This document shows, in pieces, positions 1-64,000 of a stretch of DNA of 64,000 bases. This stretch comes from an uncultured Myxococcales bacterium (GTDB lineage Bacteria; Myxococcota_A; UBA9042): NCBI GenBank assembly GCA_903896545.1, contig CAITYF010000202.1, forward strand, positions 1 to 64,000, written 5' to 3'. Numbering within the stretch: position 1 is the first letter of the stretch; each line of letters begins with the position of its first letter. Made by a program: the position numbers and the translations under genes. The notes under the pieces were generated by a model. The model was not told where the DNA came from. It made no database searches and saw only the letters and a program-made list of their open reading frames with translations.

Positions 1-35
1 ATGGCTGCGGCCAAGGCCGCACCGGATAGAAGGTC

Positions 36-731
36 GTGGACGCTTGGGCGTCCCGAAATTGGACCGGACCGACCTGCAGGAAGAACGGAGAGAAGGACCT
101 TGACAGAATTGAGGTGATAGAAGGGCTCGCCAGCGGGATTCGCAACATTGAGTGGGATGCCGTCGAGCTTCCCAGTCAATTCATGGAGAATTGGTGCTAC
201 CACGAGCCGACCTTGCGCGGGCTGACGCGGCACTACCAGACAGGCGAGCAGCTGCCGCACGCGCTGTTCGACCGCATCGTTGCCGCGCGCACGTACCGCG
301 CGGGGAGCGACATGCTCCGGCAGCTGCTGTTCGCGCTCACCGATCTGGCGCTGCATCACGGCTACCAACCGGGGCAGGGCAAGTCGCCATTCGACGTCTA
401 CCGCGAAGTGGCAGCGCGAACGAGCGTGATGCCGCCGCTGCCAGAGGATCGGTTCTTGTGCGCGTTCTCGCACATTTTCGCGGGCGGCTACGCGGCCGGA
501 TATTTCAGCTACAAGTGGGCGGAAGTCCTGAGTGCGGATGCGTTTGCTGCCTTTGAGGAAGCAGGCCTAGCCGACCCGACGCAAGTCGCGAAAACGGGAC
601 GTCATTTCCGCGATACCGTGCTCGGACTCGGCGGAAGTCTGCATCCGGCCGACGTCTTTCGCGCTTTTCGCGGTCGCGACGCGACGACTGACGCACTTTT
701 GCGCCATTATGGACTGGTGCAATCCGCATAA
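36..731 (+). pseudogene. 5'-truncated M3-family oligopeptidase (oligopeptidase A-like C-terminus)
   Basis: From about base 96 the frame encodes the C-terminal third of an M3 metallopeptidase. The family signature [14 protein letters not shown] is followed by [13 protein letters not shown] and a closing FRGR...LLRHYG, all typical of oligopeptidase A/Dcp enzymes that degrade cytoplasmic peptides. Intact relatives are about 680 residues. The zinc-binding HEFGH motif should lie about 15-20 residues before GIRNIEWD, but none of the three forward frames of bases 1-95 encodes it, and this frame has a stop at 33-35. The GTG at 36 is only the first possible start; residues before LDRIE do not resemble the family. 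I infer a deletion or rearrangement junction near base 95, giving a non-catalytic remnant. An assembly chimera at the window edge is the alternative. Confidence 0.65.
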
Positions 732-780
732 TCGCTTGTGGGCGCGGTGAATTTTCGCGGCATCGGGTCACCCCTTTCGC

Positions 781-811
781 TTGAAAAAAAAGAGCGTAGG
801 ATTGGCATATT
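781..811 (+). promoter_or_regulatory. possible sigma70-type promoter of the hybrid kinase gene
   Basis: TTGAAA at 781-786 is followed after about 18-19 bases by GCATAT/CATATT at 805-811, in an AT-richer stretch just before the ATG at 846. Its position favours that ATG over an in-frame GTG at 738. It is a pattern match only. Confidence 0.25.
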
Positions 812-845
812 AGACGTGGCGCCAAGTAGGCGAAATGGGTGCGAT

Positions 846-2831
846 ATGGGAGCCAGTGCGGGCGTGGAAGAACGCGGGCAAGGCGGGTCGTTGGTCAGCG
901 GCGCGGGGTTCTTTCAGGACCTGGCAGAGACTATTCGCGAAGCGCTCTACGTGACGGAAGTACCAAGTGGCCTGATGAGCTACGTGAATCCAGCGTTCGT
1001 ACGCCTCTTTGGCGTGACGTTGGAAACGATGAACTCGGAGAAGCAGTACTGGCGGCGTTTTGTCCACCCGGATGATGTTGAGCACGTCGCGCAGTTCCGG
1101 ACCGCGCTCGAACTCGGTGAGCAGACGCCCCCGTATCGGATCCGCCGCGCGGATGGGGCTTGGCGCTGGGTCAACCTGCGGCATTTCCCGCGCCGTGACG
1201 CCACAGGCACCTTGGTGCGGATCGTCGGCTTGGTCGAAGACATCACGGACAGCGTCGAGCGCGACACGACGGTGCGCGAACAAAACGACAGCCTGCGGCG
1301 GATCGTTCAGGTGCTGCCGGTGGGGATTTTGGCCTATCGCCGCGACCAGCCGGTTTTTGCCAATTCGGCGCTCAGCGAGCAACTCGGCGTGCCCGTCAGC
1401 GAACTGCTCGGCATGCCGATCCACGAGATCATCGACACGTTCTTCCGTGAAGACGAACGCCAGCAGGGTAAGGCGCGCCTGCGTCAGTCCAAAAAAGGCA
1501 AGGATTTGCCACCGGTTGAACGTCACGTGAAGTCGCTGACTGGCGAGCAACGCGTCGTGGAACTGCAGACGATTACGGTCGAGTTGGACGGCGAACCGTC
1601 GCAGGTTACCGTCGTGCGTGACTTGACGGAGCAGCGGCGGCTGGAAGCGCAAGTCGCGCAAGCCGATCGAATGGCGGCGCTGGGACGGATCGCGGCGGGC
1701 GTGGCGCACGAGCTCAATAATCCGCTGTCCTACGTACTTGGCAATCTGGAAATGGCGCGCGAGACGCTGCCGCAACTTTTGGACGAGATGCTGCGCGTGC
1801 ACGCCAAGATTCAGCAGGATCCCGACCTGGCGCCGCGCGTGCTGAAGCTGAGTGAGCAGCTGCGCGGGTTGACGTCCGTTGTGCGCGATGCGAGCGACGG
1901 CGCAGACCGGGTGCGCGGCATCATGCGCGACCTCAAGAGCTTCTCGCGTCCAGATAGCGATGACCGTCGTGAGTCGGTCGACGTGATGCGCCCGTTGGAT
2001 GCGGCCGTTCGCATGGCGTGGCGCGAGATTCAGCCGCGCGCGCGGTTGACGCAGGACCGTCAGGCCGTGCCATTGGTGCTGGGCGTTGAAGGGAGGCTGT
2101 GTCAGGTGTTTCTGAACCTGCTGGTCAACGCTGCCGAAGCGTTGCCGGATGGTGAGAGCCGCGCGAATGAGGTGCGGATCGCGACGTCGACCGCCGCGGA
2201 CGGTCAGGCGGTCATTGAAATCTCCGACACGGGACCGGGTATTTCGCCCCTGCAGCAGCAGCACCTGTTTGAGCCCTTCTTCACGACCAAAGGACCAGGG
2301 CGCGGGACTGGCCTCGGTTTGTCCATTTGCCACGACATCGTTCGCGCTCACGGCGGGACGATCGAGGTGTTCAGCGAGGTCGGACTCGGCGCGCGCTTTC
2401 GCGTGACGTTGCCGGCTGCTCCGGTGACGCTGCCTGCTACCGTGGTGCGGCTGCCGGAAGTGACCTGCCGCGGTCGAATCCTGATCGTGGATGACGAACC
2501 TCACGTCGCGTCGACGCTGCGGCAGTCGCTCGCGCGCGATCACGACGTGACGGTGTTGTCAGGCGGTGCCGAAGCGTTGCGCCTGATCACGGCTGGTGAA
2601 CGCTTTGACGTCATCTTCTGCGACGTGATGATGCCCGAAGTGAGCGGCATGGATCTCCACATGGCGCTCATGACGATCGCGCGGGATCAGTGCGATCGCA
2701 TTGTGTTTGTCACCGGTGGCGCCTTCTCCCCGGTCATCCGTGAGTTTCTGTCTCAAGTACCGAATTTGCACCTTGAGAAGCCGTTTACCCTGCGGCAGGT
2801 GCGTGGCGCTGTGGCGGAATTGTTGCAGTAA
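846..2831 (+). CDS. PAS-PAS hybrid sensor histidine kinase with C-terminal receiver
   Basis: Soluble 661-residue hybrid kinase. Two PAS domains occupy roughly residues 20-140 and 147-264; the first carries WRRFVHPDD and a GLVEDITDS end typical of PAS-PAC. The HisKA H-box GVAHELNNPL places the phospho-His near 288. The HATPase follows with N-box LLVNAAEALP, G1 DTGPGIS, F-box FEPFFTTK and G2 GTGLGLS. A receiver domain from about 541 has the acidic pair VDDE, acceptor Asp in CDVMMPE and the Lys in EKPF. No membrane segment is seen, so it probably senses a cytoplasmic signal through the PAS domains. An in-frame GTG at 738 would add 36 residues with no domain character; the ATG at 846 is preferred. 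No response-regulator gene is adjacent, so its output is unknown. Confidence 0.85.
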   Translation: MGASAGVEERGQGGSLVSGAGFFQDLAETIREALYVTEVPSGLMSYVNPAFVRLFGVTLETMNSEKQYWRRFVHPDDVEHVAQFRTALELGEQTPPYRIRRADGAWRWVNLRHFPRRDATGTLVRIVGLVEDITDSVERDTTVREQNDSLRRIVQVLPVGILAYRRDQPVFANSALSEQLGVPVSELLGMPIHEIIDTFFREDERQQGKARLRQSKKGKDLPPVERHVKSLTGEQRVVELQTITVELDGEPSQVTVVRDLTEQRRLEAQVAQADRMAALGRIAAGVAHELNNPLSYVLGNLEMARETLPQLLDEMLRVHAKIQQDPDLAPRVLKLSEQLRGLTSVVRDASDGADRVRGIMRDLKSFSRPDSDDRRESVDVMRPLDAAVRMAWREIQPRARLTQDRQAVPLVLGVEGRLCQVFLNLLVNAAEALPDGESRANEVRIATSTAADGQAVIEISDTGPGISPLQQQHLFEPFFTTKGPGRGTGLGLSICHDIVRAHGGTIEVFSEVGLGARFRVTLPAAPVTLPATVVRLPEVTCRGRILIVDDEPHVASTLRQSLARDHDVTVLSGGAEALRLITAGERFDVIFCDVMMPEVSGMDLHMALMTIARDQCDRIVFVTGGAFSPVIREFLSQVPNLHLEKPFTLRQVRGAVAELLQ

Positions 2832-3012
2832 TGCGACGTTCTCGCGCGAATTCTTGCGGACGTACACCAGCAAAACCTTGCGAGCCCGTGCCGGGATGTG
2901 TAGCCTAGTGCGCTTGTGGGCGCGCTAGGGGCGAGGCCCGACTTGACCGGCATTCTGCCTGTGTTGCCAATGAAGACGGCTGCTTAGACGGAACTTTGAC
3001 GAGGAACTGAAG

Positions 3013-3807
3013 ATGATGATTCGCATGACTCTGGCCGCCTTGACCGCGGCCGCTTTCGCCGTCAGCGGCTGTTCGAGTTCGACCAGCGGCAGCGGCACCA
3101 CGACCGACGCCACGACGACGGACGATACCGCCGTCACCGACACGACGACCGGCAACGACACCGCGACGGGCGACACGCTCGCCGACACGGGCAAGGACGC
3201 CGGCAAGGATACGGTCAAGGCCGATGTGGGCCCGCCGACGGCCACCTGGGGCTCTTGCGCGATCAGCGATCAGGCTTGCTTGCAGGACTGCATCCCGACG
3301 AACTGCTCGGATTCGGGTCAGGCTTGCCAGGCGGACAAGAAGTGCACGGGCCTGCAGGATTGCTTCCAGAACTGCGGCGCTACGCCGGCCGTTCTCCCGC
3401 CGCAGGACGGCACGCCGGTCGCGCAGCTGCCCGGTGAGACGACCGACAGCTACTGCCAGCGCGTTTGCGAAATCCAGGCGGGTCCCGCGGCGCTCGCCGA
3501 GGACGAGGCGTACATCGAGTGCGTCATCGGCAAGTGCCTCGATTGCGCGATCTCGGCCAAGGACGGCATTCCGAAGGCGTCCTGCCAGCAGTCCTGCGGC
3601 GTGGAGAACTACTGCGCGGATGAATATGGCGCGCTGCTCTCGGACACCGACGGCTTGAACACCTACGGTTGCCTCCTGATGTGCGGTTCCGGCGATCAGG
3701 CCTGCCAGCAGGCTTGCCAGACCTCGGCTCCGCCGGCGGCGCTGACGCTGCTCAAGACCTGGAACGACTGCGCCACCAAGTACAAGACGACCTGCGTCGC
3801 GCCGTAA
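3013..3807 (+). CDS. Cys-rich lipoprotein with Thr/Asp linker, function unknown
   Basis: 264-residue predicted lipoprotein. The signal peptide ends in lipobox VSGC with Cys20 as the lipidated residue. It is followed by a low-complexity linker of Thr, Asp and Gly to about residue 72, then a Cys-rich globular part with many paired cysteines (for example CLQDC, CQQAC), as in disulfide-stabilised surface proteins. GAGGA lies just upstream of the ATG-ATG pair. I recognise no catalytic motif. The linker style recurs in several other lipoproteins of this window. Confidence 0.8.
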   Translation: MMIRMTLAALTAAAFAVSGCSSSTSGSGTTTDATTTDDTAVTDTTTGNDTATGDTLADTGKDAGKDTVKADVGPPTATWGSCAISDQACLQDCIPTNCSDSGQACQADKKCTGLQDCFQNCGATPAVLPPQDGTPVAQLPGETTDSYCQRVCEIQAGPAALAEDEAYIECVIGKCLDCAISAKDGIPKASCQQSCGVENYCADEYGALLSDTDGLNTYGCLLMCGSGDQACQQACQTSAPPAALTLLKTWNDCATKYKTTCVAP

Positions 3808-3826
3808 GTTTCTGCGGTTTCTGAAC

Positions 3827-3888
3827 AACGCCCGCTTCTGCTCGCCGTCCTCGGACCGCGGTGCACGGGCGGGCGTTGGGCGTTTTTG
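3827..3888 (+). terminator. probable intrinsic terminator after the Cys-rich lipoprotein gene
   Basis: AACGCCCGC (3827-3835) is repeated inverted as GCGGGCGTT (3869-3877), closing a 33-nt loop. A short run of five T follows at 3883-3887. The position, 20 bases after the stop codon, fits a terminator; the large loop lowers confidence. Confidence 0.5.
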
Positions 3889-3997
3889 CGGCTTCGTCGT
3901 GTGACGCGTGGGGAGTTGGCGTGGCAGACGTACGCGGGGCGCGACAATTGGGGAGTTCCCTTCTGCGCGGGGTGTGTTGCGGGTGGTGAGTACCGCC

Positions 3998-4112
3998 GCG
4001 AAAGGGACCTGCGCCGCTTGCGGCCGTGGCCCATTCAGCTTGCTGAATGGGTCACGGGTCGGCCTTTCGGGCCGACCGCGGGCCCGGTCCCCGCGCTCGC
4101 GGGGATTCGCCC
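3998..4112 (+). repeat. dispersed intergenic repeat, copy A (about 120 bp)
   Basis: Copy of a family also found at 7798-7918 and, inverted, at 34541-34662. All copies start with GCGAAAG-GA, share CCGCTTGCGGC near the 5' end, have CGGTCC in the second half and end GGATTCGCCC or close to it. The interior is a string of palindromes: CCCATTCAGC/GCTGAATGGG, GGTCGGCC/GGGCCGACC, CCCCGCG/CGCGGGG. It lies between convergent genes, within the 373-base gap 3808-4180; apart from the terminator before it I see no other feature there. Confidence 0.6.
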
Positions 4113-4180
4113 GAACGATCATCAACAGGCGGGCGATGACCTGCCCGGTAGCGCGTCCTCGCAACAGCCAAGGCACTCGC

Positions 4181-5416
4181 TCAGTGCAGGTATGACAACG
4201 GGTGGTCGTTTGCCGCGGACATCAACCCCAGTCCCATCGCCGAGCCACGCAGCGTCACGCCGGCCGACGTTCCCTCGCCCAGCGCCCAGCGCGCGTAGCC
4301 GCCCAGCGCCCAGCCGTTCCACTCCCAGAGGCCGGGGTAGACGTTCAGGTGCACGGACTGCTGTTCCGTCAGCCCCGCAATGAGCGACGCGACCAGCGAC
4401 TCATCGCGGTCCCAAAAGATGCCGGTCTCCCAGATGAGCTGCGTGCCGGGAATGAACATGCGCGCCGTGCCATCACCGACCATCGTCTGCGTCATGCCCT
4501 TCAGCGCCGGCCCCAACGACACGCTGAGGTTGTCGTGCTTGTTCAGCGGCCCCGTCAGGCCAAAAAGCCCCTCTTTGCCGTAGTACATGAAGAAGCGCAG
4601 GTCGATCGGCAGGCCCAGCGTCACCTTGAACGCGTAGTTCTCGCTTTGGTTGTAGATGCGCAACCCGTTTGCGATGACCGCCTGACCTGGCCAGTAGTTC
4701 AGCTTGACCGGCCCCTTGAAGAAACGCGCGATCGGCTCGAACGAGAACAGCACGAGCCCCAGCGGGTTCCAGATCAGCATGTCCGCAATGGGGTCCTGAT
4801 TTGGGCCGCGAAACGAGCCATTCTCCGTGATTTCATTGACGTACTGCAGCGCCGTCGTCGTCAGAATCGCCAGTACGCGCGGGTGTTTGACGCCCTTGTA
4901 CGCGTACCAGTCTTCCAGCTTGCGGTAGAGCATGCCTTCGCCCAGACCGTGCATGAACCAGTTGGGCACGAACTGGCCGTACTGGGTGTCCAACCCGCGG
5001 AAAGGAAAAACTTCGTGCGCCGCAAAATGGCCCCAGCCAATGTGCCCAAGCGCGTCAAACGGGTGCGTGACGTTGCGGAAGACGTTGACCGCGCCGCCTT
5101 GGTAGTCCACACCGGTCAAAGTGTCCTGGTAGGCAGGGTTGCGCAAGATGTCGAACGAGCCGTTCAGGAGCGCGGTGAGCGGGTTGAACTGCGAGTCGCT
5201 GCCGATGCTCGTCGGGTGCCAGTAGAAGCCCGTCGATTCCGCGGAAGTCGTGTCGTCGCTCAAAGTTGCGGGCGGTTCCTCCGCGCGCGCGCTGGACAAC
5301 GGCAAGCAAAGTACGGCCAAGCACAGCAACGTGCCGGTCAAGATTCGCTTGCGGAAGATGCCCTGGATATCCACGTGCCTCACCGCGCGCAGCGTAGCAC
5401 AAGACGAGCGCACCAC
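4181..5416 (-). CDS. exported protein of unknown function
   Basis: Up to 411 residues. After a basic N-terminus there is a hydrophobic signal sequence (TLLCLAVLCLPL) with a likely cleavage after SARA. The body is rich in aromatic residues and Gly with alternating strand-like segments (GLPIDLRFFMYYG, GGYARWALG), which may suggest an outer-membrane or periplasmic protein. HFAAHEVFPF and WFMHGLGEGMLYRKLEDW are notable conserved-looking stretches, but I recognise no family. An internal GTG at 5374, preceded by GAGG, would give 397 residues starting just before the signal sequence. It is convergent with the upstream lipoprotein gene. Confidence 0.65.
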   Translation of the reverse strand: MVRSSCATLRAVRHVDIQGIFRKRILTGTLLCLAVLCLPLSSARAEEPPATLSDDTTSAESTGFYWHPTSIGSDSQFNPLTALLNGSFDILRNPAYQDTLTGVDYQGGAVNVFRNVTHPFDALGHIGWGHFAAHEVFPFRGLDTQYGQFVPNWFMHGLGEGMLYRKLEDWYAYKGVKHPRVLAILTTTALQYVNEITENGSFRGPNQDPIADMLIWNPLGLVLFSFEPIARFFKGPVKLNYWPGQAVIANGLRIYNQSENYAFKVTLGLPIDLRFFMYYGKEGLFGLTGPLNKHDNLSVSLGPALKGMTQTMVGDGTARMFIPGTQLIWETGIFWDRDESLVASLIAGLTEQQSVHLNVYPGLWEWNGWALGGYARWALGEGTSAGVTLRGSAMGLGLMSAANDHPLSYLH

Positions 5417-5452
5417 AGCAACGTTGGCCTGTGAGCCGTGCGAAAGTTTGCG

Positions 5453-7594
5453 CTATTTCAAAATCATGCCGCCCGGAAAGCTGTACGCCGTGACGCCGCC
5501 GTAGCCGTAGACCATGAGCCCAAACGGCGTGGGCGTCCCGCCCGGCGCGAGGTTCTCAATCGTGTGCGTGCCGGCGTTGAACTTCAGGTAGGCAAACTCC
5601 CACGTGCCGTCGCCAAAGCTCTGGAAGCTCACCGTCAGCGGCGTGCCGTCCACGTGCAGCGCCAGTCCTTGCGGACGGACGACCGTGACGTAGTTGCCGG
5701 TGAATCCGTCCGGCGTCTGAAACGTGTAATCCGGGCGATACTGTGTGCTCGCCGGAACGATTGCCATGCTCGCGTCGCCCAGCGTCGCGGCGGCTCCGTT
5801 GTTCTTTGGTCCCGCCTGTCCCGCGCTCACCAGGAGCTGCGCCACTTGAATCTTCCCCGTCGCCTTCAGCATGAAGCTCGTGTCGGTTTGAACCCGCGCC
5901 CGCTGACCGGCCATCAGCGTCACGCCGTTCAGCTCTTTGCCATTCGGGTACTTGGCCACGCTCGGCGGGTCGGTCGTCAGCTGCACGTTGTCCTCACCCG
6001 CTACAACGACGAACTCATCGACTTCATCGCCCCGCGGCTTGGTCTTCACACAGAACGCTTCGGTGCCCCAGAATTCCACCGGCATCAGCTGCTCTTCCAT
6101 GTGCTCCGTGCAGCACGTGTCCCAAGTCGAGTCGCTGCCCTGACTTTGACTAAAGCGCCAGTCGTCCTCCACTCCGGCCGCCTGGTGGCCGCTGAACACC
6201 GCAACAGGTTTGTCCGCTTCGATTTTCGACCCCGTCATGTTGACCAGCGCCTGTGGACCAGAATTCGGCGGCACCTGATCCGACTTCGGCCCTTCCTCGA
6301 TGTTCAGCACGTCAAACTGCAAAATTTGAAACGTGTACGCCTTGCCAGCGCTCAACACGGCCGGTTTGGTGCCGTCGCCCGGCACACCCAACGCGTAGTT
6401 CACCTGACAATCGCGGGTCGGCGTGACCGTCACGGTCGTCGTGCCCACTTGCGTCGCCACGACCGTCAGAAACGCGCTGTTGGCGGGAAAGCCCATCATG
6501 GCGCCGCGCGACTGCCCCGGCACCACCGCGAAGTACGTCTTGCCCAGTGTGTTCTGCGGCAAAAGCAGCGAGCCGTCGTTCGACGTCGCACCTTCCGCGT
6601 GGTACGGGTTGCCCTGATACGCCACGACCGGCTGCGTCGACTTGATGTGAATCGCCTTCCGCATGACGCCCGACCCCGCGACGTTCATCACAGGCATCTT
6701 GAATTCCTTGGTCTTGCCCGCCGGTACGTTGTAGTCGGCAAAGACGAGGTCGACGCTCGGCCCCGCCTTGCTGCACACGGTCGATTTCTTGTTGTTGCAT
6801 GTCGTTTCCGTCGGCGCGCACACAGAGCCGTCCGCGCACGTCGCTTGAATCGTGAACGACATCGTGGCGTCAAATTGCCCCGGATTGGAGATCAGCACGC
6901 TGTGCGGAATCATCTCCGTCGTCGGCTTGCCCAGTGAACCTGGATTGATTGCCGAGTCGTTGTCCAAGTCCACGCTCCAGTATTCGCAGCCGACGTTGCC
7001 GCCGAACTTCACACCTTGCTCGCACAGACTCACGCACTTGCCGGCAAAGCAGTACGAGCCGGCCTTGCAGTCGGTCACGTCGCCGTAGCCGCTGCCGTCG
7101 GGCAGGCACGTGTGAAAGCTGGTCTTGGAGCCAGACGCGCATTCCGGGACGTAGGGCGTGCACGCGGTGGTTTGGCACTTGCCGTCGATGCAGAGTTGTT
7201 GTCCGGTGCACGGCGTCTTGAACGTCGCGGTGCCAGCGGCATTGCAGTGGATTTCCGCGGAGAAGCCGTCGCAGCCCAACGTTGCACCGGCAGTGCAAGG
7301 CGTGGGTGTCAGGCAGTTGCCGTCCGCACAGACGTCGCCGCTGTTGCACGTCTCTTTCAGTTTCCACGCGCCGTCGACGCAGATCTTGCTCGTCGTCTCG
7401 TTGAAGCACGCGATTTGGCCCGTGGTGCAGCTAAATAGCGTGTCGTCGATGACCTTGCCGTCCTCGTCCGCGATGGGCACGTCGGCCGCGCCGTAGATGT
7501 CGCCACCGGTGGCGTCGGTGGCGCTGCTGCTGTTCGTCGCGACGGGCGAACTACACGCGCACAAGCAGGCGGCGACGAGGGCGAGGCGATTCAT
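5453..7594 (-). CDS. IgGFc-binding-protein-like secreted lipoprotein
   Basis: 713 residues from the ATG at 7594, which places a lipobox (CLCACSS) at the right spot; an earlier start at 7792 would add 66 residues without export character. After the lipidated Cys comes a linker, then Cys-rich modules to about residue 200 (GQIACFNETTSKIC, CIDGKC). The main body has the pattern VLISNP...VPAG...AIHIKSTQPVVAYQ, with LLPQNTLGK, which matches the IgGFc-binding N-terminal domain family frequent in predatory and surface-active deltaproteobacteria. The family is thought to act in cell-surface adhesion; ligand binding here is not shown. The C-terminal part (residues about 600-713) is a beta-rich domain ending GGMILK. 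Confidence 0.75.
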   Translation of the reverse strand: MNRLALVAACLCACSSPVATNSSSATDATGGDIYGAADVPIADEDGKVIDDTLFSCTTGQIACFNETTSKICVDGAWKLKETCNSGDVCADGNCLTPTPCTAGATLGCDGFSAEIHCNAAGTATFKTPCTGQQLCIDGKCQTTACTPYVPECASGSKTSFHTCLPDGSGYGDVTDCKAGSYCFAGKCVSLCEQGVKFGGNVGCEYWSVDLDNDSAINPGSLGKPTTEMIPHSVLISNPGQFDATMSFTIQATCADGSVCAPTETTCNNKKSTVCSKAGPSVDLVFADYNVPAGKTKEFKMPVMNVAGSGVMRKAIHIKSTQPVVAYQGNPYHAEGATSNDGSLLLPQNTLGKTYFAVVPGQSRGAMMGFPANSAFLTVVATQVGTTTVTVTPTRDCQVNYALGVPGDGTKPAVLSAGKAYTFQILQFDVLNIEEGPKSDQVPPNSGPQALVNMTGSKIEADKPVAVFSGHQAAGVEDDWRFSQSQGSDSTWDTCCTEHMEEQLMPVEFWGTEAFCVKTKPRGDEVDEFVVVAGEDNVQLTTDPPSVAKYPNGKELNGVTLMAGQRARVQTDTSFMLKATGKIQVAQLLVSAGQAGPKNNGAAATLGDASMAIVPASTQYRPDYTFQTPDGFTGNYVTVVRPQGLALHVDGTPLTVSFQSFGDGTWEFAYLKFNAGTHTIENLAPGGTPTPFGLMVYGYGGVTAYSFPGGMILK

Positions 7595-7755
7595 GGCAGC
7601 GACCTTGGGGCGGGAATGGACGCCGCCGCGCAAATGGTCGCAAGATCGCGCAGGTCGGGCAAGGGGCGTGGGGCATTCCGGAGTGCAACTGCACAATTTT
7701 TCAGCGATGCTCGTGCGCATCTCGCCGCGCGACACCGGCCAAAACGCACGAACGC

Positions 7756-7790
7756 GGCGACAGTCAGTGGTCAAACCACGAACTGTCGCC
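7756..7790 (-). other. strong hairpin downstream of ahcY, possible terminator
   Basis: GGCGACAGT (7756-7764) pairs with ACTGTCGCC (7782-7790), with an inner GTGG/CCAC stem around a 5-base loop. Read on the minus strand it is followed after about 12 bases by TTTT. It lies in the 349-base gap 7595-7943, downstream of ahcY and upstream of the IgGFc-like gene, so it could end ahcY transcripts or lie in the leader of the next gene. Confidence 0.4.
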
Positions 7791-7797
7791 ACGTTCT

Positions 7798-7918
7798 GCG
7801 AAAGGGATCGTTACCGCTTGCGGCGGAGGCAGCCGCAGGCTGTCTCCGGTCCAGACGATGGCGAAGCCGGTCCGGCTGGACTAGAGCCCGGTCCGGCCGC
7901 TTCGGCCGGATTCGCCCA
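7798..7918 (+). repeat. dispersed intergenic repeat, copy B (about 120 bp)
   Basis: Second copy of the family at 3998-4112 and 34541-34662. It is closest to the latter: both have ACCGCTTGCGGCGGAGGC, then AGCCGGTCCG, TAGAGC and CGGTCCGGCCGCTT in the same order. It sits immediately 3' of ahcY. Confidence 0.65.
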
Positions 7919-7943
7919 ACCGAAACAGCCGCTGCCTCTCGGC

Positions 7944-9299
7944 CTAGTACCGGTAGTGATCCGGCTTGTACGGGCCTTCCACGTCAATACCGAGGTACTC
8001 CGCCTGCGCCGCGGTCAGCTTGGTCAGCTTCACGCCCAGCTTGTCCAGGTGCAGACGCGCCACTTCTTCATCCAGCTTCTTGGGCAGCACGTGCACGCCC
8101 AGCTCGAACTTCTGGCTCCACAGCGCCAGCTGCGCGAGCACCTGGTTGGTGAACGAGTTCGACATCACGAAGCTCGGGTGCCCCGTCGCGCAGCCGAGAT
8201 TCACCAGACGACCGCGCGCCAGGATGATCAGCGTCTTCGCGCCGTTGTTGGACTGGGTGGCCGGGATGTGGAACAGGTCCACCTGCGGCTTCACGTTCTC
8301 TTCCACAACGCCAGCGGTCGTCTCCAGCCACTTGATCTCGATTTCGCTATCGAAGTGACCGATGTTGCAGAGGATCGCCTGGTCCTTGATGTTCTTGAAG
8401 TGCTCGCCCGTGATGACGTCGCAGCAGCCCGTCGCGGTGACGAAGATGTCGCCAACCTTGACCGCCTCTTCCATCGTCACGACCTGGTAGCCTTCCATGG
8501 CCGCCTGCAGCGCGATGATCGGGTCGATTTCCGTGATGAGGACGCGCGCGCCCAAGCCACGCATCGACTGCGCCGAGCCCTTGCCCACGTCGCCGTAGCC
8601 CGCGACAACGACGACCTTACCCGCGACCATGATGTCCGTCGCGCGCTTGATGCCGTCCGCGAGCGACTCGCGGCAGCCGTACAGGTTGTCAAACTTGGAC
8701 TTGGTCACCGAGTCGTTCACGTTGATGGCCGGGACCTTCAACTCGCCGCGTGCGTGCATCTGCACGAGGCGGTGCACGCCCGTCGTCGTCTCTTCCGACA
8801 GGCCCTTGATGTCTTCCAGCATCGCCGGGTACTTCTGGTGGACCCACATCGTCAGGTCGCCGCCGTCGTCCAGAATCAGGTTCGGGTTCTTGCCGCCCGC
8901 GAACGCGAAGATCTGCTGGTCCATGCACCAGTCGGCTTCCGCCAGCGTCTGGCCCTTCCACGCGTAAACCGGCACGCCCGTCACCGCGATCGCCGCCGCT
9001 GCGTGGTCCTGCGTCGAGTAGATGTTGCAGCTGGTCCAGGTCACTTCCGCGCCCAGCGCGGTCAGCGTCTCAATCAGCACGGCGGTCTGAATCGTCATGT
9101 GCAGACAGCCGGCGACGCGCGCGCCCTTGAGCGGCTTCGTGGCGCCGTACTTCGCGCGGAGCGACATCAGACCGGGCATCTCGCGTTCCGCCAGGATGAT
9201 CTCTTTGCGGCCCCATTCAGCGAGCGAAAGGTCAGCGACCTTGTAGGGCAGGCGGCCCGATGTGGCGGGTTGGGCGGAAGGCGTGTGAACAGCGGTCAT
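7944..9299 (-). CDS. ahcY: adenosylhomocysteinase (S-adenosyl-L-homocysteine hydrolase)
   Basis: 451-residue cytoplasmic enzyme that reversibly splits S-adenosylhomocysteine into adenosine and homocysteine, relieving product inhibition of methyltransferases. The family signatures are clear: [30 protein letters not shown], the substrate-site block [17 protein letters not shown], the NAD-binding [20 protein letters not shown], and the invariant C-terminus KPDHYRY. The ATG at 9299 has AGGAA upstream; longer in-frame extensions lack homology. It lies downstream of three small lipoprotein genes on the same strand with a 216-base gap, so it probably has its own promoter. Confidence 0.97.
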
Positions 9300-9315
9300 G
9301 GAAGTTCCTTTGTGC

Positions 9316-9332
9316 GGAGTCGTCCTGACTCC
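9316..9332 (-). other. small hairpin in the ahcY leader
   Basis: GGAGTC (9316-9321) pairs with GACTCC (9327-9332) around a 5-base loop, just upstream of the ahcY ribosome-binding site. It does not match an SAH riboswitch that I can recognise. It may only be a local stem. Confidence 0.25.
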
Positions 9333-9515
9333 GAGCTTATGGGATGTCGCGGGTGCGCAGTGGATGCGGCGCGGGCCGCAAAACGCACAGTAGTGTGCCA
9401 GATGACTTGAACTTTGTCGATTCAGAAACGCGGCGTGCCGCAAAAACAACAACACCGGCGCAGACTCCCGCTTGGGTTGCCTGCGCCGGTGCTGTCAACA
9501 CGTGGGCCGCGCGGA

Positions 9516-10007
9516 TTAATCCTTCTCGAGGCCCGTCTTCTTGCCTTCCAGCACCGGGATGACCTTGTTGATGAAGATTTCATTCATCTCCACGGCCAAC
9601 TGGTCCGGATGCTTCTGATCCGCGACGACGCGGCCGGAAACGATGTAGATCACGCGGCCGGTATTCTCCGTGACGCGAATCGTATAGCCCTGCACGAGCT
9701 TCTTGAGCCCGGGCAGACCTTCCAGGGTCACCGGCGTGAACGAGATAAAGAGCGACGCGTCCTCGTTGCCTTCAACGAAGCGGATCGACGTCGAGTTCAT
9801 CACTTTCGCGCGGAAGATGTCCAGATTGATACCGGACGAACGCGTGGCATCCGAGCCCGTCTCAGACAGGTTGGTGTGCATCTTGAGCTTGACGATGCGC
9901 TGCGTCGTGCGCGTCTCAATCGGGTTGAAGACCGCGGTCGACGACAGGCAGCCAGTCATCAGGCTGGCGGAAGCGGCGAGCGCAATCATCGCGTGTTTGA
10001 AGTTCAT
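9516..10007 (-). CDS. small lipoprotein, function unknown
   Basis: 163 residues. Signal peptide with lipobox LMTGC (Cys20). The mature part contains a short beta-strand-rich domain (RIVKLKMHTNLSETG, GYTIRVTENTGRVIYIVSG). No family recognised with certainty; the pattern is reminiscent of small outer-membrane-assembly or DUF4410-type lipoproteins. It is the last of three small lipoprotein genes on the minus strand, 61 bases after the previous one, and possibly co-transcribed with them. Confidence 0.7.
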   Translation of the reverse strand: MNFKHAMIALAASASLMTGCLSSTAVFNPIETRTTQRIVKLKMHTNLSETGSDATRSSGINLDIFRAKVMNSTSIRFVEGNEDASLFISFTPVTLEGLPGLKKLVQGYTIRVTENTGRVIYIVSGRVVADQKHPDQLAVEMNEIFINKVIPVLEGKKTGLEKD

Positions 10008-10068
10008 GGGTTCCTCACAAGCAGTTGGGCAGTGTTGCCAGTCTTGGGTCGTGATAGCGAACTCGTGC

Positions 10069-10461
10069 TTAAAGCAGCAGCTTCGCGACTTCTTCCAGCG
10101 TAATGGGGATGATGTTCTTCATGTCGAACGCGCCCATCACGCGAATGAAGACGATTTCACCCGTCTTGGCTGTCACGGAGATCGAGTACTGGCCGCCCAA
10201 CGCCACCTTGGCGGGGTCGTAGCTGGAAAGCAGCGAGTTGATCCGCACAACGTAGTCGCCGCCTTGCGACACGACGTCGAACTTGCCCTGCTTCATCAGT
10301 TCAATGCGCAGTGCATCGGCAACGACGCCTTCATCTGGAACGAGCACTTTGTTGCCCAGCTTGGGGGCCTTTTCGTCGCGGAAGACGATTTCCTGAGGCG
10401 CGCCGCACGCCGACAGGGCGAGTGTCAGCAAGAGGCCGAGAAGGATGGTGATACGCGTCAT
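10069..10461 (-). CDS. small lipoprotein, function unknown
   Basis: 130 residues with lipobox LSACG (Cys19). The mature region has VLVPDEGVVADALRIELMKQGKFDVV followed in the same style by SISVTAKTGEIVFIRVMG, a layout shared with its two neighbours: an alpha/beta start, then two strands that describe a lipoprotein of the same broad type. The three may be diverged paralogues. Good hydrophobic signal sequence; middle gene of the set. Confidence 0.7.
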   Translation of the reverse strand: MTRITILLGLLLTLALSACGAPQEIVFRDEKAPKLGNKVLVPDEGVVADALRIELMKQGKFDVVSQGGDYVVRINSLLSSYDPAKVALGGQYSISVTAKTGEIVFIRVMGAFDMKNIIPITLEEVAKLLL

Positions 10462-10539
10462 GGTCTTGTTCTCCTGAACTGGACGGTCTGGTAAAGACCG
10501 AACGTCTGCAATGGTCTGAAACGGTTGTTTCCGGCCGGC

Positions 10540-10980
10540 TTAGGACTTGGGCAGGCCCTGGAATTCAGCCAGGTTGCCGCGGATGAACTCCTGAACGTCG
10601 CCGTTAGTCGGCGCGATGTTGTACAGGCCGATCTTCGAGAAGAGGATCTTGCCGTTCTTCGCGTCCTTCACGGTGAACGTCATGGTCGTCAGGATGAACT
10701 TGGAGTACAGGCTCGCACCGCTGAACACGTCGCTGTCCAGTTCGATCGAGAAGTCAGCCTTGGCCGCATCGATCGCGTAGCCCTTGGACTTCAGCTCGAC
10801 CACGATGAGGTCGTTGTTGTAGTCCACGCTCGAGACCCACACGTTCTTGGACTTGCCAACGCGCGCCTGACCGGCGGTGTCCAGATACTGGTCGTACAGC
10901 AGGTACTGCTGGCCACAGCCAACTGCGCTCAGAGCGAGCAGCGCGGCCAGAAGCGTCCGGCGAACATTTTTCCACATCAT
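10540..10980 (-). CDS. small lipoprotein, function unknown
   Basis: 146 residues from the first of two adjacent ATG codons at 10980, chosen because AGGGAG precedes it and a signal peptide with lipobox SAVGC follows. The mature part has NNDLIVVELKSKGYAID, then FTVKDAKNGKILFSKIG, resembling the TAKTGEIVF block of the next gene. The C-terminus is GNLAEFQGL. First gene of the three-lipoprotein set; 78 bases separate it from the next. Confidence 0.7.
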   Translation of the reverse strand: MMWKNVRRTLLAALLALSAVGCGQQYLLYDQYLDTAGQARVGKSKNVWVSSVDYNNDLIVVELKSKGYAIDAAKADFSIELDSDVFSGASLYSKFILTTMTFTVKDAKNGKILFSKIGLYNIAPTNGDVQEFIRGNLAEFQGLPKS

Positions 10981-11204
10981 TTCGTGCTCCCTTTGGCTTG
11001 GCCGACGACCTTCGCAACCCGTTTGCTGACGTAGTCCAAGCGGCATGATGGTGGTCGCGATGCAATCACAAGTCAACATCATTGAACTGTGAAAGCATAT
11101 GTGCATGGAGCGGTCGGCAAAAAAATAGCGCGACCTTACGGTGCAGGGGGCGAGCCCCGCAACGTTGTTTGATTGTCTATGGAAACAGCGGGTTGAGTCG
11201 CGCC

Positions 11205-11927
11205 CTACGGCGCAGGCTGGGCAGGAGCCGGCTTTTCCGCACTCGGTGGCGCGACTGCGGCCAAATACGCCGCGCGAACCTTCTGCCACTTCTCTACTTT
11301 TTCCGCGTACTTGGCGCGCACTTTCGGCAGGTGCCGGCGAATTCCCGCCAGCGTATCGAACGGAATCGCCTTGCTCAGCGATTTGCTCAGCCAGGTCGGA
11401 ATCCAGCCGCCAATGTCCGCGTGCACCGTGAATTCGATCTTCGTCGTCTGATCGTCAACCCGCACAATCCGGTAGTGCCCCTTGAGCACGGGCATACGCA
11501 CTACGCCGTCCACGGGGCCAAAGAGCGGTGTCGTGATGGACTCGAACTTCATCGTCACGTCGTCGCCCCGGTCGAGTCCGGTCGCGATCGCGTGCAACAC
11601 GGAGTCGCGGTCCTGTACGGGCCAGGGCGCTGTCGTGCGGCTGTAGAAAATCATCTCCGCTTCGGAAATGCGCTTGATGACGCGCGATCCAAGGCAGCGC
11701 TTGGCCCAATCGCACGTGTGATCCACGTCTTCAATCAGCGCGCAGATCTCGTAGAACTCGCCTTTCATCACCATTGTTCCACGCGTGTCGGGCATTTCTT
11801 GATCGGGCACTTCGCGTGTTTCGATCAAGATGCCGTCGTCGTTGGACAATTTTCGCCAGCCGTCCGCCCAGGCGGGCGAAGCGACGAGCACAAGAAGCAA
11901 AGGCAACGTCAGGCAAAATCGCGTCAT
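11205..11927 (-). CDS. secreted START-domain protein (paralogue 1)
   Basis: 240 residues. Signal peptide LLLVLVASPAWA, then a START-like lipid-binding fold over about residues 25-215. Diagnostic blocks shared with two other genes in this window are TAPWPVQDRDSV, GPVDGVVRMP and the closing SLSKAIPFDTLAGIRRHL. A Pro/Ala tail follows. START domains bind sterols or other lipids; a periplasmic lipid carrier is the natural inference, ligand unknown. The ATG overlaps the corA stop as ATGA and has AGGACCTCC upstream, so the two are translationally coupled. Confidence 0.8.
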   Translation of the reverse strand: MTRFCLTLPLLLVLVASPAWADGWRKLSNDDGILIETREVPDQEMPDTRGTMVMKGEFYEICALIEDVDHTCDWAKRCLGSRVIKRISEAEMIFYSRTTAPWPVQDRDSVLHAIATGLDRGDDVTMKFESITTPLFGPVDGVVRMPVLKGHYRIVRVDDQTTKIEFTVHADIGGWIPTWLSKSLSKAIPFDTLAGIRRHLPKVRAKYAEKVEKWQKVRAAYLAAVAPPSAEKPAPAQPAP

Positions 11928-13111
11928 GGAGGTCCTTCTGATTCCGTTGAAGCCGGGCGCTTGCGCGGGCCAATCCAGCCCACACGGTGGAATGCGTACA
12001 GCATGCCGCCGGCGACCGTCGCCATCAATCCCCAAGCGAATGCGTAGCCCCACTGCCATTTCAGTTCGGGCATGTGCTCAAAGTTCATGCCGTAGATGCC
12101 GGCGATGAAGGTCAAAGGCAGGAAGATCGTGGAGATAATCGTCAGGACCTTGACCACCTCGTTCATGCGGTTGTTGACCGACGACAGGTAGACATCCATC
12201 AGGCTCGCGGCGAATTCACGATAGGTTTCGACAAGATCCACGACGTGTACTGCGTGATCTGCGGCGTCTCGCAGGTAAATGCGCGTGCTTTCAGAGATTT
12301 GGACGTGTTCGTCCTCCGCTTCGGTCCGCAACAGCGCATGGAGCGCGTCGCGCTGCGGCCAGATCGAGCGCCGTACAACCAGCAGCGTTCGCTTCAGCGC
12401 GTGAATCCGTTTGCCCGTGGCCGGCTCTGGCCGCTCCAGCGCTTCTTGTTCCAGATCCTCCAGCGCCGCGCCCAGCGCATCCAGCACGGGAAAGTAGCCG
12501 TCGATCACGCAGTCCAGAATCGCGTAGGTCAGGTAATCTGGACCGCTCTGACGAATTTTCCCTTTGCCCATGCGGATGCGCGCGCGCACCGGTTCCAGCA
12601 CGTCACCGTCCAGGTCCGACTCTTGCACCGTCAGCACCCAGCTCGGCCCCAGCAGCACGCTGACCTGTTCGGGATGCGCCGACATCCCCTTCAAGTGGAT
12701 CATGTGCGAGACGCAAAGCGTATGCCGATCGTAGACATCGGTCTTCGGGCGCTGCGGTACGTTCACCATGTCGGCAAGCGCCAACGGATGCACGCCCAGC
12801 AGGTCGCCGATCGCCTGCAGGCGGTCGCGGTCACTGGTTCCGCGTACGTCGATCCAGAGCACCTGACCAGGCTGAGGCGTCAAGTCGTTGATCGACGCCG
12901 TCGCCGTTAGATCGCCTGACTCAAAAAAGCCCGGCGCGTACCGCATCCAAGCCACGTGCGTCGGTTCTGCGTCGGGGTCGGCAAACAGCGTGCCTGGCGT
13001 TGCGCCCGGCGACATCAACGGCGTCGGAACCATCACGGTGGACGGCTGGCGGTAGCGCTGCCCGCGCAACAGGCGGTCCGCCTCCAGGGCGGCGCGACTC
13101 AGAAGACTCAT
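11924..13111 (-). CDS. corA: CorA-family magnesium/divalent cation transporter
   Basis: 395 residues from the ATG at 13111 (GGAG upstream); in-frame ATG and TTG codons at 13177 and 13198 are possible alternatives. The N-terminal cytoplasmic domain has LWIDVRG and the LGVHPLALAD block, followed by a long helical region. Two C-terminal membrane segments carry the YGMNF selectivity motif (GMN) between them, and a basic tail follows. Length is somewhat over the usual 316-350. It is co-transcribed with, and overlaps, the START gene by 4 bases. Confidence 0.93.
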   Translation of the reverse strand: MSLLSRAALEADRLLRGQRYRQPSTVMVPTPLMSPGATPGTLFADPDAEPTHVAWMRYAPGFFESGDLTATASINDLTPQPGQVLWIDVRGTSDRDRLQAIGDLLGVHPLALADMVNVPQRPKTDVYDRHTLCVSHMIHLKGMSAHPEQVSVLLGPSWVLTVQESDLDGDVLEPVRARIRMGKGKIRQSGPDYLTYAILDCVIDGYFPVLDALGAALEDLEQEALERPEPATGKRIHALKRTLLVVRRSIWPQRDALHALLRTEAEDEHVQISESTRIYLRDAADHAVHVVDLVETYREFAASLMDVYLSSVNNRMNEVVKVLTIISTIFLPLTFIAGIYGMNFEHMPELKWQWGYAFAWGLMATVAGGMLYAFHRVGWIGPRKRPASTESEGPP

Positions 13112-13314
13112 GCAGGGCTCCAGGCGCGAAAGTCGGGGCCATTGACCGGTCGGCCGCTTGGCGGGTGCCAATGTCATGCAATGACGCGGGACTTGCAACC
13201 TTTCTCACAGTTTCGTAGCGTGCACGTCACGACTGCGTAATTTTCGGCAACTTTGGCCGACTTGAGGCGCACCGGACCGACGCTTGCGTCCCTCACAGAC
13301 TTTGCTGGAGAGCC

Positions 13315-14751
13315 ATGTTGCGATTTGATTGGAAACTGTTGCGCGGAATGATGTCTATTGTTGCCGCTGGCTCGCTCGCCGTCGGCTGCGGCTCATCGAC
13401 CACTTCCTCCGATGGCGCTGACGCCACGACGGGCACTGACGACGCGGCGGCCGATGCTGCGGGCGACACGAGCGCCGATACTTCCGTCACCGAGGACATC
13501 GGTCCCAATGCGCTCATCGCCAACGGCGAGTACTACCTGTCGGTCAACGTCGTGCCGTTTGGCGGCCTGCTTTTGCCGTTCAAGGCGACGCTCACGGCTT
13601 CAGGCAGTCTCGCCGACGGCGGCAAGCTCGCCACGCTGGAGCTGCGCGCGCTGTCAGAGAACGTCACGCCGATGTACGTCAGCGAGCCGATCGGCTTGGT
13701 CAAGGACGTCGTCGTCGCCAAAGGCGGCAAGTTCACCGCGGAGTTCCCGGAGCCGATCCTGATTCCCGCCAAAGCCGCGCCGACGGGCAGCGACGTTCAC
13801 GTGGCCAACTTCAAGCTCATCGGCACCATTGGCGCCGGCGACACGATTTGCGGCGACATGAGCGGCACGGTCACGGAGTTCGCCAAGGACGTCGCGACCA
13901 GCACGTTCAAGGCCGTCAAGTGGGGCACGCAGACCACGCCGCCCGAATCGGCTTGCGCAGCCGCGCCGGTCAAGCACTACGCGGGGATCACGACCTGCCC
14001 GACGTTGAAAGCGGGCGTCAACACGTTCACGAGCGCGGAGCGGAACCGTCGCTTCACGATTTCCTTGCCTGATCCGCTGACGGCGACTGACCTGCCGTTG
14101 GTATTCCTCTACCACGGCGTCGGCGGCGACATGCCGGGCATCCTGGGCCACACCAAGTTCGAGGATTTGCTGAAGTCTGACCAGTTCGTTCTCGTCACGC
14201 CGGAATCCGAGCGCGACACCAAGGGCGTTCCCGTCAGCCAGACTGAATGGCTCTACGGCGTCCAGCAGACCGGCGACGACAACTCCGACCTCGTTTTCTT
14301 TGACGACATGGTCAAGTGCGTCAGCGCCCAGTACAAGACCAACGCCAAGCGCATCTACGTCACCGGCATGTCGGGCGGTGGCATGATGACCGTGTTCACG
14401 TCGTTCAGCCGTTCTGACGTGATCGCCGCGGCGGCACCGTTCTCTGGCGGCTACTTGTTCAAGTTCCCCAGCACCAAGAACAAGTTCCCGGAAATGGTCG
14501 TGTGGGGCGGCGAGACCGACACAGCGTACTCGCAGAACTTCCACACGTTCGCCACCGCGCTCATTCCGGCGTTGCTCGGCGACGGCCACTTCGTCGTTCA
14601 GTGCAACCACGGCACGGGCCACAAGTGGCCGGCGGCGATGACGGCGGCGAACTGGACGTTCCTGAAGAGCTACACACTCGGCGACGCGACCAATCCGTTC
14701 GCGGCGAAGTTGCCTGAGGTGTTCCCCAGCTACTGCACGATCGCCAAGTAG
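13315..14751 (+). CDS. lipoprotein alpha/beta-hydrolase, PHB-depolymerase/feruloyl-esterase-like
   Basis: 478-residue predicted lipoprotein; lipobox LAVGC near residue 25, then an Ala/Asp/Thr linker to about 60. Residues about 65-210 form a separate beta-rich domain of unknown role. The C-terminal half is an alpha/beta-hydrolase: FLYHGVGGD (oxyanion region), nucleophile elbow TGMSGGGMM, acid candidate in WGGETDTAY and catalytic His in HGTGHKWP. This matches the LpqC/PHB-depolymerase-type esterase group, which cleaves polyesters or feruloyl esters. Surface location and natural substrate are inferred. Confidence 0.8.
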   Translation: MLRFDWKLLRGMMSIVAAGSLAVGCGSSTTSSDGADATTGTDDAAADAAGDTSADTSVTEDIGPNALIANGEYYLSVNVVPFGGLLLPFKATLTASGSLADGGKLATLELRALSENVTPMYVSEPIGLVKDVVVAKGGKFTAEFPEPILIPAKAAPTGSDVHVANFKLIGTIGAGDTICGDMSGTVTEFAKDVATSTFKAVKWGTQTTPPESACAAAPVKHYAGITTCPTLKAGVNTFTSAERNRRFTISLPDPLTATDLPLVFLYHGVGGDMPGILGHTKFEDLLKSDQFVLVTPESERDTKGVPVSQTEWLYGVQQTGDDNSDLVFFDDMVKCVSAQYKTNAKRIYVTGMSGGGMMTVFTSFSRSDVIAAAAPFSGGYLFKFPSTKNKFPEMVVWGGETDTAYSQNFHTFATALIPALLGDGHFVVQCNHGTGHKWPAAMTAANWTFLKSYTLGDATNPFAAKLPEVFPSYCTIAK

Positions 14752-15078
14752 GTGCGGCTGAGAGCCTGTGAAACCTTGTTTTCGCAGGCTCTCCCGGACC
14801 GCGGCCGCGGGCTGGCAGCGGCTGAAACCGCCTGAATTCACTTCAGGTGTTTCTTGGCCGCTGAATCAAACCTCAAGCGCAGAGGTTGGGAGTTTCGAAG
14901 AATTCACATCCTCTGAGCCGGGGGAGGAGGTTGCGCGTCTCGCCGCTTTCTACTCCGCGCCCGCAGCCCTTGGTCGACCTTCCGTGGCAGAGTGTGAGCG
15001 CGCCTCCAGACCCTTGCCACGCGCCCGTTTCTCCGCGATAAGATAACCTGGGGTGTCTACATCTGGGGAGACGGGGCA
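14752..15078. other. intergenic region with two hairpins and a dispersed 38-bp element
   Basis: 327 bases without a convincing gene. GAGAGCCTG (14760-14768) pairs with CAGGCTCTC (14785-14793) just after the esterase stop, with no T run; it may still end transcription. CCTGAA/TTCAGG form a second small hairpin at 14831-14847. The 38-bp element at 14880-14917 is listed separately. The rest looks like leader sequence of the next gene. Confidence 0.5.
14880..14917 (+). repeat. 38-bp palindromic element, copy 1
   Basis: Begins CAGAGGTTGGGA and ends CCTCTGAG, so its ends are complementary. A second, inverted copy differing by a few substitutions and a single-base indel lies at 63963-63999. Confidence 0.5.
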
Positions 15079-15843
15079 ATGGGCAAATTCACTGCGAATC
15101 ACGGACGTTTTCTGCCGACTTGGGCGTTGGCGTTGCTGTTGACCCTTTCGGCCGGGCATTTGGCGGCTGTCGAGGCGGACGGCAAGTGGCACCACGAGTT
15201 CACCGAAGACGGCATCGCGGTCTCGATGATGACCGACGAGGGGCGCAGCCTCCCGGCGTTTCGCGGCACGGCGGTTGTCGACGGCAACATGTTTGAAGTG
15301 CTCGGCATGCTCGACGACGCCAAGAAGGCGACCGAGTGGATGGCCAACTGCATGGAGAACAAAGTACTCAAGCAGGTCAACGAGTTTGACCGCATCATCT
15401 ACAACCGCACGGATGCGCCGTGGCCGGTCTCCGACCGCGACGTGGTGATCTTCGTCGGCGTGACGGCTGACCTCGACAAGCGCGAGGTGAACATCAAGTT
15501 CAAGGAGATCACCAACTCCGGGCCGGGGCCCATCGACGGCGTCGTGCGGATGCCCAAGCTGCGGGGCTACTACAAACTGCAGGCGGTGGACGAACGGCAC
15601 ACGCGCGTCACCTATCAGATCGACGCGGATTCCGGCGGTAGCTTACCCGACTGGCTGATCACCCGCGCGACGCGGCGGTTGCCCGTGGATACGATCGCTG
15701 GACTGCGTCGGCAGTTGAAGAAGACGATGGGCAACTACGAGGAATTCGTGAAGCGATACGACCCGTCCAAGGGTGGAAAGATCCCGGACCAATTCGCCAA
15801 GACAGCATCTCCGGCGCCGACGCCCGCGCCGGCTCAGCCGTAA
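15079..15843 (+). CDS. secreted START-domain protein (paralogue 2)
   Basis: 254 residues, with a signal peptide in the first 30 residues (LALLLTLSAGHLAA). The START-like domain shows DAPWPVSDRDVV, GPIDGVVRMP and RLPVDTIAGLRRQL, matching paralogue 1 almost block for block. The C-terminus is a Pro/Ala/Thr tail (PAPTPAPAQP), as in the other two paralogues. Probably periplasmic or surface-exposed lipid binding. It is 27 bases upstream of the acyltransferase-like gene on the same strand, so they are likely co-transcribed. Confidence 0.8.
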   Translation: MGKFTANHGRFLPTWALALLLTLSAGHLAAVEADGKWHHEFTEDGIAVSMMTDEGRSLPAFRGTAVVDGNMFEVLGMLDDAKKATEWMANCMENKVLKQVNEFDRIIYNRTDAPWPVSDRDVVIFVGVTADLDKREVNIKFKEITNSGPGPIDGVVRMPKLRGYYKLQAVDERHTRVTYQIDADSGGSLPDWLITRATRRLPVDTIAGLRRQLKKTMGNYEEFVKRYDPSKGGKIPDQFAKTASPAPTPAPAQP

Positions 15844-15870
15844 TCGTCGCCGCAGTCCTGGGGAGGTCCT

Positions 15871-16776
15871 GTGGCAGATCGCTATTTTCGTCCTGATCAC
15901 GTGTCCGCGTTCCGCGTGCTCGCGCCCATTATCTGGGACGGCCCGCGCGATCCGACCGTGCTGGGTGACACCGAGATCAACGTTGAACCACTTCTGGCGT
16001 ATCTGGAAGCGCACCGAGTCAAGACCGGGCAGAAGCTGACGGTGACGCACGCGGTGGCGCGCGGTGTGGCGTCCGTTCTGGGCGCGCATCCGGATCTGAA
16101 CTGCCTTGTGCGGCGTGGGCGTATTTGGATGCGACGCGATGTCGACGTGTTTTGTCAGGTCGCCGTGCCGCACGAGGACGGCAAGAAGCTGGCGGGCGCG
16201 GATCTGTCCGGCGCGGTGATTCGCCAAGCGGACAGGCTGACAACCGGGCAGATTGCGGAGCACCTGCAGGCGACCGCGGACAAGATTCGCCGCCACGACG
16301 ATCCGATGCTGAAGCAGACCAAGAAGATGCTGACTGTGTTGCCACCGTTTATTTCACGCCCGTTTCTGCGGCTTTTGGCGTACTTGAACCACGATTGGGG
16401 CATTGACCTGCGCTGGATGGGCGTGCCCGACGATCCGTTTGGCTCGATCATGGTCACGTCCTTGGGCATGTACGGCATTCGTTTTGCCTACGCGCCGCTT
16501 TTTCCCAACGCCCGCTGTATCGGCGTGCTGTTGGTCGGCGGCGTTTACGAGCGCCCGGCGGTCGTGGACGGCCAAGTGGTGGTGCAAAAAGCGCTGCCGC
16601 TTTGCATCGCGCTGGACCACCGGATGATCGACGGTCTGCAGGCTTCAGTCTTCTCCCGCGAGCTGATTCGGCGTCTGGAGAATCCCGCGCTGCTGGACGA
16701 CCTGAGTTGGTCGACGCCGCGTCCCTACCACCCTTCGACCGGCATCTTGGCGGCGGACCCGGTGGACCCCGCTTGA
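15871..16776 (+). CDS. stand-alone 2-oxoacid dehydrogenase E2-type acyltransferase domain
   Basis: 301 residues from a GTG preceded by GGGGAGG. It is a free-standing catalytic domain of the E2/chloramphenicol-acetyltransferase fold: KLTVTHAVARGVASVL near the N-terminus, DPFGSIMVTSLGMYGI, and the catalytic motif DHRMIDG near residue 247. No lipoyl or subunit-binding domain is present, so it is not a normal pyruvate-dehydrogenase component. I infer an acyltransferase using CoA or another thioester; substrate unknown. Neighbours are a START protein and an S45 acylase, which hints at lipid or acyl-group metabolism. Confidence 0.8.
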   Translation: MADRYFRPDHVSAFRVLAPIIWDGPRDPTVLGDTEINVEPLLAYLEAHRVKTGQKLTVTHAVARGVASVLGAHPDLNCLVRRGRIWMRRDVDVFCQVAVPHEDGKKLAGADLSGAVIRQADRLTTGQIAEHLQATADKIRRHDDPMLKQTKKMLTVLPPFISRPFLRLLAYLNHDWGIDLRWMGVPDDPFGSIMVTSLGMYGIRFAYAPLFPNARCIGVLLVGGVYERPAVVDGQVVVQKALPLCIALDHRMIDGLQASVFSRELIRRLENPALLDDLSWSTPRPYHPSTGILAADPVDPA

Positions 16777-16792
16777 ACCTTTGGAGGGTTTG

Positions 16793-19237
16793 ATGGCCTC
16801 GCCTATTTCCCGCGTCCTCGTGTCCCTGCTCGCGCTCGGCGCCTGCGCCTGTTCATCCAAGGACGCCGCTGTCGTCGACAAGTCCGTCACCATTCGCTGG
16901 ACCAGCTACGGCGTCCCGCACATCACCGCGCACAGTTGGCAAGGCCTCGGTTACGGGCAGGGCTACGCGTTTGCCAAGGAAAACATCTGCACGCTGGCGG
17001 ACCAGATCGTCAAAGTGCGCAGCGAGCGTTCCAAGTGGTTCGGCGCGGGCGAGAAAGACGCCAACGTGATGAGCGACATGGCGTACAAGGCGATGGCAGT
17101 CGTTCCGCACGCCCAGATCTTTTGGGACGAACAGATCACGCAACGGTCGCAGCAGATGCTGACCGGCTACGTGCAAGGGTACAACGCGCGCCTGGCGGAA
17201 GTGGGCAAGGGCGGTCTGCCGTCGCCGTGCAAAGACGCGGACTGGGTGCAGCCGATTACGGAAATCGACCTGCTTGCGTACTACGCGGATCTGGGCGAGC
17301 TGGCATCGGCGCGCAACTTCAAGCAATACCTGACGATTGCCCACCCGCCGAACGAGACGACGCAGAACGACTGGCCGCGCTGGCTGGATCCGCTGACGGG
17401 CACGGAGCAGACGCTGGCGTTTGGCAAAGAGCTGGACCCGATGCGGCTGATGCAGATCGGCTCGAACGGCTGGGGCCTGGGCAAGGAGAAAACGGCGGAC
17501 GGCCACGGCGCGGTGCTGGCGAATCCGCACTTTCCGTGGTTTGGCGAGCTGCGTCTCTGGGAATCGCACCTGACGATCCCGGGCGAAGTGGACGTCGCGG
17601 GCGCGTCGCTGATGGGCGTGGGCGGCGTGCTGATCGGCCATAACCAGCACGTGGCCTGGACGGAGACGGTGTCGGCGTCGCGCAAGTTCACGGTCTACAA
17701 GCTGCCGGTCGTCAAAGGCGATCCGACGAGCTACACGGTGGACGGCAAGGTCATGAAGATGACAAGCCACGAAGAGACGATTCAGATCAAGCAGCCGGAC
17801 GGCACGTTCAAGACGAAGACGCAGACGTTCTGGAAGTCGCACCACGGACCGATCCTGGTCGTGGGCGGTCTGGGCGAGTGGACGACAGAAACCGTGTTTA
17901 CGCTGCGTGACGCGAACGCGATGAATGGCCGATTGATCGACCACTTCTTGGGCTTCGCGGTCGCCCAATCGGTCGCGGACATTGCGGATGTTTGCAAGAG
18001 CGTGCAGGCGAATCCGTGGACCAACACGATGTCGGCAGACGATCAGGGCAACGCGTTCTACACGGAGTCGCACAGCACGCCGAACATCGCGCAGGCGGTG
18101 ATGGACGCGTGGAAAGCGAACGACGACATCATCGTGAAGCTGCTGCGCGACAACGGCGTGGTGCTGCTGGACGGTTCGACGGCGGCGAACGATTGGCTCG
18201 TGAAGCCGGGCGCGCGGGAAAACGGGCTGACGCCGTGGGAGGAGACGCCACACCAGCTGCGTACCGATTTCGTGTTCAACGCCAACGATTCGCACTGGAT
18301 GACGAATCCCGCGGCGCTTCTGGAAGGGTACGGACCGATGTTTGGCGCGGAGAAAACGGCCCGGTCGGCGCGTACGCGGATGAACTTGGCGTTCCTGATG
18401 GGCGTGGGCAAGGACGCGGCGGCGGGTGAGGACGGCAAATTCACGCAGGACGAACTGACCACGATGTTCATGAACGACCACGTGCACAGCGCGGATCTGG
18501 CGCTTCCCGACGTGCTGACCGCGTGCCAAGGCGTGACGAACGTGACCGTCGGCAAGGCGACCGTGGATGTGGGCGCTGCCTGCGCGATTCTGGGCAAGTG
18601 GGATCGCACGGCGTCGCCCAGCGGCAAGGGCGCGCTCTTGTGGCGCGAATTCTGGTACGACAAGGACGGTCCGGCGTGGTCGCACAAGTTTGACCTCGCG
18701 GATCCGATTGCCACGCCGTACGGGCTGCCGCTTGCGCCGACCGGCACCGACAATCCGTCGATCCAGACGCTCGCGCGCGCGGTGCTGGTCTTGCAGAACG
18801 CCAAAATTCCGCTGGACGCGGCGGTGCCGGATTTCGAGTACACGCTGAAGGGAACCGAACGCCTGGCGATCCACGGCTCTGACGACCCGGAGGGCGCGTT
18901 TCAGGTCGTCGGTTGGGTGCCCAATGAGAACGACACGATCCTCGCGGATCAGCGCATGCAAACGCCAGACGCCGGCGTGACAGCGTCTGGACTCGCGGTC
19001 GGGCAGGGCTATCCGATTAACTACGGGTCGAGCTTCGTCATGGTCTGCATGCTCACGGCGGAGGGCCCCAAGGCCAAGGCGATCCTGACGTACGGTCAGT
19101 CGAGTGACCCTTTGAGTCCGCAGTTCACCGATCAGGCAAAGCTCTTTTCACAGCGCAAGTTCCGCGACATGCCGTTTACCGACGCCGAGATCGCCGCGGA
19201 CCCCAACGTGACGACGCAGACCCTGACACACCCGTAG
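16793..19237 (+). CDS. penicillin-acylase-family (S45) Ntn-hydrolase lipoprotein
   Basis: 814 residues from the ATG at 16793, with GGAGG 6 bases upstream; a TTG at 16781 is less likely. The signal peptide ends in a lipobox near ACACSS. The N-terminal part has DxxGVPHI-like GVPHITAHS and GYGQGYAFAKEN, typical of the alpha chain. The autoprocessing nucleophile is the Ser in IGSNGWG, followed by the beta-chain signature ANPHFPW and IGHNQHVAWTETV. Such enzymes are made as precursors and cleave amide bonds of penicillins, acyl-homoserine lactones or cyclic lipopeptides. Membrane anchoring is unusual but seen. Candidate roles are quorum quenching or antibiotic-side-chain hydrolysis; substrate not predictable. 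Confidence 0.88.
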   Translation: MASPISRVLVSLLALGACACSSKDAAVVDKSVTIRWTSYGVPHITAHSWQGLGYGQGYAFAKENICTLADQIVKVRSERSKWFGAGEKDANVMSDMAYKAMAVVPHAQIFWDEQITQRSQQMLTGYVQGYNARLAEVGKGGLPSPCKDADWVQPITEIDLLAYYADLGELASARNFKQYLTIAHPPNETTQNDWPRWLDPLTGTEQTLAFGKELDPMRLMQIGSNGWGLGKEKTADGHGAVLANPHFPWFGELRLWESHLTIPGEVDVAGASLMGVGGVLIGHNQHVAWTETVSASRKFTVYKLPVVKGDPTSYTVDGKVMKMTSHEETIQIKQPDGTFKTKTQTFWKSHHGPILVVGGLGEWTTETVFTLRDANAMNGRLIDHFLGFAVAQSVADIADVCKSVQANPWTNTMSADDQGNAFYTESHSTPNIAQAVMDAWKANDDIIVKLLRDNGVVLLDGSTAANDWLVKPGARENGLTPWEETPHQLRTDFVFNANDSHWMTNPAALLEGYGPMFGAEKTARSARTRMNLAFLMGVGKDAAAGEDGKFTQDELTTMFMNDHVHSADLALPDVLTACQGVTNVTVGKATVDVGAACAILGKWDRTASPSGKGALLWREFWYDKDGPAWSHKFDLADPIATPYGLPLAPTGTDNPSIQTLARAVLVLQNAKIPLDAAVPDFEYTLKGTERLAIHGSDDPEGAFQVVGWVPNENDTILADQRMQTPDAGVTASGLAVGQGYPINYGSSFVMVCMLTAEGPKAKAILTYGQSSDPLSPQFTDQAKLFSQRKFRDMPFTDAEIAADPNVTTQTLTHP

Positions 19238-19313
19238 CATTGAATAGGTTGCGCACCACCCCAGTTTGGGTGATAAGATCGGGGCGGTCTGCCCCCTCTA
19301 CCTCGGAGAAGCC

Positions 19314-20015
19314 ATGATGTTTCAGCTGCGTTCGCGCCGTTCGGTACTCGCCTTGTGCCTCTGTCTGACGTTCCTCGCCTCCCTCGGTTTTGCCCAAGAA
19401 GGCAGCTGGGAGAGCGTTGGCACCTACGACGGCGTCAAAGTGTGGCGCAAGCAAGTTTCCGGCAGCGATCTCTTCGCGTTCAAGGGCGAGATCACGACGA
19501 ACTTGCACATCGGCAAGATCATGACCACTTTCCTTGACCGCCAACAGCGTCCGAACTGGGTCGACCGCTTCGCCGACCAAAAGATGATTCAGAAGGACGG
19601 TCCGCTGCACGAACTGTATTGGATTCACTTCGGCCTGCCGTTCCCGATGAAGGATCGCGACTACGTGCTCAAGGCCGACGGCCAGATCGACGACGCAGCA
19701 CACGTCTTCACGGCGCGCATCAAGTCGGTGGTGGACGGGCGCAAGGGCGAGGACGACTGCTGCGTGCGCGCCGAAGCCAAGAACACGTACTACCGTTTTG
19801 AGGCCATCGCCGGCTCGGAAAAGACCAAGCTGACGGTGGAAGTGCACACAGATCCGAAGGGATCGCTGCCGGACTGGCTGATCAACATGATCCAAAAGAA
19901 GTGGCCGTCCAAGACGCTATCCGGGCTGATCAACCGCGCCAAAGCGCAAAACGCGGTGCATGCCGACTTCGCGACGTGGCATGACGCGCCGGCTGCAGCT
20001 CCGGCAGCCCCGTAG
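19314..20015 (+). CDS. secreted START-domain protein (paralogue 3)
   Basis: 233 residues from the ATG at 19314 (CGGAGAA upstream). Signal peptide LCLCLTFLASLGFA. The START-like domain is more diverged than in the two paralogues: FPMKDRDYV replaces PWPV-DRD, an extra DDCCVRAEA segment is present, and the end reads KWPSKTLSGLINRA. A Pro/Ala tail closes the protein. Periplasmic lipid binding is inferred. The gene converges on the hydratase gene with one base between stops. Confidence 0.78.
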   Translation: MMFQLRSRRSVLALCLCLTFLASLGFAQEGSWESVGTYDGVKVWRKQVSGSDLFAFKGEITTNLHIGKIMTTFLDRQQRPNWVDRFADQKMIQKDGPLHELYWIHFGLPFPMKDRDYVLKADGQIDDAAHVFTARIKSVVDGRKGEDDCCVRAEAKNTYYRFEAIAGSEKTKLTVEVHTDPKGSLPDWLINMIQKKWPSKTLSGLINRAKAQNAVHADFATWHDAPAAAPAAP

Positions 20016-20016
20016 T

Positions 20017-20793
20017 TCACACCGCGCGCACGGACACGTCGGCGAGGCCTGGCACCCGCAAGCGCACGGTCATTCCGGCGTGAAGCGGCTCGGCCAGCGT
20101 CGCCGCGCCTGTCAGGATCACGGAGTCCGCGGGCAGGGTCATGCCGTGCTCGCTCAGAAGCTCCATGAGCTGCACCAGCGACTCGACCGGATGGCCGGAT
20201 ATCGCCGCTGACGAGCCAGCTTGCACGACCTGATCGTTGACCTCCATCGCCATGGGGAGATCTGCAACGTCGCAAGGCGGCTGCCAGCGTCCCAGCACGA
20301 AACGGAAGCTCGACGCGTTGTCCGCAATGACATCTGGCAGCGAGAAGTACTTGAAACCGACATACCGCGAGTCGAGCACCTCCAGCGCGGCGCACACACC
20401 GTCCACGGCTTCCCAAGCCTCCTCGCGGGTCACGCGACCGCTGAGCGCATGACCGAGACGCAGCGCAATCTCCGGCTCAATCTTGGGATGCACGCCGTCC
20501 GCCACGCGCAGCTCACCGCCGTCGCGCACCTGCATCGCGTCGGTCAAGACGCCCCAGATCGCCCGATCCAGGTTCATCTGCTCGCGCTTCGCCAACGAAG
20601 TCAGCCCCATCTTCCACCCGACGATGTGTTCGCCGCGCGCCTGGCGAAGCCCGATCCCGACCATCATCACGCTGTAGGCGTCTGCGATGCTCAGTTCGGC
20701 GACATCTTGCGTCAGCCGCGGAACCTCGTGCTTCTGCACCAGCGCCATGTCCAGTTTCGTAGCCAGCTCGTGGATCACTTCAGGTTCCAGCAT
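20017..20793 (-). CDS. 2-keto-4-pentenoate hydratase / 4-oxalocrotonate decarboxylase family enzyme
   Basis: 258 residues, the normal size for this FAH-superfamily branch. Diagnostic blocks are VGWKMGLTSLAKREQM, the metal-ligand motif KIEPEIA, and GFKYFSLPDVIADNASS followed by a strand ending TGAATLAEPL. These cytoplasmic, divalent-metal enzymes hydrate or decarboxylate dienol acids in meta-cleavage pathways of aromatics. The motif KMGLTS...EQM favours the decarboxylase/hydratase pair DmpH/DmpE over fumarylacetoacetase. No other meta-cleavage gene is in the window, so the precise substrate is open. Confidence 0.82.
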   Translation of the reverse strand: MLEPEVIHELATKLDMALVQKHEVPRLTQDVAELSIADAYSVMMVGIGLRQARGEHIVGWKMGLTSLAKREQMNLDRAIWGVLTDAMQVRDGGELRVADGVHPKIEPEIALRLGHALSGRVTREEAWEAVDGVCAALEVLDSRYVGFKYFSLPDVIADNASSFRFVLGRWQPPCDVADLPMAMEVNDQVVQAGSSAAISGHPVESLVQLMELLSEHGMTLPADSVILTGAATLAEPLHAGMTVRLRVPGLADVSVRAV

Positions 20794-20875
20794 GTTCCCT
20801 CTTCATCTCGGCCACCGACACCTTCGCCACTCACAGCGAAGGCGTCAAGGCGCGGCCTGAAGTTTGCGCAATCTG

Positions 20876-20889
20876 TTGACGGCCATCAA
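20876..20889. promoter_or_regulatory. FNR-like box (one mismatch) in the hydratase/cytochrome intergenic region
   Basis: TTGACGGCCATCAA differs by one base from the FNR consensus TTGAT-N4-ATCAA. It lies about 80 bases upstream of the minus-strand hydratase start and 360 bases upstream of the cytochrome gene. Single imperfect site, so weak on its own. Confidence 0.3.
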
Positions 20890-20944
20890 TTTCTGGGTGA
20901 GAATCTTCTTATTCACGCGGCCCTACGGGTCATCGAGAAGCGAC

Positions 20945-20986
20945 GAACCACGGACCTGCACTTGGGGAAGGGCAGGTCCGTGGTTC
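20945..20986. repeat. perfect 15-bp inverted repeat in a divergent promoter region
   Basis: GAACCACGGACCTGC (20945-20959) and its exact complement GCAGGTCCGTGGTTC (20972-20986) enclose a 12-base loop. There is no T run on either side. The 455-base gap 20794-21248 separates divergent genes, where a terminator is not expected. Apart from this repeat, an FNR-like site and a sigma54 promoter I see nothing in the gap. Confidence 0.6.
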
Positions 20987-21108
20987 CTCGTTCCGAATAT
21001 CTCCAACGCGATTGAATCACCGCGGAGGTCGTGCGTTGAAGAGTCAGGAGCGAGCGGCAGACCGTCCAAGGACGCAAGCCGCAGAGTGATGCATCTGGCG
21101 TCCAAAGT

Positions 21109-21124
21109 TGGCGCGAAACTTGCA
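21109..21124 (+). promoter_or_regulatory. sigma54-type promoter of the monohaem cytochrome c gene
   Basis: TGGCGCGAAACTTGCA matches the -24/-12 consensus TGGCAC(G)-N4-TTGCA with one substitution and correct GG-GC spacing. It would give a leader of roughly 125-130 bases before the ATG at 21249. Supported by the same promoter class at two nearby cytochrome operons. Confidence 0.6.
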
Positions 21125-21248
21125 GTGCACTCCCGCCGTCTTTACCGCGAGTCTAGTCTCGCTGTTGGGTACGGACGCTCTGGCGGGTTCGCCCCGTGCG
21201 AGCTTGCATTTTCCGGCCCAAGTGGCCTTATTGGAAGAGGAGATTCTC

Positions 21249-21596
21249 ATGCGTCGTTACATTCTCGCGTTTGCCGTCACTGCCATCACCGCCGCCCCCT
21301 TCGCAGCCCAGGCCGCGACCGGCAAGGAAATTGTCGTCGAGCAGAAGTGCACCAAGTGCCACAGCATCAAGGCGGAAGGCGTCGCGGCCGCTGAAGATAA
21401 GCCGACCATCATCGACTTGTCCGGGGTGGGCAAGGACCACGACGTGGCGTGGTTCAAGGGCTGGCTGAACAAGGAAATCGAGCGCGACTCGATCGTGAAG
21501 AAGGGCGAGAAGGCCAAGCACAAGATCGCCTTCAAGGGCACGCCGGCGGAACTCGACACGGTTGCCGCGTTCCTGAAGTCGCTGACCAAGAAGTAA
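21249..21596 (+). CDS. periplasmic monohaem cytochrome c
   Basis: 115 residues from the ATG at 21249, preceded by GAGGAG. Signal peptide AFAVTAITAAPFAAQA, then a single haem site CTKCH at about residue 34 (KCTKCHSIKAEG). The mature domain of about 90 residues has the usual C-terminal helix with DTVAAFLKSL. A soluble class-I-type electron carrier is inferred; no obvious Met ligand is seen (the mature part lacks Met), so the sixth ligand may be His or Lys, or absent. It is followed by a strong terminator, so it is monocistronic. Placed between the sigma54 system regulators and a sigma54-type promoter, it may shuttle electrons for the same pathway. Confidence 0.88.
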   Translation: MRRYILAFAVTAITAAPFAAQAATGKEIVVEQKCTKCHSIKAEGVAAAEDKPTIIDLSGVGKDHDVAWFKGWLNKEIERDSIVKKGEKAKHKIAFKGTPAELDTVAAFLKSLTKK

Positions 21597-21621
21597 GCCT
21601 TCAACGTCTTGCCAAGAGACA

Positions 21622-21668
21622 GCTGATCCCCGGTTTGGCGCGAGCTGAGCCGGGGATCAGCATTTTTT
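21622..21668 (+). terminator. strong intrinsic terminator after cytochrome c
   Basis: GCTGATCCCCGG (21622-21633) pairs perfectly with CCGGGGATCAGC (21650-21661) across a 16-base loop and is followed at once by A and seven T. It cleanly separates the cytochrome gene from the kinase operon. Confidence 0.92.
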
Positions 21669-21707
21669 TGCGACCTACGTGGTCCTATTCGCAAGACCTG
21701 ACCAGCT

Positions 21708-21743
21708 TGCCGAAAATTCGGCAGCCGCGCCGAAAATCGGGCA
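21708..21743. promoter_or_regulatory. paired TGCCGA-N4-TCGGCA operator sites upstream of the kinase gene
   Basis: Site 1, TGCCGAAAATTCGGCA (21708-21723), has perfect 7-bp arms. Site 2, CGCCGAAAATCGGGCA (21728-21743), is degenerate and starts 20 bases later, two helical turns. The same motif occurs between the divergent cytochrome operons (31440-31613). I infer binding sites for the NtrC-type regulator encoded downstream, implying autoregulation. Confidence 0.6.
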
Positions 21744-21807
21744 TCCGGAGATAGAGTAGTTGAATCAAAAGGTTGAGCGTGGCGCGTCCTCGCGTCGGAC
21801 CGGCCGG

Positions 21808-21823
21808 TGCCGAAAAATCGGCG
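21808..21823. promoter_or_regulatory. third TGCCGA-N4-TCGGC(A/G) operator site
   Basis: TGCCGAAAAATCGGCG, 100 bases downstream of site 1 and about 84 bases before the kinase ATG. I find no correctly spaced sigma54 promoter for the kinase operon, so binding here could repress as well as activate. The remainder of the gap 21597-21906 shows nothing else. Confidence 0.55.
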
Positions 21824-21906
21824 CGTCTGGGCGGCAGGGCACTGGCGAGCGAGAACGTTTCTGCTAGGCTTCGGGCGGTTCAACGGCTCCAAACGGCCTC
21901 CCGGAC

Positions 21907-23469
21907 ATGACGCAGCTACCCTCGAACCTCACATCCTTGCACAAGCACGACGCGATGCGCGCATCGCGGTTGGAAGGTTGCGTGGGAGTGTCGTTGGAAA
22001 ACGCTTCATCTTCAACAACTTCGCAAACGGCCTGTGAGATTGGTCCACATTGTGCAGATTGTCCTCGCTTGGAGGATCTGCCCGTGCCCGTGCTGCGCAT
22101 TGAAAGTCCGCGCCAGAGCGCAGGAACCGTGATTCAGCTGCCGGAGCCCACAGAGCTCGTGGAGCGGCTGAACTGGTTCGTGCGGCTGCGTTGGCGCGCG
22201 TCGGCGGCGATTCTGGGCGTTGTGCTGCTCGCGAGCGCGCTGGAAATCGTCACGGCAAAGACGACGCTCGTGGCGCTTGGACTCGCACACCTGCTCGGCA
22301 ACGTGGCGTTCAGCGCGATCGCGAAGCGCGTGTCGGGGACGACATCCCGACAGGTGCTGCAGAATCTACTGACGGTGCAGATTCTCTTTGATCTGGCGAT
22401 GCTCATGTACCTCCTGCATTTCGCCGGTGGTGCTGACAACCCGTTCATGATGCTCTCCGTCTTCCACATGGCTTTTGCCGGGATGCTGCTGCCGTTGCGC
22501 AAGGCGCTGGCGATCGGCGTCTTCACGGGGCTCCTGTACGCACTGATGGTGCTGGCGGAGACGTCGGGCGTGCTCGCGCATTACCCGCTGCTGATCGGTC
22601 ACGCGGGGCAAGTGCCGGTGCCGCCGAGCCTGTGGTCTTCGCCGCTCTACATCGTGGGCTACATCGCGGCGTACAGCCTGACTGGCCTGGGCGTGATCGT
22701 GTTCGTGCACGACCTGGTGCACCGCATTCGCGAGGCGGAGGCGCTGCGTCGACAGCACGAGCAGTTGGCGCAGGCGCGCGAGCGTCTGGCGCGCATCGGC
22801 AGTCTGGTCGCGGGCGTGGCGCACACAATCCGCAATCCTCTGCACGGGGTGCTGTCCTGCATCGACATGCTGCAGCAGCGGATCGACCGCCAGGATGGCA
22901 GCGCCGCGGAAATTCTCGACCTGATGACCGAGGGCGTGAACCGAATCGAGAACGTGACGAGTCGGCTTCTGGTCCTCGCGCGCGAAACGCCGACGCCGTC
23001 AGTGCCCGTCGACATTGGCCTTTTGGTGCAGGACGCGATGCAGTTTGCCGAAGTTCGGGCGCGCGCGCGTGGCGTGGAAGTGCACCTGGAGATTCAGGAA
23101 GTGCCGCAGCTGCCCGTCAATACCGAGCGGCTGACGGATGCTGTGAGCAACGTAATCGACAACGCCATTGACGCGTGCACAGCGAAGGACAGCGTGACCG
23201 TACGCATTCAGCCGACGCCCGCGCCACTCGAAGGCGTGCGGATCGAAGTCGCGGATACGGGTGCGGGTATCGCGGAAGATGAGATCGCGCGGATCTTCGA
23301 GCCGTTCTTCACGACCAAGCCGGTCGGCGAGGGCACGGGGCTCGGACTGGCGATCACGCGACAAGTGGTGGAAGACCACGATGGCGATATTCGGGTGACG
23401 AGTCTGCTGGGTTCCGGGACGACGATCTGCATCGACCTGCCGCTGAAACCGACGGCGAGGGCGGCATGA
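21907..23469 (+). CDS. RegB-like membrane sensor histidine kinase with quinone-site motif
   Basis: 520 residues. The N-terminal 60 residues are cytoplasmic with cysteines at 25, 43, 49 and 52 (the last in HCADCP). About six membrane segments span residues 95-268. Residues 174-180 read GGADNPF, the GGxxNPF heptapeptide that in RegB/PrrB of proteobacteria contributes to ubiquinone sensing. A coiled linker leads to the kinase core: H-box VAHTIRNPLHG (His316), N-box NVIDNAIDA, G1 DTGAGIAED, F-box FEPFFTTK, G2 GTGLGLA. The inferred signal is the redox state of the quinone pool, possibly combined with the Cys cluster. The stop overlaps the next start as ATGA, so it partners the NtrC-type regulator. 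An alternative start is ATG 21955. Confidence 0.87.
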   Translation: MTQLPSNLTSLHKHDAMRASRLEGCVGVSLENASSSTTSQTACEIGPHCADCPRLEDLPVPVLRIESPRQSAGTVIQLPEPTELVERLNWFVRLRWRASAAILGVVLLASALEIVTAKTTLVALGLAHLLGNVAFSAIAKRVSGTTSRQVLQNLLTVQILFDLAMLMYLLHFAGGADNPFMMLSVFHMAFAGMLLPLRKALAIGVFTGLLYALMVLAETSGVLAHYPLLIGHAGQVPVPPSLWSSPLYIVGYIAAYSLTGLGVIVFVHDLVHRIREAEALRRQHEQLAQARERLARIGSLVAGVAHTIRNPLHGVLSCIDMLQQRIDRQDGSAAEILDLMTEGVNRIENVTSRLLVLARETPTPSVPVDIGLLVQDAMQFAEVRARARGVEVHLEIQEVPQLPVNTERLTDAVSNVIDNAIDACTAKDSVTVRIQPTPAPLEGVRIEVADTGAGIAEDEIARIFEPFFTTKPVGEGTGLGLAITRQVVEDHDGDIRVTSLLGSGTTICIDLPLKPTARAA

Positions 23470-24872
23470 CCGATGGTGCGTCTGCGGCTCTGAGTCCACC
23501 GCTGCGGGTACTGGTTGTCGACGACGGCCGACTCGTGCGTGAAACGACCATGCGGCAACTGCGCGACGCGGGTTTTCCGGCGGATGCGGTCGAAAACGGG
23601 TATCGCGCGCTGGACCTGCTGGCGATGGGCGACTGGGACGTCGTGCTGTGCGATTTGCGCATGCCCGGCATGGACGGTCTGGAGCTGCTCAAGACCATTC
23701 GCGCCGAGTATCCGAGCGTCGACGTCATCGTGATGACCGCGTTTGGCACCGTGAAGACCGCGGTGACGGCGATGCAGGACGGCGCGGCCGATTACCTGAC
23801 CAAGCCGTTTCACTTTCAGGAGTTGGAGTTGCGACTGCGGACGCTTGCGCAATTGCGCACGTACCGGCGGCAGGTCTCCAACCTGCGGACGCTCATCGAG
23901 AACGACGCCGCTTCGCGGCGGATTTTGGGACAGTCGCCGCAGATTCTGCAGGTGGTCAAGCTCGTGCACACGTTCGCGGCGCACGCTGTGCCGGTTCTGA
24001 TCACCGGCGAGACGGGAACGGGTAAGGAAGTCGTGGCGCGCGCGCTGCACGAGGCGGGACCGCGGGCGATGGGGCCGTTTGTGCCGATTCCGTGCGGCGC
24101 GATTCCGACCGAGCTCGCGGAAAGCGAACTGTTTGGGCACGAGAAGGGCTCGTTCACCGGCGCGACAGGTGTGCGTCAGGGGGCGTTTGAGCGCGCGCAC
24201 AAGGGAACGCTGCTTCTGGACGACGTCGATGATCTGCCGCTGAACCTGCAGGTGAAGTTGTTGCGCGCGTTGCAAGAAGGCTCGTTCCAGCGCGTCGGTG
24301 GTAACCGCGAAATCACGGTGGACGTGCGGGTGATCGCGACGACCAAAGTCGATCTGGGCGACGCCGTGGCGAAGGGCAAGTTTCGCGACGACGTGTTTTA
24401 CCGGCTGCGGGCGCTGGAAATCCGTTTGCCGCCGTTGCGTGAGCGCGGGGAGGACGTTCTGCTGCTGGCACAACACTGCCTGCAGCGGTTCGCTCACGAT
24501 TCGGGCAAGCAGGAACCGCCGCTCTCGCCCGAAGCTGCCGCCTGTCTTCGGCGCTACAATTGGCCGGGCAATGTGCGCGAGCTGCGCCATGCGATGGAGT
24601 CGGCGCTGACGCTCTGCGCCGATGGTCCAGTCGGCCCGGAGCACTTGCCGGCGTTCTTGCACGGGGAGCGGGGGGAAGCACACACGTCCGGCGAGTTGTT
24701 CACGTTGCACCTGGAAGGGCGCGATGCCGTGGCGATGCCGGAATTGGTCCACCGCGTCGAAGACGCGCTGATCCAGTGGGCGATGCGCAAGGCCGGTGGG
24801 CAGCAGTCCAAGGCGGGTGAGATTCTGGGGCTGGCTCGGACGACGTTTCAGAGCAAGCTGAACCGGTCTTAG
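23466..24872 (+). CDS. NtrC-family sigma54-dependent response regulator
   Basis: 468 residues in the order receiver - AAA+ - Fis-type HTH. Receiver: Asp19/20, acceptor Asp63 in CDLRMPGMDG, Thr91 and Lys113. AAA+: Walker A GETGTGKE (181-188), sigma54-contact loop GSFTGA (228-233; Ser replaces the usual Ala) and Walker B LLLDDVDDL, where the usual catalytic Glu of DE is Asp (253). The C-terminal helix-turn-helix is in AGGQQSKAGEILGLARTTFQSKL. It would be phosphorylated by the overlapping RegB-like kinase and activate sigma54 RNA polymerase. Nearby palindromes and -24/-12 promoters identify likely targets as the multihaem cytochrome operons and itself. Confidence 0.93.
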   Translation: MTDGASAALSPPLRVLVVDDGRLVRETTMRQLRDAGFPADAVENGYRALDLLAMGDWDVVLCDLRMPGMDGLELLKTIRAEYPSVDVIVMTAFGTVKTAVTAMQDGAADYLTKPFHFQELELRLRTLAQLRTYRRQVSNLRTLIENDAASRRILGQSPQILQVVKLVHTFAAHAVPVLITGETGTGKEVVARALHEAGPRAMGPFVPIPCGAIPTELAESELFGHEKGSFTGATGVRQGAFERAHKGTLLLDDVDDLPLNLQVKLLRALQEGSFQRVGGNREITVDVRVIATTKVDLGDAVAKGKFRDDVFYRLRALEIRLPPLRERGEDVLLLAQHCLQRFAHDSGKQEPPLSPEAAACLRRYNWPGNVRELRHAMESALTLCADGPVGPEHLPAFLHGERGEAHTSGELFTLHLEGRDAVAMPELVHRVEDALIQWAMRKAGGQQSKAGEILGLARTTFQSKLNRS

Positions 24873-25225
24873 GGCCGATCGCGTACTCTTCGGGCTTCGC
24901 GCCGGGCCTCCATGCGGCCCAAGCAAAGCCTCCCCCACCGTACGCCCGGCTCGCGCCGGACGCACCACCACCCTGAACCGCGGGCCCGCAATTTGCGGCC
25001 CCGAAGCTCGCGGTCCCACGGCGTTTTGCGCCGTGCCGCCCTACCGTTGGTGGCTCAAGGCCCTTGGCCCGTCGCCGCCCGGCAGCTGGTTGTGGCCGCA
25101 CGCCATCGCCCCGCGTACGCCGAGGTTCTGCGCGTGTGGCGGGGCCCAGCTCGGCCCCGTATTGGGTATTCGTGCGTTGGCGACTTTTGCCGCGGGCTAA
25201 CCGAAAAATAGTTGCCCAAGCTCGC
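24873..25225. repeat. hairpin-dense intergenic array between convergent genes
   Basis: 353 bases with no credible gene, packed with short perfect stems and 3-7-base loops. Examples are GGGCC/GGCCC, CCGGC/GCCGG, CCGCA/TGCGG, CACGGCG/CGCCGTG, CAAGG/CTTGG and GGGGCC/GGCCCC. It resembles the interior of the 120-bp repeat family in style but lacks its conserved ends. A bidirectional terminator, an mRNA 3'-end stabiliser or a structured RNA are all possible. Confidence 0.5.
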
Positions 25226-26326
25226 TCACTGGTGGCACGGCGTGCAGGCAGGCGAGGTCGCCTTGTCCTGATTGCTCTGCCAACCCGCGGGGTGCGGGTT
25301 GCCGCCAGGCGCGCCAATTCGGTGACACGTGACGCAGTTCGACGCCGCGCCGCGGTCGTGGCATGCCGCGCAGGACACCGCATCGCGTCGCGCCGCATCG
25401 CCGTGGCTTTCGCCGCTGCCGCGCAACAGCCAGCCACCGGGGTGCGGGCTGGTCTTGCTTCCCAATGCGCCCGTCTGGCCAACGCCAAACCGATCATGGC
25501 ACGCCTTGCACGAACTCAACTGGTGGCAAGCCTGGCACGACTTGCTGTCCAGTTTGGCTTCCATCGGGTGGCGGGAAATCCAGTCACCGCGGTGATGCGC
25601 CATCGAATCCGGCTGATTCAACCGCAGCTGCGACGGCCGCATCGGCACGTTGCTCCGGCTATGGCACTCTGCGCACGTCTCGACCTTATGGCAGTGCGCG
25701 CACGTCTGATCCGTGCCGCGCGCCTGTGATCCGTGGCGGTGCAGCCAGTCGCCGCTGTGGTCGAGGTACTTCCACAACGCCTTGGTGTCGGTATTGCGCA
25801 GCGAGCCCGCCTTGTGGCAGAGGTCGCAGTTTTCCTTGTCAAAATCGGTCTTGTGGCATTCGACGCACTTCAGTTCCATCAAGTCCAAGCGGTAGTCCGA
25901 GATCTTTTTGGCTTCCTTGATGCTGCCGTGGCACGAGTCGCACGACACCGGCGTGGCGTCCGCCGGCAACGTCAGCGTCAAGTGCTTCTCGTGCGAGAAG
26001 ATGACGCCGGTGACGCGGCTGCTTTCCAGAAGCGTCGCGGTCTCCTTGCTGTAGGTCGCCGGCGTGTCGTGACACTCGTCGCACTTATGTGGAATTTCGC
26101 GCTTTTCGTCCAAGCTCTTGTTCTTGGCGATGCCGCCGTGACAGTCAGCGCAGTCGATTTTTTCCACGACGGCGTGCTTGTTGTGCGAGAACACGTAGGT
26201 GTCGCGCGGGCTCTTTTCGCCGCGGCTCCACGAGCCAACGAGGTAGGCGCACGCCGGCACGAAGACCAGGATGAGGCCCAAGGCGACCATGCGCGCGAGG
26301 CCGGAGGTCAGTCGGTTGTGAATCAC
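25226..26326 (-). CDS. 12-haem periplasmic cytochrome c
   Basis: 366 residues. An N-terminal hydrophobic segment (LGLILVFVPAC) could be a membrane anchor, or a weak lipobox with Cys26. Twelve CXXCH haem sites follow: CADCH, CDECH, CDSCH, CVECH, CDLCH, CAHCH, CAECH, CQACH, CKACH, CAACH, CVTCH and CTPCH, the last at the extreme C-terminus. The early FSHNKH and FSHEKH blocks are typical of c7-like trihaem modules whose His residues ligate neighbouring haems. Third gene of the conduit operon, overlapping the porin gene by 4 bases. By analogy with porin-cytochrome conduits it would be the periplasmic side of the electron wire. Confidence 0.9.
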   Translation of the reverse strand: MIHNRLTSGLARMVALGLILVFVPACAYLVGSWSRGEKSPRDTYVFSHNKHAVVEKIDCADCHGGIAKNKSLDEKREIPHKCDECHDTPATYSKETATLLESSRVTGVIFSHEKHLTLTLPADATPVSCDSCHGSIKEAKKISDYRLDLMELKCVECHKTDFDKENCDLCHKAGSLRNTDTKALWKYLDHSGDWLHRHGSQARGTDQTCAHCHKVETCAECHSRSNVPMRPSQLRLNQPDSMAHHRGDWISRHPMEAKLDSKSCQACHQLSSCKACHDRFGVGQTGALGSKTSPHPGGWLLRGSGESHGDAARRDAVSCAACHDRGAASNCVTCHRIGAPGGNPHPAGWQSNQDKATSPACTPCHQ

Positions 26327-27795
26327 AGGGCACCTCGCATCAGCGGACGATCGTTGGCCGCCAAACCTGGCGTCGTGGGATAGGCGGAACGACCTTCATC
26401 CTCGTCGTCCTTCTTGGGGGGCGGCGGCGGCGCGGCCGGGGCAGGGCGGAAGAGTGCGTCGGTGATGGTCAGGGAGACCAGCGCCATCGCCTGCGACGTG
26501 AAGTAAGGATTCGACCAGATCTGGCCGTCGAGACCGGCAGTCAGGCCGCGCGTCGGCGCGTAGCGGACCGCGGCAGTCGCCATCAGCGACTCCGAGACGC
26601 CGCGAACGGGCGAGATGAAGAAGTAGCTGTCCAAGTCCAGCGCGGCGGTCAGCTTGTCTTCAACGACTTCTCGGCTGCCGACGGTCTTGCGGACCTGCCA
26701 CAAGGCGCCCCGGCACCAGATGCGGTACTGGTCGTAGCCGTTATCGCCGTTGAACATGCGGTTGTAGGTGAACCCGGCGCGGTAGCGGCTCAGCGCATCC
26801 AGACGCAGGCCCAGGTTGAGCTGCGCGCGGTAGCCAGCCAGCAGGCCGTCGCCGATGACATAGCGGTCGTACGAGGCGCTGCCGTAGAGAGCGCCCGGCG
26901 TCTTCAGGTCCACGCCGCCGCCGACCAAACCGTCGGTGCGCTGCACGAAGGCGGTGAAGATGGAGTTGCGCGGCAAATACGCGAGCGGGTCGCGGACCTC
27001 AGCGCGCACGAAGACGCCAAGCCAGTCGCGCAGGAGGCGGCCGGAAACGTCGATGCGCGCATCTTGCAGGCCGCGGCCCAGCAGGTCGTAGGCGTACTGG
27101 CCCGTAATCGCAAGGTTCTCGCCGCTGATGCGCAGCGCGTTGGGACGCCAAGCGAAGTCCGCGCCGACTGTGCGACGGGTCGCTTCGGTCGATCCCGAAA
27201 TGTCCTGAATGGACGCCGCGATGTGTCCGGTTGGGGAAGCGCTCCACGCCAGACGTCCACCGACGACAGGCGCGTCGAAGACGTGGTCGAAGCTGCTGAA
27301 CGCCGCCGAGCCACCGTAGGCGTCGAGCCGCAATTTGGCTGGCAAGTAGGCGATGACCGAGGCGCCGTCCATGAACACGTACGGCGTCGCGCCGCTGAAC
27401 ACGAACTGCCGACCGAGCTGCACGCGAATCCGCGTCTTGGCCGTTTGACCTTCCCAGCCCAAGTAGCCGTAGGCCAAGTCCGCCGCGCGCGCTGGTGGGA
27501 GCGAGCCCGACGCGATTTGCTGCGCCGCAAAGCCCGACCCGTAGGCGAACATGCCGGAACCGCCGATGTTCTCGCCGCGCAGATTGAGGATCTGCATGGT
27601 CGGAATCTGCTGTTCCGTCGTATTCAAAGCGCCGGGCACCACGTCGCGAGAAATCGTCGTGATGCTTTTGGCCGTCAGGTGCAACGTGCCGGCTTCTTCC
27701 GGCTCCTCGGCCCAAACCGGCTGCGCGGCGAGGCCCGCAGTGAGCCCCATTGCCAGCAGGATGTGCCGCAGCTTTGCGTTCAGTTGCGCGTTCAT
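26323..27795 (-). CDS. outer-membrane porin of a porin-cytochrome conduit
   Basis: 490 residues with signal peptide ending PVWA. The body is an array of amphipathic beta-strand segments with aromatic girdles (for example YGYLGWEG, RVQLGRQFVF, GSASYDRYVIGDGLLAG, RYRAGFTYNRMF), as in outer-membrane barrels. A Pro/Asp/Glu-rich stretch follows near 455-470. The start overlaps the stop of the giant cytochrome gene and its stop overlaps the start of the 12-haem cytochrome gene, both by 4 bases. The order cytochrome lipoprotein - porin - periplasmic cytochrome fits the Pcc/Omb-type conduits of metal-reducing bacteria. Direct homology to OmbB or MtrB cannot be claimed from sight. Confidence 0.8.
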   Translation of the reverse strand: MNAQLNAKLRHILLAMGLTAGLAAQPVWAEEPEEAGTLHLTAKSITTISRDVVPGALNTTEQQIPTMQILNLRGENIGGSGMFAYGSGFAAQQIASGSLPPARAADLAYGYLGWEGQTAKTRIRVQLGRQFVFSGATPYVFMDGASVIAYLPAKLRLDAYGGSAAFSSFDHVFDAPVVGGRLAWSASPTGHIAASIQDISGSTEATRRTVGADFAWRPNALRISGENLAITGQYAYDLLGRGLQDARIDVSGRLLRDWLGVFVRAEVRDPLAYLPRNSIFTAFVQRTDGLVGGGVDLKTPGALYGSASYDRYVIGDGLLAGYRAQLNLGLRLDALSRYRAGFTYNRMFNGDNGYDQYRIWCRGALWQVRKTVGSREVVEDKLTAALDLDSYFFISPVRGVSESLMATAAVRYAPTRGLTAGLDGQIWSNPYFTSQAMALVSLTITDALFRPAPAAPPPPPKKDDEDEGRSAYPTTPGLAANDRPLMRGAL

Positions 27796-30700
27796 GGATT
27801 CACCATTCCGTTGACGTGCCAGCCGTCTTTCGTGTTCAAGGTGCCATCAGGGTTGACCGTCTTCGAGTGGCAGAGGGCGCAGGACGCTGTGCCCCAGGTC
27901 GGGTCGACGTACGGGTGACCGGACGCGACTGACGGCGCCACGCCGTGGCAGGAGTTGCACGCGAGCCCCGGCTTGTTCCACACCGGCGAGGTGGCCACGC
28001 CGTCAGCCAGCGACACGCCGTGGCAGTAGACGTTGGAGCAGGTCATCGTGGCCGGATTGTAGTCTGGCGTGAAGCCCTTGATGGTCGCCTTGCCGTTGGG
28101 GAACTTGATTGAGTCCAACGTGCCGGTCAGGTGGCCCGCCTGACCAACAGTGGTCGGCAGCTGGTGGCAGCTCTCGCACGCAATGCCACCGCCGGAGTAG
28201 ACGTTGCCTTTCAAGTGCGCGGCGTGCGCGCCGACGGTTGGCAGCGTCGGGTCGGTCTGACCGTTTACGTCGGGCGGCGGAGCGGCTGAACCGTTGCCGC
28301 CGTGGCAGGCGTCGCACGAGGTCGGAAGAACCACGTCGATGGTGCCGTTCACGTGCGCGCCGTTCGGTACAAAGCCCAGGTTGGCATCCACCGTCGTCGA
28401 ATGGCACTTGTTGCAGGCGAACATCTTGGGGTGTTCGGGTTTGGTCGGCGGGGCATCGTGACATGCGCCGCAAGTGGTCGTCGCGATGGCGAAGTCGATC
28501 TTGCCGTCCGCGTGCGTGCCCACGTCCAGAACCTTGTCGTCCGAACCGACCGATGTGGCGTGGCACAGGTGACAAGACTGAACCGCTGGCTGCAACTGCG
28601 GGTGTTTCCCGTTGTTCGGCGGGGCTTGGTGACAAGCCGTGCAGTCCGCCGCTGCCGTCACCTTGATGTCGACCTTGCCGTTGCGGTGATTCGCCGAATT
28701 CGCGATCGTCATGAACGCGCCAGCTGTCGCCGCGTGGCACGTTTCGCACGCCATCGACTGCGGGTGGTTGTTGATGGTCGGCGGCGCGCCGTGACAGCCG
28801 AAGCAGTTGGCGTTGGCCGACAGCGCGACGTCCACCGTGCCGTTCAAGTGCGTGCCGCCCGGTACGATGCCATTCAAGATCGTCGCCGTCGTCGTGTGGC
28901 AGCCTTCGCAGTTGGCCGCGTTCGTCGGGTGGTTGGGCGTCGTCGGCGGTGCGCCATGGCAGGCGTTGCAAACCGCGTCCGCGGCCAGCACCACGTCAAT
29001 CTTGCCGTTCTGGTGTGCTCCACCTGCAAGGATTTGCTTGCTCGCGTCGACCGTCGTCACGTGGCAGCCTTCGCAGTTTTCCAAGGTCTTCGGGTGCTTG
29101 GCGGTATTCGGCGGAGAGCCGTGACACCCCGCGCAGTCCGCGGTGCCACTCAACACGACGTCGATCTTGCCATCGTAGTGCGTGCCGCCTGCGATGATCT
29201 GCTTGTTCGCCGCGACGCTCGAAATGTGGCAGCCCGCGCAATCGGCGGTCGTCACTGGGTGTTTCGCGCTGATCGGCGGGGCCCCGTGGCAGCCATTGCA
29301 GTCCGCCGTCGCGGAAAGTACCACATCCTTCTTGTCGTTCATGTGCGCGCCGCCCGCGACAATCTGCTTGTTCGCGTCGACGGTCGTCGCGTGGCAGCCT
29401 TCGCAAGCAGCCGTCGTCACGGGGTGCTTGGCGCTCACCGGCGGCGCGCCGTGGCAGCCTGCGCAATTGGCGTCTGCACCGAGGGCAACCTGACTCTTGC
29501 CATCCATGTGCGTGCCGCCCGACACGATGTGCTTGTTCTTGTCCACCGTCGTCGTGTGGCAGCCTTCGCAGTTGGTCTTCGAATCCGTCACTGGGTGCTT
29601 CGCGCTTCCCGGCGGGTTCGGCAGTACCTTGTGGCAGTCGTAGCAGTTGGCGTTGTCGGAAAGCGCAACGTCGTTCTTGCCGTTCATGTGCGTGCCGCCG
29701 AGGACGATTTGCTGGTTCACGTCAACCGTCGTCGTATGGCAGCCTTCGCACTTCGACGCCGTCAACGGGTGCTTCGGCGAGGTCGGCGGAGACGGCGGCG
29801 CACCGTGGCAGCCCGCGCAGTTGACCGACGTGCCCAACACCACATCTTCCTTGGTGTTCATGTGCGCGCCACCGGCGATGATGTGCTGGTTCACGTCAAC
29901 CGTCGTCGTGTGGCAGCCTTCGCAGACCGTTGCGGCGTTGACGACCGGGTGCTTGACCGAGCCCGGGCCGTTCGGCAGCGTCACGTGGCAGTCGATGCAG
30001 GTCGCATTGTTGGAGAGCGCCACGTCGATCTTGCCGTTGTTGTGGGCACCGCCGGCGACGATCTTCTGATTCACGTCCACGGTCGTTGTGTGGCAGCCTT
30101 CGCATTTCGCCTTGGTTACCGGGTGTTTGGCGCTGACCGGCGGGTACGCGTGACATCCGGCGCAGTCCACATCGGGGCCGAGCGTGACGTCGACTTTGCC
30201 GTTGTTGTGGGTGCCACCTTCGACGATCTTGCCGGCCGTCGTGACGGTCGTCGTATGGCAGCCTTCGCAATTGCCGTTCGTCTTCGGGTGTTTGTCGCTG
30301 ACAGGCGGCGCGCCGTGGCACCCCGCGCACGGCGGATTTCCCGACAACACCACGTCAACCTTGCCGTTCATGTGCGGCCCACCTGCAATAATCAGCGTGT
30401 TGCTGTCGACCGTGGTCGAGTGGCAGCCCGCACACTTTTCCGTCGTCTTGGGGTGCTTGTCGCTCACCGGTGGCAAACCGTGGCAGCCGTCGCACTTGGT
30501 CTCCGGGCCGAGCTCCAGATCGACTTTGCCGTTGATGTGGTTGTTCTTGTTGGCGATGGTCTTGTTCGGTCCCGCCGTCGATGCGTGACAACCGATGCAG
30601 TCGCCCGTTTGCGGGTGAGGTGCGGCAGGCGGCGCGCCGTGGCAGGAGTCACAGGCACGCTGGCTGTCGTCCACGACGGTCCACAGCGGCTTGCTGTTCT

Positions 30701-31244
30701 TACCCGGCGTCTTCAGTTTGGAACCGTGGCAATACACGTTGGAGCACGTGAAGTTACCGGAGTCGTACACGGGCGTCGCACCGCCTGCGAGCGCGAGTCC
30801 GCCAAACGTGACTGTCGCGCGGTATTCGGTCGTGTCGACTGGCGCGTCGATGTGGTCGGTATCCCACAAGCTCGTCGGCACCTTGTGGCACGAGGTGCAC
30901 GCCATCGCGTTGTTGCTCAGCGTGCCGCGCACGTGCGTCTGGTGTGCGCCAACGCCGCGCCAAGCGGTCGAGGTCGCGCCGCCAATCGCGTTCGGCGGAG
31001 CAGGGTTGGCCGCGGTCCCGTGGCACGCTCCGCAGGTCGGGTCAAAGGTCGTTGTCGTCGCGTCGTCCGCCACGTCGACCGCGTCACCGCTCACCGCGTC
31101 TGCGCCAGCTGGGTCGTAGCTGCGCGCCGTGTCGCAGCCAGCGAGAGTCAGCAGCAGAAAGCTGCCGGTCGCCAGCCAGAAACGCCCAGAACTGCCGCGA
31201 GCGTTGCGCATCACCAGTCCGCCGATTGTCTTTTGCCTGTCCAT
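27792..31244 (-). CDS. giant multihaem lipoprotein cytochrome c, about 36 haem sites
   Basis: 1150 residues from the ATG at 31244 (AGGAG upstream); an in-frame start at 31301 would fall inside the sigma54 promoter. Signal peptide with lipobox LTLAGC (Cys37). I count 34 CXXCH motifs plus two CX4CH sites of the form CSNVYCH, one near each end of the protein; the latter are typical of Geobacter-type giant cytochromes. The middle consists of 14 dihaem modules of about 53 residues with consensus CAGCHGAPP--KHP--CEGCHTTT and GGTHMNGKIDV. This could form an extended haem wire. As a lipoprotein encoded with a porin it is probably at the outer membrane, facing outward. Asp at +2 would mean inner-membrane retention by the enterobacterial Lol rule, which may not apply here. 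Confidence 0.9.
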   Translation of the reverse strand: MDRQKTIGGLVMRNARGSSGRFWLATGSFLLLTLAGCDTARSYDPAGADAVSGDAVDVADDATTTTFDPTCGACHGTAANPAPPNAIGGATSTAWRGVGAHQTHVRGTLSNNAMACTSCHKVPTSLWDTDHIDAPVDTTEYRATVTFGGLALAGGATPVYDSGNFTCSNVYCHGSKLKTPGKNSKPLWTVVDDSQRACDSCHGAPPAAPHPQTGDCIGCHASTAGPNKTIANKNNHINGKVDLELGPETKCDGCHGLPPVSDKHPKTTEKCAGCHSTTVDSNTLIIAGGPHMNGKVDVVLSGNPPCAGCHGAPPVSDKHPKTNGNCEGCHTTTVTTAGKIVEGGTHNNGKVDVTLGPDVDCAGCHAYPPVSAKHPVTKAKCEGCHTTTVDVNQKIVAGGAHNNGKIDVALSNNATCIDCHVTLPNGPGSVKHPVVNAATVCEGCHTTTVDVNQHIIAGGAHMNTKEDVVLGTSVNCAGCHGAPPSPPTSPKHPLTASKCEGCHTTTVDVNQQIVLGGTHMNGKNDVALSDNANCYDCHKVLPNPPGSAKHPVTDSKTNCEGCHTTTVDKNKHIVSGGTHMDGKSQVALGADANCAGCHGAPPVSAKHPVTTAACEGCHATTVDANKQIVAGGAHMNDKKDVVLSATADCNGCHGAPPISAKHPVTTADCAGCHISSVAANKQIIAGGTHYDGKIDVVLSGTADCAGCHGSPPNTAKHPKTLENCEGCHVTTVDASKQILAGGAHQNGKIDVVLAADAVCNACHGAPPTTPNHPTNAANCEGCHTTTATILNGIVPGGTHLNGTVDVALSANANCFGCHGAPPTINNHPQSMACETCHAATAGAFMTIANSANHRNGKVDIKVTAAADCTACHQAPPNNGKHPQLQPAVQSCHLCHATSVGSDDKVLDVGTHADGKIDFAIATTTCGACHDAPPTKPEHPKMFACNKCHSTTVDANLGFVPNGAHVNGTIDVVLPTSCDACHGGNGSAAPPPDVNGQTDPTLPTVGAHAAHLKGNVYSGGGIACESCHQLPTTVGQAGHLTGTLDSIKFPNGKATIKGFTPDYNPATMTCSNVYCHGVSLADGVATSPVWNKPGLACNSCHGVAPSVASGHPYVDPTWGTASCALCHSKTVNPDGTLNTKDGWHVNGMVNP
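28405..30655 (-). repeat. tandem array of 14 dihaem coding modules, period about 160 bp
   Basis: Within the giant cytochrome gene, near-regular units of about 160 bases each encode one CxxCHGxPP haem and one CEGCHTTT haem. The central units (about 29.0-30.4 kb) are most alike at both DNA and protein level, while the outer ones are diverged. This fits growth by internal tandem duplication. Confidence 0.85.
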
Positions 31245-31296
31245 ATCTCTCGTCTCCTGGCGCAGCATCAGGCGCCCCTGGACTGCTGGGGTCATT

Positions 31297-31312
31297 TGCA
31301 AAGACCGTGCCA
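31297..31312 (-). promoter_or_regulatory. sigma54 promoter of the leftward conduit operon
   Basis: On the minus strand this reads TGGCACGGTCTTTGCA, an exact match to the -24/-12 consensus TGGCACG-N4-TTGCA. The start codon of the giant cytochrome gene lies about 53 bases downstream. Confidence 0.85.
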
Positions 31313-31439
31313 GCTAAGGTGCCTTGTGGCGCCTGTTTGCCACACACGCATCGTTTAGGGAAGTGGGCAACTGTCATGGCTTTTTCACAGACCGCCAAGG
31401 TCCGCGAATTTCACGCCCATTCCCGCTGCCTCACGCGGC

Positions 31440-31476
31440 TGCCGAGAACTCGGCATGCCCCGCCGAAATTTCGGCA
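31440..31476. promoter_or_regulatory. paired TGCCGA-N4-TCGGCA sites, likely enhancer of the divergent operons
   Basis: TGCCGAGAACTCGGCA (31440-31455) has perfect arms; CGCCGAAATTTCGGCA (31461-31476) starts 21 bases later. They lie about 130-165 bases upstream of the leftward sigma54 promoter, the usual distance for enhancer-binding-protein sites, and match the motif upstream of the NtrC-type regulator operon. Confidence 0.65.
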
Positions 31477-31597
31477 CAAGAAGATGATTGTGATTACGGG
31501 TTGTTGCGCGACACTGCTCGGTTCGGCGCGCGAATGCCCCCAGCGGTGACCGCCGATAGCAGGGGGAGTGGTAATAAAAACAAACAGATACCATGTG

Positions 31598-31613
31598 TGC
31601 CGATTTTTCGGCA
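31598..31613. promoter_or_regulatory. TGCCGA-N4-TCGGCA site upstream of the rightward sigma54 promoter
   Basis: TGCCGATTTTTCGGCA, about 107 bases upstream of the rightward -24 element. It has the same half-sites as the pair at 31440-31476 and those at 21708-21823. Confidence 0.65.
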
Positions 31614-31648
31614 GACCTGCGGTCGTGATGCGGCGTTTCGTCGCGCGG

Positions 31649-31666
31649 ACTTGATCCAGATCAAGT
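31649..31666. promoter_or_regulatory. FNR/CRP-type box between enhancer and rightward promoter
   Basis: ACTTGATCCAGATCAAGT is a perfect palindrome with 8-bp arms and contains TTGAT-N4-ATCAA, the exact FNR consensus. It is about 54 bases upstream of the -24 element of the rightward sigma54 promoter. Anaerobic or nitrogen-oxide control by an FNR/DNR-type protein is inferred; no such protein is encoded in the window. The remainder of the 544-base gap shows no gene. Confidence 0.6.
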
Positions 31667-31719
31667 GGCATTCTCGCGCTTCGCCGATAAACGTGATCGG
31701 TGGCGGCAATTTTCCGACT

Positions 31720-31735
31720 TGGCAGGGTTCTTGCA
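31720..31735 (+). promoter_or_regulatory. sigma54 promoter of the rightward quinol-dehydrogenase operon
   Basis: TGGCAGGGTTCTTGCA matches the -24/-12 consensus with exact GG-GC spacing (one change at the sixth base). The first gene starts 53 bases downstream, the mirror image of the leftward promoter. Confidence 0.85.
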
Positions 31736-31788
31736 AACGTTCCTAACCGGGTGCGCTAAGTGCAGCCCACATGAGAGAGGAGCTCTAG

Positions 31789-32421
31789 ATGTTTTCACGC
31801 GATACCCTTCACCTCTGGATTCTGGCGGGTGCGTTGGCTCTGGTTGGCGTCGGATTTTTTACCGTACGCAGCCTGACCGTGCCACCGTCCTTCGGCCAGT
31901 TTGGCCACTACCGCGGCGCTGCGCTGCAGATTGCCACTGACAAGGAGCGCAAGCTCACGACGCGTGGCGACTGCGGCGAATGCCATGCAACCTTGAAACA
32001 CGAGATGGGCAAGAGCCACGAGCGGGTGCACTGCATTGAGTGCCACGGGGAGGGTAAGGCGCACATGACGGCGTGCAAGACGGCCAAAGCGTCTGCCAAG
32101 GCGGGCGACGCCTTGACGTGCGACAAGTCGAACTTGATGCCTACGAATATCAAGGACATTTGCTTGCACTGTCACCAGGAAATGGTCGGCCGCGCGAAGA
32201 AGCATCCGCAGATCGTGTTCACCGAACATATGAAGGACATGGATCCCAAGGATCCCAAGAGTCCGTTGGTCTGCATGGAATGCCACTCGCCGCACAATCC
32301 GGCCGAGGAACTGAGCGACGACAAGGAAGAGGACAAGGATGAAGAGGCCAAGCCGGCTGAAGCAGCGACACCGACCGCTGCCCCGGCTGCCCCGACGCCC
32401 GCTGCTGGAGGTGCCCAATGA
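31789..32421 (+). CDS. NrfH-like membrane-anchored tetrahaem cytochrome c
   Basis: 210 residues, with GAGGAG upstream. An N-terminal membrane anchor (LWILAGALALVGVGFFTV) is followed by four haem sites CGECH, CIECH, CLHCH and CMECH between about residues 62 and 165, then an acidic Ala/Pro-rich tail. The architecture fits NrfH/NapC-type or related quinol-linked cytochromes that pass electrons to the periplasm. No recognisable terminal reductase accompanies it. First gene of the rightward sigma54 operon; its stop overlaps the next start as ATGA. Confidence 0.87.
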   Translation: MFSRDTLHLWILAGALALVGVGFFTVRSLTVPPSFGQFGHYRGAALQIATDKERKLTTRGDCGECHATLKHEMGKSHERVHCIECHGEGKAHMTACKTAKASAKAGDALTCDKSNLMPTNIKDICLHCHQEMVGRAKKHPQIVFTEHMKDMDPKDPKSPLVCMECHSPHNPAEELSDDKEEDKDEEAKPAEAATPTAAPAAPTPAAGGAQ

Positions 32422-33272
32422 GCTGCTGCGATAAGAAAGGTGCAAAGGACACCTGCTGCGAAACCAAACACGAGCCCACCGGGGTGATGGATGCGAGCGA
32501 ATCCCGCCGCGAGTTCATCTGGGACGCGGTGAAGAACTTCACGTTCGGTGCGCTGACGCTCACCGCCATTCCGATCTTCATCGAGAAGGCGGACGCTGAA
32601 GAAGTGCACACCGACAAAGACGGCAAGGAGAAGACGGGGCACACCGTGCTCTTTGGCTACCTGGTCGACACGACAAAGTGCATCGGCTGCGGCGGTTGCA
32701 TGTTGGCGTGCAAAAAGGAAAACGACGTCCCCGACGGCGAATTCCGCACCTGGGTCGAGCGCTACGTCTATTACAAGGACGGCTCGGTGCGCGTCGACGT
32801 GAATTTGAAGGGCTCTTTCGCCTTCACGGAACTGCCGCCGATCGACAAGGAGACGGTGGAGAAATCGTTTTTCGTGCCCAAGCTGTGCAACCACTGCACG
32901 GATACGCCGTGCATCCAGGTGTGCCCGGTCGGCGCGTCGTTCAAGACAAAAGAAGGCGTGGTCCTCGTCGACTACGAACAGTGCATTGGCTGCGCGTACT
33001 GCGTGCAGGCTTGCCCGTTCGGCACGCGCTTCATCAACACCAAGACGCAGACCGCCGACAAGTGCACGTGGTGCTACCACCGCATTCAGCACGGCGAGAA
33101 ACCGGCTTGCGTCGACGTGTGCCCGACCGGCACGCGCACCTTTGGCGACATCAACGACCCCGAGAGCGAAATCTCCAAGACGTTGGCTGAAAACCGCATT
33201 GACGTGCTGAAGTCCTACCTCGGCACGCGTCCCAAGACCCGCTACATCGGCCTGACCGCGGAGGTGGTGTGA
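32418..33272 (+). CDS. Tat-exported ferredoxin-type subunit with four [4Fe-4S] clusters
   Basis: 284 residues. A twin-arginine motif SRREF (29-33) precedes a hydrophobic stretch, so it is exported folded. Four cluster-binding Cys sets are visible: CIGCGGCMLAC, CNHCTDTPCIQVCP, CIGCAYCVQACP and CTWCYH...CVDVCP. This is the NrfC/HybA/PsrB pattern, an electron-transfer subunit that docks on NrfD. Unusual: the first 15 residues carry two CC pairs (MSCCDKK...TCCE) ahead of the Tat motif. 4-base overlaps on both sides imply a tightly coupled operon. A lipidation or metal-binding role for the CC pairs is speculative. Confidence 0.92.
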   Translation: MSCCDKKGAKDTCCETKHEPTGVMDASESRREFIWDAVKNFTFGALTLTAIPIFIEKADAEEVHTDKDGKEKTGHTVLFGYLVDTTKCIGCGGCMLACKKENDVPDGEFRTWVERYVYYKDGSVRVDVNLKGSFAFTELPPIDKETVEKSFFVPKLCNHCTDTPCIQVCPVGASFKTKEGVVLVDYEQCIGCAYCVQACPFGTRFINTKTQTADKCTWCYHRIQHGEKPACVDVCPTGTRTFGDINDPESEISKTLAENRIDVLKSYLGTRPKTRYIGLTAEVV

Positions 33273-34435
33273 TGATGCCCCATGCTGCTGAATTTATTTT
33301 CCCCAATGACATGAACGGCGTTGCCTGGACTGTCATGATTGTCCTCTACCCTTACATCACGGGCCTCGTCGCCGGCGCGTTCGTCGTCGCGGCGCTCTAT
33401 CACGTGTTCAACTTCAAGGTGTTCGCGCCCGTCGCCCGCTTCGCGCTGGCTGCGTCGTTCTCCTTCGCCGCGTTTGCGACTCTGCCGTTGCTCCTGCACC
33501 TGCATCAGCCGCAACGCGCGTTCTTCATCATGTTCATGCCGAATTTCACCTCGGCGATGGCAGGCTTCGGCTTCATCTACAGCTTCTACTTAACGTTGTT
33601 GGCGGTTGAAATCCTGCTCGTCTTCCGCAGTGACATCGTCGCGATGGCCAATGAGAAGGGCGTGAAGAGCTTGCTCTACAAAGCGCTGTCGCTCGGCGTG
33701 CTGCGTGAGACCGCGAAGTCGAAGGAAATCGACCAAAAGTGGATTCACGTCCTCTCCATCGTCGGTATCCCCGGTGCCTGCGTGCTTCACGGCTACGTCG
33801 GTTTCATCTTCGGCGGCATCAAGGCGAACCCCTGGTGGTCGACGGCGCTGATGCCGGTCATCTTCCTGAGCTCGGCGATCGTGTCGGGCGTGGCGATGCT
33901 GATCCTGCTCTACGTCATCATCTCCAAGATGCGCCGCGTGAGCGTGGATGACGAGTGCCTGCGCGTGATGATGAAGCTCCTGTGGCTCTTCCTCATCCTC
34001 GCGGTGACGTTGGAATCGCTGGAAACGCTGAACATGGCGTACGAAGCCGGCGAGGAGTGGCACATGATCCATCGCCTCATCACGGAGAAGTTGCGCTTCA
34101 GCTTCATCTACGTGCAGTTGCTGATCGGCTCGGCGATTCCGTTCGTCCTGCTGCTCATCGGCTGGATGAAGAAGATCGGCCCGCGCACCCGCGTGACACT
34201 CGGCACGATCTCGTCGCTGCTGGTGCTCATTCAGGTGTTGTCGATGCGCTTCAACGTGGTCATCGGCGGTCAGATGCTCAGCAAAAGCTTCCGCGGCTTT
34301 GTGGACTACATCCCGGAGTGGCACGGTCGTGAAGGCATCTTCGTGGCGATTGGCGTATTCACGCTGCCGTTCATCTTGCTGACGGCCGTGTCGCAGATCC
34401 TCCCGGTGTGGAAGGTCGACGCGCACGATCACTAG
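33269..34435 (+). CDS. NrfD/PsrC-family quinol-oxidising membrane subunit
   Basis: 388 residues with about nine or ten hydrophobic segments and no cofactor motif, as expected of NrfD-like proteins that bind menaquinol. Typical features include the early WTVMIVLYPYITGLVAGAF segment, LHQPQRAFFIMF-like Pro/Arg loop, and GxxGxxLHGYVGFIFG-like IPGACVLHGYVG. With the tetrahaem cytochrome and four-cluster ferredoxin it makes a three-subunit menaquinol:cytochrome c oxidoreductase, comparable in composition to the Cbc complexes of Geobacter. No molybdopterin catalytic subunit is present, so electrons must leave via cytochromes. A strong terminator follows. Confidence 0.9.
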   Translation: MMMPHAAEFIFPNDMNGVAWTVMIVLYPYITGLVAGAFVVAALYHVFNFKVFAPVARFALAASFSFAAFATLPLLLHLHQPQRAFFIMFMPNFTSAMAGFGFIYSFYLTLLAVEILLVFRSDIVAMANEKGVKSLLYKALSLGVLRETAKSKEIDQKWIHVLSIVGIPGACVLHGYVGFIFGGIKANPWWSTALMPVIFLSSAIVSGVAMLILLYVIISKMRRVSVDDECLRVMMKLLWLFLILAVTLESLETLNMAYEAGEEWHMIHRLITEKLRFSFIYVQLLIGSAIPFVLLLIGWMKKIGPRTRVTLGTISSLLVLIQVLSMRFNVVIGGQMLSKSFRGFVDYIPEWHGREGIFVAIGVFTLPFILLTAVSQILPVWKVDAHDH

Positions 34436-34457
34436 ACCTCTCGCGTGATTCAGAGCC

Positions 34458-34503
34458 GCAACGCCGGGCTGAGATCCCTCTCTCGCCCGGCGTTGCGCGT
34501 TTT
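34458..34503 (+). terminator. intrinsic terminator of the quinol-dehydrogenase operon
   Basis: GCAACGCCGGGC (34458-34469) pairs perfectly with GCCCGGCGTTGC (34485-34496), a 15-base loop between them, followed by GCG and TTTT. It is 22 bases after the nrfD-like stop codon. Confidence 0.85.
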
Positions 34504-34540
34504 GGCCCGTCCGATCTCGCCGACTTTCCTCCCGACCTTC

Positions 34541-34662
34541 TGGGCGAATCCGTCCGCAAGCGGCCGGACCGCGCTCTACCCTCCGCGGACCGGCTACGCC
34601 GTCGCTCCGGGCGGAGACCCGCTGCGCGCGCCTCCGCCGCAAGCGGTTGCGATCGCTTTCGC
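34541..34662 (-). repeat. dispersed intergenic repeat, copy C (about 120 bp)
   Basis: Read on the minus strand it starts GCGAAAGCGATCG and ends GGATTCGCCCA, with ACCGCTTGCGGCGGAGGC and CGGTCCGGCCGCTT in between, the same order as copy B at 7798-7918. It sits between convergent genes. Confidence 0.65.
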
Positions 34663-34716
34663 GGCGGTGCGCGCCATGTCTTGGTCATTTCCCAAATGGT
34701 CTTGAAACTGCGGAGC

Positions 34717-35403
34717 CTACGGCTCGAACCGGTAGCCAATTCCGCGCGCCGTCACGATGTAGCGCGGGTGCGACGGCTCGCGTTCGATGCGTGCCCGGAG
34801 ACCGGCGATCAACCCATCCAGCTCGGCATGCGTCGGCGCGGGCTCGCGGCCCCAGATCTCTTCCAGAATGTTGTCCCGCGTCAGCACGCGCGCGGGATTG
34901 CGCACAAAATACTGCACGAGCGCCACTTGCTTGTCCGTCAGTGAGTGGAGCTGCCCAGCCGGATCACGCAGCGTCTTGCGTTCCAGCACCATCACCGCCT
35001 GACCGATGTGCACTTCCGTCTCCGGCAGATGCTCCAGCGTGCCCGACGAGCGCCGCAGATGGGCCCGGACGCGCGCGATCAGCTCGTCCATGTCAAACGG
35101 CTTGGCCAGATAGTCATCCGCACCGCGATCCAGCGCGTGCACGCGGGTGTCCAGATCGTCGTTCGCCGTCAGCATGATGATCGGCGTTTCCAGACCCAGC
35201 TTGCGAATACGACCGGCGACTTCGATGCCGCTGATGCCGGACAAGCCGATATCCAGCAGCGCAAGATCGAACTTCAGCGTTTCCAGCGCGGTGAGCGCGG
35301 ACTCGCCGGTGGTGTGCCAGTGGACCTCAAAGCCCTCCTGGCCCAAGTTCACACGCAGCATCGTGCCAACGAGCGGATTGTCTTCAACGAGCAGCAGACG
35401 CAT
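34717..35403 (-). CDS. OmpR/PhoB-family response regulator (orphan)
   Basis: 228 residues from the ATG at 35403, chosen because the protein then begins MRLLLVEDNP at the receiver; longer frames lack homology. Receiver: Glu/Asp pair VEDN, acceptor Asp in LLDIGLSG, Thr in MLTAND and Lys in LAKPFD. The C-terminal winged helix has LTDKQVALVQYFVRNPARVLTRDNILEEIWG and ends GIGYRFEP, as in the family. No histidine kinase gene is adjacent, so its partner is elsewhere. The hybrid kinase at 846 is distant and has its own receiver. Confidence 0.92.
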   Translation of the reverse strand: MRLLLVEDNPLVGTMLRVNLGQEGFEVHWHTTGESALTALETLKFDLALLDIGLSGISGIEVAGRIRKLGLETPIIMLTANDDLDTRVHALDRGADDYLAKPFDMDELIARVRAHLRRSSGTLEHLPETEVHIGQAVMVLERKTLRDPAGQLHSLTDKQVALVQYFVRNPARVLTRDNILEEIWGREPAPTHAELDGLIAGLRARIEREPSHPRYIVTARGIGYRFEP

Positions 35404-35573
35404 GCGGTCTTCCGTTTGGCAGGCATGCGCCGTCGCCACAGCGCACTGATGAGAACTTTCCGCTTCATGGCAACCCCAGACCGCGGCTGCGGACTGGCGC
35501 GGGGGCGCAGGGGGCTTCGCGCACCCATGCTTCGTTAACCAGGGGGTAGCCAGACTGAGGCTGGGAGCGGGAA

Positions 35574-36293
35574 CTACTTGATCGCGGACGCGGCTTTGAG
35601 GAACGCCGGTTCCCACTTCGCGACGGTCTTGCCCGGACCCGTGAACTTCAAGTACCACGCTTTGCCCGGCGTCGTGACTTCCACGACGATGAGGCGCCAG
35701 CCCGGCTTGACGGGGCCAGGTGCGGCGCCCATGCCGGCCGACTTCAAGCCGCCCTCGATCTCGATGACCTTGGACGGGAAGGCGGTGCCCTTCAGATCGC
35801 GAATCTTGGCGACGTCCTTGCAAGGCTTGTTGCCGACGAGTTCGAACTGGCCGCACCAGCGTTCGACGTTCGCGTCCAGCGGGATGTTCGCGGCGAGCGA
35901 AGAAATCGTGATTTCGCCGTCGTCCGTGTCGCCGTCAACCTTCGGCGCACCAAAGACTTTCCACAGCATGGTGCGGGTCGGCTTGACTTGCCACTCGGTC
36001 GGCGCTTCGAACGCGATGCCTTCCGCGGTGGTCGGCGTGCCAGGAACCGGCGCGGGCGCGACGTTGCCGATCGGCGGGTGACCCGCAGGAACGGACGGGG
36101 CAGCTGCGGCTTCTGCGGCGGCGCCGTCCATCGGCGGGTGGCCAGAAGGCAGCTCGCCCGGCGCGGCGGCAGGCTTTTCGGCGGTCACGGTCGGAACCGC
36201 AACGGGGGCAGGCGTCGACTCTTTCTTGCAGCCAGCCGTCAAGGCGAGCGCAGTGATCGCCGTTAGGGCCGAAAAAATGCCAAACTTCTTCAT
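35574..36293 (-). CDS. lipoprotein of unknown function with Ala/Pro linker
   Basis: 240 residues from the ATG at 36293 (GGAGAG upstream). Lipobox LTAGC (Cys22), then a Pro/Ala/Val linker with a twice-repeated motif GHPPM/GHPPI. The C-terminal domain (about residues 90-240) begins GIAFEAPTEWQVKP and contains WCGQFE...KPCKDVAKI, a pattern of small periplasmic sensor-like domains that I cannot name. Probably monocistronic. Confidence 0.7.
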   Translation of the reverse strand: MKKFGIFSALTAITALALTAGCKKESTPAPVAVPTVTAEKPAAAPGELPSGHPPMDGAAAEAAAAPSVPAGHPPIGNVAPAPVPGTPTTAEGIAFEAPTEWQVKPTRTMLWKVFGAPKVDGDTDDGEITISSLAANIPLDANVERWCGQFELVGNKPCKDVAKIRDLKGTAFPSKVIEIEGGLKSAGMGAAPGPVKPGWRLIVVEVTTPGKAWYLKFTGPGKTVAKWEPAFLKAASAIK

Positions 36294-36499
36294 CGGTTCT
36301 CTCCAAATTAGGGCACAAACCAGCGTGTGCGCGCTGCCGGTATTCCGGCGCAATCGCTGGGTCATTTACGCTTCACGAGCGCGAACTGCAAGCCCATCTT
36401 GCGTATTCGCCACCGAATCTGCGGGATCGCGCAGCAAACTTGGCGGTCACGCCCGCTTGCGACTAAGCTTTGGCTTGGTCTGTGGGGGGCCTTCTGACG

Positions 36500-37693
36500 A
36501 TGCGACACGCAAATTCTGGGCTCGCCTTGGCCAGCGACGCGACGGCAGAGGACGTCGTCGGATTCCTGCGCCAGTTGCCGTTCCTGAAGTCACTACACGA
36601 CGCTGAAGTTCTGCTGCTCGCCCGCGCTGCCGAACAGTTGTCCTACGTCAGCCGCCAAGTGGTCTTGCAGGAAGGGCAGGCGTCCGACGCGATCTACCTC
36701 GTCTTCCGCGGAAGCGTGGAAGTGGTCAAGCATGCCCGCAGCGATCCCCGCTACGCGGACGATCTGGCGGACGGACTGGCGATTCATCAGATCGAGCGCG
36801 GATCGGTCTTTGGCGAAATGTCGTTCATCGACGGCGACCTGACGTCGGCGACGATCCGTGCAGCGGCGGACTGCGAGCTCCTGCGTCTGTCGCACGCGAC
36901 GCTCGCGCGACTCGCCGAAGAATCGGGCGTGCCGATCCTCGACCGCCTGAACGGAGCCGTCGCCCAAGCGGTGATCCGCCGTCTTCGCCTGATCTCCGAC
37001 CAGCACGTGCGCGCGCTGCAGCGTGAACTCAACGAGATTCGCCTGCGCCACGCGTTTGAGCGGTTCTTCATGGCGACGATGGTGCTCTTTGGCATCGCCA
37101 GCCTCGTGCAAAAGCTGATTCAGGAAGGAACCTCTCCGTGGCCGCACATGGCCTATTCCTGGGGATTCCTTCTGCTGTCCGTCGCGCCGATGGCGTGGTT
37201 CGCGCTGCGGCAGAAGCGGCCTTGGGCCGATTTTGGCATGACGCTTCTGGGGTGGCGCAAGGCGGTCGTCGAAGGTCTGGCGATTGCGTCCGTGCTCACG
37301 GCCCTTTCGCTCGTTGTGGCGCGCGTGTGGCTGCGCGAGCCGGGTGAGCCGCTTGTGACGTGGGGCTCGGTGAGTCACTACAACACGGCGCAGTTCGCTG
37401 TTTTCGTCCTCGGTTACCCGGTGCACTGCTTCTTGCAGGAGTTCATCGGTCGCGGCGTCATTCAGACTTCGCTCAGCCACCTGCTGCCGCGCGCGCGCAA
37501 GTCCTTGCCGTTGCTGCTGACATCGGCGCTTTTTGGCATCTACCACCTGTACGTTTCCGTTTCCTTTGCGATTCTGACGGTCGTCGTGAGCATTCTCTTT
37601 GGCTGGCTCTACAATCGGCACAAGACGCTCGTGGGCGTCACGGTGCTGCACGCTTCGATTGGGCTGGCGAGTGTGGCGTTGGGGTTCAACTAA
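36500..37693 (+). CDS. cyclic-nucleotide-binding domain fused to CPBP intramembrane protease-like domain
   Basis: 397 residues from the ATG at 36500 (a TTG at 36470 is possible). Residues about 15-150 form a cNMP-binding domain: LQEGQASDAIYLVFRGSVEV and GSVFGEMSFIDGDLTSATIRA, the phosphate-binding cassette with R near its end. A helical linker of about 50 residues follows. The C-terminal half has about eight membrane segments with CPBP (Abi) motifs: QEFIGRGV (EExxxR-like, first Glu replaced by Gln), FGIYHLY and a third His in LHASIG. CPBP proteins are Rce1-like glutamic proteases. The fusion suggests protease or scaffold control by a nucleotide; activity is uncertain given the Gln. Confidence 0.8.
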   Translation: MRHANSGLALASDATAEDVVGFLRQLPFLKSLHDAEVLLLARAAEQLSYVSRQVVLQEGQASDAIYLVFRGSVEVVKHARSDPRYADDLADGLAIHQIERGSVFGEMSFIDGDLTSATIRAAADCELLRLSHATLARLAEESGVPILDRLNGAVAQAVIRRLRLISDQHVRALQRELNEIRLRHAFERFFMATMVLFGIASLVQKLIQEGTSPWPHMAYSWGFLLLSVAPMAWFALRQKRPWADFGMTLLGWRKAVVEGLAIASVLTALSLVVARVWLREPGEPLVTWGSVSHYNTAQFAVFVLGYPVHCFLQEFIGRGVIQTSLSHLLPRARKSLPLLLTSALFGIYHLYVSVSFAILTVVVSILFGWLYNRHKTLVGVTVLHASIGLASVALGFN

Positions 37694-37747
37694 GCATGCT
37701 GAAGTGAGTCCGACCCCAAGGAGCGACGGGTAGACCGGTTTCCAAAA

Positions 37748-37808
37748 CAGGACGCTGATCGGCGAATCCACTTGCGTCGACGGGAAGTAGCTCATCGTCG
37801 TGCCAAAT
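37748..37808 (-). pseudogene. duplicated 61-bp fragment of the lipoprotein gene at 42000-43193
   Basis: 60 of 61 bases match 42177-42237. On the minus strand it encodes FGTTMSYFPSTQVDSPISVL, then diverges (FWKP...) without intact frames on either side. It lies in the 287-base gap 37694-37980, where I see no other gene. A remnant of a paralogue or a local copy/conversion tract. Confidence 0.6.
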
Positions 37809-37980
37809 GCCAAGTCCACGCATGTGGGCCAACGCGGTGTCGCGTCGTAGACAGTCGAGTCGACCGCGTCGTTTGCCGCTCTCCGGCCAAAGCTGTTCGA
37901 AATGACGGGAAAGCGGTTCGTTGGCCGCGGCATTTGACCACGCGGCCGCAAGTCCGCACAATCGGACCGACGCGCCGTCA

Positions 37981-39930
37981 ATGGAACACGACATGCCTCG
38001 ATACCTAGTCATCGTGCTCGCGCTGCTGATCACGCTGTTGGCCACGCCATCGCGCGCTCAATCCGCGTTCTCACTGGAGGCCGAGCTCCTCAAACCTGGC
38101 GTTCGTCTCGTGGCGGTCGAGTTCTATTCGACCCACTGTAAGCCCTGCATGGACGCCGTGCCGCGCTGGGAGGCGCTCCACCAAAAATACCGCGATAAGG
38201 GCTTGCGCCTGCTGGTCGTCGCGGTCATGGACGACCAAAAGTGCGTGAATCCCGGCTGGCATCCCGACCGCGTCATTTGCGATGACGAAGGCCAGCTCGC
38301 TCAAGCGATGCAGGTGGACGGGCTGCCGGCGGCGTTTCTGTGGAGTTGGACCGGACGGCAGTTGGTCGACCGCGGTGATGAGGCGAGCGTCAGCGCGGCG
38401 ATCGAGCGCGAGTTGGCGACGCTGCCGCGCGTGGGGCTGCTGGTGGAACCCGGCGGGCCGTCGGCGGCGCTGGTGCGTGCGGAGCTGACGCGGACCAACA
38501 AGCTGGAGGTCGTGGCATCGGCCGCGGAGAAGAAGCTGTTGGACGACGTCCGTCGCGAGAGCCAAAAGTCCGGCTACGCCGAGAACACGCAATGTCGGCT
38601 CGGCGAAGAACTCGCGGCGAATTCCGTACTGAAAGTAAGCGTCGAGGGGGCCCGCGACCCGCGGCTGTACCTGCACTTGATGTCCGCTGAGAAAGGCTGC
38701 GTGACGGCGGTGGGCGCCGCGCCGTGGCAAGCGAGTCGGCCGGAGCAGTCGGTGGCGGCGGCCGTGGCGGAGTTGCTTGAGCGTCTGCGGAGCGCGCCGC
38801 AGATGTCGGGAGCCGCGCCGCGCCCGGTGGTCAAGCGGCCGTTTGGTGGGAGCAAGCTCGAAGCGGCGAAGGCGGTGGAGACCGAGGACTTGGCGGAGAC
38901 TCTCGTCAAGTTTACGAGTTCGCCTCCGGCGTCAGTGCATTTGGGTGACCGGATGCTGTGCAAGACGACGCCGTGTCAGAAGTCCGTGCCGCTGGGCAAA
39001 CAGAACATAACGATGAGCGCGGAGGACTATGTGACGCGTTCGGAGCCGCTGAACGTGACGAAGTCCACCAAGGTAGTCGACTGGTCGCTGCAGGTGGATT
39101 TTGCGACGTTGAACGTGACGTGTGGCGGCGAAGTCTTGGACGTTCAGGTCGACGACAAGCCAATGGGGTGTCCGGTCAGGAGCCTTCGGGTCCGTCCGGG
39201 CAAGCATCGCGTGCGTCTCGTGTCTCGGTGCTTTTTAAACGTCGAAGAGTCCTTTGAGCTTGAGCGTTCGCAAGCCAAAGACCTGACACTCGCGCTGACC
39301 CCACGGCTTGGCGTCGTGACAGTGAAAGCGCGTAGTGAGACAGACGATGACCTTTCTGGCCCCGTGTTCTTGGACGGCGTGCGCCTTGGAGAGGTGCCGG
39401 GCAGCTACAAGGTGCCGGTCTGTGGTGAACGACTGGAGGTGTGGAGTGACGGTTACGACAAATGGACGACGCCACTGGACGTGGTTGAAGGTGAAAAAGC
39501 TACAGTTGTTGCGGTGTTGCAGGCCGATGCGGCGCGTCTAACGGCTCAGCTGCTGCGGAAACGGCAACCACCGCCGTCAGTGGTCGAGGATCTGCCTGAT
39601 GCTCCACCGCAGCCCACCGGTGCCAAATGGGGGCTTGGGCTGAGCATCACCGCGGCAGTTGGCGGCATTGGCCTGTTCGCACTGTCGGCCGCCGAAGCTT
39701 CCAACTACGATGCCCAGTTGAAATACGACGGCACCGTCGTTCGGGGTTCATTGACCAAGGAGGAGGCAGCGTCGTTTCGTCAACGGATCTATCTGGAGCA
39801 AGGGGTTGGGGCCGCGTTGCTCATTGCAGGGACGATCGGAACAGTGGTGAGCGTAGCGGTTTGGCATGGTGAAGCGAAGGTGTCCTTGGCTCCGACAGGC
39901 CAGGGGATGCTTCTCAGTGCGAGGTTCTAA
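37981..39930 (+). CDS. secreted thioredoxin-like protein with PEGA-type domains and C-terminal membrane segments
   Basis: 649 residues. Signal peptide VLALLITLLATPSRAQ, then a thioredoxin-fold domain with redox motif CKPC in YSTHCKPCMDAVP and a VDGLPAAFLWSW block in place of the cis-Pro loop. The middle is a helical region of unknown type. PEGA-like beta domains follow (VHLGDRMLCKTTPCQKSVPLGKQ; VFLDGVRLGEVPG), a form of carbohydrate- or surface-associated module. Two hydrophobic segments near the C-terminus (TAAVGGIGLFALSAA and GAALLIAGTIGTVVSVAV) probably anchor it. Combination suggests an envelope protein with disulfide chemistry. Alternative start: ATG 37993. Confidence 0.75.
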   Translation: MEHDMPRYLVIVLALLITLLATPSRAQSAFSLEAELLKPGVRLVAVEFYSTHCKPCMDAVPRWEALHQKYRDKGLRLLVVAVMDDQKCVNPGWHPDRVICDDEGQLAQAMQVDGLPAAFLWSWTGRQLVDRGDEASVSAAIERELATLPRVGLLVEPGGPSAALVRAELTRTNKLEVVASAAEKKLLDDVRRESQKSGYAENTQCRLGEELAANSVLKVSVEGARDPRLYLHLMSAEKGCVTAVGAAPWQASRPEQSVAAAVAELLERLRSAPQMSGAAPRPVVKRPFGGSKLEAAKAVETEDLAETLVKFTSSPPASVHLGDRMLCKTTPCQKSVPLGKQNITMSAEDYVTRSEPLNVTKSTKVVDWSLQVDFATLNVTCGGEVLDVQVDDKPMGCPVRSLRVRPGKHRVRLVSRCFLNVEESFELERSQAKDLTLALTPRLGVVTVKARSETDDDLSGPVFLDGVRLGEVPGSYKVPVCGERLEVWSDGYDKWTTPLDVVEGEKATVVAVLQADAARLTAQLLRKRQPPPSVVEDLPDAPPQPTGAKWGLGLSITAAVGGIGLFALSAAEASNYDAQLKYDGTVVRGSLTKEEAASFRQRIYLEQGVGAALLIAGTIGTVVSVAVWHGEAKVSLAPTGQGMLLSARF

Positions 39931-40067
39931 TTATGCCAACCTGTTTCGCACTTCAAAACCTTGCCTTGAGACCTCAAGCGGCTCCGATTGGGACTGCGCG
40001 CGCGCAACTTCGGGGCGGCCGCCACGGTTCGGGAACGAGTGCCATCGAATTTCAGTCGGAGAGTATC

Positions 40068-41861
40068 ATGCGTTGGCTCGCGCTACTGTTTTTCATGTTC
40101 TCGTCTGGCTGCGTCGTAGTGCCGCCCGATTCTGCATGGACGGCTACTTCAGATACGGCTTCAGTCTCTGATACCCTGCTTTCCGACGGCGTCAGCAACG
40201 GTCCGAGGAAGTACGATTTCCTTTGGGTCATCGACCATTCAAGCTCGATGTGCAAACAACAGCTCGCGTTGAGCGCGGGCTTTGCCGACTTCCTCGAAGC
40301 CCTCAAAAAAAATGGCGAGGCCGACGTGCAGATGGCCGTCGTGACGGTGCAGCAGATACCCGACACGTCTACTGCGAGCGGTAGCGTGACAGTGAAAAAG
40401 GTCGGTGAATTTAATCACAGGGCCGCGAGCGCCTTCCCGCCGAACTGCATCGAACACTACCGCGCGCCTTGCTTCGTAGACCCGCCAAACGACGCGACGA
40501 CGCCGAGCGAACAGTGCCGCGCTGGTTTCAACTTCCAGTTCACCGCGGGCAAGAACTACCAGATGCCGGCGACTTCGTTGCTGAACATGGATGGCGACGA
40601 TCCTGCGGTCGATTCCGCGGGCAAGCCGCAGCACGCGGGCCCCCCGTATGGCGACGTACTGAGGCACTACGCGCCATACCTTGCAGTCCCGGACGACTCG
40701 AAGGCCAACGAATGGCGTTGCGTGCAGCCGACTGCGCTGTCGCAAGTGACGAACGACAACGGCTCGATCAACTCCTACTGTCAGCGTCACTGTTCGTTCG
40801 ATACGGAGTGCCAAAAGCTTCTCGGCAATCAGTCGGCGATCTGCTACACGCCCGGCGGGACCGCGGGCGATCCGAAGACGTCGGGCTGCATGTTGCCGCC
40901 GAACACCAAGGACTGCCCCGATGTGCTCCCTTCTGTGGTCAAGAACGACCAGCTGGATCTGTTCCACTGCATCGCGACCGTGGGCGCCTCATCGAGTGTG
41001 CAATCGGGCTTCGAAGGCGGTCTTCGCTCGGCGTGGATCGCCCTTGACCCCGCGGGGGCCAATTGCCCCGGTGGCCCTTCCATCGACGACGGGAACGGAA
41101 AGTCGATCAAGAATCCAGACTGTCAGTTCGCTCAGCTCGTCCGCGACGACGCGTATTTGGTCATTGTGGTCGTGTCGGATGACGACGATTGCTCGGTGGA
41201 TCTGAAGATTTCCCTCGCATACGAATCGCCAGATGAGAAGATCGCAGTCAAGGCGATTCTGCCGACGGAAGACTGGAATTCCTGCCAGTCCAAGGGCGAC
41301 GCGGTGGGGGGAAATCGCCGAGTGAATGAAGGGAATTGCCTGTACACCAAGTCCAAACAGCCCATTCCGGCGGACTACAAATGCCCAGCCGATTGCGTCG
41401 TTGGCGCGGCGGACTACGACGCGTGCGTCGCAGCGGCGGAGCTGAACGTGCAGAAGAACCGCGCCGTGGATCCGCGCTTCGCGCCCGTTTCCGACTTTGT
41501 GAATCGCTTCAGGGGACTCAAGTCCGATCAGGCGAAGGTGATCTTTGCTGCGATTACCGGCGACTCCCCTGCGCAAGCGTTTCAGGGCGGGAAGCCGCAG
41601 TTTGACAAGGCGGGGAGTGCCAGCGCCGATGACGCACAGAAGGTGACCGATGCGTCGGCCTTCTACAAAGCTTTGCGCCACAACATTTCCGCCAGGCAGG
41701 CCCCCTACGTCTGCGCGGGCAGGAACGGCGAATCCGGCTACGGTTCGCGTTACATTGAGATGGCGAGCGGATTCGGCCAGAACGGCATGGTTGCCAACAT
41801 CTGCAACGATGACCTGTCGGCCACGCTCAACGACTTGGCGACGTTTCTGGCGACGCGATAG
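40068..41861 (+). CDS. vWA-domain lipoprotein
   Basis: 597 residues from the ATG at 40068 (GGAGAG upstream), where the signal peptide and lipobox FSSGC appear. After a Thr/Ser/Asp linker the frame shows FLWVIDHSSSMC, a MIDAS site of the form DxSxS, followed by helical and beta segments of a von Willebrand factor A-like fold. VVVSDDDDCSVD may hold the later metal-site Asp. Many cysteines suggest disulfides. Such secreted vWA proteins serve adhesion or metal-dependent protein contacts; partner unknown. It lies 137 bases downstream of the thioredoxin-PEGA gene. Confidence 0.82.
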   Translation: MRWLALLFFMFSSGCVVVPPDSAWTATSDTASVSDTLLSDGVSNGPRKYDFLWVIDHSSSMCKQQLALSAGFADFLEALKKNGEADVQMAVVTVQQIPDTSTASGSVTVKKVGEFNHRAASAFPPNCIEHYRAPCFVDPPNDATTPSEQCRAGFNFQFTAGKNYQMPATSLLNMDGDDPAVDSAGKPQHAGPPYGDVLRHYAPYLAVPDDSKANEWRCVQPTALSQVTNDNGSINSYCQRHCSFDTECQKLLGNQSAICYTPGGTAGDPKTSGCMLPPNTKDCPDVLPSVVKNDQLDLFHCIATVGASSSVQSGFEGGLRSAWIALDPAGANCPGGPSIDDGNGKSIKNPDCQFAQLVRDDAYLVIVVVSDDDDCSVDLKISLAYESPDEKIAVKAILPTEDWNSCQSKGDAVGGNRRVNEGNCLYTKSKQPIPADYKCPADCVVGAADYDACVAAAELNVQKNRAVDPRFAPVSDFVNRFRGLKSDQAKVIFAAITGDSPAQAFQGGKPQFDKAGSASADDAQKVTDASAFYKALRHNISARQAPYVCAGRNGESGYGSRYIEMASGFGQNGMVANICNDDLSATLNDLATFLATR

Positions 41862-41999
41862 TGACCCACGCCCTCGTCCTGCTCGGCGCTCAGGCGGTGA
41901 TTGGCGAACCCGGCTCCAGCCCCGACATCCTCGGCCACAACGGTTGTGCCCGCGTAGGCAGCCACGGCAACGGTAGCGCGCCCCTTCTCACCTCCGCCC

Positions 42000-43193
42000 C
42001 TACTTCACCTTCAACGAGTGGTAATTCAACTGCCCACTCGCCCGCACCGCGTCCGCTCCGCCCGTGAACGTCGCGTAGATGTGGTACGTCGTCTCCGGAC
42101 CGCCCGGCTCGTTCTTGGCCGCCTGATTCACCAGCGACGTCCAGAAGTGGTAGCCCTTGCCGTTTTCGTCCGGGTGCAGGACGCTGATCGGCGAATCCAC
42201 TTGCGTCGACGGGAAGTAGCCCATCGTCGTGCCAAATTCCGTCGTCACCGGCGGCGGCGTGGCGGTCTTGGCCTTCTCCGGGTCCGCCCAACGCAGTTCC
42301 AGCAGCATGTTCGCGTGCGTGTTCTTGTCGGCGTAGATGCCGCCATCGATGTCGTACGTGTCCAGCTTGAACTTCGTGCTGCTCGTGGTGAGCATGCCTT
42401 CTTGCGACGCGACTGTATGATCGCCGTCCATCGCTGTTCCGCCGGCCGAAATGATGCCCAGAATCGCGTCCTTCACGTTGCCAGGCAGCCCTGGCCACGT
42501 TCCCGACGCTTGCACGACGCCCAAGCCCGACACCGTCCACAGATCGCCGCTCGCCGGCTGGTCCAGGATCGTCACAGCACCCGTGTAGTGTGCCGCCGTC
42601 TTGGGGCCCATCGCGGTTTGCACAGTCTCGGTCGTACTCACCAGCGTCACGATGCCCGTCGCCGTTTCAAGCACCGGCACGGCGGTCTTCGGATCACCCA
42701 GCAGAATCGAGCCTGTTCCGGTAATCGACTGCGGCACACCTACCGGCAGGTTGGTCTCCAGTGCCAAGGGCGGCGTCATATTCAATGTCATGTCCGGCGT
42801 GCCAGGCGGCAGCCCCAAGGCGTTGTAATGCACCTCGCCGCCCGCCACGATGACGGTCGTCCCTTGCGGTTGGGCCCACACTTCCAGATAGCTCGCGCTC
42901 GGATCGTTCACCATCGTCGGCACCGTGCCGATCTGCAGCCGCGTATACGTTTTGCCGTCGATGACCTTGTCGCCAGCACTGCGCAACGTCACGACCTGCG
43001 CCGTGCCGTCGGTGTGCGTGATGGTGTACTGCCAGTGGTCGAGGTTCGTCGGCGGGTCGTAGGCAATGTCCTTGTTGATTTGCACGTCCGCTGTGCCGCC
43101 TCCTCCTCCGCTGCTCGTCGAAGCGGCGCATCCGATCAGCGTTGCGAGGGCGCCAAGTCCCGCCACGAGCCACCACGTGTTCCTGCGTTTCAT
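42000..43193 (-). CDS. lipoprotein of unknown function
   Basis: 397 residues with lipobox ATLIGC (Cys22), then a Ser/Gly spacer. The mature part has WQYTITHTDGTAQVVTLRSAG and repeated beta-rich segments, including VSTTETVQTAMGPKTAAHYTG. No family is recognised. A fragment near its C-terminus (FGTTMGYFPSTQVDSPISVL) is duplicated at 37748-37808. Convergent with the vWA gene, 138 bases apart. Confidence 0.72.
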   Translation of the reverse strand: MKRRNTWWLVAGLGALATLIGCAASTSSGGGGGTADVQINKDIAYDPPTNLDHWQYTITHTDGTAQVVTLRSAGDKVIDGKTYTRLQIGTVPTMVNDPSASYLEVWAQPQGTTVIVAGGEVHYNALGLPPGTPDMTLNMTPPLALETNLPVGVPQSITGTGSILLGDPKTAVPVLETATGIVTLVSTTETVQTAMGPKTAAHYTGAVTILDQPASGDLWTVSGLGVVQASGTWPGLPGNVKDAILGIISAGGTAMDGDHTVASQEGMLTTSSTKFKLDTYDIDGGIYADKNTHANMLLELRWADPEKAKTATPPPVTTEFGTTMGYFPSTQVDSPISVLHPDENGKGYHFWTSLVNQAAKNEPGGPETTYHIYATFTGGADAVRASGQLNYHSLKVK

Positions 43194-43350
43194 GTCTGTG
43201 CTCCCGAATTTTTCAGCGGCGCGTTCACTGCACCACTCCTGACGTAAATCCGCTCTGCAAACCTTCCGTCACAGGCGAGTCACGACCTTTGACGTTCGGC
43301 CCCGCGTTTGCCAAAGTCCGCCCGCCGAGCGCGCTGCTCCTGAGGACCCC

Positions 43351-44631
43351 ATGAACCCGTTGAATGCCCTTGCTGCTACCGATCCTGCCCTTGTCCACAT
43401 GATTGCCGCGGAAGAAGCCCGGCAGTTCTACACGGCGAAGCTGATTCCCTCAGAGAACTACGCGTCGAGCGCCGTGATGGAAGCGACTGGCACGGTGCTG
43501 ACCAACAAGTACTCGGAAGGATACGCGTTCAAGCGGTACTACGAGGGGCAACAGTTCATCGATCAGATCGAGTCGCTGGCGATCGACCGCGCCAAGGCGC
43601 TCTTTGGTGCGGATCACGCGAACGTGCAGCCGTATTCGGGCTCGCCGGCGAACTTGGCGGTGTACACCGGCCTGATTCCAAAAGGCTCGGACAATCAGCG
43701 GATTTTGGGTCTTGGCCTGCCGGCGGGCGGCCACTTGACGCACGGTTGGAAGGTGTCGGCGACGAGTCGATTCTTTCAGGCGGCGCAGTACGGCGTCGAT
43801 CCGGTGACGCACCTGCTGGATTACAGCGCGATCGCGGCGCAGGCGCTGGAATTCCGCCCGGCGGTGCTGATCTGCGGCGCGACGGCGTATCCGCGCATCA
43901 TCGATTTTGCCAAGTTCGCTGAGATCGCCCACGCGTGTGGTGCGCTTCTGGTCGCGGACATGGCGCACATTGCGGGTCTTGTCGCCGGCGGCGCGCATCC
44001 GAGCCCCGTTCCGCACGCGGACGCCGTCACGACGACGACGCACAAGACGCTGCGCGGTCCACGCGGTGGCATGATTCTCTGCAAGAGCCAGCATGCGGCG
44101 GCGATCGACCGCGCGGTGTTTCCAGGGCTGCAGGGTGGCCCGCACAACCACACGACGGCTGGCATCGCGGTGGCGCTCAAGGAGGCGGCGACGCCGGAAT
44201 TCCGCGCGTATGCTCACCAAATCGTCGCGAATTCGCGGGCGCTGGCGGCGACGCTGCAGTCGGAAGGTCTGCCACTGGCGACCGGCGGTTCAGACAATCA
44301 CTTGATCCTGTTTGACGCGACGGCGCTGAACGCGACGGGCAAGCAGGCGGCTCAGGCGATGGACCTCGCGGGGCTGGAAGCGAATTTCAACAGCATTCCG
44401 TTTGACACGCGCTCGCCGTTTGATCCGTCGGGTGTGCGCATTGGCACGCCGTCGCTGACCTCGCGTGGGTTGAAGGAAGCGGAGATGGCACACGTCGGCA
44501 AGTGGATTGCCCAAGCGATTCGTGGTCGCGAAGACGCCGCCGTTCTGGCGCGGGTGCGCGGCGAGGTCTTCGACCTGATGGCGCAGTTCCCGCCGCCGGG
44601 CTTCGAGCAGCCGTACCCGGCGCGCCCGTAG
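43351..44631 (+). CDS. glyA: serine hydroxymethyltransferase
   Basis: 426 residues, normal length. The PLP-binding Lys lies in TTTTHKTLRGPRGG. Other family blocks are LIPSENYAS (usually LIASENF), NVQPYSGSPANLAVY, and GGPHNHTTAGIAVAL. The segment around the substrate site reads FKRYYEGQQFIDQIESLA where most enzymes have RYYGG; the change from GG/GN to EGQQ marks a divergent subgroup. It interconverts serine and glycine with tetrahydrofolate. The gene appears monocistronic. With ahcY it belongs to one-carbon metabolism, but the two are 34 kb apart. Confidence 0.93.
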   Translation: MNPLNALAATDPALVHMIAAEEARQFYTAKLIPSENYASSAVMEATGTVLTNKYSEGYAFKRYYEGQQFIDQIESLAIDRAKALFGADHANVQPYSGSPANLAVYTGLIPKGSDNQRILGLGLPAGGHLTHGWKVSATSRFFQAAQYGVDPVTHLLDYSAIAAQALEFRPAVLICGATAYPRIIDFAKFAEIAHACGALLVADMAHIAGLVAGGAHPSPVPHADAVTTTTHKTLRGPRGGMILCKSQHAAAIDRAVFPGLQGGPHNHTTAGIAVALKEAATPEFRAYAHQIVANSRALAATLQSEGLPLATGGSDNHLILFDATALNATGKQAAQAMDLAGLEANFNSIPFDTRSPFDPSGVRIGTPSLTSRGLKEAEMAHVGKWIAQAIRGREDAAVLARVRGEVFDLMAQFPPPGFEQPYPARP

Positions 44632-44755
44632 GTGCGGACCCAACGCAGCAGTCGGCAAACGGAAGCGCGTTCTGCAACTTGACGCGTGCGGGGGGCGGGC
44701 ATAGCCTCGTTGCGCGAATTTGCCGCATTTCCGCGGCAATCGTCACGGAGCTTGC

Positions 44756-45385
44756 ATGAACGTACTTTCTCTTCGCAGCGGCGCCTTGCTGGTTGCGACC
44801 TGTTCTCTCGTCCTCGGCACAGCCTGCGGCGCATCCACCGGCGGCGGTGGCGGCGGCGTCGCGGCTCCCAAGGACACGACGTCGACCGGGGACACGACCG
44901 GAACGGCCAGCGACACTTCAGTCGTCGGCGACACGTCGCCGGGTGACACCGTCGCACAGAAGGACATCGACCTCGGCGGCACGGACATCATCTCGGTGGA
45001 AATCGTCGACAAGCCGGACGCAAAGCCGGACGTCACCAAGACCGACACGAGCAAGCCGGACGCCAGCAAGCCGGACACGACGGTCGGCACCTCGTGCGTG
45101 ACGACCTCTGGTTGTGATCCGATCTCCAACGACTGCGCCAACACGGGCGAAGCGTGCGACGTCGACACGACTGGTGCCACCGGCTGCTTCCCACCGCCCA
45201 ACGACGTTGCGCTCGGCGGCAAGTGCGACAACCAGGCCGGACCGTTCTGCGTTGGCGGCTACCACTGCGGCCAGAATGGAACGTGCCAAAAGATGTGCTG
45301 CTCGAACGCCGATTGCAACAGCGGTCAGACCTGCACGCCCTTCGGCATCGTCGCAACCGACACCCTCGGCGTCTGCGATCCCTGA
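44756..45385 (+). CDS. Cys-rich lipoprotein with Thr/Asp linker
   Basis: About 209 residues from the ATG at 44756, preceded by GGAG. Lipobox LGTACG near residue 24, a run of six Gly, and a long linker rich in Thr, Asp and Lys-Pro (SKPDASKPDT). The C-terminal 100 residues contain about twelve cysteines in an EGF-like or disulfide-rich arrangement (CDVDTTGATGCF, CGQNGTCQKMCC). No catalytic motif. The layout closely resembles the lipoprotein at 3013. Confidence 0.78.
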   Translation: MNVLSLRSGALLVATCSLVLGTACGASTGGGGGGVAAPKDTTSTGDTTGTASDTSVVGDTSPGDTVAQKDIDLGGTDIISVEIVDKPDAKPDVTKTDTSKPDASKPDTTVGTSCVTTSGCDPISNDCANTGEACDVDTTGATGCFPPPNDVALGGKCDNQAGPFCVGGYHCGQNGTCQKMCCSNADCNSGQTCTPFGIVATDTLGVCDP

Positions 45386-45425
45386 GTCCGCTGCGCTGGC
45401 TGTGCCCGCATCTCTCGCGGCTCGG

Positions 45426-46934
45426 CTACTGCTTCACGCACCAATAGACACCCATGTACGGCGGCATCATGTCGATGAACGGGCCGCCGGTGTTGTCGCT
45501 CGTCGAGTTGCCAGTGCTGCTGGCGGTCTTCATGTCGGCCGTCGCACTGTACAGGTACGAGATGGTTTTGCAGTTTGTGCCACACGAGAAGCTCGGACTG
45601 GTCGCGGCCGCTACCGACATGCGGAATCGATTGCTGCCGCCCGATTGGAGGTAGCCGATCGCGACGTTGTCATACGGCATCGTCCCGACGCCGATGGGCA
45701 TCCGTCCGGCCATGTTGGGCGTGCCGTTGTTGCCGTTCGCCGGAACCCAGCCGACGGGGCAGCTCGCGCTGTTGAACGCGATCATCGCGCCGCTGGGGAA
45801 GATGTTGTTCGCGCCGTTGACGGTCAGGTTGCCGTCGACGACCAGATCGCCTTTGACTTCGACCTTGTTGGCGGAAGCGTAGCCGAGGGTAATCGACCAA
45901 CTCAGCAGCTTGCCGTCGTTCGTCGCGCCGCCGAGCTGTGCCGCGGAGTCGATGAGCTGGATTTGCCAGATGCCCTTGGCCGACTTGCCAGCCCAACCGA
46001 CCAGATCGCCGCTGAAAACGGGCGTGGGCGCCGGGAAGCTCGTCGCGATGTTGCCGCCGGCGAAGCCGTTCTTGTTGAACAGCACGATGACGCTCTTGTC
46101 CGGGGCGATGAGGTTGACCGTCAGGTGCGAGATGTCGCTGTTGCTGATGTTCACCGCGACGGAGATCGTGGAAATCGCGTAGCCGCTTGTGATGTTGATG
46201 CTGTCGGAGATGCCCACGGGGGAATTGTCCGGGATCGCGATGTTGATGTTGCCGTTGGTCGTCGTGGGAAAGACGTTGGCGAGCGCGCCGTTGGACACGT
46301 AGCTCAGCGGGTCGCTCCCCACTCCGGCGCCGTTGGTGCAGACGACCTTTCCGGTCGCGTCGATGCCCGAAATGGCTTGACCCGCGGCGCAGGCCTGGCC
46401 CGCGGCGACGAGCGTGGGCGTGCCGATCAGGTCGCTCCACGCGCCAGTTTTGGCGACGGTGGCGAGGTTGGCGGCGGAGTTGATGGCGTCAAAGACACTG
46501 GGTGCAAGCGCGGCTTCGGTCACGCAGCCTTTGCAATCCAATCCTTCCGCAACGCCGGCGCGCAACGCGAACGGCACCGACGCCAGCGGCTTGCGCGGCA
46601 ATTCGGGATCGCTGCCGATCGTGAGCGCCAACATCGGCGAGGTGCCTGCGGCCAGCACGTCGTTCGCCAGCGGCTTGTTGGCCCCCAGCAACGTTGAAAA
46701 ACCACCGCTCTTGACGGCGACGCTCACCGGACCTTCCGCCCAAAGCGGCGACAGACTCACGGCATCGCCGTAGATCGCGAACTTGACCGAGTAGACGCCG
46801 TCCGCCACCGGCGCGCCTGCGATGTTCGCCAGCGTGCCTTCGACAAGCAGCGTTCCTGGCACCGACGCGTGCGCGGTTGTCGCCGTTACCAGCAGCACCA
46901 GAGCACCAAGCCACACACGGATTTGCTTCATCAT
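45426..46934 (-). CDS. secreted protein with proprotein-convertase P domain and phage-tail-collar-like C-terminus
   Basis: 502 residues from the first of two ATG codons at 46934 (GAGG upstream). Signal peptide LVLLVTATTAHA, then an N-terminal beta-rich domain with GVYSVKFAIYGD. Residues about 205-330 resemble the P/Homo B domain: ISVAVNISNSDISHLTVNLIAPD, and GKSAKGIWQIQLID. The C-terminus has IAFNSASCPVGW and GTPNMAGRMPIGVG, the tail-collar-like motif found in surface fibres. It starts 14 bases after the stop of the upstream Cys-rich gene, so they are co-transcribed. Likely a surface or secreted structural protein. Confidence 0.78.
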   Translation of the reverse strand: MMKQIRVWLGALVLLVTATTAHASVPGTLLVEGTLANIAGAPVADGVYSVKFAIYGDAVSLSPLWAEGPVSVAVKSGGFSTLLGANKPLANDVLAAGTSPMLALTIGSDPELPRKPLASVPFALRAGVAEGLDCKGCVTEAALAPSVFDAINSAANLATVAKTGAWSDLIGTPTLVAAGQACAAGQAISGIDATGKVVCTNGAGVGSDPLSYVSNGALANVFPTTTNGNINIAIPDNSPVGISDSINITSGYAISTISVAVNISNSDISHLTVNLIAPDKSVIVLFNKNGFAGGNIATSFPAPTPVFSGDLVGWAGKSAKGIWQIQLIDSAAQLGGATNDGKLLSWSITLGYASANKVEVKGDLVVDGNLTVNGANNIFPSGAMIAFNSASCPVGWVPANGNNGTPNMAGRMPIGVGTMPYDNVAIGYLQSGGSNRFRMSVAAATSPSFSCGTNCKTISYLYSATADMKTASSTGNSTSDNTGGPFIDMMPPYMGVYWCVKQ

Positions 46935-46948
46935 AGGCGTAGCCTCGC

Positions 46949-49636
46949 TTACCAACAGAATTGCTTGCCGCTCAGGAACGGCAAAGAACCAAAACAGATG
47001 CTGGGCGCGTTGCCGCTTCCCTTCGACGCGCCGCCCAACCAGGAGCCGCCGGCAATCGTGTGCACAAACGTCGCGCCGCCGCTCATGCCGTCGATGCCGA
47101 CGGTGGCGAAGCGCGCGGTGAACGACGTCGCAGCGCAGCCGCTGTCCGTCCCGCCATTGCAGTCGTTGTCGAGTCCGTCGCAGACGTCCGTGGCGTCAGG
47201 CACTTGTTCGCCGACGCAGTCGCTCAGCTTGCCGTTCGCGTCGCACGTGCCTTGGCCGCCGTGGCAGATGCCGACGCCCGCTGTGCCAGGCGCGCCCGTA
47301 TAACAGGCGATCTGCACGTTCTTCTGCACCGCGTGGACGCAGCCTTTGGCCGGATCGCAGGTGTCGAGCGTGCACGCGTTCGCGTCATCGCACTTGGCCG
47401 CCGCGCCCGGCGCGCAGCTCCACGTGTTCAAGCCGTTTTTGATCGCGCAGATGTCGCCCACGGTGCACAAATTGTCGTCTGTGCAGGGAATCGCTGCGCC
47501 TTCAAACAGGCACTGTCCAGTCACTGGGTCACAGCTGTCGTAGGTGCAGGCCTCGCCGTCTTCGCAGATCTTTTTTGAACCCTGGTTGCAGACGCCTTGA
47601 ATGCAGTGGTCGTCCGCCGTGCACGCGTCGTTGTCGGCATTGCACGGGTCGACGTTGAAGGCGTGCGTGCATCCGGTTTTGGGGTCGCACGCGTCGTCGG
47701 TGCACGCGAGTCCGTCGTCGCAGTTCGGCGCCAAGCCGGGCATGCACGCGCCGTCCTTGCAATTGTCGCCTTGCGTGCAGAGGCTGCCGTCTGCGTTGCA
47801 CACGATGCCGTTGGGCTTGACGACGATGCCGCACTTGCCGGTGTTCGCGTTGCACAAATTCTGGCCGCACTCGGTGTCGAGGTTGGTGTCGCACTTGACG
47901 ATGCTCGACGGGTTCAATTTGCAGCCGGGGGCGCTGCCGCTGTTGTCGCAGTAGTGCACGCCGTAGCACACGTTCGTGTCGTCGAATGCCGCGCAATCGG
48001 CGGCGGTCGTGCACTTGCAGATGTTGCTCGAACCTTCACACGCGCTGTCCTGACAGTGGTCGCCGACCGTGCAGTCGTCGCCGTCGTAACAGAAGGTGCC
48101 GTTGGCGGGCTGGTGAATGCAGCCCAAATTCGCGTCACAGAGGTCCGTCGTGCAGCCGTTGTTGTCCTCGCAGAGCGTGGCGTCCTGCGCGATGCCGACA
48201 CAGCCGCCGGGCGTACACACGTCGTTGTACGTGCACGCGCTGCCGTCGTCACACGGTCCGCTGGCGATAGCGCTGTGCAAGCAGCCAATCTTGGCGTCGC
48301 AAACGTCGACGGTGCAGCTGTTCTTGTCGTCGCACAGCGCGTTGGTGCCGACGCACTTGCCGCCCGCGCACGCCTCGCCGACGGTGCACGGGTTGGCGTC
48401 GTTGCAGGGCACGCCGTCCGCGTTTGTCGCGACGCATTCGCCGGTCGCGTTGTCGCACGCTTCGATCTGGCAGAGCACGCCGGTCGCGCACGTTTTGGCG
48501 CTGCCAACGACGCACTTGCCGGCCTTGCAAACGTCGCCCACGGTACAGTTGCTGCCATCGGCGTCGCAGGTCAGGCCGTCAGCGGGCTGGCTGCTGCAGC
48601 CGAGCTTGGGGTCGCATGAGTCGTTTGTGCAGATGTTGTTGTCGTCGCACTTGAGCGCAGGTCCCGGAGCGCACACGCCGTCCTGGCAATGGTCAGCCTC
48701 GGTGCAAATGGAGCCATCGGCATCGCACGGCGCGGTGTTGAACGCGTGGTCGCACTTGGCCACGCTGCCCGCGGTGTTGCAGCCGTCGTTGGTGCACGGG
48801 TTGCCGTCGTCGCAACTGCCTTCATCGGTCTGGCCGTTGCAGTCGTTGTCTATCGCGTCGCAGATTTCCGGTGTCGTTGAAGTCGCGATGCACGTCGAGA
48901 GTCCGCCGCCTTTGGGGGCACCGGGCGCGCCGTCGGAAAGGCAGCTGCGGACGCCAGTGCACACGGCGAGGCCGGCGGAAACGGTGCACGGCGTCTCCAA
49001 TGCTTGGGCGATGGCGGTCGCTGAACAGGCGCACGATCCGGGGCCGAGGAATACGCACTGCTTCAGCTTGGTGCCGCCGACGTCCTGCACGTCCTGGCAG
49101 CCGTAGCCCGCGGCGCACTCGGCGTTGGTCTTGCACGCGGTGCCGCAAAACGCGCCGCCGTCTGGGCTTTTGACGCAGCGCGCCCCGGCACCGGCGACGT
49201 CCTGGCACGCAGCGTTGTCCTTGCACGGGTTGCAGAGGCTTGCGAAGACGGACTCGCAGACCTTGGCCGCGCTGCCGTCGGGGCGGTTGACCGTCGTGCA
49301 CGCGTAGCCGGCAGGGCATTCACCCGTGCAAGGCGCGGCGCAGCGCAGTCCATTGGGCGTTTCGAGGCAGAATTCACTGCCACACTCGGTGTTGCCCTTA
49401 CAGGGGCAGCCGTCGGCGGCGGGCAGGGTGCCGCACGTCACTGGACCGCTATCCGGTGCAACATCTTGCGCGGCGTCCGTGCCAACCGGCACGTCGTCCG
49501 AGACGTCCAGCGCGGCGACCGTTTCACCGCTGGCGTCGGCTGGTTCGCCGCCGGACGTCGCCGCCGCGCCGCCACATGCCGCCAAAAATGCCAGAGCAAG
49601 CGACAGCGCGGGGCGAATTCTGGAACGTGCCAACAT
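46949..49636 (-). CDS. 895-residue Cys-rich modular lipoprotein with MopE-like metal-binding motifs
   Basis: Lipobox LAAC (Cys21), then an Ala/Asp/Ser/Val linker. The body is made of about a dozen Cys-rich modules in the pattern CDDxNxCTxDxCDxxxGC, GxCVG. Two segments, EICDAIDNDCNGQTDEG and DVCDGLDNDCNGGTDSG, match the Cu-binding MopE motif seen in Methylococcus surface proteins and abundant in myxobacteria. The C-terminal 60 residues are a distinct domain with GGATFVHTIAGGSWLGG. Probably exported to the surface and rigidified by disulfides; copper or other metal binding is inferred. Confidence 0.85.
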   Translation of the reverse strand: MLARSRIRPALSLALAFLAACGGAAATSGGEPADASGETVAALDVSDDVPVGTDAAQDVAPDSGPVTCGTLPAADGCPCKGNTECGSEFCLETPNGLRCAAPCTGECPAGYACTTVNRPDGSAAKVCESVFASLCNPCKDNAACQDVAGAGARCVKSPDGGAFCGTACKTNAECAAGYGCQDVQDVGGTKLKQCVFLGPGSCACSATAIAQALETPCTVSAGLAVCTGVRSCLSDGAPGAPKGGGLSTCIATSTTPEICDAIDNDCNGQTDEGSCDDGNPCTNDGCNTAGSVAKCDHAFNTAPCDADGSICTEADHCQDGVCAPGPALKCDDNNICTNDSCDPKLGCSSQPADGLTCDADGSNCTVGDVCKAGKCVVGSAKTCATGVLCQIEACDNATGECVATNADGVPCNDANPCTVGEACAGGKCVGTNALCDDKNSCTVDVCDAKIGCLHSAIASGPCDDGSACTYNDVCTPGGCVGIAQDATLCEDNNGCTTDLCDANLGCIHQPANGTFCYDGDDCTVGDHCQDSACEGSSNICKCTTAADCAAFDDTNVCYGVHYCDNSGSAPGCKLNPSSIVKCDTNLDTECGQNLCNANTGKCGIVVKPNGIVCNADGSLCTQGDNCKDGACMPGLAPNCDDGLACTDDACDPKTGCTHAFNVDPCNADNDACTADDHCIQGVCNQGSKKICEDGEACTYDSCDPVTGQCLFEGAAIPCTDDNLCTVGDICAIKNGLNTWSCAPGAAAKCDDANACTLDTCDPAKGCVHAVQKNVQIACYTGAPGTAGVGICHGGQGTCDANGKLSDCVGEQVPDATDVCDGLDNDCNGGTDSGCAATSFTARFATVGIDGMSGGATFVHTIAGGSWLGGASKGSGNAPSICFGSLPFLSGKQFCW

Positions 49637-49754
49637 GCGAGAACTCCGCCGCGCCGCAAGCCTTTCAGCGTGCTGCGGCGATTGTGGCGGTTGGACGGCA
49701 AGTGCGCAATGCGGAAGTGTGAAGACTGGTTACGTTTCGGCGTCGAACGCGGCG

Positions 49755-50204
49755 TCAGCTTCCGGGCTCGAACGTCTCCAACGCCTTCGCCAATTTCGCT
49801 TCGATCGCCACGTACCGGGCGAATGGCCCGGCGGCTTCGACGAGCGTCACGCGGTCGTCGGTCACGAAGATGGACACCGCGTACACCCAGTCTTCGTTCC
49901 CGCGCGGCGCAAGCCATTCCAGCGTGCAGCCTTTCGCGCCCAATTTGGTCGTAAAGCAGCGCTCTGCTTTCTTGGTGTAACCGCGCGCGGTCAAATGACG
50001 TTGCGTGGCGTCCGTCCAAAACGGCAGTTCGGCTTTCGGCTCGTTCTTGACGTCGCGCGCCTTGACGCGAACGCCGTCCGCGGTCGTCCAGGCGAACTTG
50101 CCGTGACCTTTGTCGTACTTGACCAAGCCGTCGGGTGCCTCCATCCGGTAGGTGGGACCGCAGGCGGCGACCAGAAAAAACAGGGAGAGTGTGAGCCAGC
50201 GCAT
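49755..50204 (-). CDS. small lipoprotein, function unknown
   Basis: 149 residues from the ATG at 50204, with a signal peptide and lipobox FLVAACG. The mature region has MEAPDGLVKYDKGHGKFAW and CFTTKLGAKGCTLEW, a small beta-rich domain that I cannot name. Its start codon shares one base with the stop of the upstream gene (TGATG), so translation is coupled. Third gene of a minus-strand operon with the two DUF4349-like genes. Confidence 0.75.
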   Translation of the reverse strand: MRWLTLSLFFLVAACGPTYRMEAPDGLVKYDKGHGKFAWTTADGVRVKARDVKNEPKAELPFWTDATQRHLTARGYTKKAERCFTTKLGAKGCTLEWLAPRGNEDWVYAVSIFVTDDRVTLVEAAGPFARYVAIEAKLAKALETFEPGS

Positions 50205-50839
50205 CAGAATGCCCCCAGAAACTGTTCGACATCCAAGGTGTTTAGCCACGCGAACGGTGAAGTCACCTGATCCACGCGGCGCTCCTGATGAAACTGGAAC
50301 GACACGCGGAGGCTGGCGTTGCGCACGTTGGCCTCTTCCACCTCCAATTCGCCGCGAAGGCGCTCCAGATCAGTGACCAGCGCGGTCATCGACCTTTCCA
50401 CCTTCAGCGTCGCGGCGACGTTGGAGTCGTCCAGAAACGAACGCAACCGCTGAAAAATATCGCGTTTTGTGCGCAACCGCGCTTGCAGATCCGCGATGAC
50501 TTCCGTCCGATCGCTGCGCTGCAACGTCCGCCCCAGAATCAGGCCCATTTGGCTGACCTGCGTCATGAGCGACTCAACCTGCTGCGGCGGCACGCGCAAG
50601 TCCAAGCGACCATCTGCGACGTAGGTCGGATACCCGCCAGCTTGCTTCACGAGATCAAGCACTTGACGCCGCACCTGATCGGGATGCGCCACTTTCAACA
50701 TGAGCGTCGCGTCCATCGCGGTTTGCCGCGCTGAGTGTTCGCTCTCCTCGGTGCGCGTCGCATGGGCCGGCAAAGGCGCTGGCTCGGCGGCGTACAGCGC
50801 GCTGGGCAGCAGCAGAAAAAGCAGAAGAAAAGTGCGCAT
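50204..50839 (-). CDS. DUF4349-like secreted or membrane protein
   Basis: 211 residues from the ATG at 50839 (GGAG upstream). Signal peptide LLLFLLLPSALYAA. The mature part has the DUF4349-like sequence: MLKVAHPDQVRRQV, GGYPTYVADGRLDLRVPPQQVESL, then an amphipathic coiled region ERSMTALVTDLERLRGELEVEE. Function of the family is unknown; many have a C-terminal membrane anchor, which I do not see here. It follows the larger DUF4349 lipoprotein gene with a 1-base gap. Confidence 0.75.
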   Translation of the reverse strand: MRTFLLLFLLLPSALYAAEPAPLPAHATRTEESEHSARQTAMDATLMLKVAHPDQVRRQVLDLVKQAGGYPTYVADGRLDLRVPPQQVESLMTQVSQMGLILGRTLQRSDRTEVIADLQARLRTKRDIFQRLRSFLDDSNVAATLKVERSMTALVTDLERLRGELEVEEANVRNASLRVSFQFHQERRVDQVTSPFAWLNTLDVEQFLGAF

Positions 50840-50840
50840 G

Positions 50841-52148
50841 TCAGTCTGCTCCAAAGGTCGTCAGCGCGGAGAGCACTGCGGCAATGTGGGCTTTGTAGGC
50901 CGTTTCATCGGGGAAGAAGGCTTCGACCACCCACGTCTTGTCCTCGACGGTCGTCGTTGCGATCAGCCACCAACGCGGACGAGCGTCCTTGTTCTTGAAC
51001 ACGCGCACTTCCAACTTGCCCTGTTTGGACGAGTCCACGAGCGCTTCGTCGCGCCCGTCCATCTCAAACTCGACTGCCCGTGCCCAAAAGAGCGCGTCGC
51101 CCTTGGGATCGTTGCGAACGGCCGCTGCGCGGAGCATCGACGTGTCCGACGCCTGCGAGCGCCACGCGCCGGAGTCGCCAAACAGTCGCCACTTCTCGTC
51201 GAACAGCACAAACCCCGCTGGCAGTGCCATGTGCACGTGTTGGTGTCCGTCGTTTAGCGTGACGCGGTGGGCGGTCAACTCGCGGACCCACTCGAAAGGC
51301 GACGCGTGCGAAGCGACGGCTGCGCCATTGACCAGCGACTCGAAGTCGATCGTAATCGTGAAATAGTTCGTCAAGTTGCGCAGCGTGGCCAAAGACGACT
51401 GCATCGTCTCAATCTGCTCGGTCAGCCGCTTGATCTCCTCCAGAATCTGCAGGCGTTCTTCAACGTCTTTCACCGTCTTCAGCAGTTCCAGCAGGCGCGC
51501 GCGCGACTGAACGGCAACCGCGAGGCGCGCGTCCAGGTCCGTGACCTGCTTGGTCACGTCCACCGCTTGAATCTGCCGCTGCAGCACTTCACCCAGATTG
51601 GCGAATTTCAGCATCGCCGCGTCAAAATCCGTCGCGGGCATGCGCACGATCAAGGTCGACGCGCTCTGCATCTGCACATAACCCCCGCCTTCGATCGCCG
51701 CTTTGGTCGCCGCGTCGATCGCCTCCAACGTTCGCCGGACACGCAGCTTCAGGTAGCCCTGGTAGATCACCGACGGGCTCGGCTTCAGATCGTGCTGCTG
51801 CGCGGGCTGCTGCGGCGGGCGCGGTCCCGTCTTGGCGTTCAACGATCCGCTAACTTGCGAGGACGAGAAATCGTAGGCCTTCTTGTCTGCAACGGGCGCA
51901 GCATACGCGCGGGGCGGTGGCGCTGGGGCAGGGCGCGAGCTTGCGGCGACGGGCGCATAGGCCGATTGAGCCTGAGGAACGGGGCCGGAATCGCCGTGCA
52001 CGGCATAGCCTTCGTCAGCAGTGGCCGTCTCGTATTGACCATAGGCGGCTGCTTCCGGTGCGTTATAACGTGCGGCGCTGCAAGCAGAGACAGCCAGCGC
52101 GACGACGCCCAACAACGCGACGACTCGGAATTTGTGAACCAAACGCAT
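50841..52148 (-). CDS. DUF4349-like lipoprotein
   Basis: 435 residues from the ATG at 52148 (AGGAGT upstream). Lipobox AVSACS (Cys23), then a Pro/Ala/Gln-rich linker of about 90 residues. The DUF4349-like part contains YQGYLKLRVRRTLEAIDAATKAAIEGGGYVQMQSASTLIV..., in pieces LRVRRTLEAID, GGGYVQM and RMPATDFDAAMLKF, followed by a coiled coil (DLDARLAVAVQSRARLLELL) and FTITIDF. The last 130 residues form a separate domain with DEKWRLFGDSGAWR. First gene of a three-gene operon; the linker suggests outer-membrane lipoprotein. Confidence 0.8.
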   Translation of the reverse strand: MRLVHKFRVVALLGVVALAVSACSAARYNAPEAAAYGQYETATADEGYAVHGDSGPVPQAQSAYAPVAASSRPAPAPPPRAYAAPVADKKAYDFSSSQVSGSLNAKTGPRPPQQPAQQHDLKPSPSVIYQGYLKLRVRRTLEAIDAATKAAIEGGGYVQMQSASTLIVRMPATDFDAAMLKFANLGEVLQRQIQAVDVTKQVTDLDARLAVAVQSRARLLELLKTVKDVEERLQILEEIKRLTEQIETMQSSLATLRNLTNYFTITIDFESLVNGAAVASHASPFEWVRELTAHRVTLNDGHQHVHMALPAGFVLFDEKWRLFGDSGAWRSQASDTSMLRAAAVRNDPKGDALFWARAVEFEMDGRDEALVDSSKQGKLEVRVFKNKDARPRWWLIATTTVEDKTWVVEAFFPDETAYKAHIAAVLSALTTFGAD

Positions 52149-52336
52149 CAGGACTCCTGCGTAGAAACGTGGCCGTGGCGACGGACCTGCGTCATTGTCG
52201 CTCCGCGCGAAAACGCGCACAACTGCGAAACGATTCACGGCCGCGTCCGCGTTGCCCAAATGTCGCTTGGCCAAACGGGCGCCTTTGCACCATTCTCCGC
52301 GCGCCCGGCCCTTCGCCGCGCTTGCCAGAGGCGTCC

Positions 52337-52582
52337 ATGCGTGCTCGCGTCATCGTGCTTCCCCGTCCCGAAATCCTCGATCCGCAAGGACGCGCCGTTG
52401 CTCACGCGCTTTCGTCCCTGCATTTTGGCGGCGTGCAGGATGTGCGCGTCGGTCGGATCGTCGATGTGACCTTGCAGGATGGCCTGGAGCGCGGCGCGGC
52501 CGAGCTGCAAGTTCGTAAGATGGCTAAAGATTTGTTGGCCAACCCGATCGTCGAGGACTTTTCGATTCAGTGGTTGGACTAG
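52337..52582 (+). CDS. purS: phosphoribosylformylglycinamidine synthase subunit PurS
   Basis: 81 residues, the normal length of PurS, which bridges PurL and PurQ in the FGAM synthase complex of purine biosynthesis. Sequence features are VLPRPEILDPQGRAV near the N-terminus, GVQDVRVGRIVDVTL in the middle and NPIVEDFSI at the end. The ATG at 52337 is preceded by AGAGGCG. It is 88 bases upstream of purQ; purL is not in the window. Confidence 0.93.
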   Translation: MRARVIVLPRPEILDPQGRAVAHALSSLHFGGVQDVRVGRIVDVTLQDGLERGAAELQVRKMAKDLLANPIVEDFSIQWLD

Positions 52583-52625
52583 CCGAACGAGTCGCCTTGG
52601 CGCCGTTCTCCGCGCGCGCCGCGTC

Positions 52626-52639
52626 TGACCGATCGGTCA
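52626..52639. promoter_or_regulatory. TGACCGATCGGTCA palindrome upstream of purQ
   Basis: Perfect 14-bp palindrome 31 bases before the purQ start codon, within the purS-purQ gap. The same 14 bases recur at 53364-53377 and 54004-54017. The ACCGnnCGGT form is common for TetR-family operators; the regulator is not in the window. Confidence 0.45.
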
Positions 52640-52670
52640 AGTGCTATTCCCCAAGCGATAGGCGGAACTC

Positions 52671-53366
52671 ATGCGCGTCTCAGTCCTGCAATTCCCCGGC
52701 TCCAACTGCGACCACGATTGCACCTACGCCTTTGGCTCCGTGCTCGGTTGCAACACCAGTCTCGTTTGGCACGGCGAATCGCAACTTCCTGAAGACACAA
52801 CGCTTGTCATGGTCCCGGGCGGCTTCTCGTACGGCGACTACCTGCGTTGCGGAGCCATCGCCGCGCATTCGCCAGTCATGGCTGCGGTCAAACGTTTCGC
52901 TGAGCAGGGCGGCGCGGTCGTCGGCATCTGCAACGGCTTTCAGATCCTCACGGAATCGCGGCTCCTTCCGGGCGCTCTACTGCGCAACCAGAACCTGAGC
53001 TTCGTGTGCAAGAACGTGACCTTGCGCGTGGATAGCCACAAGAGCCCGTTGACGGCGAAACTGCCGTTGCGCAGCACGTACACCATGCCGATCGCGCACA
53101 TGGAAGGCAACTTCATCGCGGACACGGCAACGCTGGACGAGATGGAACGCAACGGGCAGCTCGTGCTCCGCTACGTGGACGCGCACGGTGAGGCGACGCA
53201 GCACGCCAATCCGAATGGCGCGGCGCGCAACATCGCGGGCGTCAGCAACGCGCGCGGCAACGTGATTGGGCTGATGCCACACCCGGAGCGCGCGATCGAG
53301 TCGCTGCTCGGCGGTACTGACGGCAAGACGATGCTCAGCGGACTCATCGACTACGTGCGCGGTTGA
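52671..53366 (+). CDS. purQ: phosphoribosylformylglycinamidine synthase subunit PurQ (glutamine amidotransferase)
   Basis: 231 residues. Class-I glutamine amidotransferase: MRVSVLQFPGSNCDHD start, VPGGFSYGDYLRCGAIA, nucleophile Cys in VGICNGFQIL, and the catalytic His-Glu in LMPHPERA. It supplies ammonia for FGAR to FGAM conversion. Slightly longer than Bacillus PurQ (227). The stop codon lies inside the TGACCGATCGGTCA palindrome at 53364. Confidence 0.96.
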   Translation: MRVSVLQFPGSNCDHDCTYAFGSVLGCNTSLVWHGESQLPEDTTLVMVPGGFSYGDYLRCGAIAAHSPVMAAVKRFAEQGGAVVGICNGFQILTESRLLPGALLRNQNLSFVCKNVTLRVDSHKSPLTAKLPLRSTYTMPIAHMEGNFIADTATLDEMERNGQLVLRYVDAHGEATQHANPNGAARNIAGVSNARGNVIGLMPHPERAIESLLGGTDGKTMLSGLIDYVRG

Positions 53367-53377
53367 CCGATCGGTCA
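53364..53377. promoter_or_regulatory. TGACCGATCGGTCA palindrome at the purQ/aldehyde dehydrogenase junction
   Basis: The palindrome supplies the TGA stop of purQ on the plus strand and the TGA stop of the aldehyde dehydrogenase gene on the minus strand. Its placement at convergent 3' ends makes a conventional operator role doubtful for this copy. Confidence 0.45.
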
Positions 53378-54799
53378 GAATTGCGGCCGTAGCGCCAGCA
53401 TCCGCGGTTCCGTGTACTCTTCCATTGCGTAGCGCGGACCTTCTCGACCCACGCCGGAATCATTGATGCCGCCATAGGGCATCTGGTCGTAACGGGTCGT
53501 TGGCACGTCGTTGTGGATGAGCGCGCCTACGTTCAACGTTTCGAATGCTCGCCAGATCGCCGGCAAGTTCTCCGTGAAAACGCCAACCTGCAGGCCAAAT
53601 CGCGAGGCGTTGACCCGCGCGAGAACATCGTCCCATTCGCGGAAAGTCGTCAGCGCCAGCACGGGGCCAAACGCCTCCTCTTGCCAGAGCGGTTGAGCCG
53701 TCGCCACGTTGCGGAGCACAGTCGGCTGGAGCAAGCGTCCAATTTGCGTGCCGCCAGCGAGTACTTCTGAGCCACTCGCAAGCGCTTCTGCCTGCCAACG
53801 CGCCAAGCGCACGGCCGCGGCGTCGTTGATCACCGGTCCGCACAGGGTGTCCGCGTCGCCTGGATCGCCTGCTTTCACGTGAGCTTGGACGTAGGCCAGA
53901 AGTTGCTTCGTGAACGCCGGGGCAAGATCTTCGTGGACAAACACGCGTTGAACGGAGATGCACGACTGGCCGGCGTACGCGTAGGCACCGGTTGCAACAG
54001 CTTTGACCGATCGGTCAACTTCCGCGTCGGCAGCGACGATCACTGCGGCGTTGCCGCCCAACTCCAACGCCACTTTCTGCCGCACTGCTTGGGCCTTCAG
54101 CCGCCAGCCCACTTCGGCACTTCCGGTGAAAGTCATCACTTTGACGCGTGAATCGTGCACCAGTGGGCCCAAGTCCTGGACCGATGGCAAGAGCACCGAG
54201 ATGAACTCCGGCGGGAGCCCTGCTTCGATCACCAGTTCTGCCAAACGAAATGCCGAGAGGGGCGCGAGAGGCGACGGCTTGATGACGATCGGACAGCCCG
54301 CTGCGATCGCGGGCGCGAGCTTGTGCGCGACGAGGTTAAGGGGGAAATTGAACGGCGTAATGGCGGAAACCAAGCCTAGCGGAAAGCGTCGGATTAGCCC
54401 CCAGCGCTGGGCGGCGAATTCGGAACGGCTGAGATCGAGGAGTTCGCCTTCGCGACCCACTTCCATCGCCGCGAACGCGAACGTGTCCTGTGCCCGCCGA
54501 ACCTCGCCTCTCGCCAGCGCGATTGGCTTGCCGGCTTCTGCTTGAATCAGCGCGGCCAGTTCTTCCGCGTGCACCTCCAGCAGCGCGCGCGTCTTCTCCA
54601 GAATTCGACGACGTTCAAACGCGCTCAGCTTGCGCGCGTTGGACTCGTGTTGTGCACCGGTGTGCAGCGCCTCCTCGACGTCCCCCGCAGTCGCTTCGCG
54701 CACGTGTGCCACGATCGCGTCGTTCCACGGATTCTGCACGGGAAGCAGCTGACCGTTTGTCCGGGGCTTGCCGCCGATCAGGCTGTCAATCGTGTGCAT
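53375..54799 (-). CDS. NAD(P)-dependent aldehyde dehydrogenase
   Basis: 474 residues, the standard length. Features are ITPFNFPLNLVAHKLAPA, the NAD-site Lys in IKPSPLAPL, TFTGSAEVG, the general-base Glu in LELGGNAA, and the catalytic Cys in GQSCISVQRV. The EEAFGPVLAL and MPYGGINDSGVGREGP blocks close the family pattern. GQSCISVQR resembles the lactaldehyde/GapN-like branch. It oxidises an aldehyde to the acid; substrate unknown. The ATG at 54799 has GAGGTCC upstream. Confidence 0.93.
   Translation of the reverse strand: MHTIDSLIGGKPRTNGQLLPVQNPWNDAIVAHVREATAGDVEEALHTGAQHESNARKLSAFERRRILEKTRALLEVHAEELAALIQAEAGKPIALARGEVRRAQDTFAFAAMEVGREGELLDLSRSEFAAQRWGLIRRFPLGLVSAITPFNFPLNLVAHKLAPAIAAGCPIVIKPSPLAPLSAFRLAELVIEAGLPPEFISVLLPSVQDLGPLVHDSRVKVMTFTGSAEVGWRLKAQAVRQKVALELGGNAAVIVAADAEVDRSVKAVATGAYAYAGQSCISVQRVFVHEDLAPAFTKQLLAYVQAHVKAGDPGDADTLCGPVINDAAAVRLARWQAEALASGSEVLAGGTQIGRLLQPTVLRNVATAQPLWQEEAFGPVLALTTFREWDDVLARVNASRFGLQVGVFTENLPAIWRAFETLNVGALIHNDVPTTRYDQMPYGGINDSGVGREGPRYAMEEYTEPRMLALRPQF
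54004..54017. promoter_or_regulatory. third TGACCGATCGGTCA palindrome, inside the aldehyde dehydrogenase gene
   Basis: Exact copy within coding sequence, where it encodes part of DRSVK on the minus strand. Because the codons happen to fit, the copy may be a chance match or an auxiliary site. Confidence 0.35.
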
Positions 54800-54929
54800 G
54801 GGACCTCGGTCTGACGGTTTCGGGAGAGGCAGGGCCTAAAAGCAGAGCCGCAGTGCAGGATACGGCGTCAAGCGCGAAAGGCAAAGGCGGGCGCGCCGCG
54901 GATCGGAAGCAAGGGGCCAGGAACTTCGC

Positions 54930-56396
54930 CTAGCGTGTGGCGGCGTGATCTGAGATCCACGCGCGCACGTTGCGCCGGGCGAGCGCCATGACGGTCGCCT
55001 GCGGGTTGACGCCGGGCGAGCTTGGCAAGCAGCTTGCGTCGGCAAGGATTAAGTTCTGCCAGCCCCAGAGTTTGCCGAATGAGTTCGCCGCGGTTTTTGC
55101 TTGCCGCTCGCCGATGGGGCAGGAGGCGAACGCGTGAACCGTCGACAAATTCAATGAATCTGCCCGGAGCGGCGCATGGAGCGCTCTCTCCGCGTGTTGG
55201 GCTGACGTCAGCGTTGGCATCGACGTTACGCCCGTGTGGACGGCCAGCGCGCCCGCGGCGAAAAGGACGCGGGCGAGATGCCTCAGTCCCTGTGTGAGCA
55301 GTTCCACATCTTGGGGCGCCATCGCGTAGCGCAGCGTCGAGCGCGTCGCATCCGCGGTCGCTGGACGTACCGATCCGTGCCCGCGTCCGCGAACGGCGAC
55401 GTAGTAGGCCGCCACGCGATCCAGCCTTGTCATCACGTCGCGCCCTTGCGGCCAGTTATCGGCGAGCAGAACGGCCGCGTGTCCTGGCGTCAGGTACGAG
55501 CCGCCGAGAGAAATATCCGGTGCGAACTCCGTGATTTGCACCAAGGGCAACACACTGCTTAAGCCGCCGACGGACGAGGGAAATTCCGCGAGCACCTTGA
55601 GCATCGGGTGAATTTGTAGCGAATCCCCAATGTTGTGGTGGATGCCCGAACGTCGAAGAAGCGCCGGAGTCTCGGTCGCTCCACAAGCCAAGAACACAGC
55701 GTCGGCCGTCAGCCATTCGGTCTGTGGTGGCTGCCCGGGCTCGTGGCGGAGGATCTCGACGCGCTGGGCGTGGGGCGCGTCGCCGTGGATCTGGTGCACG
55801 CGCGCATGTGTGAGCAGTCGCGCGCCTGCCGCTTGCGCACGCGGGAGCAGGGACTGGCTCACGCCCTGCTTGGCGCCTGTCGGACAACCGCTGGCGCACC
55901 GGTTTGTGCCGCGGCAGTTCGGTGCGATGCGCGGAACTTCGTGGTGAGCCCAGCCGAGCGTCGTCGCGCCGTGGGCGAAGAGCGCCGTGCTCGTGGGCCA
56001 CTTACCCGCATGCAAACCGACGTGGAGCGCGGCTTCCGCCCAGACAAAGTGCGGTTCGAGATCGCCAGCGCTCGCGCCGCGCAAGTCGTAATCCGTCGCC
56101 CACTCGTCCAACGTCGCGTCTGGCGTGCGCCGCCAAAAACCACTGTTTATTTCTGTGCTTCCGCCGACGCAGCAGCCTTCGACATAGGCGATTGGGTTGG
56201 CGCCGAGCAGTGGCGTCATGCCCCGATGCCGATAGAGCAGCGCCATCGCGCGCTCGGCGGACTGGCCATAGTCTTCCAATGCAAACGCGCCGCCTTCCTC
56301 GATGACGGTGACATCCCAGCCGGCCGTCGCCAATTCGAAGGCGCAGACCGCGCCACCCGCGCCGGAGCCGACGACCAGCGCACGCTTGCCGCTCAT
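54930..56396 (-). CDS. GMC-family FAD-dependent oxidoreductase
   Basis: 488 residues from the ATG at 56396, which puts the dinucleotide-binding motif VVGSGAGGAVCAFELA at residue 8 and VTVIEEGG after it; longer in-frame extensions lack homology. Further features: YVEGCCVGGSTEINSG, the second flavin block AVFLACGATETPALLRRSG, HAFASCPIGE (likely active-site His) and the C-terminal SSPGVNPQATVMALA. It matches the branch of GMC enzymes that oxidise sterols or long-chain alcohols. The start overlaps the stop of the small subunit gene by 4 bases, implying a two-subunit complex. Confidence 0.9.
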   Translation of the reverse strand: MSGKRALVVGSGAGGAVCAFELATAGWDVTVIEEGGAFALEDYGQSAERAMALLYRHRGMTPLLGANPIAYVEGCCVGGSTEINSGFWRRTPDATLDEWATDYDLRGASAGDLEPHFVWAEAALHVGLHAGKWPTSTALFAHGATTLGWAHHEVPRIAPNCRGTNRCASGCPTGAKQGVSQSLLPRAQAAGARLLTHARVHQIHGDAPHAQRVEILRHEPGQPPQTEWLTADAVFLACGATETPALLRRSGIHHNIGDSLQIHPMLKVLAEFPSSVGGLSSVLPLVQITEFAPDISLGGSYLTPGHAAVLLADNWPQGRDVMTRLDRVAAYYVAVRGRGHGSVRPATADATRSTLRYAMAPQDVELLTQGLRHLARVLFAAGALAVHTGVTSMPTLTSAQHAERALHAPLRADSLNLSTVHAFASCPIGERQAKTAANSFGKLWGWQNLILADASCLPSSPGVNPQATVMALARRNVRAWISDHAATR

Positions 56397-56815
56397 CGCG
56401 CACCGCCAGCGGCTGCAATGACGCCGGGAAATTCGAAGTACGCCAGCAACGCCGACGTCCGAATGAGGCGCATGAGCTGGCGCGCTTGCGGCAGCGGCGC
56501 GACGGACCAACGGTGGAGCAGTTCGGCCTGTTGGGATGGCGTCAGCGCGACGAAGCTGCGGGCTCCCCAGCGCAGCGCGCTCGTGTCCACCGCGCGCAGT
56601 CCGAGAACGAAACCGCTGCGGTAGTGCAATGCGAGCGCACTGACTTGGCCTTCGACAAACGCAGCTGCGTGGGCAATCGCGGCGGCGTGTACGGCGGCGG
56701 GCAGCGAGACCGGCGCGGGATTCAGCCACGCCGCGACGATGGCGTGCAAAGTCAGCCTCGCCCGACCGGCGTGTTCAGGGTGCAGTTGGGGTAGGAAAAT
56801 CGCGCGCAGTTGCAA
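56393..56815 (-). CDS. Gluconate_2-dh3-like small subunit
   Basis: About 140 residues from a TTG at 56815; the start is uncertain because no strong Shine-Dalgarno is seen. The helical protein ends RQLMRLIRTSALLAYFEFPGVIAAAGG, which resembles the gluconate 2-dehydrogenase subunit 3 family that accompanies GMC dehydrogenases. It lacks an obvious Tat motif. Overlap with the GMC gene (ATGA) supports a complex. Inferred partner of the GMC oxidoreductase. Confidence 0.65.
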   Translation of the reverse strand: MQLRAIFLPQLHPEHAGRARLTLHAIVAAWLNPAPVSLPAAVHAAAIAHAAAFVEGQVSALALHYRSGFVLGLRAVDTSALRWGARSFVALTPSQQAELLHRWSVAPLPQARQLMRLIRTSALLAYFEFPGVIAAAGGAR

Positions 56816-56878
56816 AGTGTGGTGTACCGGTGCCGGCGGCGATGCCGGCCGCCAGAATGGCGAGGCAACCGGGGGGTG

Positions 56879-58852
56879 TCAAGGCGCAAGTGTCGGGCGC
56901 TGCTCGCCAAGCACGCGATACAGGCCGACCACATATCCGCCCGGCGGCATCGGCACGTGCGGGTGCGGTGGGGTCCCGACCTCCGTCAGGTGCCACTCGC
57001 GCACGGGTGCGAGCGTCAACCGGCGGCGAACGGCATCGCAGGTTGCGCGCGGCGTTGTCAGGTCGGGCGCGTCGGACATCGGCTCCAACCAACAGGCCAT
57101 GCCGAGCCAGAGGTAAACGTCCTCGCCCGTCGGCCACGCGTTGCTGGTCACGAGACCGCTGAGGTCGACCAGCACAACCTGCTTGCCCGCACGGTCAAAG
57201 GCGATCCGCGGAAAGTGGTCCATCGACCCGTCCGCCCGCGCGATGAGCCGTGCGTGGTTCGGCAGCAACTGCGCCGCGACCTGCTGCGCCTGCCACTGCG
57301 TCTGCAGCGTGTACAGCCGCGTGACCTCTGGCAGGCAGTACAGCAGTTGTGCGACGGCGAACGCGCCGGCGATGCCCGTGGTCAGACGTGCGGACCAGCG
57401 CTGTGGCAGCCAGTTGACCGCTTGGCCGGCGAGCAGCGCACTCCAAGCGACCGGGACAAACTGCATCCGTTCAGCGTAGGGACCTTCCGTGGCGAAGAAC
57501 ATCAAGCCCATCGCAGTTGTGCAGCCGATCGCCGCGAGCAGCCACAGCGTCGGTCGCCGTGCGAGCTGTAGTGCGCGCACCAAACCCGCCACGAACACCA
57601 GCGCGTAGCCAGGCAGCGTCAGGCGCGGATCCCACAGCGCGATGACACGCGCTGCCGCGGTGAGGTCGACATTGGGGAGGTGCTGTAGCGAACCGCGCCG
57701 GTCCAGCCAAAGCGGCGCAATCAGGTACCCCGCCATGAGAGCGGCAGCCAAGAACAGGATTGGCGGCATCCGCGGCCGCTGCCCCGTCGTCCAAGGCAGA
57801 AGCAACAGCAGCAGCGGGAACGGCAGCCATTCGGGGCGCGCGTGCACGGTCAGGACGCAACTCGCCATCGTGAGTATCAGCGCCGGAGTGCGGAGACGCG
57901 GGTTCTCGTCGAGCCAAAGATGGGCGGCAAAGGCGGCGGTCGAGGTCATCAGGAGAAGGAGCGGCCCCGGTTCCTCGCACGCGCTCCAGCGCACCAGCAA
58001 CGGCGAGAGCGCGAGCAAGATGCCGCCAGCCCAAACGCCGCGATTCCATGCGAAGAGTCGGCCGACGAATGCGAGGCAGAAAGGGACGGCCAGCGTGCTC
58101 AGTCCGAGGTTCAACAGAAAGAGCGCGTCGACGTTCAGACCGGTGAGGCGCTGCAACGCGACTGCGGCGGACGTCAGCCCTTCGCCATACGGCCAGATCG
58201 ACCCGTCGCGCAGGAACTGCGTGTGGAGATCAATGCGATAGCCCTCGTGCAGAAACGTGCGCGGCGACCACAATAAGCGCACAGTCAGGCTCAGCAGCGT
58301 CACGGCAGCGACACCTGCGGTCCGAATCGGCGGCCACCGCCGTGGGAGCCGCTGAAGCGTCACCGCGAGAGCCAGCAGCCACACGAGCCAGGCGGCACCC
58401 GCGCGCTGCCGTGGCGAAACGTGCCACCAGGGGGGCGGCCGATCCTTCACGGCGACGGCTTTCTCGGCGTGGTGCCACGGCGACGCGCTCAGCATCCGTC
58501 CGTCCAACACCGCGTGGAAGCGCGCGCACACCGGCGCTGGCAGGGTGGGCTCACAGCTGAGAATCAGCGCGGACTTCTCCGGTGTCACGAGCGCGCACGC
58601 CGACTTGCCGTCGTTCGCGGACTCCACGCACAGGCGCAGCTTCGTTTCTTCCAGCGCGATCTTGTTCAGGCGCCACCCAGCCACGACGTCCGCTTCATCG
58701 TGCAGCGGCTCCAGCCACGTCAGAACCGCCGCTTCCGCGCCGCGCGGGAGGTTCCATGCAGCGTCCGTTGGTTCGGCCCTCGCCGCCGCAGACCCTAGCG
58801 CGGCCGCAAGGCAAGTGACGACGAACGTGAAGCGTCGCCAGACTGCGCTCAT
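56879..58852 (-). CDS. polytopic membrane protein, possibly glycosyltransferase-like
   Basis: 657 residues from the ATG at 58852, which overlaps the upstream SDR stop by 4 bases. An N-terminal signal segment is followed by a soluble part to about residue 150, then about ten hydrophobic segments with short loops (for example LFLLNLGLSTLAVPFCLAFVG, read in pieces LFLLNLG and AVPFCLAFVG), and a soluble C-terminal part from about 520. The layout resembles GT-C (PMT/ArnT-like) glycosyltransferases, and HEGYRIDLHTQF lies in the first loop where such enzymes carry an acidic residue. I cannot assign it firmly. Confidence 0.6.
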   Translation of the reverse strand: MSAVWRRFTFVVTCLAAALGSAAARAEPTDAAWNLPRGAEAAVLTWLEPLHDEADVVAGWRLNKIALEETKLRLCVESANDGKSACALVTPEKSALILSCEPTLPAPVCARFHAVLDGRMLSASPWHHAEKAVAVKDRPPPWWHVSPRQRAGAAWLVWLLALAVTLQRLPRRWPPIRTAGVAAVTLLSLTVRLLWSPRTFLHEGYRIDLHTQFLRDGSIWPYGEGLTSAAVALQRLTGLNVDALFLLNLGLSTLAVPFCLAFVGRLFAWNRGVWAGGILLALSPLLVRWSACEEPGPLLLLMTSTAAFAAHLWLDENPRLRTPALILTMASCVLTVHARPEWLPFPLLLLLLPWTTGQRPRMPPILFLAAALMAGYLIAPLWLDRRGSLQHLPNVDLTAAARVIALWDPRLTLPGYALVFVAGLVRALQLARRPTLWLLAAIGCTTAMGLMFFATEGPYAERMQFVPVAWSALLAGQAVNWLPQRWSARLTTGIAGAFAVAQLLYCLPEVTRLYTLQTQWQAQQVAAQLLPNHARLIARADGSMDHFPRIAFDRAGKQVVLVDLSGLVTSNAWPTGEDVYLWLGMACWLEPMSDAPDLTTPRATCDAVRRRLTLAPVREWHLTEVGTPPHPHVPMPPGGYVVGLYRVLGEQRPTLAP

Positions 58853-59877
58853 GGCAGCCAATCGAGCACGGCGAGAATCCGCGGTGCGAGGCGGGAGCGG
58901 TGGGGCGACGCGTTGGATTGTTGCAGGACGAGCTCCCGATTTTGCACGTACCAGTCATAACTTTGCGCGATCATCGCGTCATTGCTGTGCTGCGGTGTCC
59001 AGCCCAGCGCGCGCCGCGTCTGCTCGGTGTCAAACCAGATTTCCCGACCGTAGGCGAGCGCGTGGTAGCTGGCCAGCGGCGACAAGCCGAGGCGACTCGT
59101 CCAGGTCATCGCGCGCTGGGTCGGGCCAAATGGCAAGGCGCGCACCGGGCTGCCCGTTCGCGCGTGGGCAACGAGGTTCTGCAGCAGATCCCCCATCGTC
59201 CCGAACTGGGTCGCGCCGCCCAGCCACAGGCCGTTCCCCGGCTTTTCGGCCAGCAGACACAGCGCGGCGAGATCGTCGACATGAACGAACTGATAGCGGT
59301 TGCGCCCATTGCCCAGCGTGTACACGGGCCGTCCGCGGCGCACCCACTCAAAGAGCAACTGAAAGATGCCGAGGCGTCCCGGTCCCAGGATCGTTCGCGG
59401 GCGCACCACCGCGACGTCGAGCCCTCGATTGCGCCACGTCTCCACGCGCGCCTCTGCCGCGAGTTTGGCGACGCCGTACGCCTCAGCTGGTCGCGGCGGG
59501 GTCGCTGACGTGATTGGCAGGGATTGCGGCACGCCGTACACGGCGCTTGTCGAGACAACAACCACTTTTTGCACACCAACCCGTGCTGCTTCGGCGAGGA
59601 CCCGCTCTGTCCCGTCGACGTTCACCGTGTGCAGCAGCTCCAAATCCTTGGCCAGAGGAACCTGCGCGACCTGATGGTGGACGACGTCAACGCCAGCCAC
59701 CGCCCGGGCGACAGCAATCGGGTCTCGCACGTCGCCGCGGACGAACTCCACGTTCGCGGGGCGATCAGCGGCGTCAAGCAGGTCAAAGACGCGCACGGAG
59801 TCACCGCGCGCCAAGAGGTGCCGCACGGTTGCGCTGCCGAGGAACCCCGATCCGCCGGTCACGAGCGTTCGCGTCAC
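58849..59877 (-). CDS. NAD-dependent epimerase/dehydratase-family SDR (second of pair)
   Basis: 342 residues from a GTG at 59877 that overlaps the upstream SDR stop by 4 bases (GTGA). Extended SDR: cofactor motif VTGGSGFLGS, NVDGTERVLAEA, STSAVYG and the catalytic YGVAK (YxxxK). The 3-beta-hydroxysteroid dehydrogenase/OleD-like branch is plausible from RTILGPG and FVHVDDLAALCLLA. Substrate unknown. Part of a minus-strand operon with a second SDR, a membrane protein and the GMC pair. Confidence 0.85.
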   Translation of the reverse strand: MTRTLVTGGSGFLGSATVRHLLARGDSVRVFDLLDAADRPANVEFVRGDVRDPIAVARAVAGVDVVHHQVAQVPLAKDLELLHTVNVDGTERVLAEAARVGVQKVVVVSTSAVYGVPQSLPITSATPPRPAEAYGVAKLAAEARVETWRNRGLDVAVVRPRTILGPGRLGIFQLLFEWVRRGRPVYTLGNGRNRYQFVHVDDLAALCLLAEKPGNGLWLGGATQFGTMGDLLQNLVAHARTGSPVRALPFGPTQRAMTWTSRLGLSPLASYHALAYGREIWFDTEQTRRALGWTPQHSNDAMIAQSYDWYVQNRELVLQQSNASPHRSRLAPRILAVLDWLP

Positions 59878-60887
59878 AGTTGCACACCTTGCGCGCGACA
59901 CCAGGCGATGGACCGCCGCATGCCCTCTTCCAGCGCGATGTGCGGTTGAAAACCCAACTCGGCCTGCGCGCGCGCCACCGAAACGGCGATTGTCGCGCCC
60001 AATTCTCCCGCAACGTGCAGTTCCTGCTGGTACAGCCCCGTCCGCTGAATCCACGTGTCTGCAATGCGGCAGGCGTCCGACGTCAGCGCCGGCACGTAGC
60101 GCGGTCGCAGTCGGGTGCCGAGAATACGCGCGACGGTTTCCAGAATTTCGAGCCAAGCGTACGGCCGTTCGTCGGCAATCCAGTAGGTGCGACCGGGCGC
60201 TGCAGCGCTTGCCCGTGCGAGCAGCACGCCTTGGACGATGTTGTCCACGTACGACATGCTGCGTAGGTTGCTGCCGTCGCCAAAAACCGGTGGTCGACCG
60301 TGCGCGATCATGCGGAAAAACGTCGTTTGGCGGAGCGGCTGATGTGGGCCGTAGAACCAACAGGGGCGCAGAATCACGGTTTCCATTGCGCTGCCGGCTT
60401 GGCGTACGAGCGCCTCGGCGCCCGCCTTTGACCGCCCATAGCCCAGATACGGCGACTCATCCGGGTCGTCCTCCCGCATCAGCGTGTGCGGCGAACGGTT
60501 CAGCCCGGCGGCCGAGTTTGAGCTGATGTGGATGAAGCGCCGCACGCCCGCGCTCTGCGCCGCCGCGAGCACATGGCGCGTGCCATCGACGTTCACCGCC
60601 GTCAGGTCCGCGACGCGCTTGGGATGAATCAGCCCCGCGGAATGTACGACCGTCTGGACGCCGTGAAACAGCGCGGGCGGCACGGGTTGGCGAATGTCGG
60701 CGCGAACGACCTCGACACCGGACAGCGCACTCAACGCGCGAATGTCCGCAGTCGGCGACGCAAGGACGCGCACGGCCTCGGGCTCCTGTACAGCGGGGCC
60801 AAACTGACCGCCCTCGCTCAGCGCGTGCACCAGCGCGTTGCCGAGCCAACCCGGCGCGCCAGTCACCAGAATTCGCGGAGTCGCCAT
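59874..60887 (-). CDS. NAD-dependent epimerase/dehydratase-family SDR (first of pair)
   Basis: 337 residues from the ATG at 60887 (AGGTGG upstream), where the cofactor motif VTGAPGWLGN begins at residue 8. Other features: VNVDGTRHVLAAAQSAGV, HISSNSAAG, catalytic YGRSK, LRPCWFYGP and YVDNIVQGVLLA. Extended SDR of the 3-beta-HSD-like or sugar-epimerase type. First gene of the operon that continues with SDR, membrane protein, small subunit and GMC oxidoreductase; the set could build or modify a lipid or sterol-like surface molecule, which is inference. Confidence 0.85.
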   Translation of the reverse strand: MATPRILVTGAPGWLGNALVHALSEGGQFGPAVQEPEAVRVLASPTADIRALSALSGVEVVRADIRQPVPPALFHGVQTVVHSAGLIHPKRVADLTAVNVDGTRHVLAAAQSAGVRRFIHISSNSAAGLNRSPHTLMREDDPDESPYLGYGRSKAGAEALVRQAGSAMETVILRPCWFYGPHQPLRQTTFFRMIAHGRPPVFGDGSNLRSMSYVDNIVQGVLLARASAAAPGRTYWIADERPYAWLEILETVARILGTRLRPRYVPALTSDACRIADTWIQRTGLYQQELHVAGELGATIAVSVARAQAELGFQPHIALEEGMRRSIAWCRAQGVQL

Positions 60888-60976
60888 ATCCACCTGCACC
60901 GCAAGAGACCGCTGACCGGCCGCTTTCGCAGAATCACCCCGGGCGCGTGGTCCGTCAAGCGGTGATCGGGGTGCCA

Positions 60977-62377
60977 TCAGGCCTTGCGCCACACATACAC
61001 GCACTTGCGCAACGCGTTGCGGCCGTGAGCCCCCATCTGCTGACTGCTGTTGCCCTTGCCGCCGGGAAGCACGAGGATCGTTTCGACGCGGAACCCGAGT
61101 TCCTGGGCGATCGCGGACAGGATGATGTCGACCGGGATGCTTGCGCCGCAGTAGCGCACGTTGTCGTTCACCATGAGGAGCGGCGCACCCGGCTTCAGGA
61201 CTCGCGCGCACTGCGAAATCACACAGGCCATCTCGTAGAAATAACCGCGCACCATCCGCGGAATCGCCTTGTTGTTCAGCTTGCCGGTGGCTTTTTGCGC
61301 GCTCAGGTACGCCAAAATCGCCTGCAATGCGGGTTGAGCGTCGGCCGCGGCGAGGGCGGGCGCATAGTGCGAACTGAGCTGCAGCAGATCTTTGGCGCGG
61401 TTTTCAACGGTGCAACTCAACATCTCTTGCCGGAGTGCGGACAGGCGCTCCTCGTCCACGCCCAATAGCGCCAACTCAAGCGCGTAGGTCCGCGTGTAGT
61501 CGTAACGGTTGCAATACGGCGGCGAGGTCACGATGGCGTCGTAGCTTCCAGCCGCGAGCGTCGGCAGAATCTTTAGGCACGAGCCTGCGTGGACGTGTAG
61601 GTGCGCGCTCCTCTTGGGGGCCACAACCGCGTCGTTCCGTTGTGCAAGATCGCCCACGATTTGAATAAGTTTCTGGGCGATCGCCTCGTCAAACGGCAGG
61701 ATCACGCCCTTGTTGAACGGTCGCGCACTCTGGCGGCGTTCCGCGCGAAAGTCCCAGCGCAGATATTGCCCGTCCTTGCGTGTAAAACTGACCGATTCCA
61801 GGATGCACAACAGTGCGAATTCAAGCACCTGTCGCACAGCTGCCGATTCTTCGGCGGCGGCCGCGCGGTATTGCGCCATCTTGTGTGCATCCGCTGCGGT
61901 GTACGCCCCTTGGGTGATGCGCAGTTCCGGCAACTTCTGCGCCGTCTCGATGGTGCGCCACGGCTTGTCCCGCGCCCAGTCGGCAATGCGCCGGAGGTCA
62001 GGTTCCGCAAGCGCCGTGTCGATCCGCTGCTTCGCCGCAATGATTTCCAGACCGATCGGCAGCAGCTCGATCCCTTCCGCGCGAATACCTTTGCCGCGGG
62101 CCGCAAAAAGCGCCGTTCCACTCCCGGCAAACGGGTCGAGCAGGGTTCCCGACGTCACGCCGTAGCGCCGCAGCAGGTCTTCAATCAGCGCCGGTGAGAA
62201 CGCCTCCTTGTACTTGAACCAGCGGTAGACCGTCTGGTGTTTGCTCTGTTGGAAGCTGACCAACGCGCGCGTCAGCGACGGCTCGACGTGCAGCTGCTCG
62301 CGCCAGGCTATGTCCAGCGCGGCATTCATCGCCTCGATCTGTTCGAGCCCGTCGTCCTGAGGGTGTGCCTGATCCAT
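60977..62377 (-). CDS. DNA methyltransferase (solitary)
   Basis: 466 residues from the ATG at 62377; an in-frame GTG at 62461 would add 28 residues. AdoMet motif I is LLDPFAGSGTALFAA and the catalytic motif IV is VTSPPYCNRYDYTRTY, the SPPY form of N4-cytosine or N6-adenine methylases. The order FxGxGT before SPPY fits the alpha/gamma-type arrangement. A long helical stretch separates them. There is no restriction endonuclease or specificity gene nearby, so it looks solitary, with a possible regulatory rather than defence role. Confidence 0.85.
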   Translation of the reverse strand: MDQAHPQDDGLEQIEAMNAALDIAWREQLHVEPSLTRALVSFQQSKHQTVYRWFKYKEAFSPALIEDLLRRYGVTSGTLLDPFAGSGTALFAARGKGIRAEGIELLPIGLEIIAAKQRIDTALAEPDLRRIADWARDKPWRTIETAQKLPELRITQGAYTAADAHKMAQYRAAAAEESAAVRQVLEFALLCILESVSFTRKDGQYLRWDFRAERRQSARPFNKGVILPFDEAIAQKLIQIVGDLAQRNDAVVAPKRSAHLHVHAGSCLKILPTLAAGSYDAIVTSPPYCNRYDYTRTYALELALLGVDEERLSALRQEMLSCTVENRAKDLLQLSSHYAPALAAADAQPALQAILAYLSAQKATGKLNNKAIPRMVRGYFYEMACVISQCARVLKPGAPLLMVNDNVRYCGASIPVDIILSAIAQELGFRVETILVLPGGKGNSSQQMGAHGRNALRKCVYVWRKA

Positions 62378-62467
62378 CGCGTGCGCTGCCTCTCGGATCT
62401 CAGGTCGCTCGTGCTCCCGCGTGCGGCAGCCTATCGAAACACCCTCGCCGCAGCAACGCACCCGACT

Positions 62468-63919
62468 TCACTCCGCCGCTTCGTCCGTCTCCGTCTCCAA
62501 CAAGTGCGCGGGCACGCGTTTGCTCGCTTTCACGCCGAGTTGCCGCAGGGTCTCCGCTTTGCTCACCAGATTCCCGCGTCCTTCGCTCAGGTGTTTCATC
62601 GCATCGCTGTAGCTGCCGCGCGTGAGGTCCAACTGCTTGCCGACCTTCTCCAACGTCTCCGCGAACGCGACAAATTTGTCATGCAGCACGCCGCCCAGCT
62701 TGGCGATCTCGTCCACGTTGCGGTTCTGCCTTTCGTTGCGCCAAATGCTCTCCACCGTCCGCAGCGTCGCCAACAGCGTGCTCGGTCCGACGATCATGAT
62801 TCGCCGCTCAAACGCCTCGGAAAACAGCGTCATGTCGTGCTGGACCGCCAGCAGGTAGGCAGGTTCAACCGGCACGAAAAGAAACACGAAATCAAGTGTG
62901 TGCAGCTTGTACAGGTTCTGGTAGCCCTTTTCCGACAGCGCCCGGATGTGCGCCCGCATCGCCGCGATGTGCGCGCTGAGCTCCAGCGCCCGCGTTGCTT
63001 CATCCTCGGCTTGGGTGAACCGCACGTAGGCGTTGAGCGACACTTTCGAATCCACCACAAGCTGCTTCTGATCCGGCAGATCGATGACCACGTCCGGCTG
63101 GTAGCGCTTGGTCCCGTCGCCGGTCTCGACGCGGTCCGACACTTGCACGCGGTACTCGCGGTCGCGCGTCAGCCCCGACGCCTCCAGCACCTTCTCCAGC
63201 ACCATCTCACCCCAGGTCCCCTGCGTCTTGTTGTTCGCGCCGGTCAACGCGTGCGTCAACGCCAGCGCTTCCCGTCCCAGGCGCACGTTCAAGTCCGCCA
63301 GCCGCTTCAGCTCGTTTTCAAGCGTCAGTCGCTCCTTGGAATCCTTGTCGTATGTGTCCTGCACGAGCTTGCCAAACGTCTGAATCTTCTCATTCAGCGG
63401 GTCCAGTAGCCCCGTCATGTTCAGCTTGTTCTGTTCGGTAAAGCGCTTGGTCTTCTCTTCGAGAATCTCCGTCGCCAGCGTCTTGAACTGATGACTCAGC
63501 GCGTCCTTGGCATCTTGCAGCAGTTGCAGCTTCTGCTGGAACCCGTCGCGCTCGCCGTGCAGCGTTGTCTCCAAGCGTTGGATGGCGACGGCTTGTCGCT
63601 GACTTTCCTGATTGAACTCCATAATCTGCCGCTCGCGATCGGCGATCTGCGCTTCCAGCTTGGGCACGAGCGCGCCGATGGCTTCCGCTTGACTCGCCCG
63701 CACACGCTCGTCCGCGAGCGCACTTTGGGCCACGGTCAGATCGCGCCGCAGGTTTTCCGTTGTTTGCGCGTCCTGCCGCGACCGCTCGTCGGCCACTTGC
63801 AACCGGGCTTGGAGCCCGTCGCCCTGCGCCCGCGCCGCTTGCACCCGCGTTTGCAGGACAAAGAAGACCAGGAGCGCACCCAGAAACGCACCGGCCAGCA
63901 GCAGGAGAATCGACAGCAT
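62468..63919 (-). CDS. rmuC: DNA recombination protein RmuC
   Basis: 483 residues from the ATG at 63919, preceded by AAGGAG. N-terminal membrane segment LSILLLLAGAFLGALLVFFV, then a long coiled coil to about residue 190. The RmuC domain follows: GTWGEMVLEKVLEASGL, QPDVVIDLPDQKQLVVDSKVSL, FVFLFVPVEPAYLLA and VGPSTLLATLRTVESIWR, all characteristic, with the nuclease-like core in DVVIDLP/VDSKVS. It limits DNA rearrangements at inverted repeats and may act as a nuclease at the membrane. Confidence 0.95.
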   Translation of the reverse strand: MLSILLLLAGAFLGALLVFFVLQTRVQAARAQGDGLQARLQVADERSRQDAQTTENLRRDLTVAQSALADERVRASQAEAIGALVPKLEAQIADRERQIMEFNQESQRQAVAIQRLETTLHGERDGFQQKLQLLQDAKDALSHQFKTLATEILEEKTKRFTEQNKLNMTGLLDPLNEKIQTFGKLVQDTYDKDSKERLTLENELKRLADLNVRLGREALALTHALTGANNKTQGTWGEMVLEKVLEASGLTRDREYRVQVSDRVETGDGTKRYQPDVVIDLPDQKQLVVDSKVSLNAYVRFTQAEDEATRALELSAHIAAMRAHIRALSEKGYQNLYKLHTLDFVFLFVPVEPAYLLAVQHDMTLFSEAFERRIMIVGPSTLLATLRTVESIWRNERQNRNVDEIAKLGGVLHDKFVAFAETLEKVGKQLDLTRGSYSDAMKHLSEGRGNLVSKAETLRQLGVKASKRVPAHLLETETDEAAE

Positions 63920-63962
63920 GAGAGGCTCCTTCACAGGTCCGCAAAATGACCCTGCGCGTGCC

Positions 63963-63999
63963 CTCAGAGCTTGTGAACTTTTGAAATTCCCAACCTCTG
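63963..63999 (-). repeat. 38-bp palindromic element, copy 2 (inverted)
   Basis: On the minus strand it begins CAGAGGTTGGGA and ends CTCTGAG, matching the element at 14880-14917 apart from a few substitutions and a one-base indel. It lies upstream of rmuC at the window edge. Confidence 0.5.
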
Positions 64000-64000
64000 A

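Follow-up and report, generated by a model that had tools for sequence, protein, structure and literature searches.

The window analyzed here, a 64,000-nucleotide stretch of DNA from a Myxococcota MAG, carries six genes at positions 25226-34435 that, according to the open reading frame list and motif counts, form two divergent operons, with three genes reading leftward and three rightward:

25226-26326, minus strand: cytS, a 12-haem lipoprotein cytochrome (366 aa, 12 CxxCH), the proposed wire inside the barrel
26323-27795, minus strand: outer-membrane beta-barrel porin (490 aa, no CxxCH), from an AlphaFold2 model and Foldseek matches
27792-31244, minus strand: giant multihaem lipoprotein (34 CxxCH and 2 CxxxxCH), above the PF09698 and TIGR01904 cut-offs
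31789-32421, plus strand: cytR, a tetrahaem cytochrome with an N-terminal membrane anchor (210 aa, 4 CxxCH, one hydrophobic segment at residues 8-26)
32418-33272, plus strand: four-cluster ferredoxin with twin-arginine motif SRREFI (284 aa, PF13247)
33269-34435, plus strand: NrfD-type quinol-reactive membrane subunit (388 aa; PF03916, 130.9 bits, above cut-off)

All of these open reading frames were found where the first-pass annotation had placed them, and its claim of a 4-base overlap at every within-operon junction was likewise confirmed (4/4, each exactly 4 bases). Across the whole 64-kb window (all frames, at least 80 residues), no other open reading frame contains more than one CxxCH motif, and outside the six genes only a monohaem cytochrome c at 21249-21596 resembles a real haem protein. 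By the same scan there is no multihaem reductase gene in the window, in agreement with the earlier statement that no soluble terminal reductase is encoded.

The start of the giant is likely the ATG at 31244, which lies behind a GGAG and would give a protein of 1,150 aa with the lipobox LTLAG-C. The TTG at 31301 called by the program was rejected because it falls within a sigma-54 type site (31297-31313). The giant reaches the curated scores for GSu_C4xC__C2xCH cytochromes (PF09698, 42.1 bits versus a cut-off of 21.7; TIGR01904, 111.3 bits versus 27); whereas those models describe a motif without assigning it a role, the giant here shares its operon with a porin and the multihaem lipoprotein CytS. 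The porin model has 22 beta strands (mean pLDDT 86.9, pTM 0.79) and matches large barrels in Foldseek (AlgE, the PapC/FimD ushers and TonB-dependent receptors), so that the prediction that the 490-residue protein is a barrel survived the structural test set for it beforehand. The porin matched none of the Pfam and NCBIfam porin models. Pfam includes an MtrB family; 54 porins gave weak hits to five Pfam families, none of them MtrB-type. Membership of MtrCAB was rejected on this basis and on the score of the giant (17.7 bits versus a TIGR03507 cut-off of 209.3). Sequence searches of the PDB returned no relative for the giant, NrfD or the porin (the three rows for the last were at E ≥ 0.47).

The lipobox cysteine of CytS (Cys26) is present in 16/16 rows of one alignment (A1) and 53/54 of another (A5). 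A cytS profile matched PDB entry 3ov0, of the GSU1996 type, at 5.4e-22. The structure model of CytS was weak (pTM 0.47), and a fold search with it gave no match at E 0.001; its position within the barrel is a proposal. CytS of the window lacks the third haem site, which 24/24 relatives carry in a narrower comparison. In a wider alignment the site is present in 39/54 rows and is also absent from 14 relatives of another branch. The loss is therefore not a defect unique to this CytS, and a protein without the third haem is a normal form elsewhere. A frameshift was considered as the cause, and the other frames, read by eye, gave no CxxCH; the absence in the window may come from an assembly error.

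The rightward operon combines an NrfD, a four-cluster ferredoxin and a multihaem cytochrome, and thus constitutes an NrfD-type quinol module without a catalytic subunit. CytR narrowly exceeds the PF14537 cut-off (25.9 bits versus 25), the ferredoxin has 16 cluster cysteines plus 4 N-terminal cysteines, and NrfD has nine hydrophobic segments by hydropathy. Assignment to NrfABCD (NrfC, 164.3 of 377.6 bits; NrfD, 50.2 of 347.6) and to DsrMKJOP (DsrO, 186.5 of 200 bits; DsrP, 49.4 of 350) was rejected, as all scores fall below the equivalog cut-offs.

Promoter-like sites, a kinase/activator gene pair and the monohaem cytochrome gene, located between and beside the operons, are additions to the first-pass annotation:

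21108-21124, plus strand: sigma-54 type -24/-12 site before the monohaem cytochrome c gene, TTGGCGCG-N4-TTGCA (1 mismatch to TTGGCACGNNNNTTGCA)
21249-21596, plus strand: small class I cytochrome c with a single haem, candidate carrier in the periplasm (PF00034, 34.4 bits, above cut-off)
21708-21723 and 21808-21823, no strand: two palindromes TGCCGA-N4-TCGGCA ahead of the kinase gene, retained in L046 and L048
21907-23469, plus strand: histidine kinase with six membrane helices predicted from hydropathy (HisKA, HATPase_c; 6TM_PilS, 27.5 bits versus a cut-off of 27)
23466-24872, plus strand: NtrC-type response regulator with sigma-54 activation domain (PF00158, 217 bits; PF00072, PF02954)
31297-31313, minus strand: leftward sigma-54 type promoter, CTGGCACGGTCTTTGCA
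31440-31455, 31461-31476 and 31598-31613, no strand: three palindromes TGCCGA-N4-TCGGCA, proposed activator sites common to both promoters
31651-31664, no strand: FNR-type box, TTGATCCAGATCAA
31719-31735, plus strand: rightward sigma-54 type promoter, TTGGCAGGGTTCTTGCA

Sigma-54 type sites were found upstream of 15 of the 18 genes examined in the family of the window (6/9 outside the genus), with a background in the same loci of 0.034 per kb per strand. The three same-family regions where they were not found belong to L052 and, twice, L152, and none occurred in 10 regions from other families. Similar sites precede the monohaem cytochrome gene in L046, L048 and L049; orthologues of this cytochrome are 86%, 90% and 70% identical in these loci, respectively, and 42% in L054. 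As for the palindromes, the genome has 13 distinct exact 15-base sites, five of which sit within the 852 bp of the two regulatory regions; a loose search of the window alone was not significant (10 found, 6.1 expected). The -24/-12 sites and upstream palindromes, features sought for a putative sigma-54 regulon of the adjacent NtrC-type regulator, are present and conserved. The FNR-type box is shared by the window and three sisters of its genus, in two of these with one half-site base changed. Its exact 16-base form was found in six genomic places (none for the reversed control), two of which precede a HemN-like gene and a 44-haem giant, respectively (gene names assigned by eye); the box suggests anaerobic control. 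Which protein binds which site can be proposed from proximity, and the adjacent NtrC-type regulator would be the one to bind the palindromes. In G001 the six genes are kept, but no kinase/regulator pair was found in the 7.4 kb beyond cytS.

Comparison with related genomes illustrates that the leftward trio is real rather than a chance arrangement, as its order is conserved: of the 24 other genomes in which a porin match was obtained, 23 contain giant, porin and cytS together, two of these with the trio divided between two contigs. More broadly, a porin-like gene adjoins a multihaem cytochrome gene in the window and in 71 of 72 related loci (those found with the 12/13-haem cytochrome), the remaining one being cut by a contig end. 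A quinol module lies near the conduit in 26 of the 72 loci (NrfD-type in 12, NapC-type in 14). Of the 30 loci flanked on each side by 8 kb or more, 16 have a quinol module (8 of each type) and 14 have neither. Linkage of the two halves, described earlier as unusual, is therefore recurrent in the phylum, and cymA and mtrH/mtoC are also known from within the mtr/mto clusters of other bacteria (PMC6295460). The locus resembles those clusters in placing a quinol oxidoreductase and an outer-membrane conduit together, but has an NrfD-type rather than a NapC- or CbcL-type quinol enzyme, a barrel without a family match and a different outer cytochrome.

The two operons could nonetheless be adjacent by chance and serve separate pathways, with NrfD feeding another reductase elsewhere. 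Consistent with this, G007, G010 and G013, from the same family, have a conduit locus that contains neither an NrfD nor a NapC module, and no close nrfD orthologue was found in them (best matches E 1e-5 to 1e-8). Conversely, ferredoxin-NrfD modules with a 9-haem cytochrome, and no conduit on the stretches examined, occur in G008, G029, G030, G035, G046 and G049. The halves are thus separable and their linkage is not obligatory, so that the earlier description of a complete chain holds for this locus and fails as a statement about a fixed unit. However, the palindromes in the divergent region are common to both operons, and in G016 and G021 (same family) both halves lie on one strand in the order cytR-fer-nrfD-[9-haem lipoprotein]-giant-porin-cytS, with palindromic and sigma-54 type sites upstream of cytR. 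(The 9-haem collagen-like lipoprotein of these two genomes was not found in the genome of the window in a search run without a positive control.) In G011, nrfD-fer-cytR is divergent from the start of a giant, within which the contig ends. Linkage has also been repeated in separate branches, as mapping the NrfD label onto the cytS tree takes 6 changes, of which starred branches force 5. Chance neighborhood is thus very unlikely, and the shared regulatory sites and single-strand order support the first-pass view that the halves belong to one chain.

Drawing on gene content, barrel prediction, gene-order conservation, and the presence and conservation of promoter-like sites and palindromes, all computed here, we consider it probable that this locus specifies a chain for anaerobic respiration running from menaquinol to the outside of the cell, with both halves jointly controlled. 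NrfD would oxidize a quinol, presumably menaquinol, in the inner membrane, and the electrons would go by way of the four-cluster ferredoxin to membrane-anchored CytR. From there they would reach CytS either by direct contact or through a carrier in the periplasm, for which the monohaem cytochrome is a candidate. CytS, inside the 22-strand porin, would carry them across the outer membrane to the 34-haem lipoprotein, putatively at the surface, and from it to an extracellular acceptor (metal oxide, humic matter or another cell). Sigma-54 promoters would drive both operons and the carrier gene, the adjacent kinase/NtrC-type pair would act via the shared palindromes, with anaerobic control added by an FNR-type regulator.

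The outward direction is itself a proposal, as direction is not fixed by sequence. Flow might instead run inwards, with extracellular electrons, donated by Fe(II) or a partner cell, for instance, passing through the conduit to reduce quinone at NrfD. CymA and CbcL/MtoC-type quinol enzymes are believed to be bidirectional (PMC6295460), and two haem-copper oxidase genes in the genome offer a possible sink. The FNR-type box, given its other positions before the HemN-like gene and the 44-haem giant, points rather to anoxic expression, and we regard inward flow as improbable.

The position of the giant also deserves consideration. The residue at +2 after its lipobox cysteine is Asp in 12/12 same-family giants (L050 read by alignment), while in nine giants of other families it is T or S in six, S or L in one, and unreadable in two, and same-family CytS has A, G or S. 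In E. coli, Asp+2 keeps a lipoprotein in the inner membrane (PMC3222651). The giant could accordingly be held there and span the periplasm from CytR to CytS, rather than act as a surface reductase. The same source reports, however, that 8 of 12 inner-membrane lipoproteins of M. xanthus carry Lys+2, and that Klebsiella PulA requires Asp+2 before the type II system exports it to the surface; moreover, the porin-cytochrome clusters described in PMC4245776 include an outer-membrane cytochrome besides the porin and periplasmic cytochrome. We therefore think an inner-membrane giant unlikely, and it is quite unlikely that an Asp+2-held 34-haem lipoprotein forms a permanent periplasmic wire between the quinol-oxidizing NrfD complex and the porin cytochrome. 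If it did, the chain would be one continuous conductor with its parts made together under one sigma-54 regulator, in contrast to Geobacter and Shewanella, whose chains rely on shuttles. Either way, the conserved Asp+2 poses a concrete question about the placement of multihaem giants in the envelope.

The locus may be viewed, by analogy, as a porin-cytochrome (Pcc) conduit coupled with a quinol module of the CbcSTU/SirCD type. In gene arrangement it is like Pcc systems (Geobacter OmbB-OmaB-OmcB and the two-gene Anaeromyxobacter clusters), where a barrel gene adjoins a gene for a periplasmic multihaem cytochrome; in Anaeromyxobacter and Kuenenia these cytochromes are 338-344 aa long and carry 12-14 haems, according to a survey (PMC4245776). 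Unlike in those systems, CytS here has a conserved lipobox cysteine, a quinol module adjoins the conduit, and a 34-haem giant stands in place of outer cytochromes to which the same survey assigns 1 to 15 typical motifs. In gene content the module is like CbcSTU of Geobacter and SirCD of Shewanella, with an NrfD-type subunit, an Fe-S protein, a c-type cytochrome (CbcS) and no catalytic subunit, but here it lies divergent to an outer-membrane conduit, with which it has regulatory sites in common. Within our partial coverage of the literature, judged mainly by titles and abstract openings, no description of an NrfD-linked conduit in Myxococcota was found. The locus would represent a compact quinol-to-outside chain with common control sites in an uncultured member of the Myxococcota, and those sites make joint regulation of both halves directly testable. 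Relatives of cytS at E 1e-30 are present in 112 of 283 genomes of the phylum, the weaker of which may belong to other multihaem families; on this basis, extracellular respiration could be common in the phylum.

The six genes form two divergent operons, as the first-pass annotation described them when proposing a single electron-transfer chain, with four overlaps of 4 bases, all between neighboring genes of the same operon:

25226–26326, leftward: cytS, 12-haem lipoprotein
26323–27795, leftward: porin
27792–31244, leftward: giant, 34-haem lipoprotein
31789–32421, rightward: cytR, tetrahaem anchor
32418–33272, rightward: fer, four-cluster ferredoxin
33269–34435, rightward: nrfD

Pfam and NCBIfam identify CytS, CytR and the giant as c7/c3-type multihaem proteins (CytR barely above the PF14537 cut-off; the giant also assigned to GSu_C4xC__C2xCH) and the last rightward product as NrfD. 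The ferredoxin, with SRREFI and 16 cluster cysteines, is of the TtrB/DsrO/NrfC-like four-cluster type and scores under every equivalog cut-off displayed. Nine hydrophobic segments are predicted in NrfD and six in the kinase (21907–23469) that, with an NtrC-type regulator (23466–24872), adjoins cytS. The porin matched no Pfam or NCBIfam family, and any weak family match among 54 porins scanned was common to at most three of them. It is predicted to be a barrel by AlphaFold2, which yields 22 strands from a 54-row alignment, and its Foldseek matches are large barrels (AlgE, ushers and TonB-dependent receptors). The lipobox cysteine of CytS (position 26) is conserved in 16 of 16 rows of one alignment and 53 of 54 rows of a wider one, and a CytS profile matched PDB chain 3ov0 (5.4e-22), which we take to be GSU1996, the Geobacter 12-haem nanowire cytochrome. 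The third haem site is absent from the CytS of the window, present in its 24 nearest relatives, and also missing in 14 relatives of another branch. Identity to genus sisters is 49–51% in the N-terminal half of this CytS, against 83–89% among the sisters themselves, and 80–84% in the C-terminal half.

The window is contig C202 in a MAG of 6.76 Mb (272 contigs, 94.75% completeness), which carries two COX1 genes, so the organism is probably a facultative aerobe. By locus, its nearest named relatives are uncultured Myxococcales MAGs; 72 named loci are labelled Myxococcales, Myxococcota, Deltaproteobacteria and similar, with one Oligoflexales and one Proteobacteria. Elsewhere, the genome contains four more giant CxxxxCH-type cytochrome frames (contigs C25, C133, C14 and C163, loci L072–L075, with 44, 44, 41 and 20 CxxCH motifs, respectively) and, on contig C31 (L159:7585–14162), a second row of 4-haem ORF, ferredoxin and NrfD, accompanied by a sigma-54 type regulator and a kinase ORF with two CxxCH motifs. 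The window also encodes a single ORF combining cyclic-nucleotide-binding and CAAX-type (Rce1-like) membrane protease domains (36470–37693) and a large ORF in which the PF00526 "Dictyostelium (slime mold) repeat" occurs in six stretches (46949–49636, minus strand).

Porin matches were found in 25 of 89 genomes, including its own. Giant, porin and cytS co-occur in 23 of the 24 others (divided among contigs in two); the exception is G065, where the giant's position is occupied by a 23-haem protein. Three genus members with longer stretches (L046–L048) retain the divergent six-gene layout, and two of these have the kinase/regulator pair adjoining; in G001, the pair was not found within the 7.4 kb read past cytS. 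Genomes G016 and G021 have the single-strand order cytR-fer-nrfD-[9-haem lipoprotein]-giant-porin-cytS, followed by a convergent regulator and, in G016, a kinase (the G021 contig stops). In G011, nrfD-fer-cytR diverges from a 6-haem ORF that runs off the contig and, across 289 residues, is 42% identical to the giant of the window. G034 has, where the NrfD module would be, a NapC/NirT-type tetrahaem protein together with an MtrC-like decahaem protein, and in G007 the divergent neighbor encodes ResB/CcsA-like cytochrome c biogenesis proteins (assigned by eye), with facing sigma-54 type sites. Several same-family genomes carry a 9-haem lipoprotein with collagen-like repeats beside the conduit (L049:4615–7617, L050:4768–7674, L054, L055 and L058; a carboxypeptidase-regulatory domain as well in L050), which a search of the window's own genome, run without a positive control, did not find. 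In class-level relatives (L062, L063, L065 and L093), a histidine kinase ORF comes after the conduit and contains one CxxCH, which in L062 falls in the sensor region; this kinase is possibly a haem-c redox sensor.

Linkage of conduit and quinol module had been called unusual, but it recurs: among the 72 loci, in 71 of which the porin adjoins the cytochrome, ferredoxin and NrfD occur in 12 and a NapC-type protein in 14 (all seven tested of these 14 exceeded the PF03264 cut-off). Of 30 loci flanked by at least 8 kb in each direction, eight have ferredoxin and NrfD, eight NapC-type proteins and 14 neither. With three NrfD genes in 6.76 Mb, chance alone would place one within 20 kb in roughly 1 case in 100 in this genome. 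On the cytS tree (labels on 34 of 54 rows), the NrfD label requires six changes, five of them forced by starred branches; therefore, the linkage was gained or lost several times. The locus is a variant that joins two already known module types. PMC11475568 reports numerous unnamed multihaem neighborhoods across RefSeq genomes, and hence this locus type may be among those tabulated there.

The locus is real and conserved, and its halves have putative control sites in common. The divergent region has two sigma-54 type sites, both directed outward, and another precedes a monohaem cytochrome c gene (21249–21596), whose orthologues lie behind similar sites in L046, L048 and L049. Across the window, six such sites were found versus 2.5 expected (2 of 100 shuffles had as many). 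Allowing at most one mismatch, they occur in 15 of 18 regions of the window's family (6 of 9 outside the genus) versus 0 of 10 in other families, on a background of 0.034 per kb per strand in the same loci, counted sites included. The exact 15-base palindrome TGCCGA-N4-TCGGC has 13 distinct places genome-wide (17 rows on two strands), five of them within the 852 bp of the two regulatory regions (the divergent region and that before the kinase gene), where 0.001 is expected from the other eight. In the window alone, allowing two mismatches gave 10 sites against 6.1 expected, a nonsignificant excess (as many in 12 of 100 shuffles), and the palindrome argument is therefore based on exact sites and conservation. 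The window and three sisters share an FNR-type box, which the G016 and G021 regions lack. Its exact 16 bases occur at six genome places (reversed control, none); these include sites ahead of the rightward operon, just upstream of the C25 44-haem giant, next to a monohaem cytochrome gene, ahead of a HemN-like gene and within a Ccs-like gene (all gene names by eye). These placements support anaerobic expression under a putative regulator.

Most likely, menaquinol would donate electrons to NrfD, from which they would travel by way of ferredoxin and CytR to CytS inside the barrel and finally reach the giant; here, we infer the quinone type, the outward direction and the placement of CytS, as well as what the monohaem protein does and a surface location for the giant. 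Residue +2 is Asp in 12 of 12 same-family giants, versus T or S in six of nine giants from other families (one S or L, two unread), which leaves two readings. In PMC3222651, Asp+2 is associated with inner-membrane retention in E. coli, and PulA offers an alternative precedent of surface export; by analogy, the giant may be held in the inner membrane or, like PulA, exported to the surface. With the module kinds known and their linkage recurrent, it is the regulation of the locus and the anchoring of the giant that keep it of interest.
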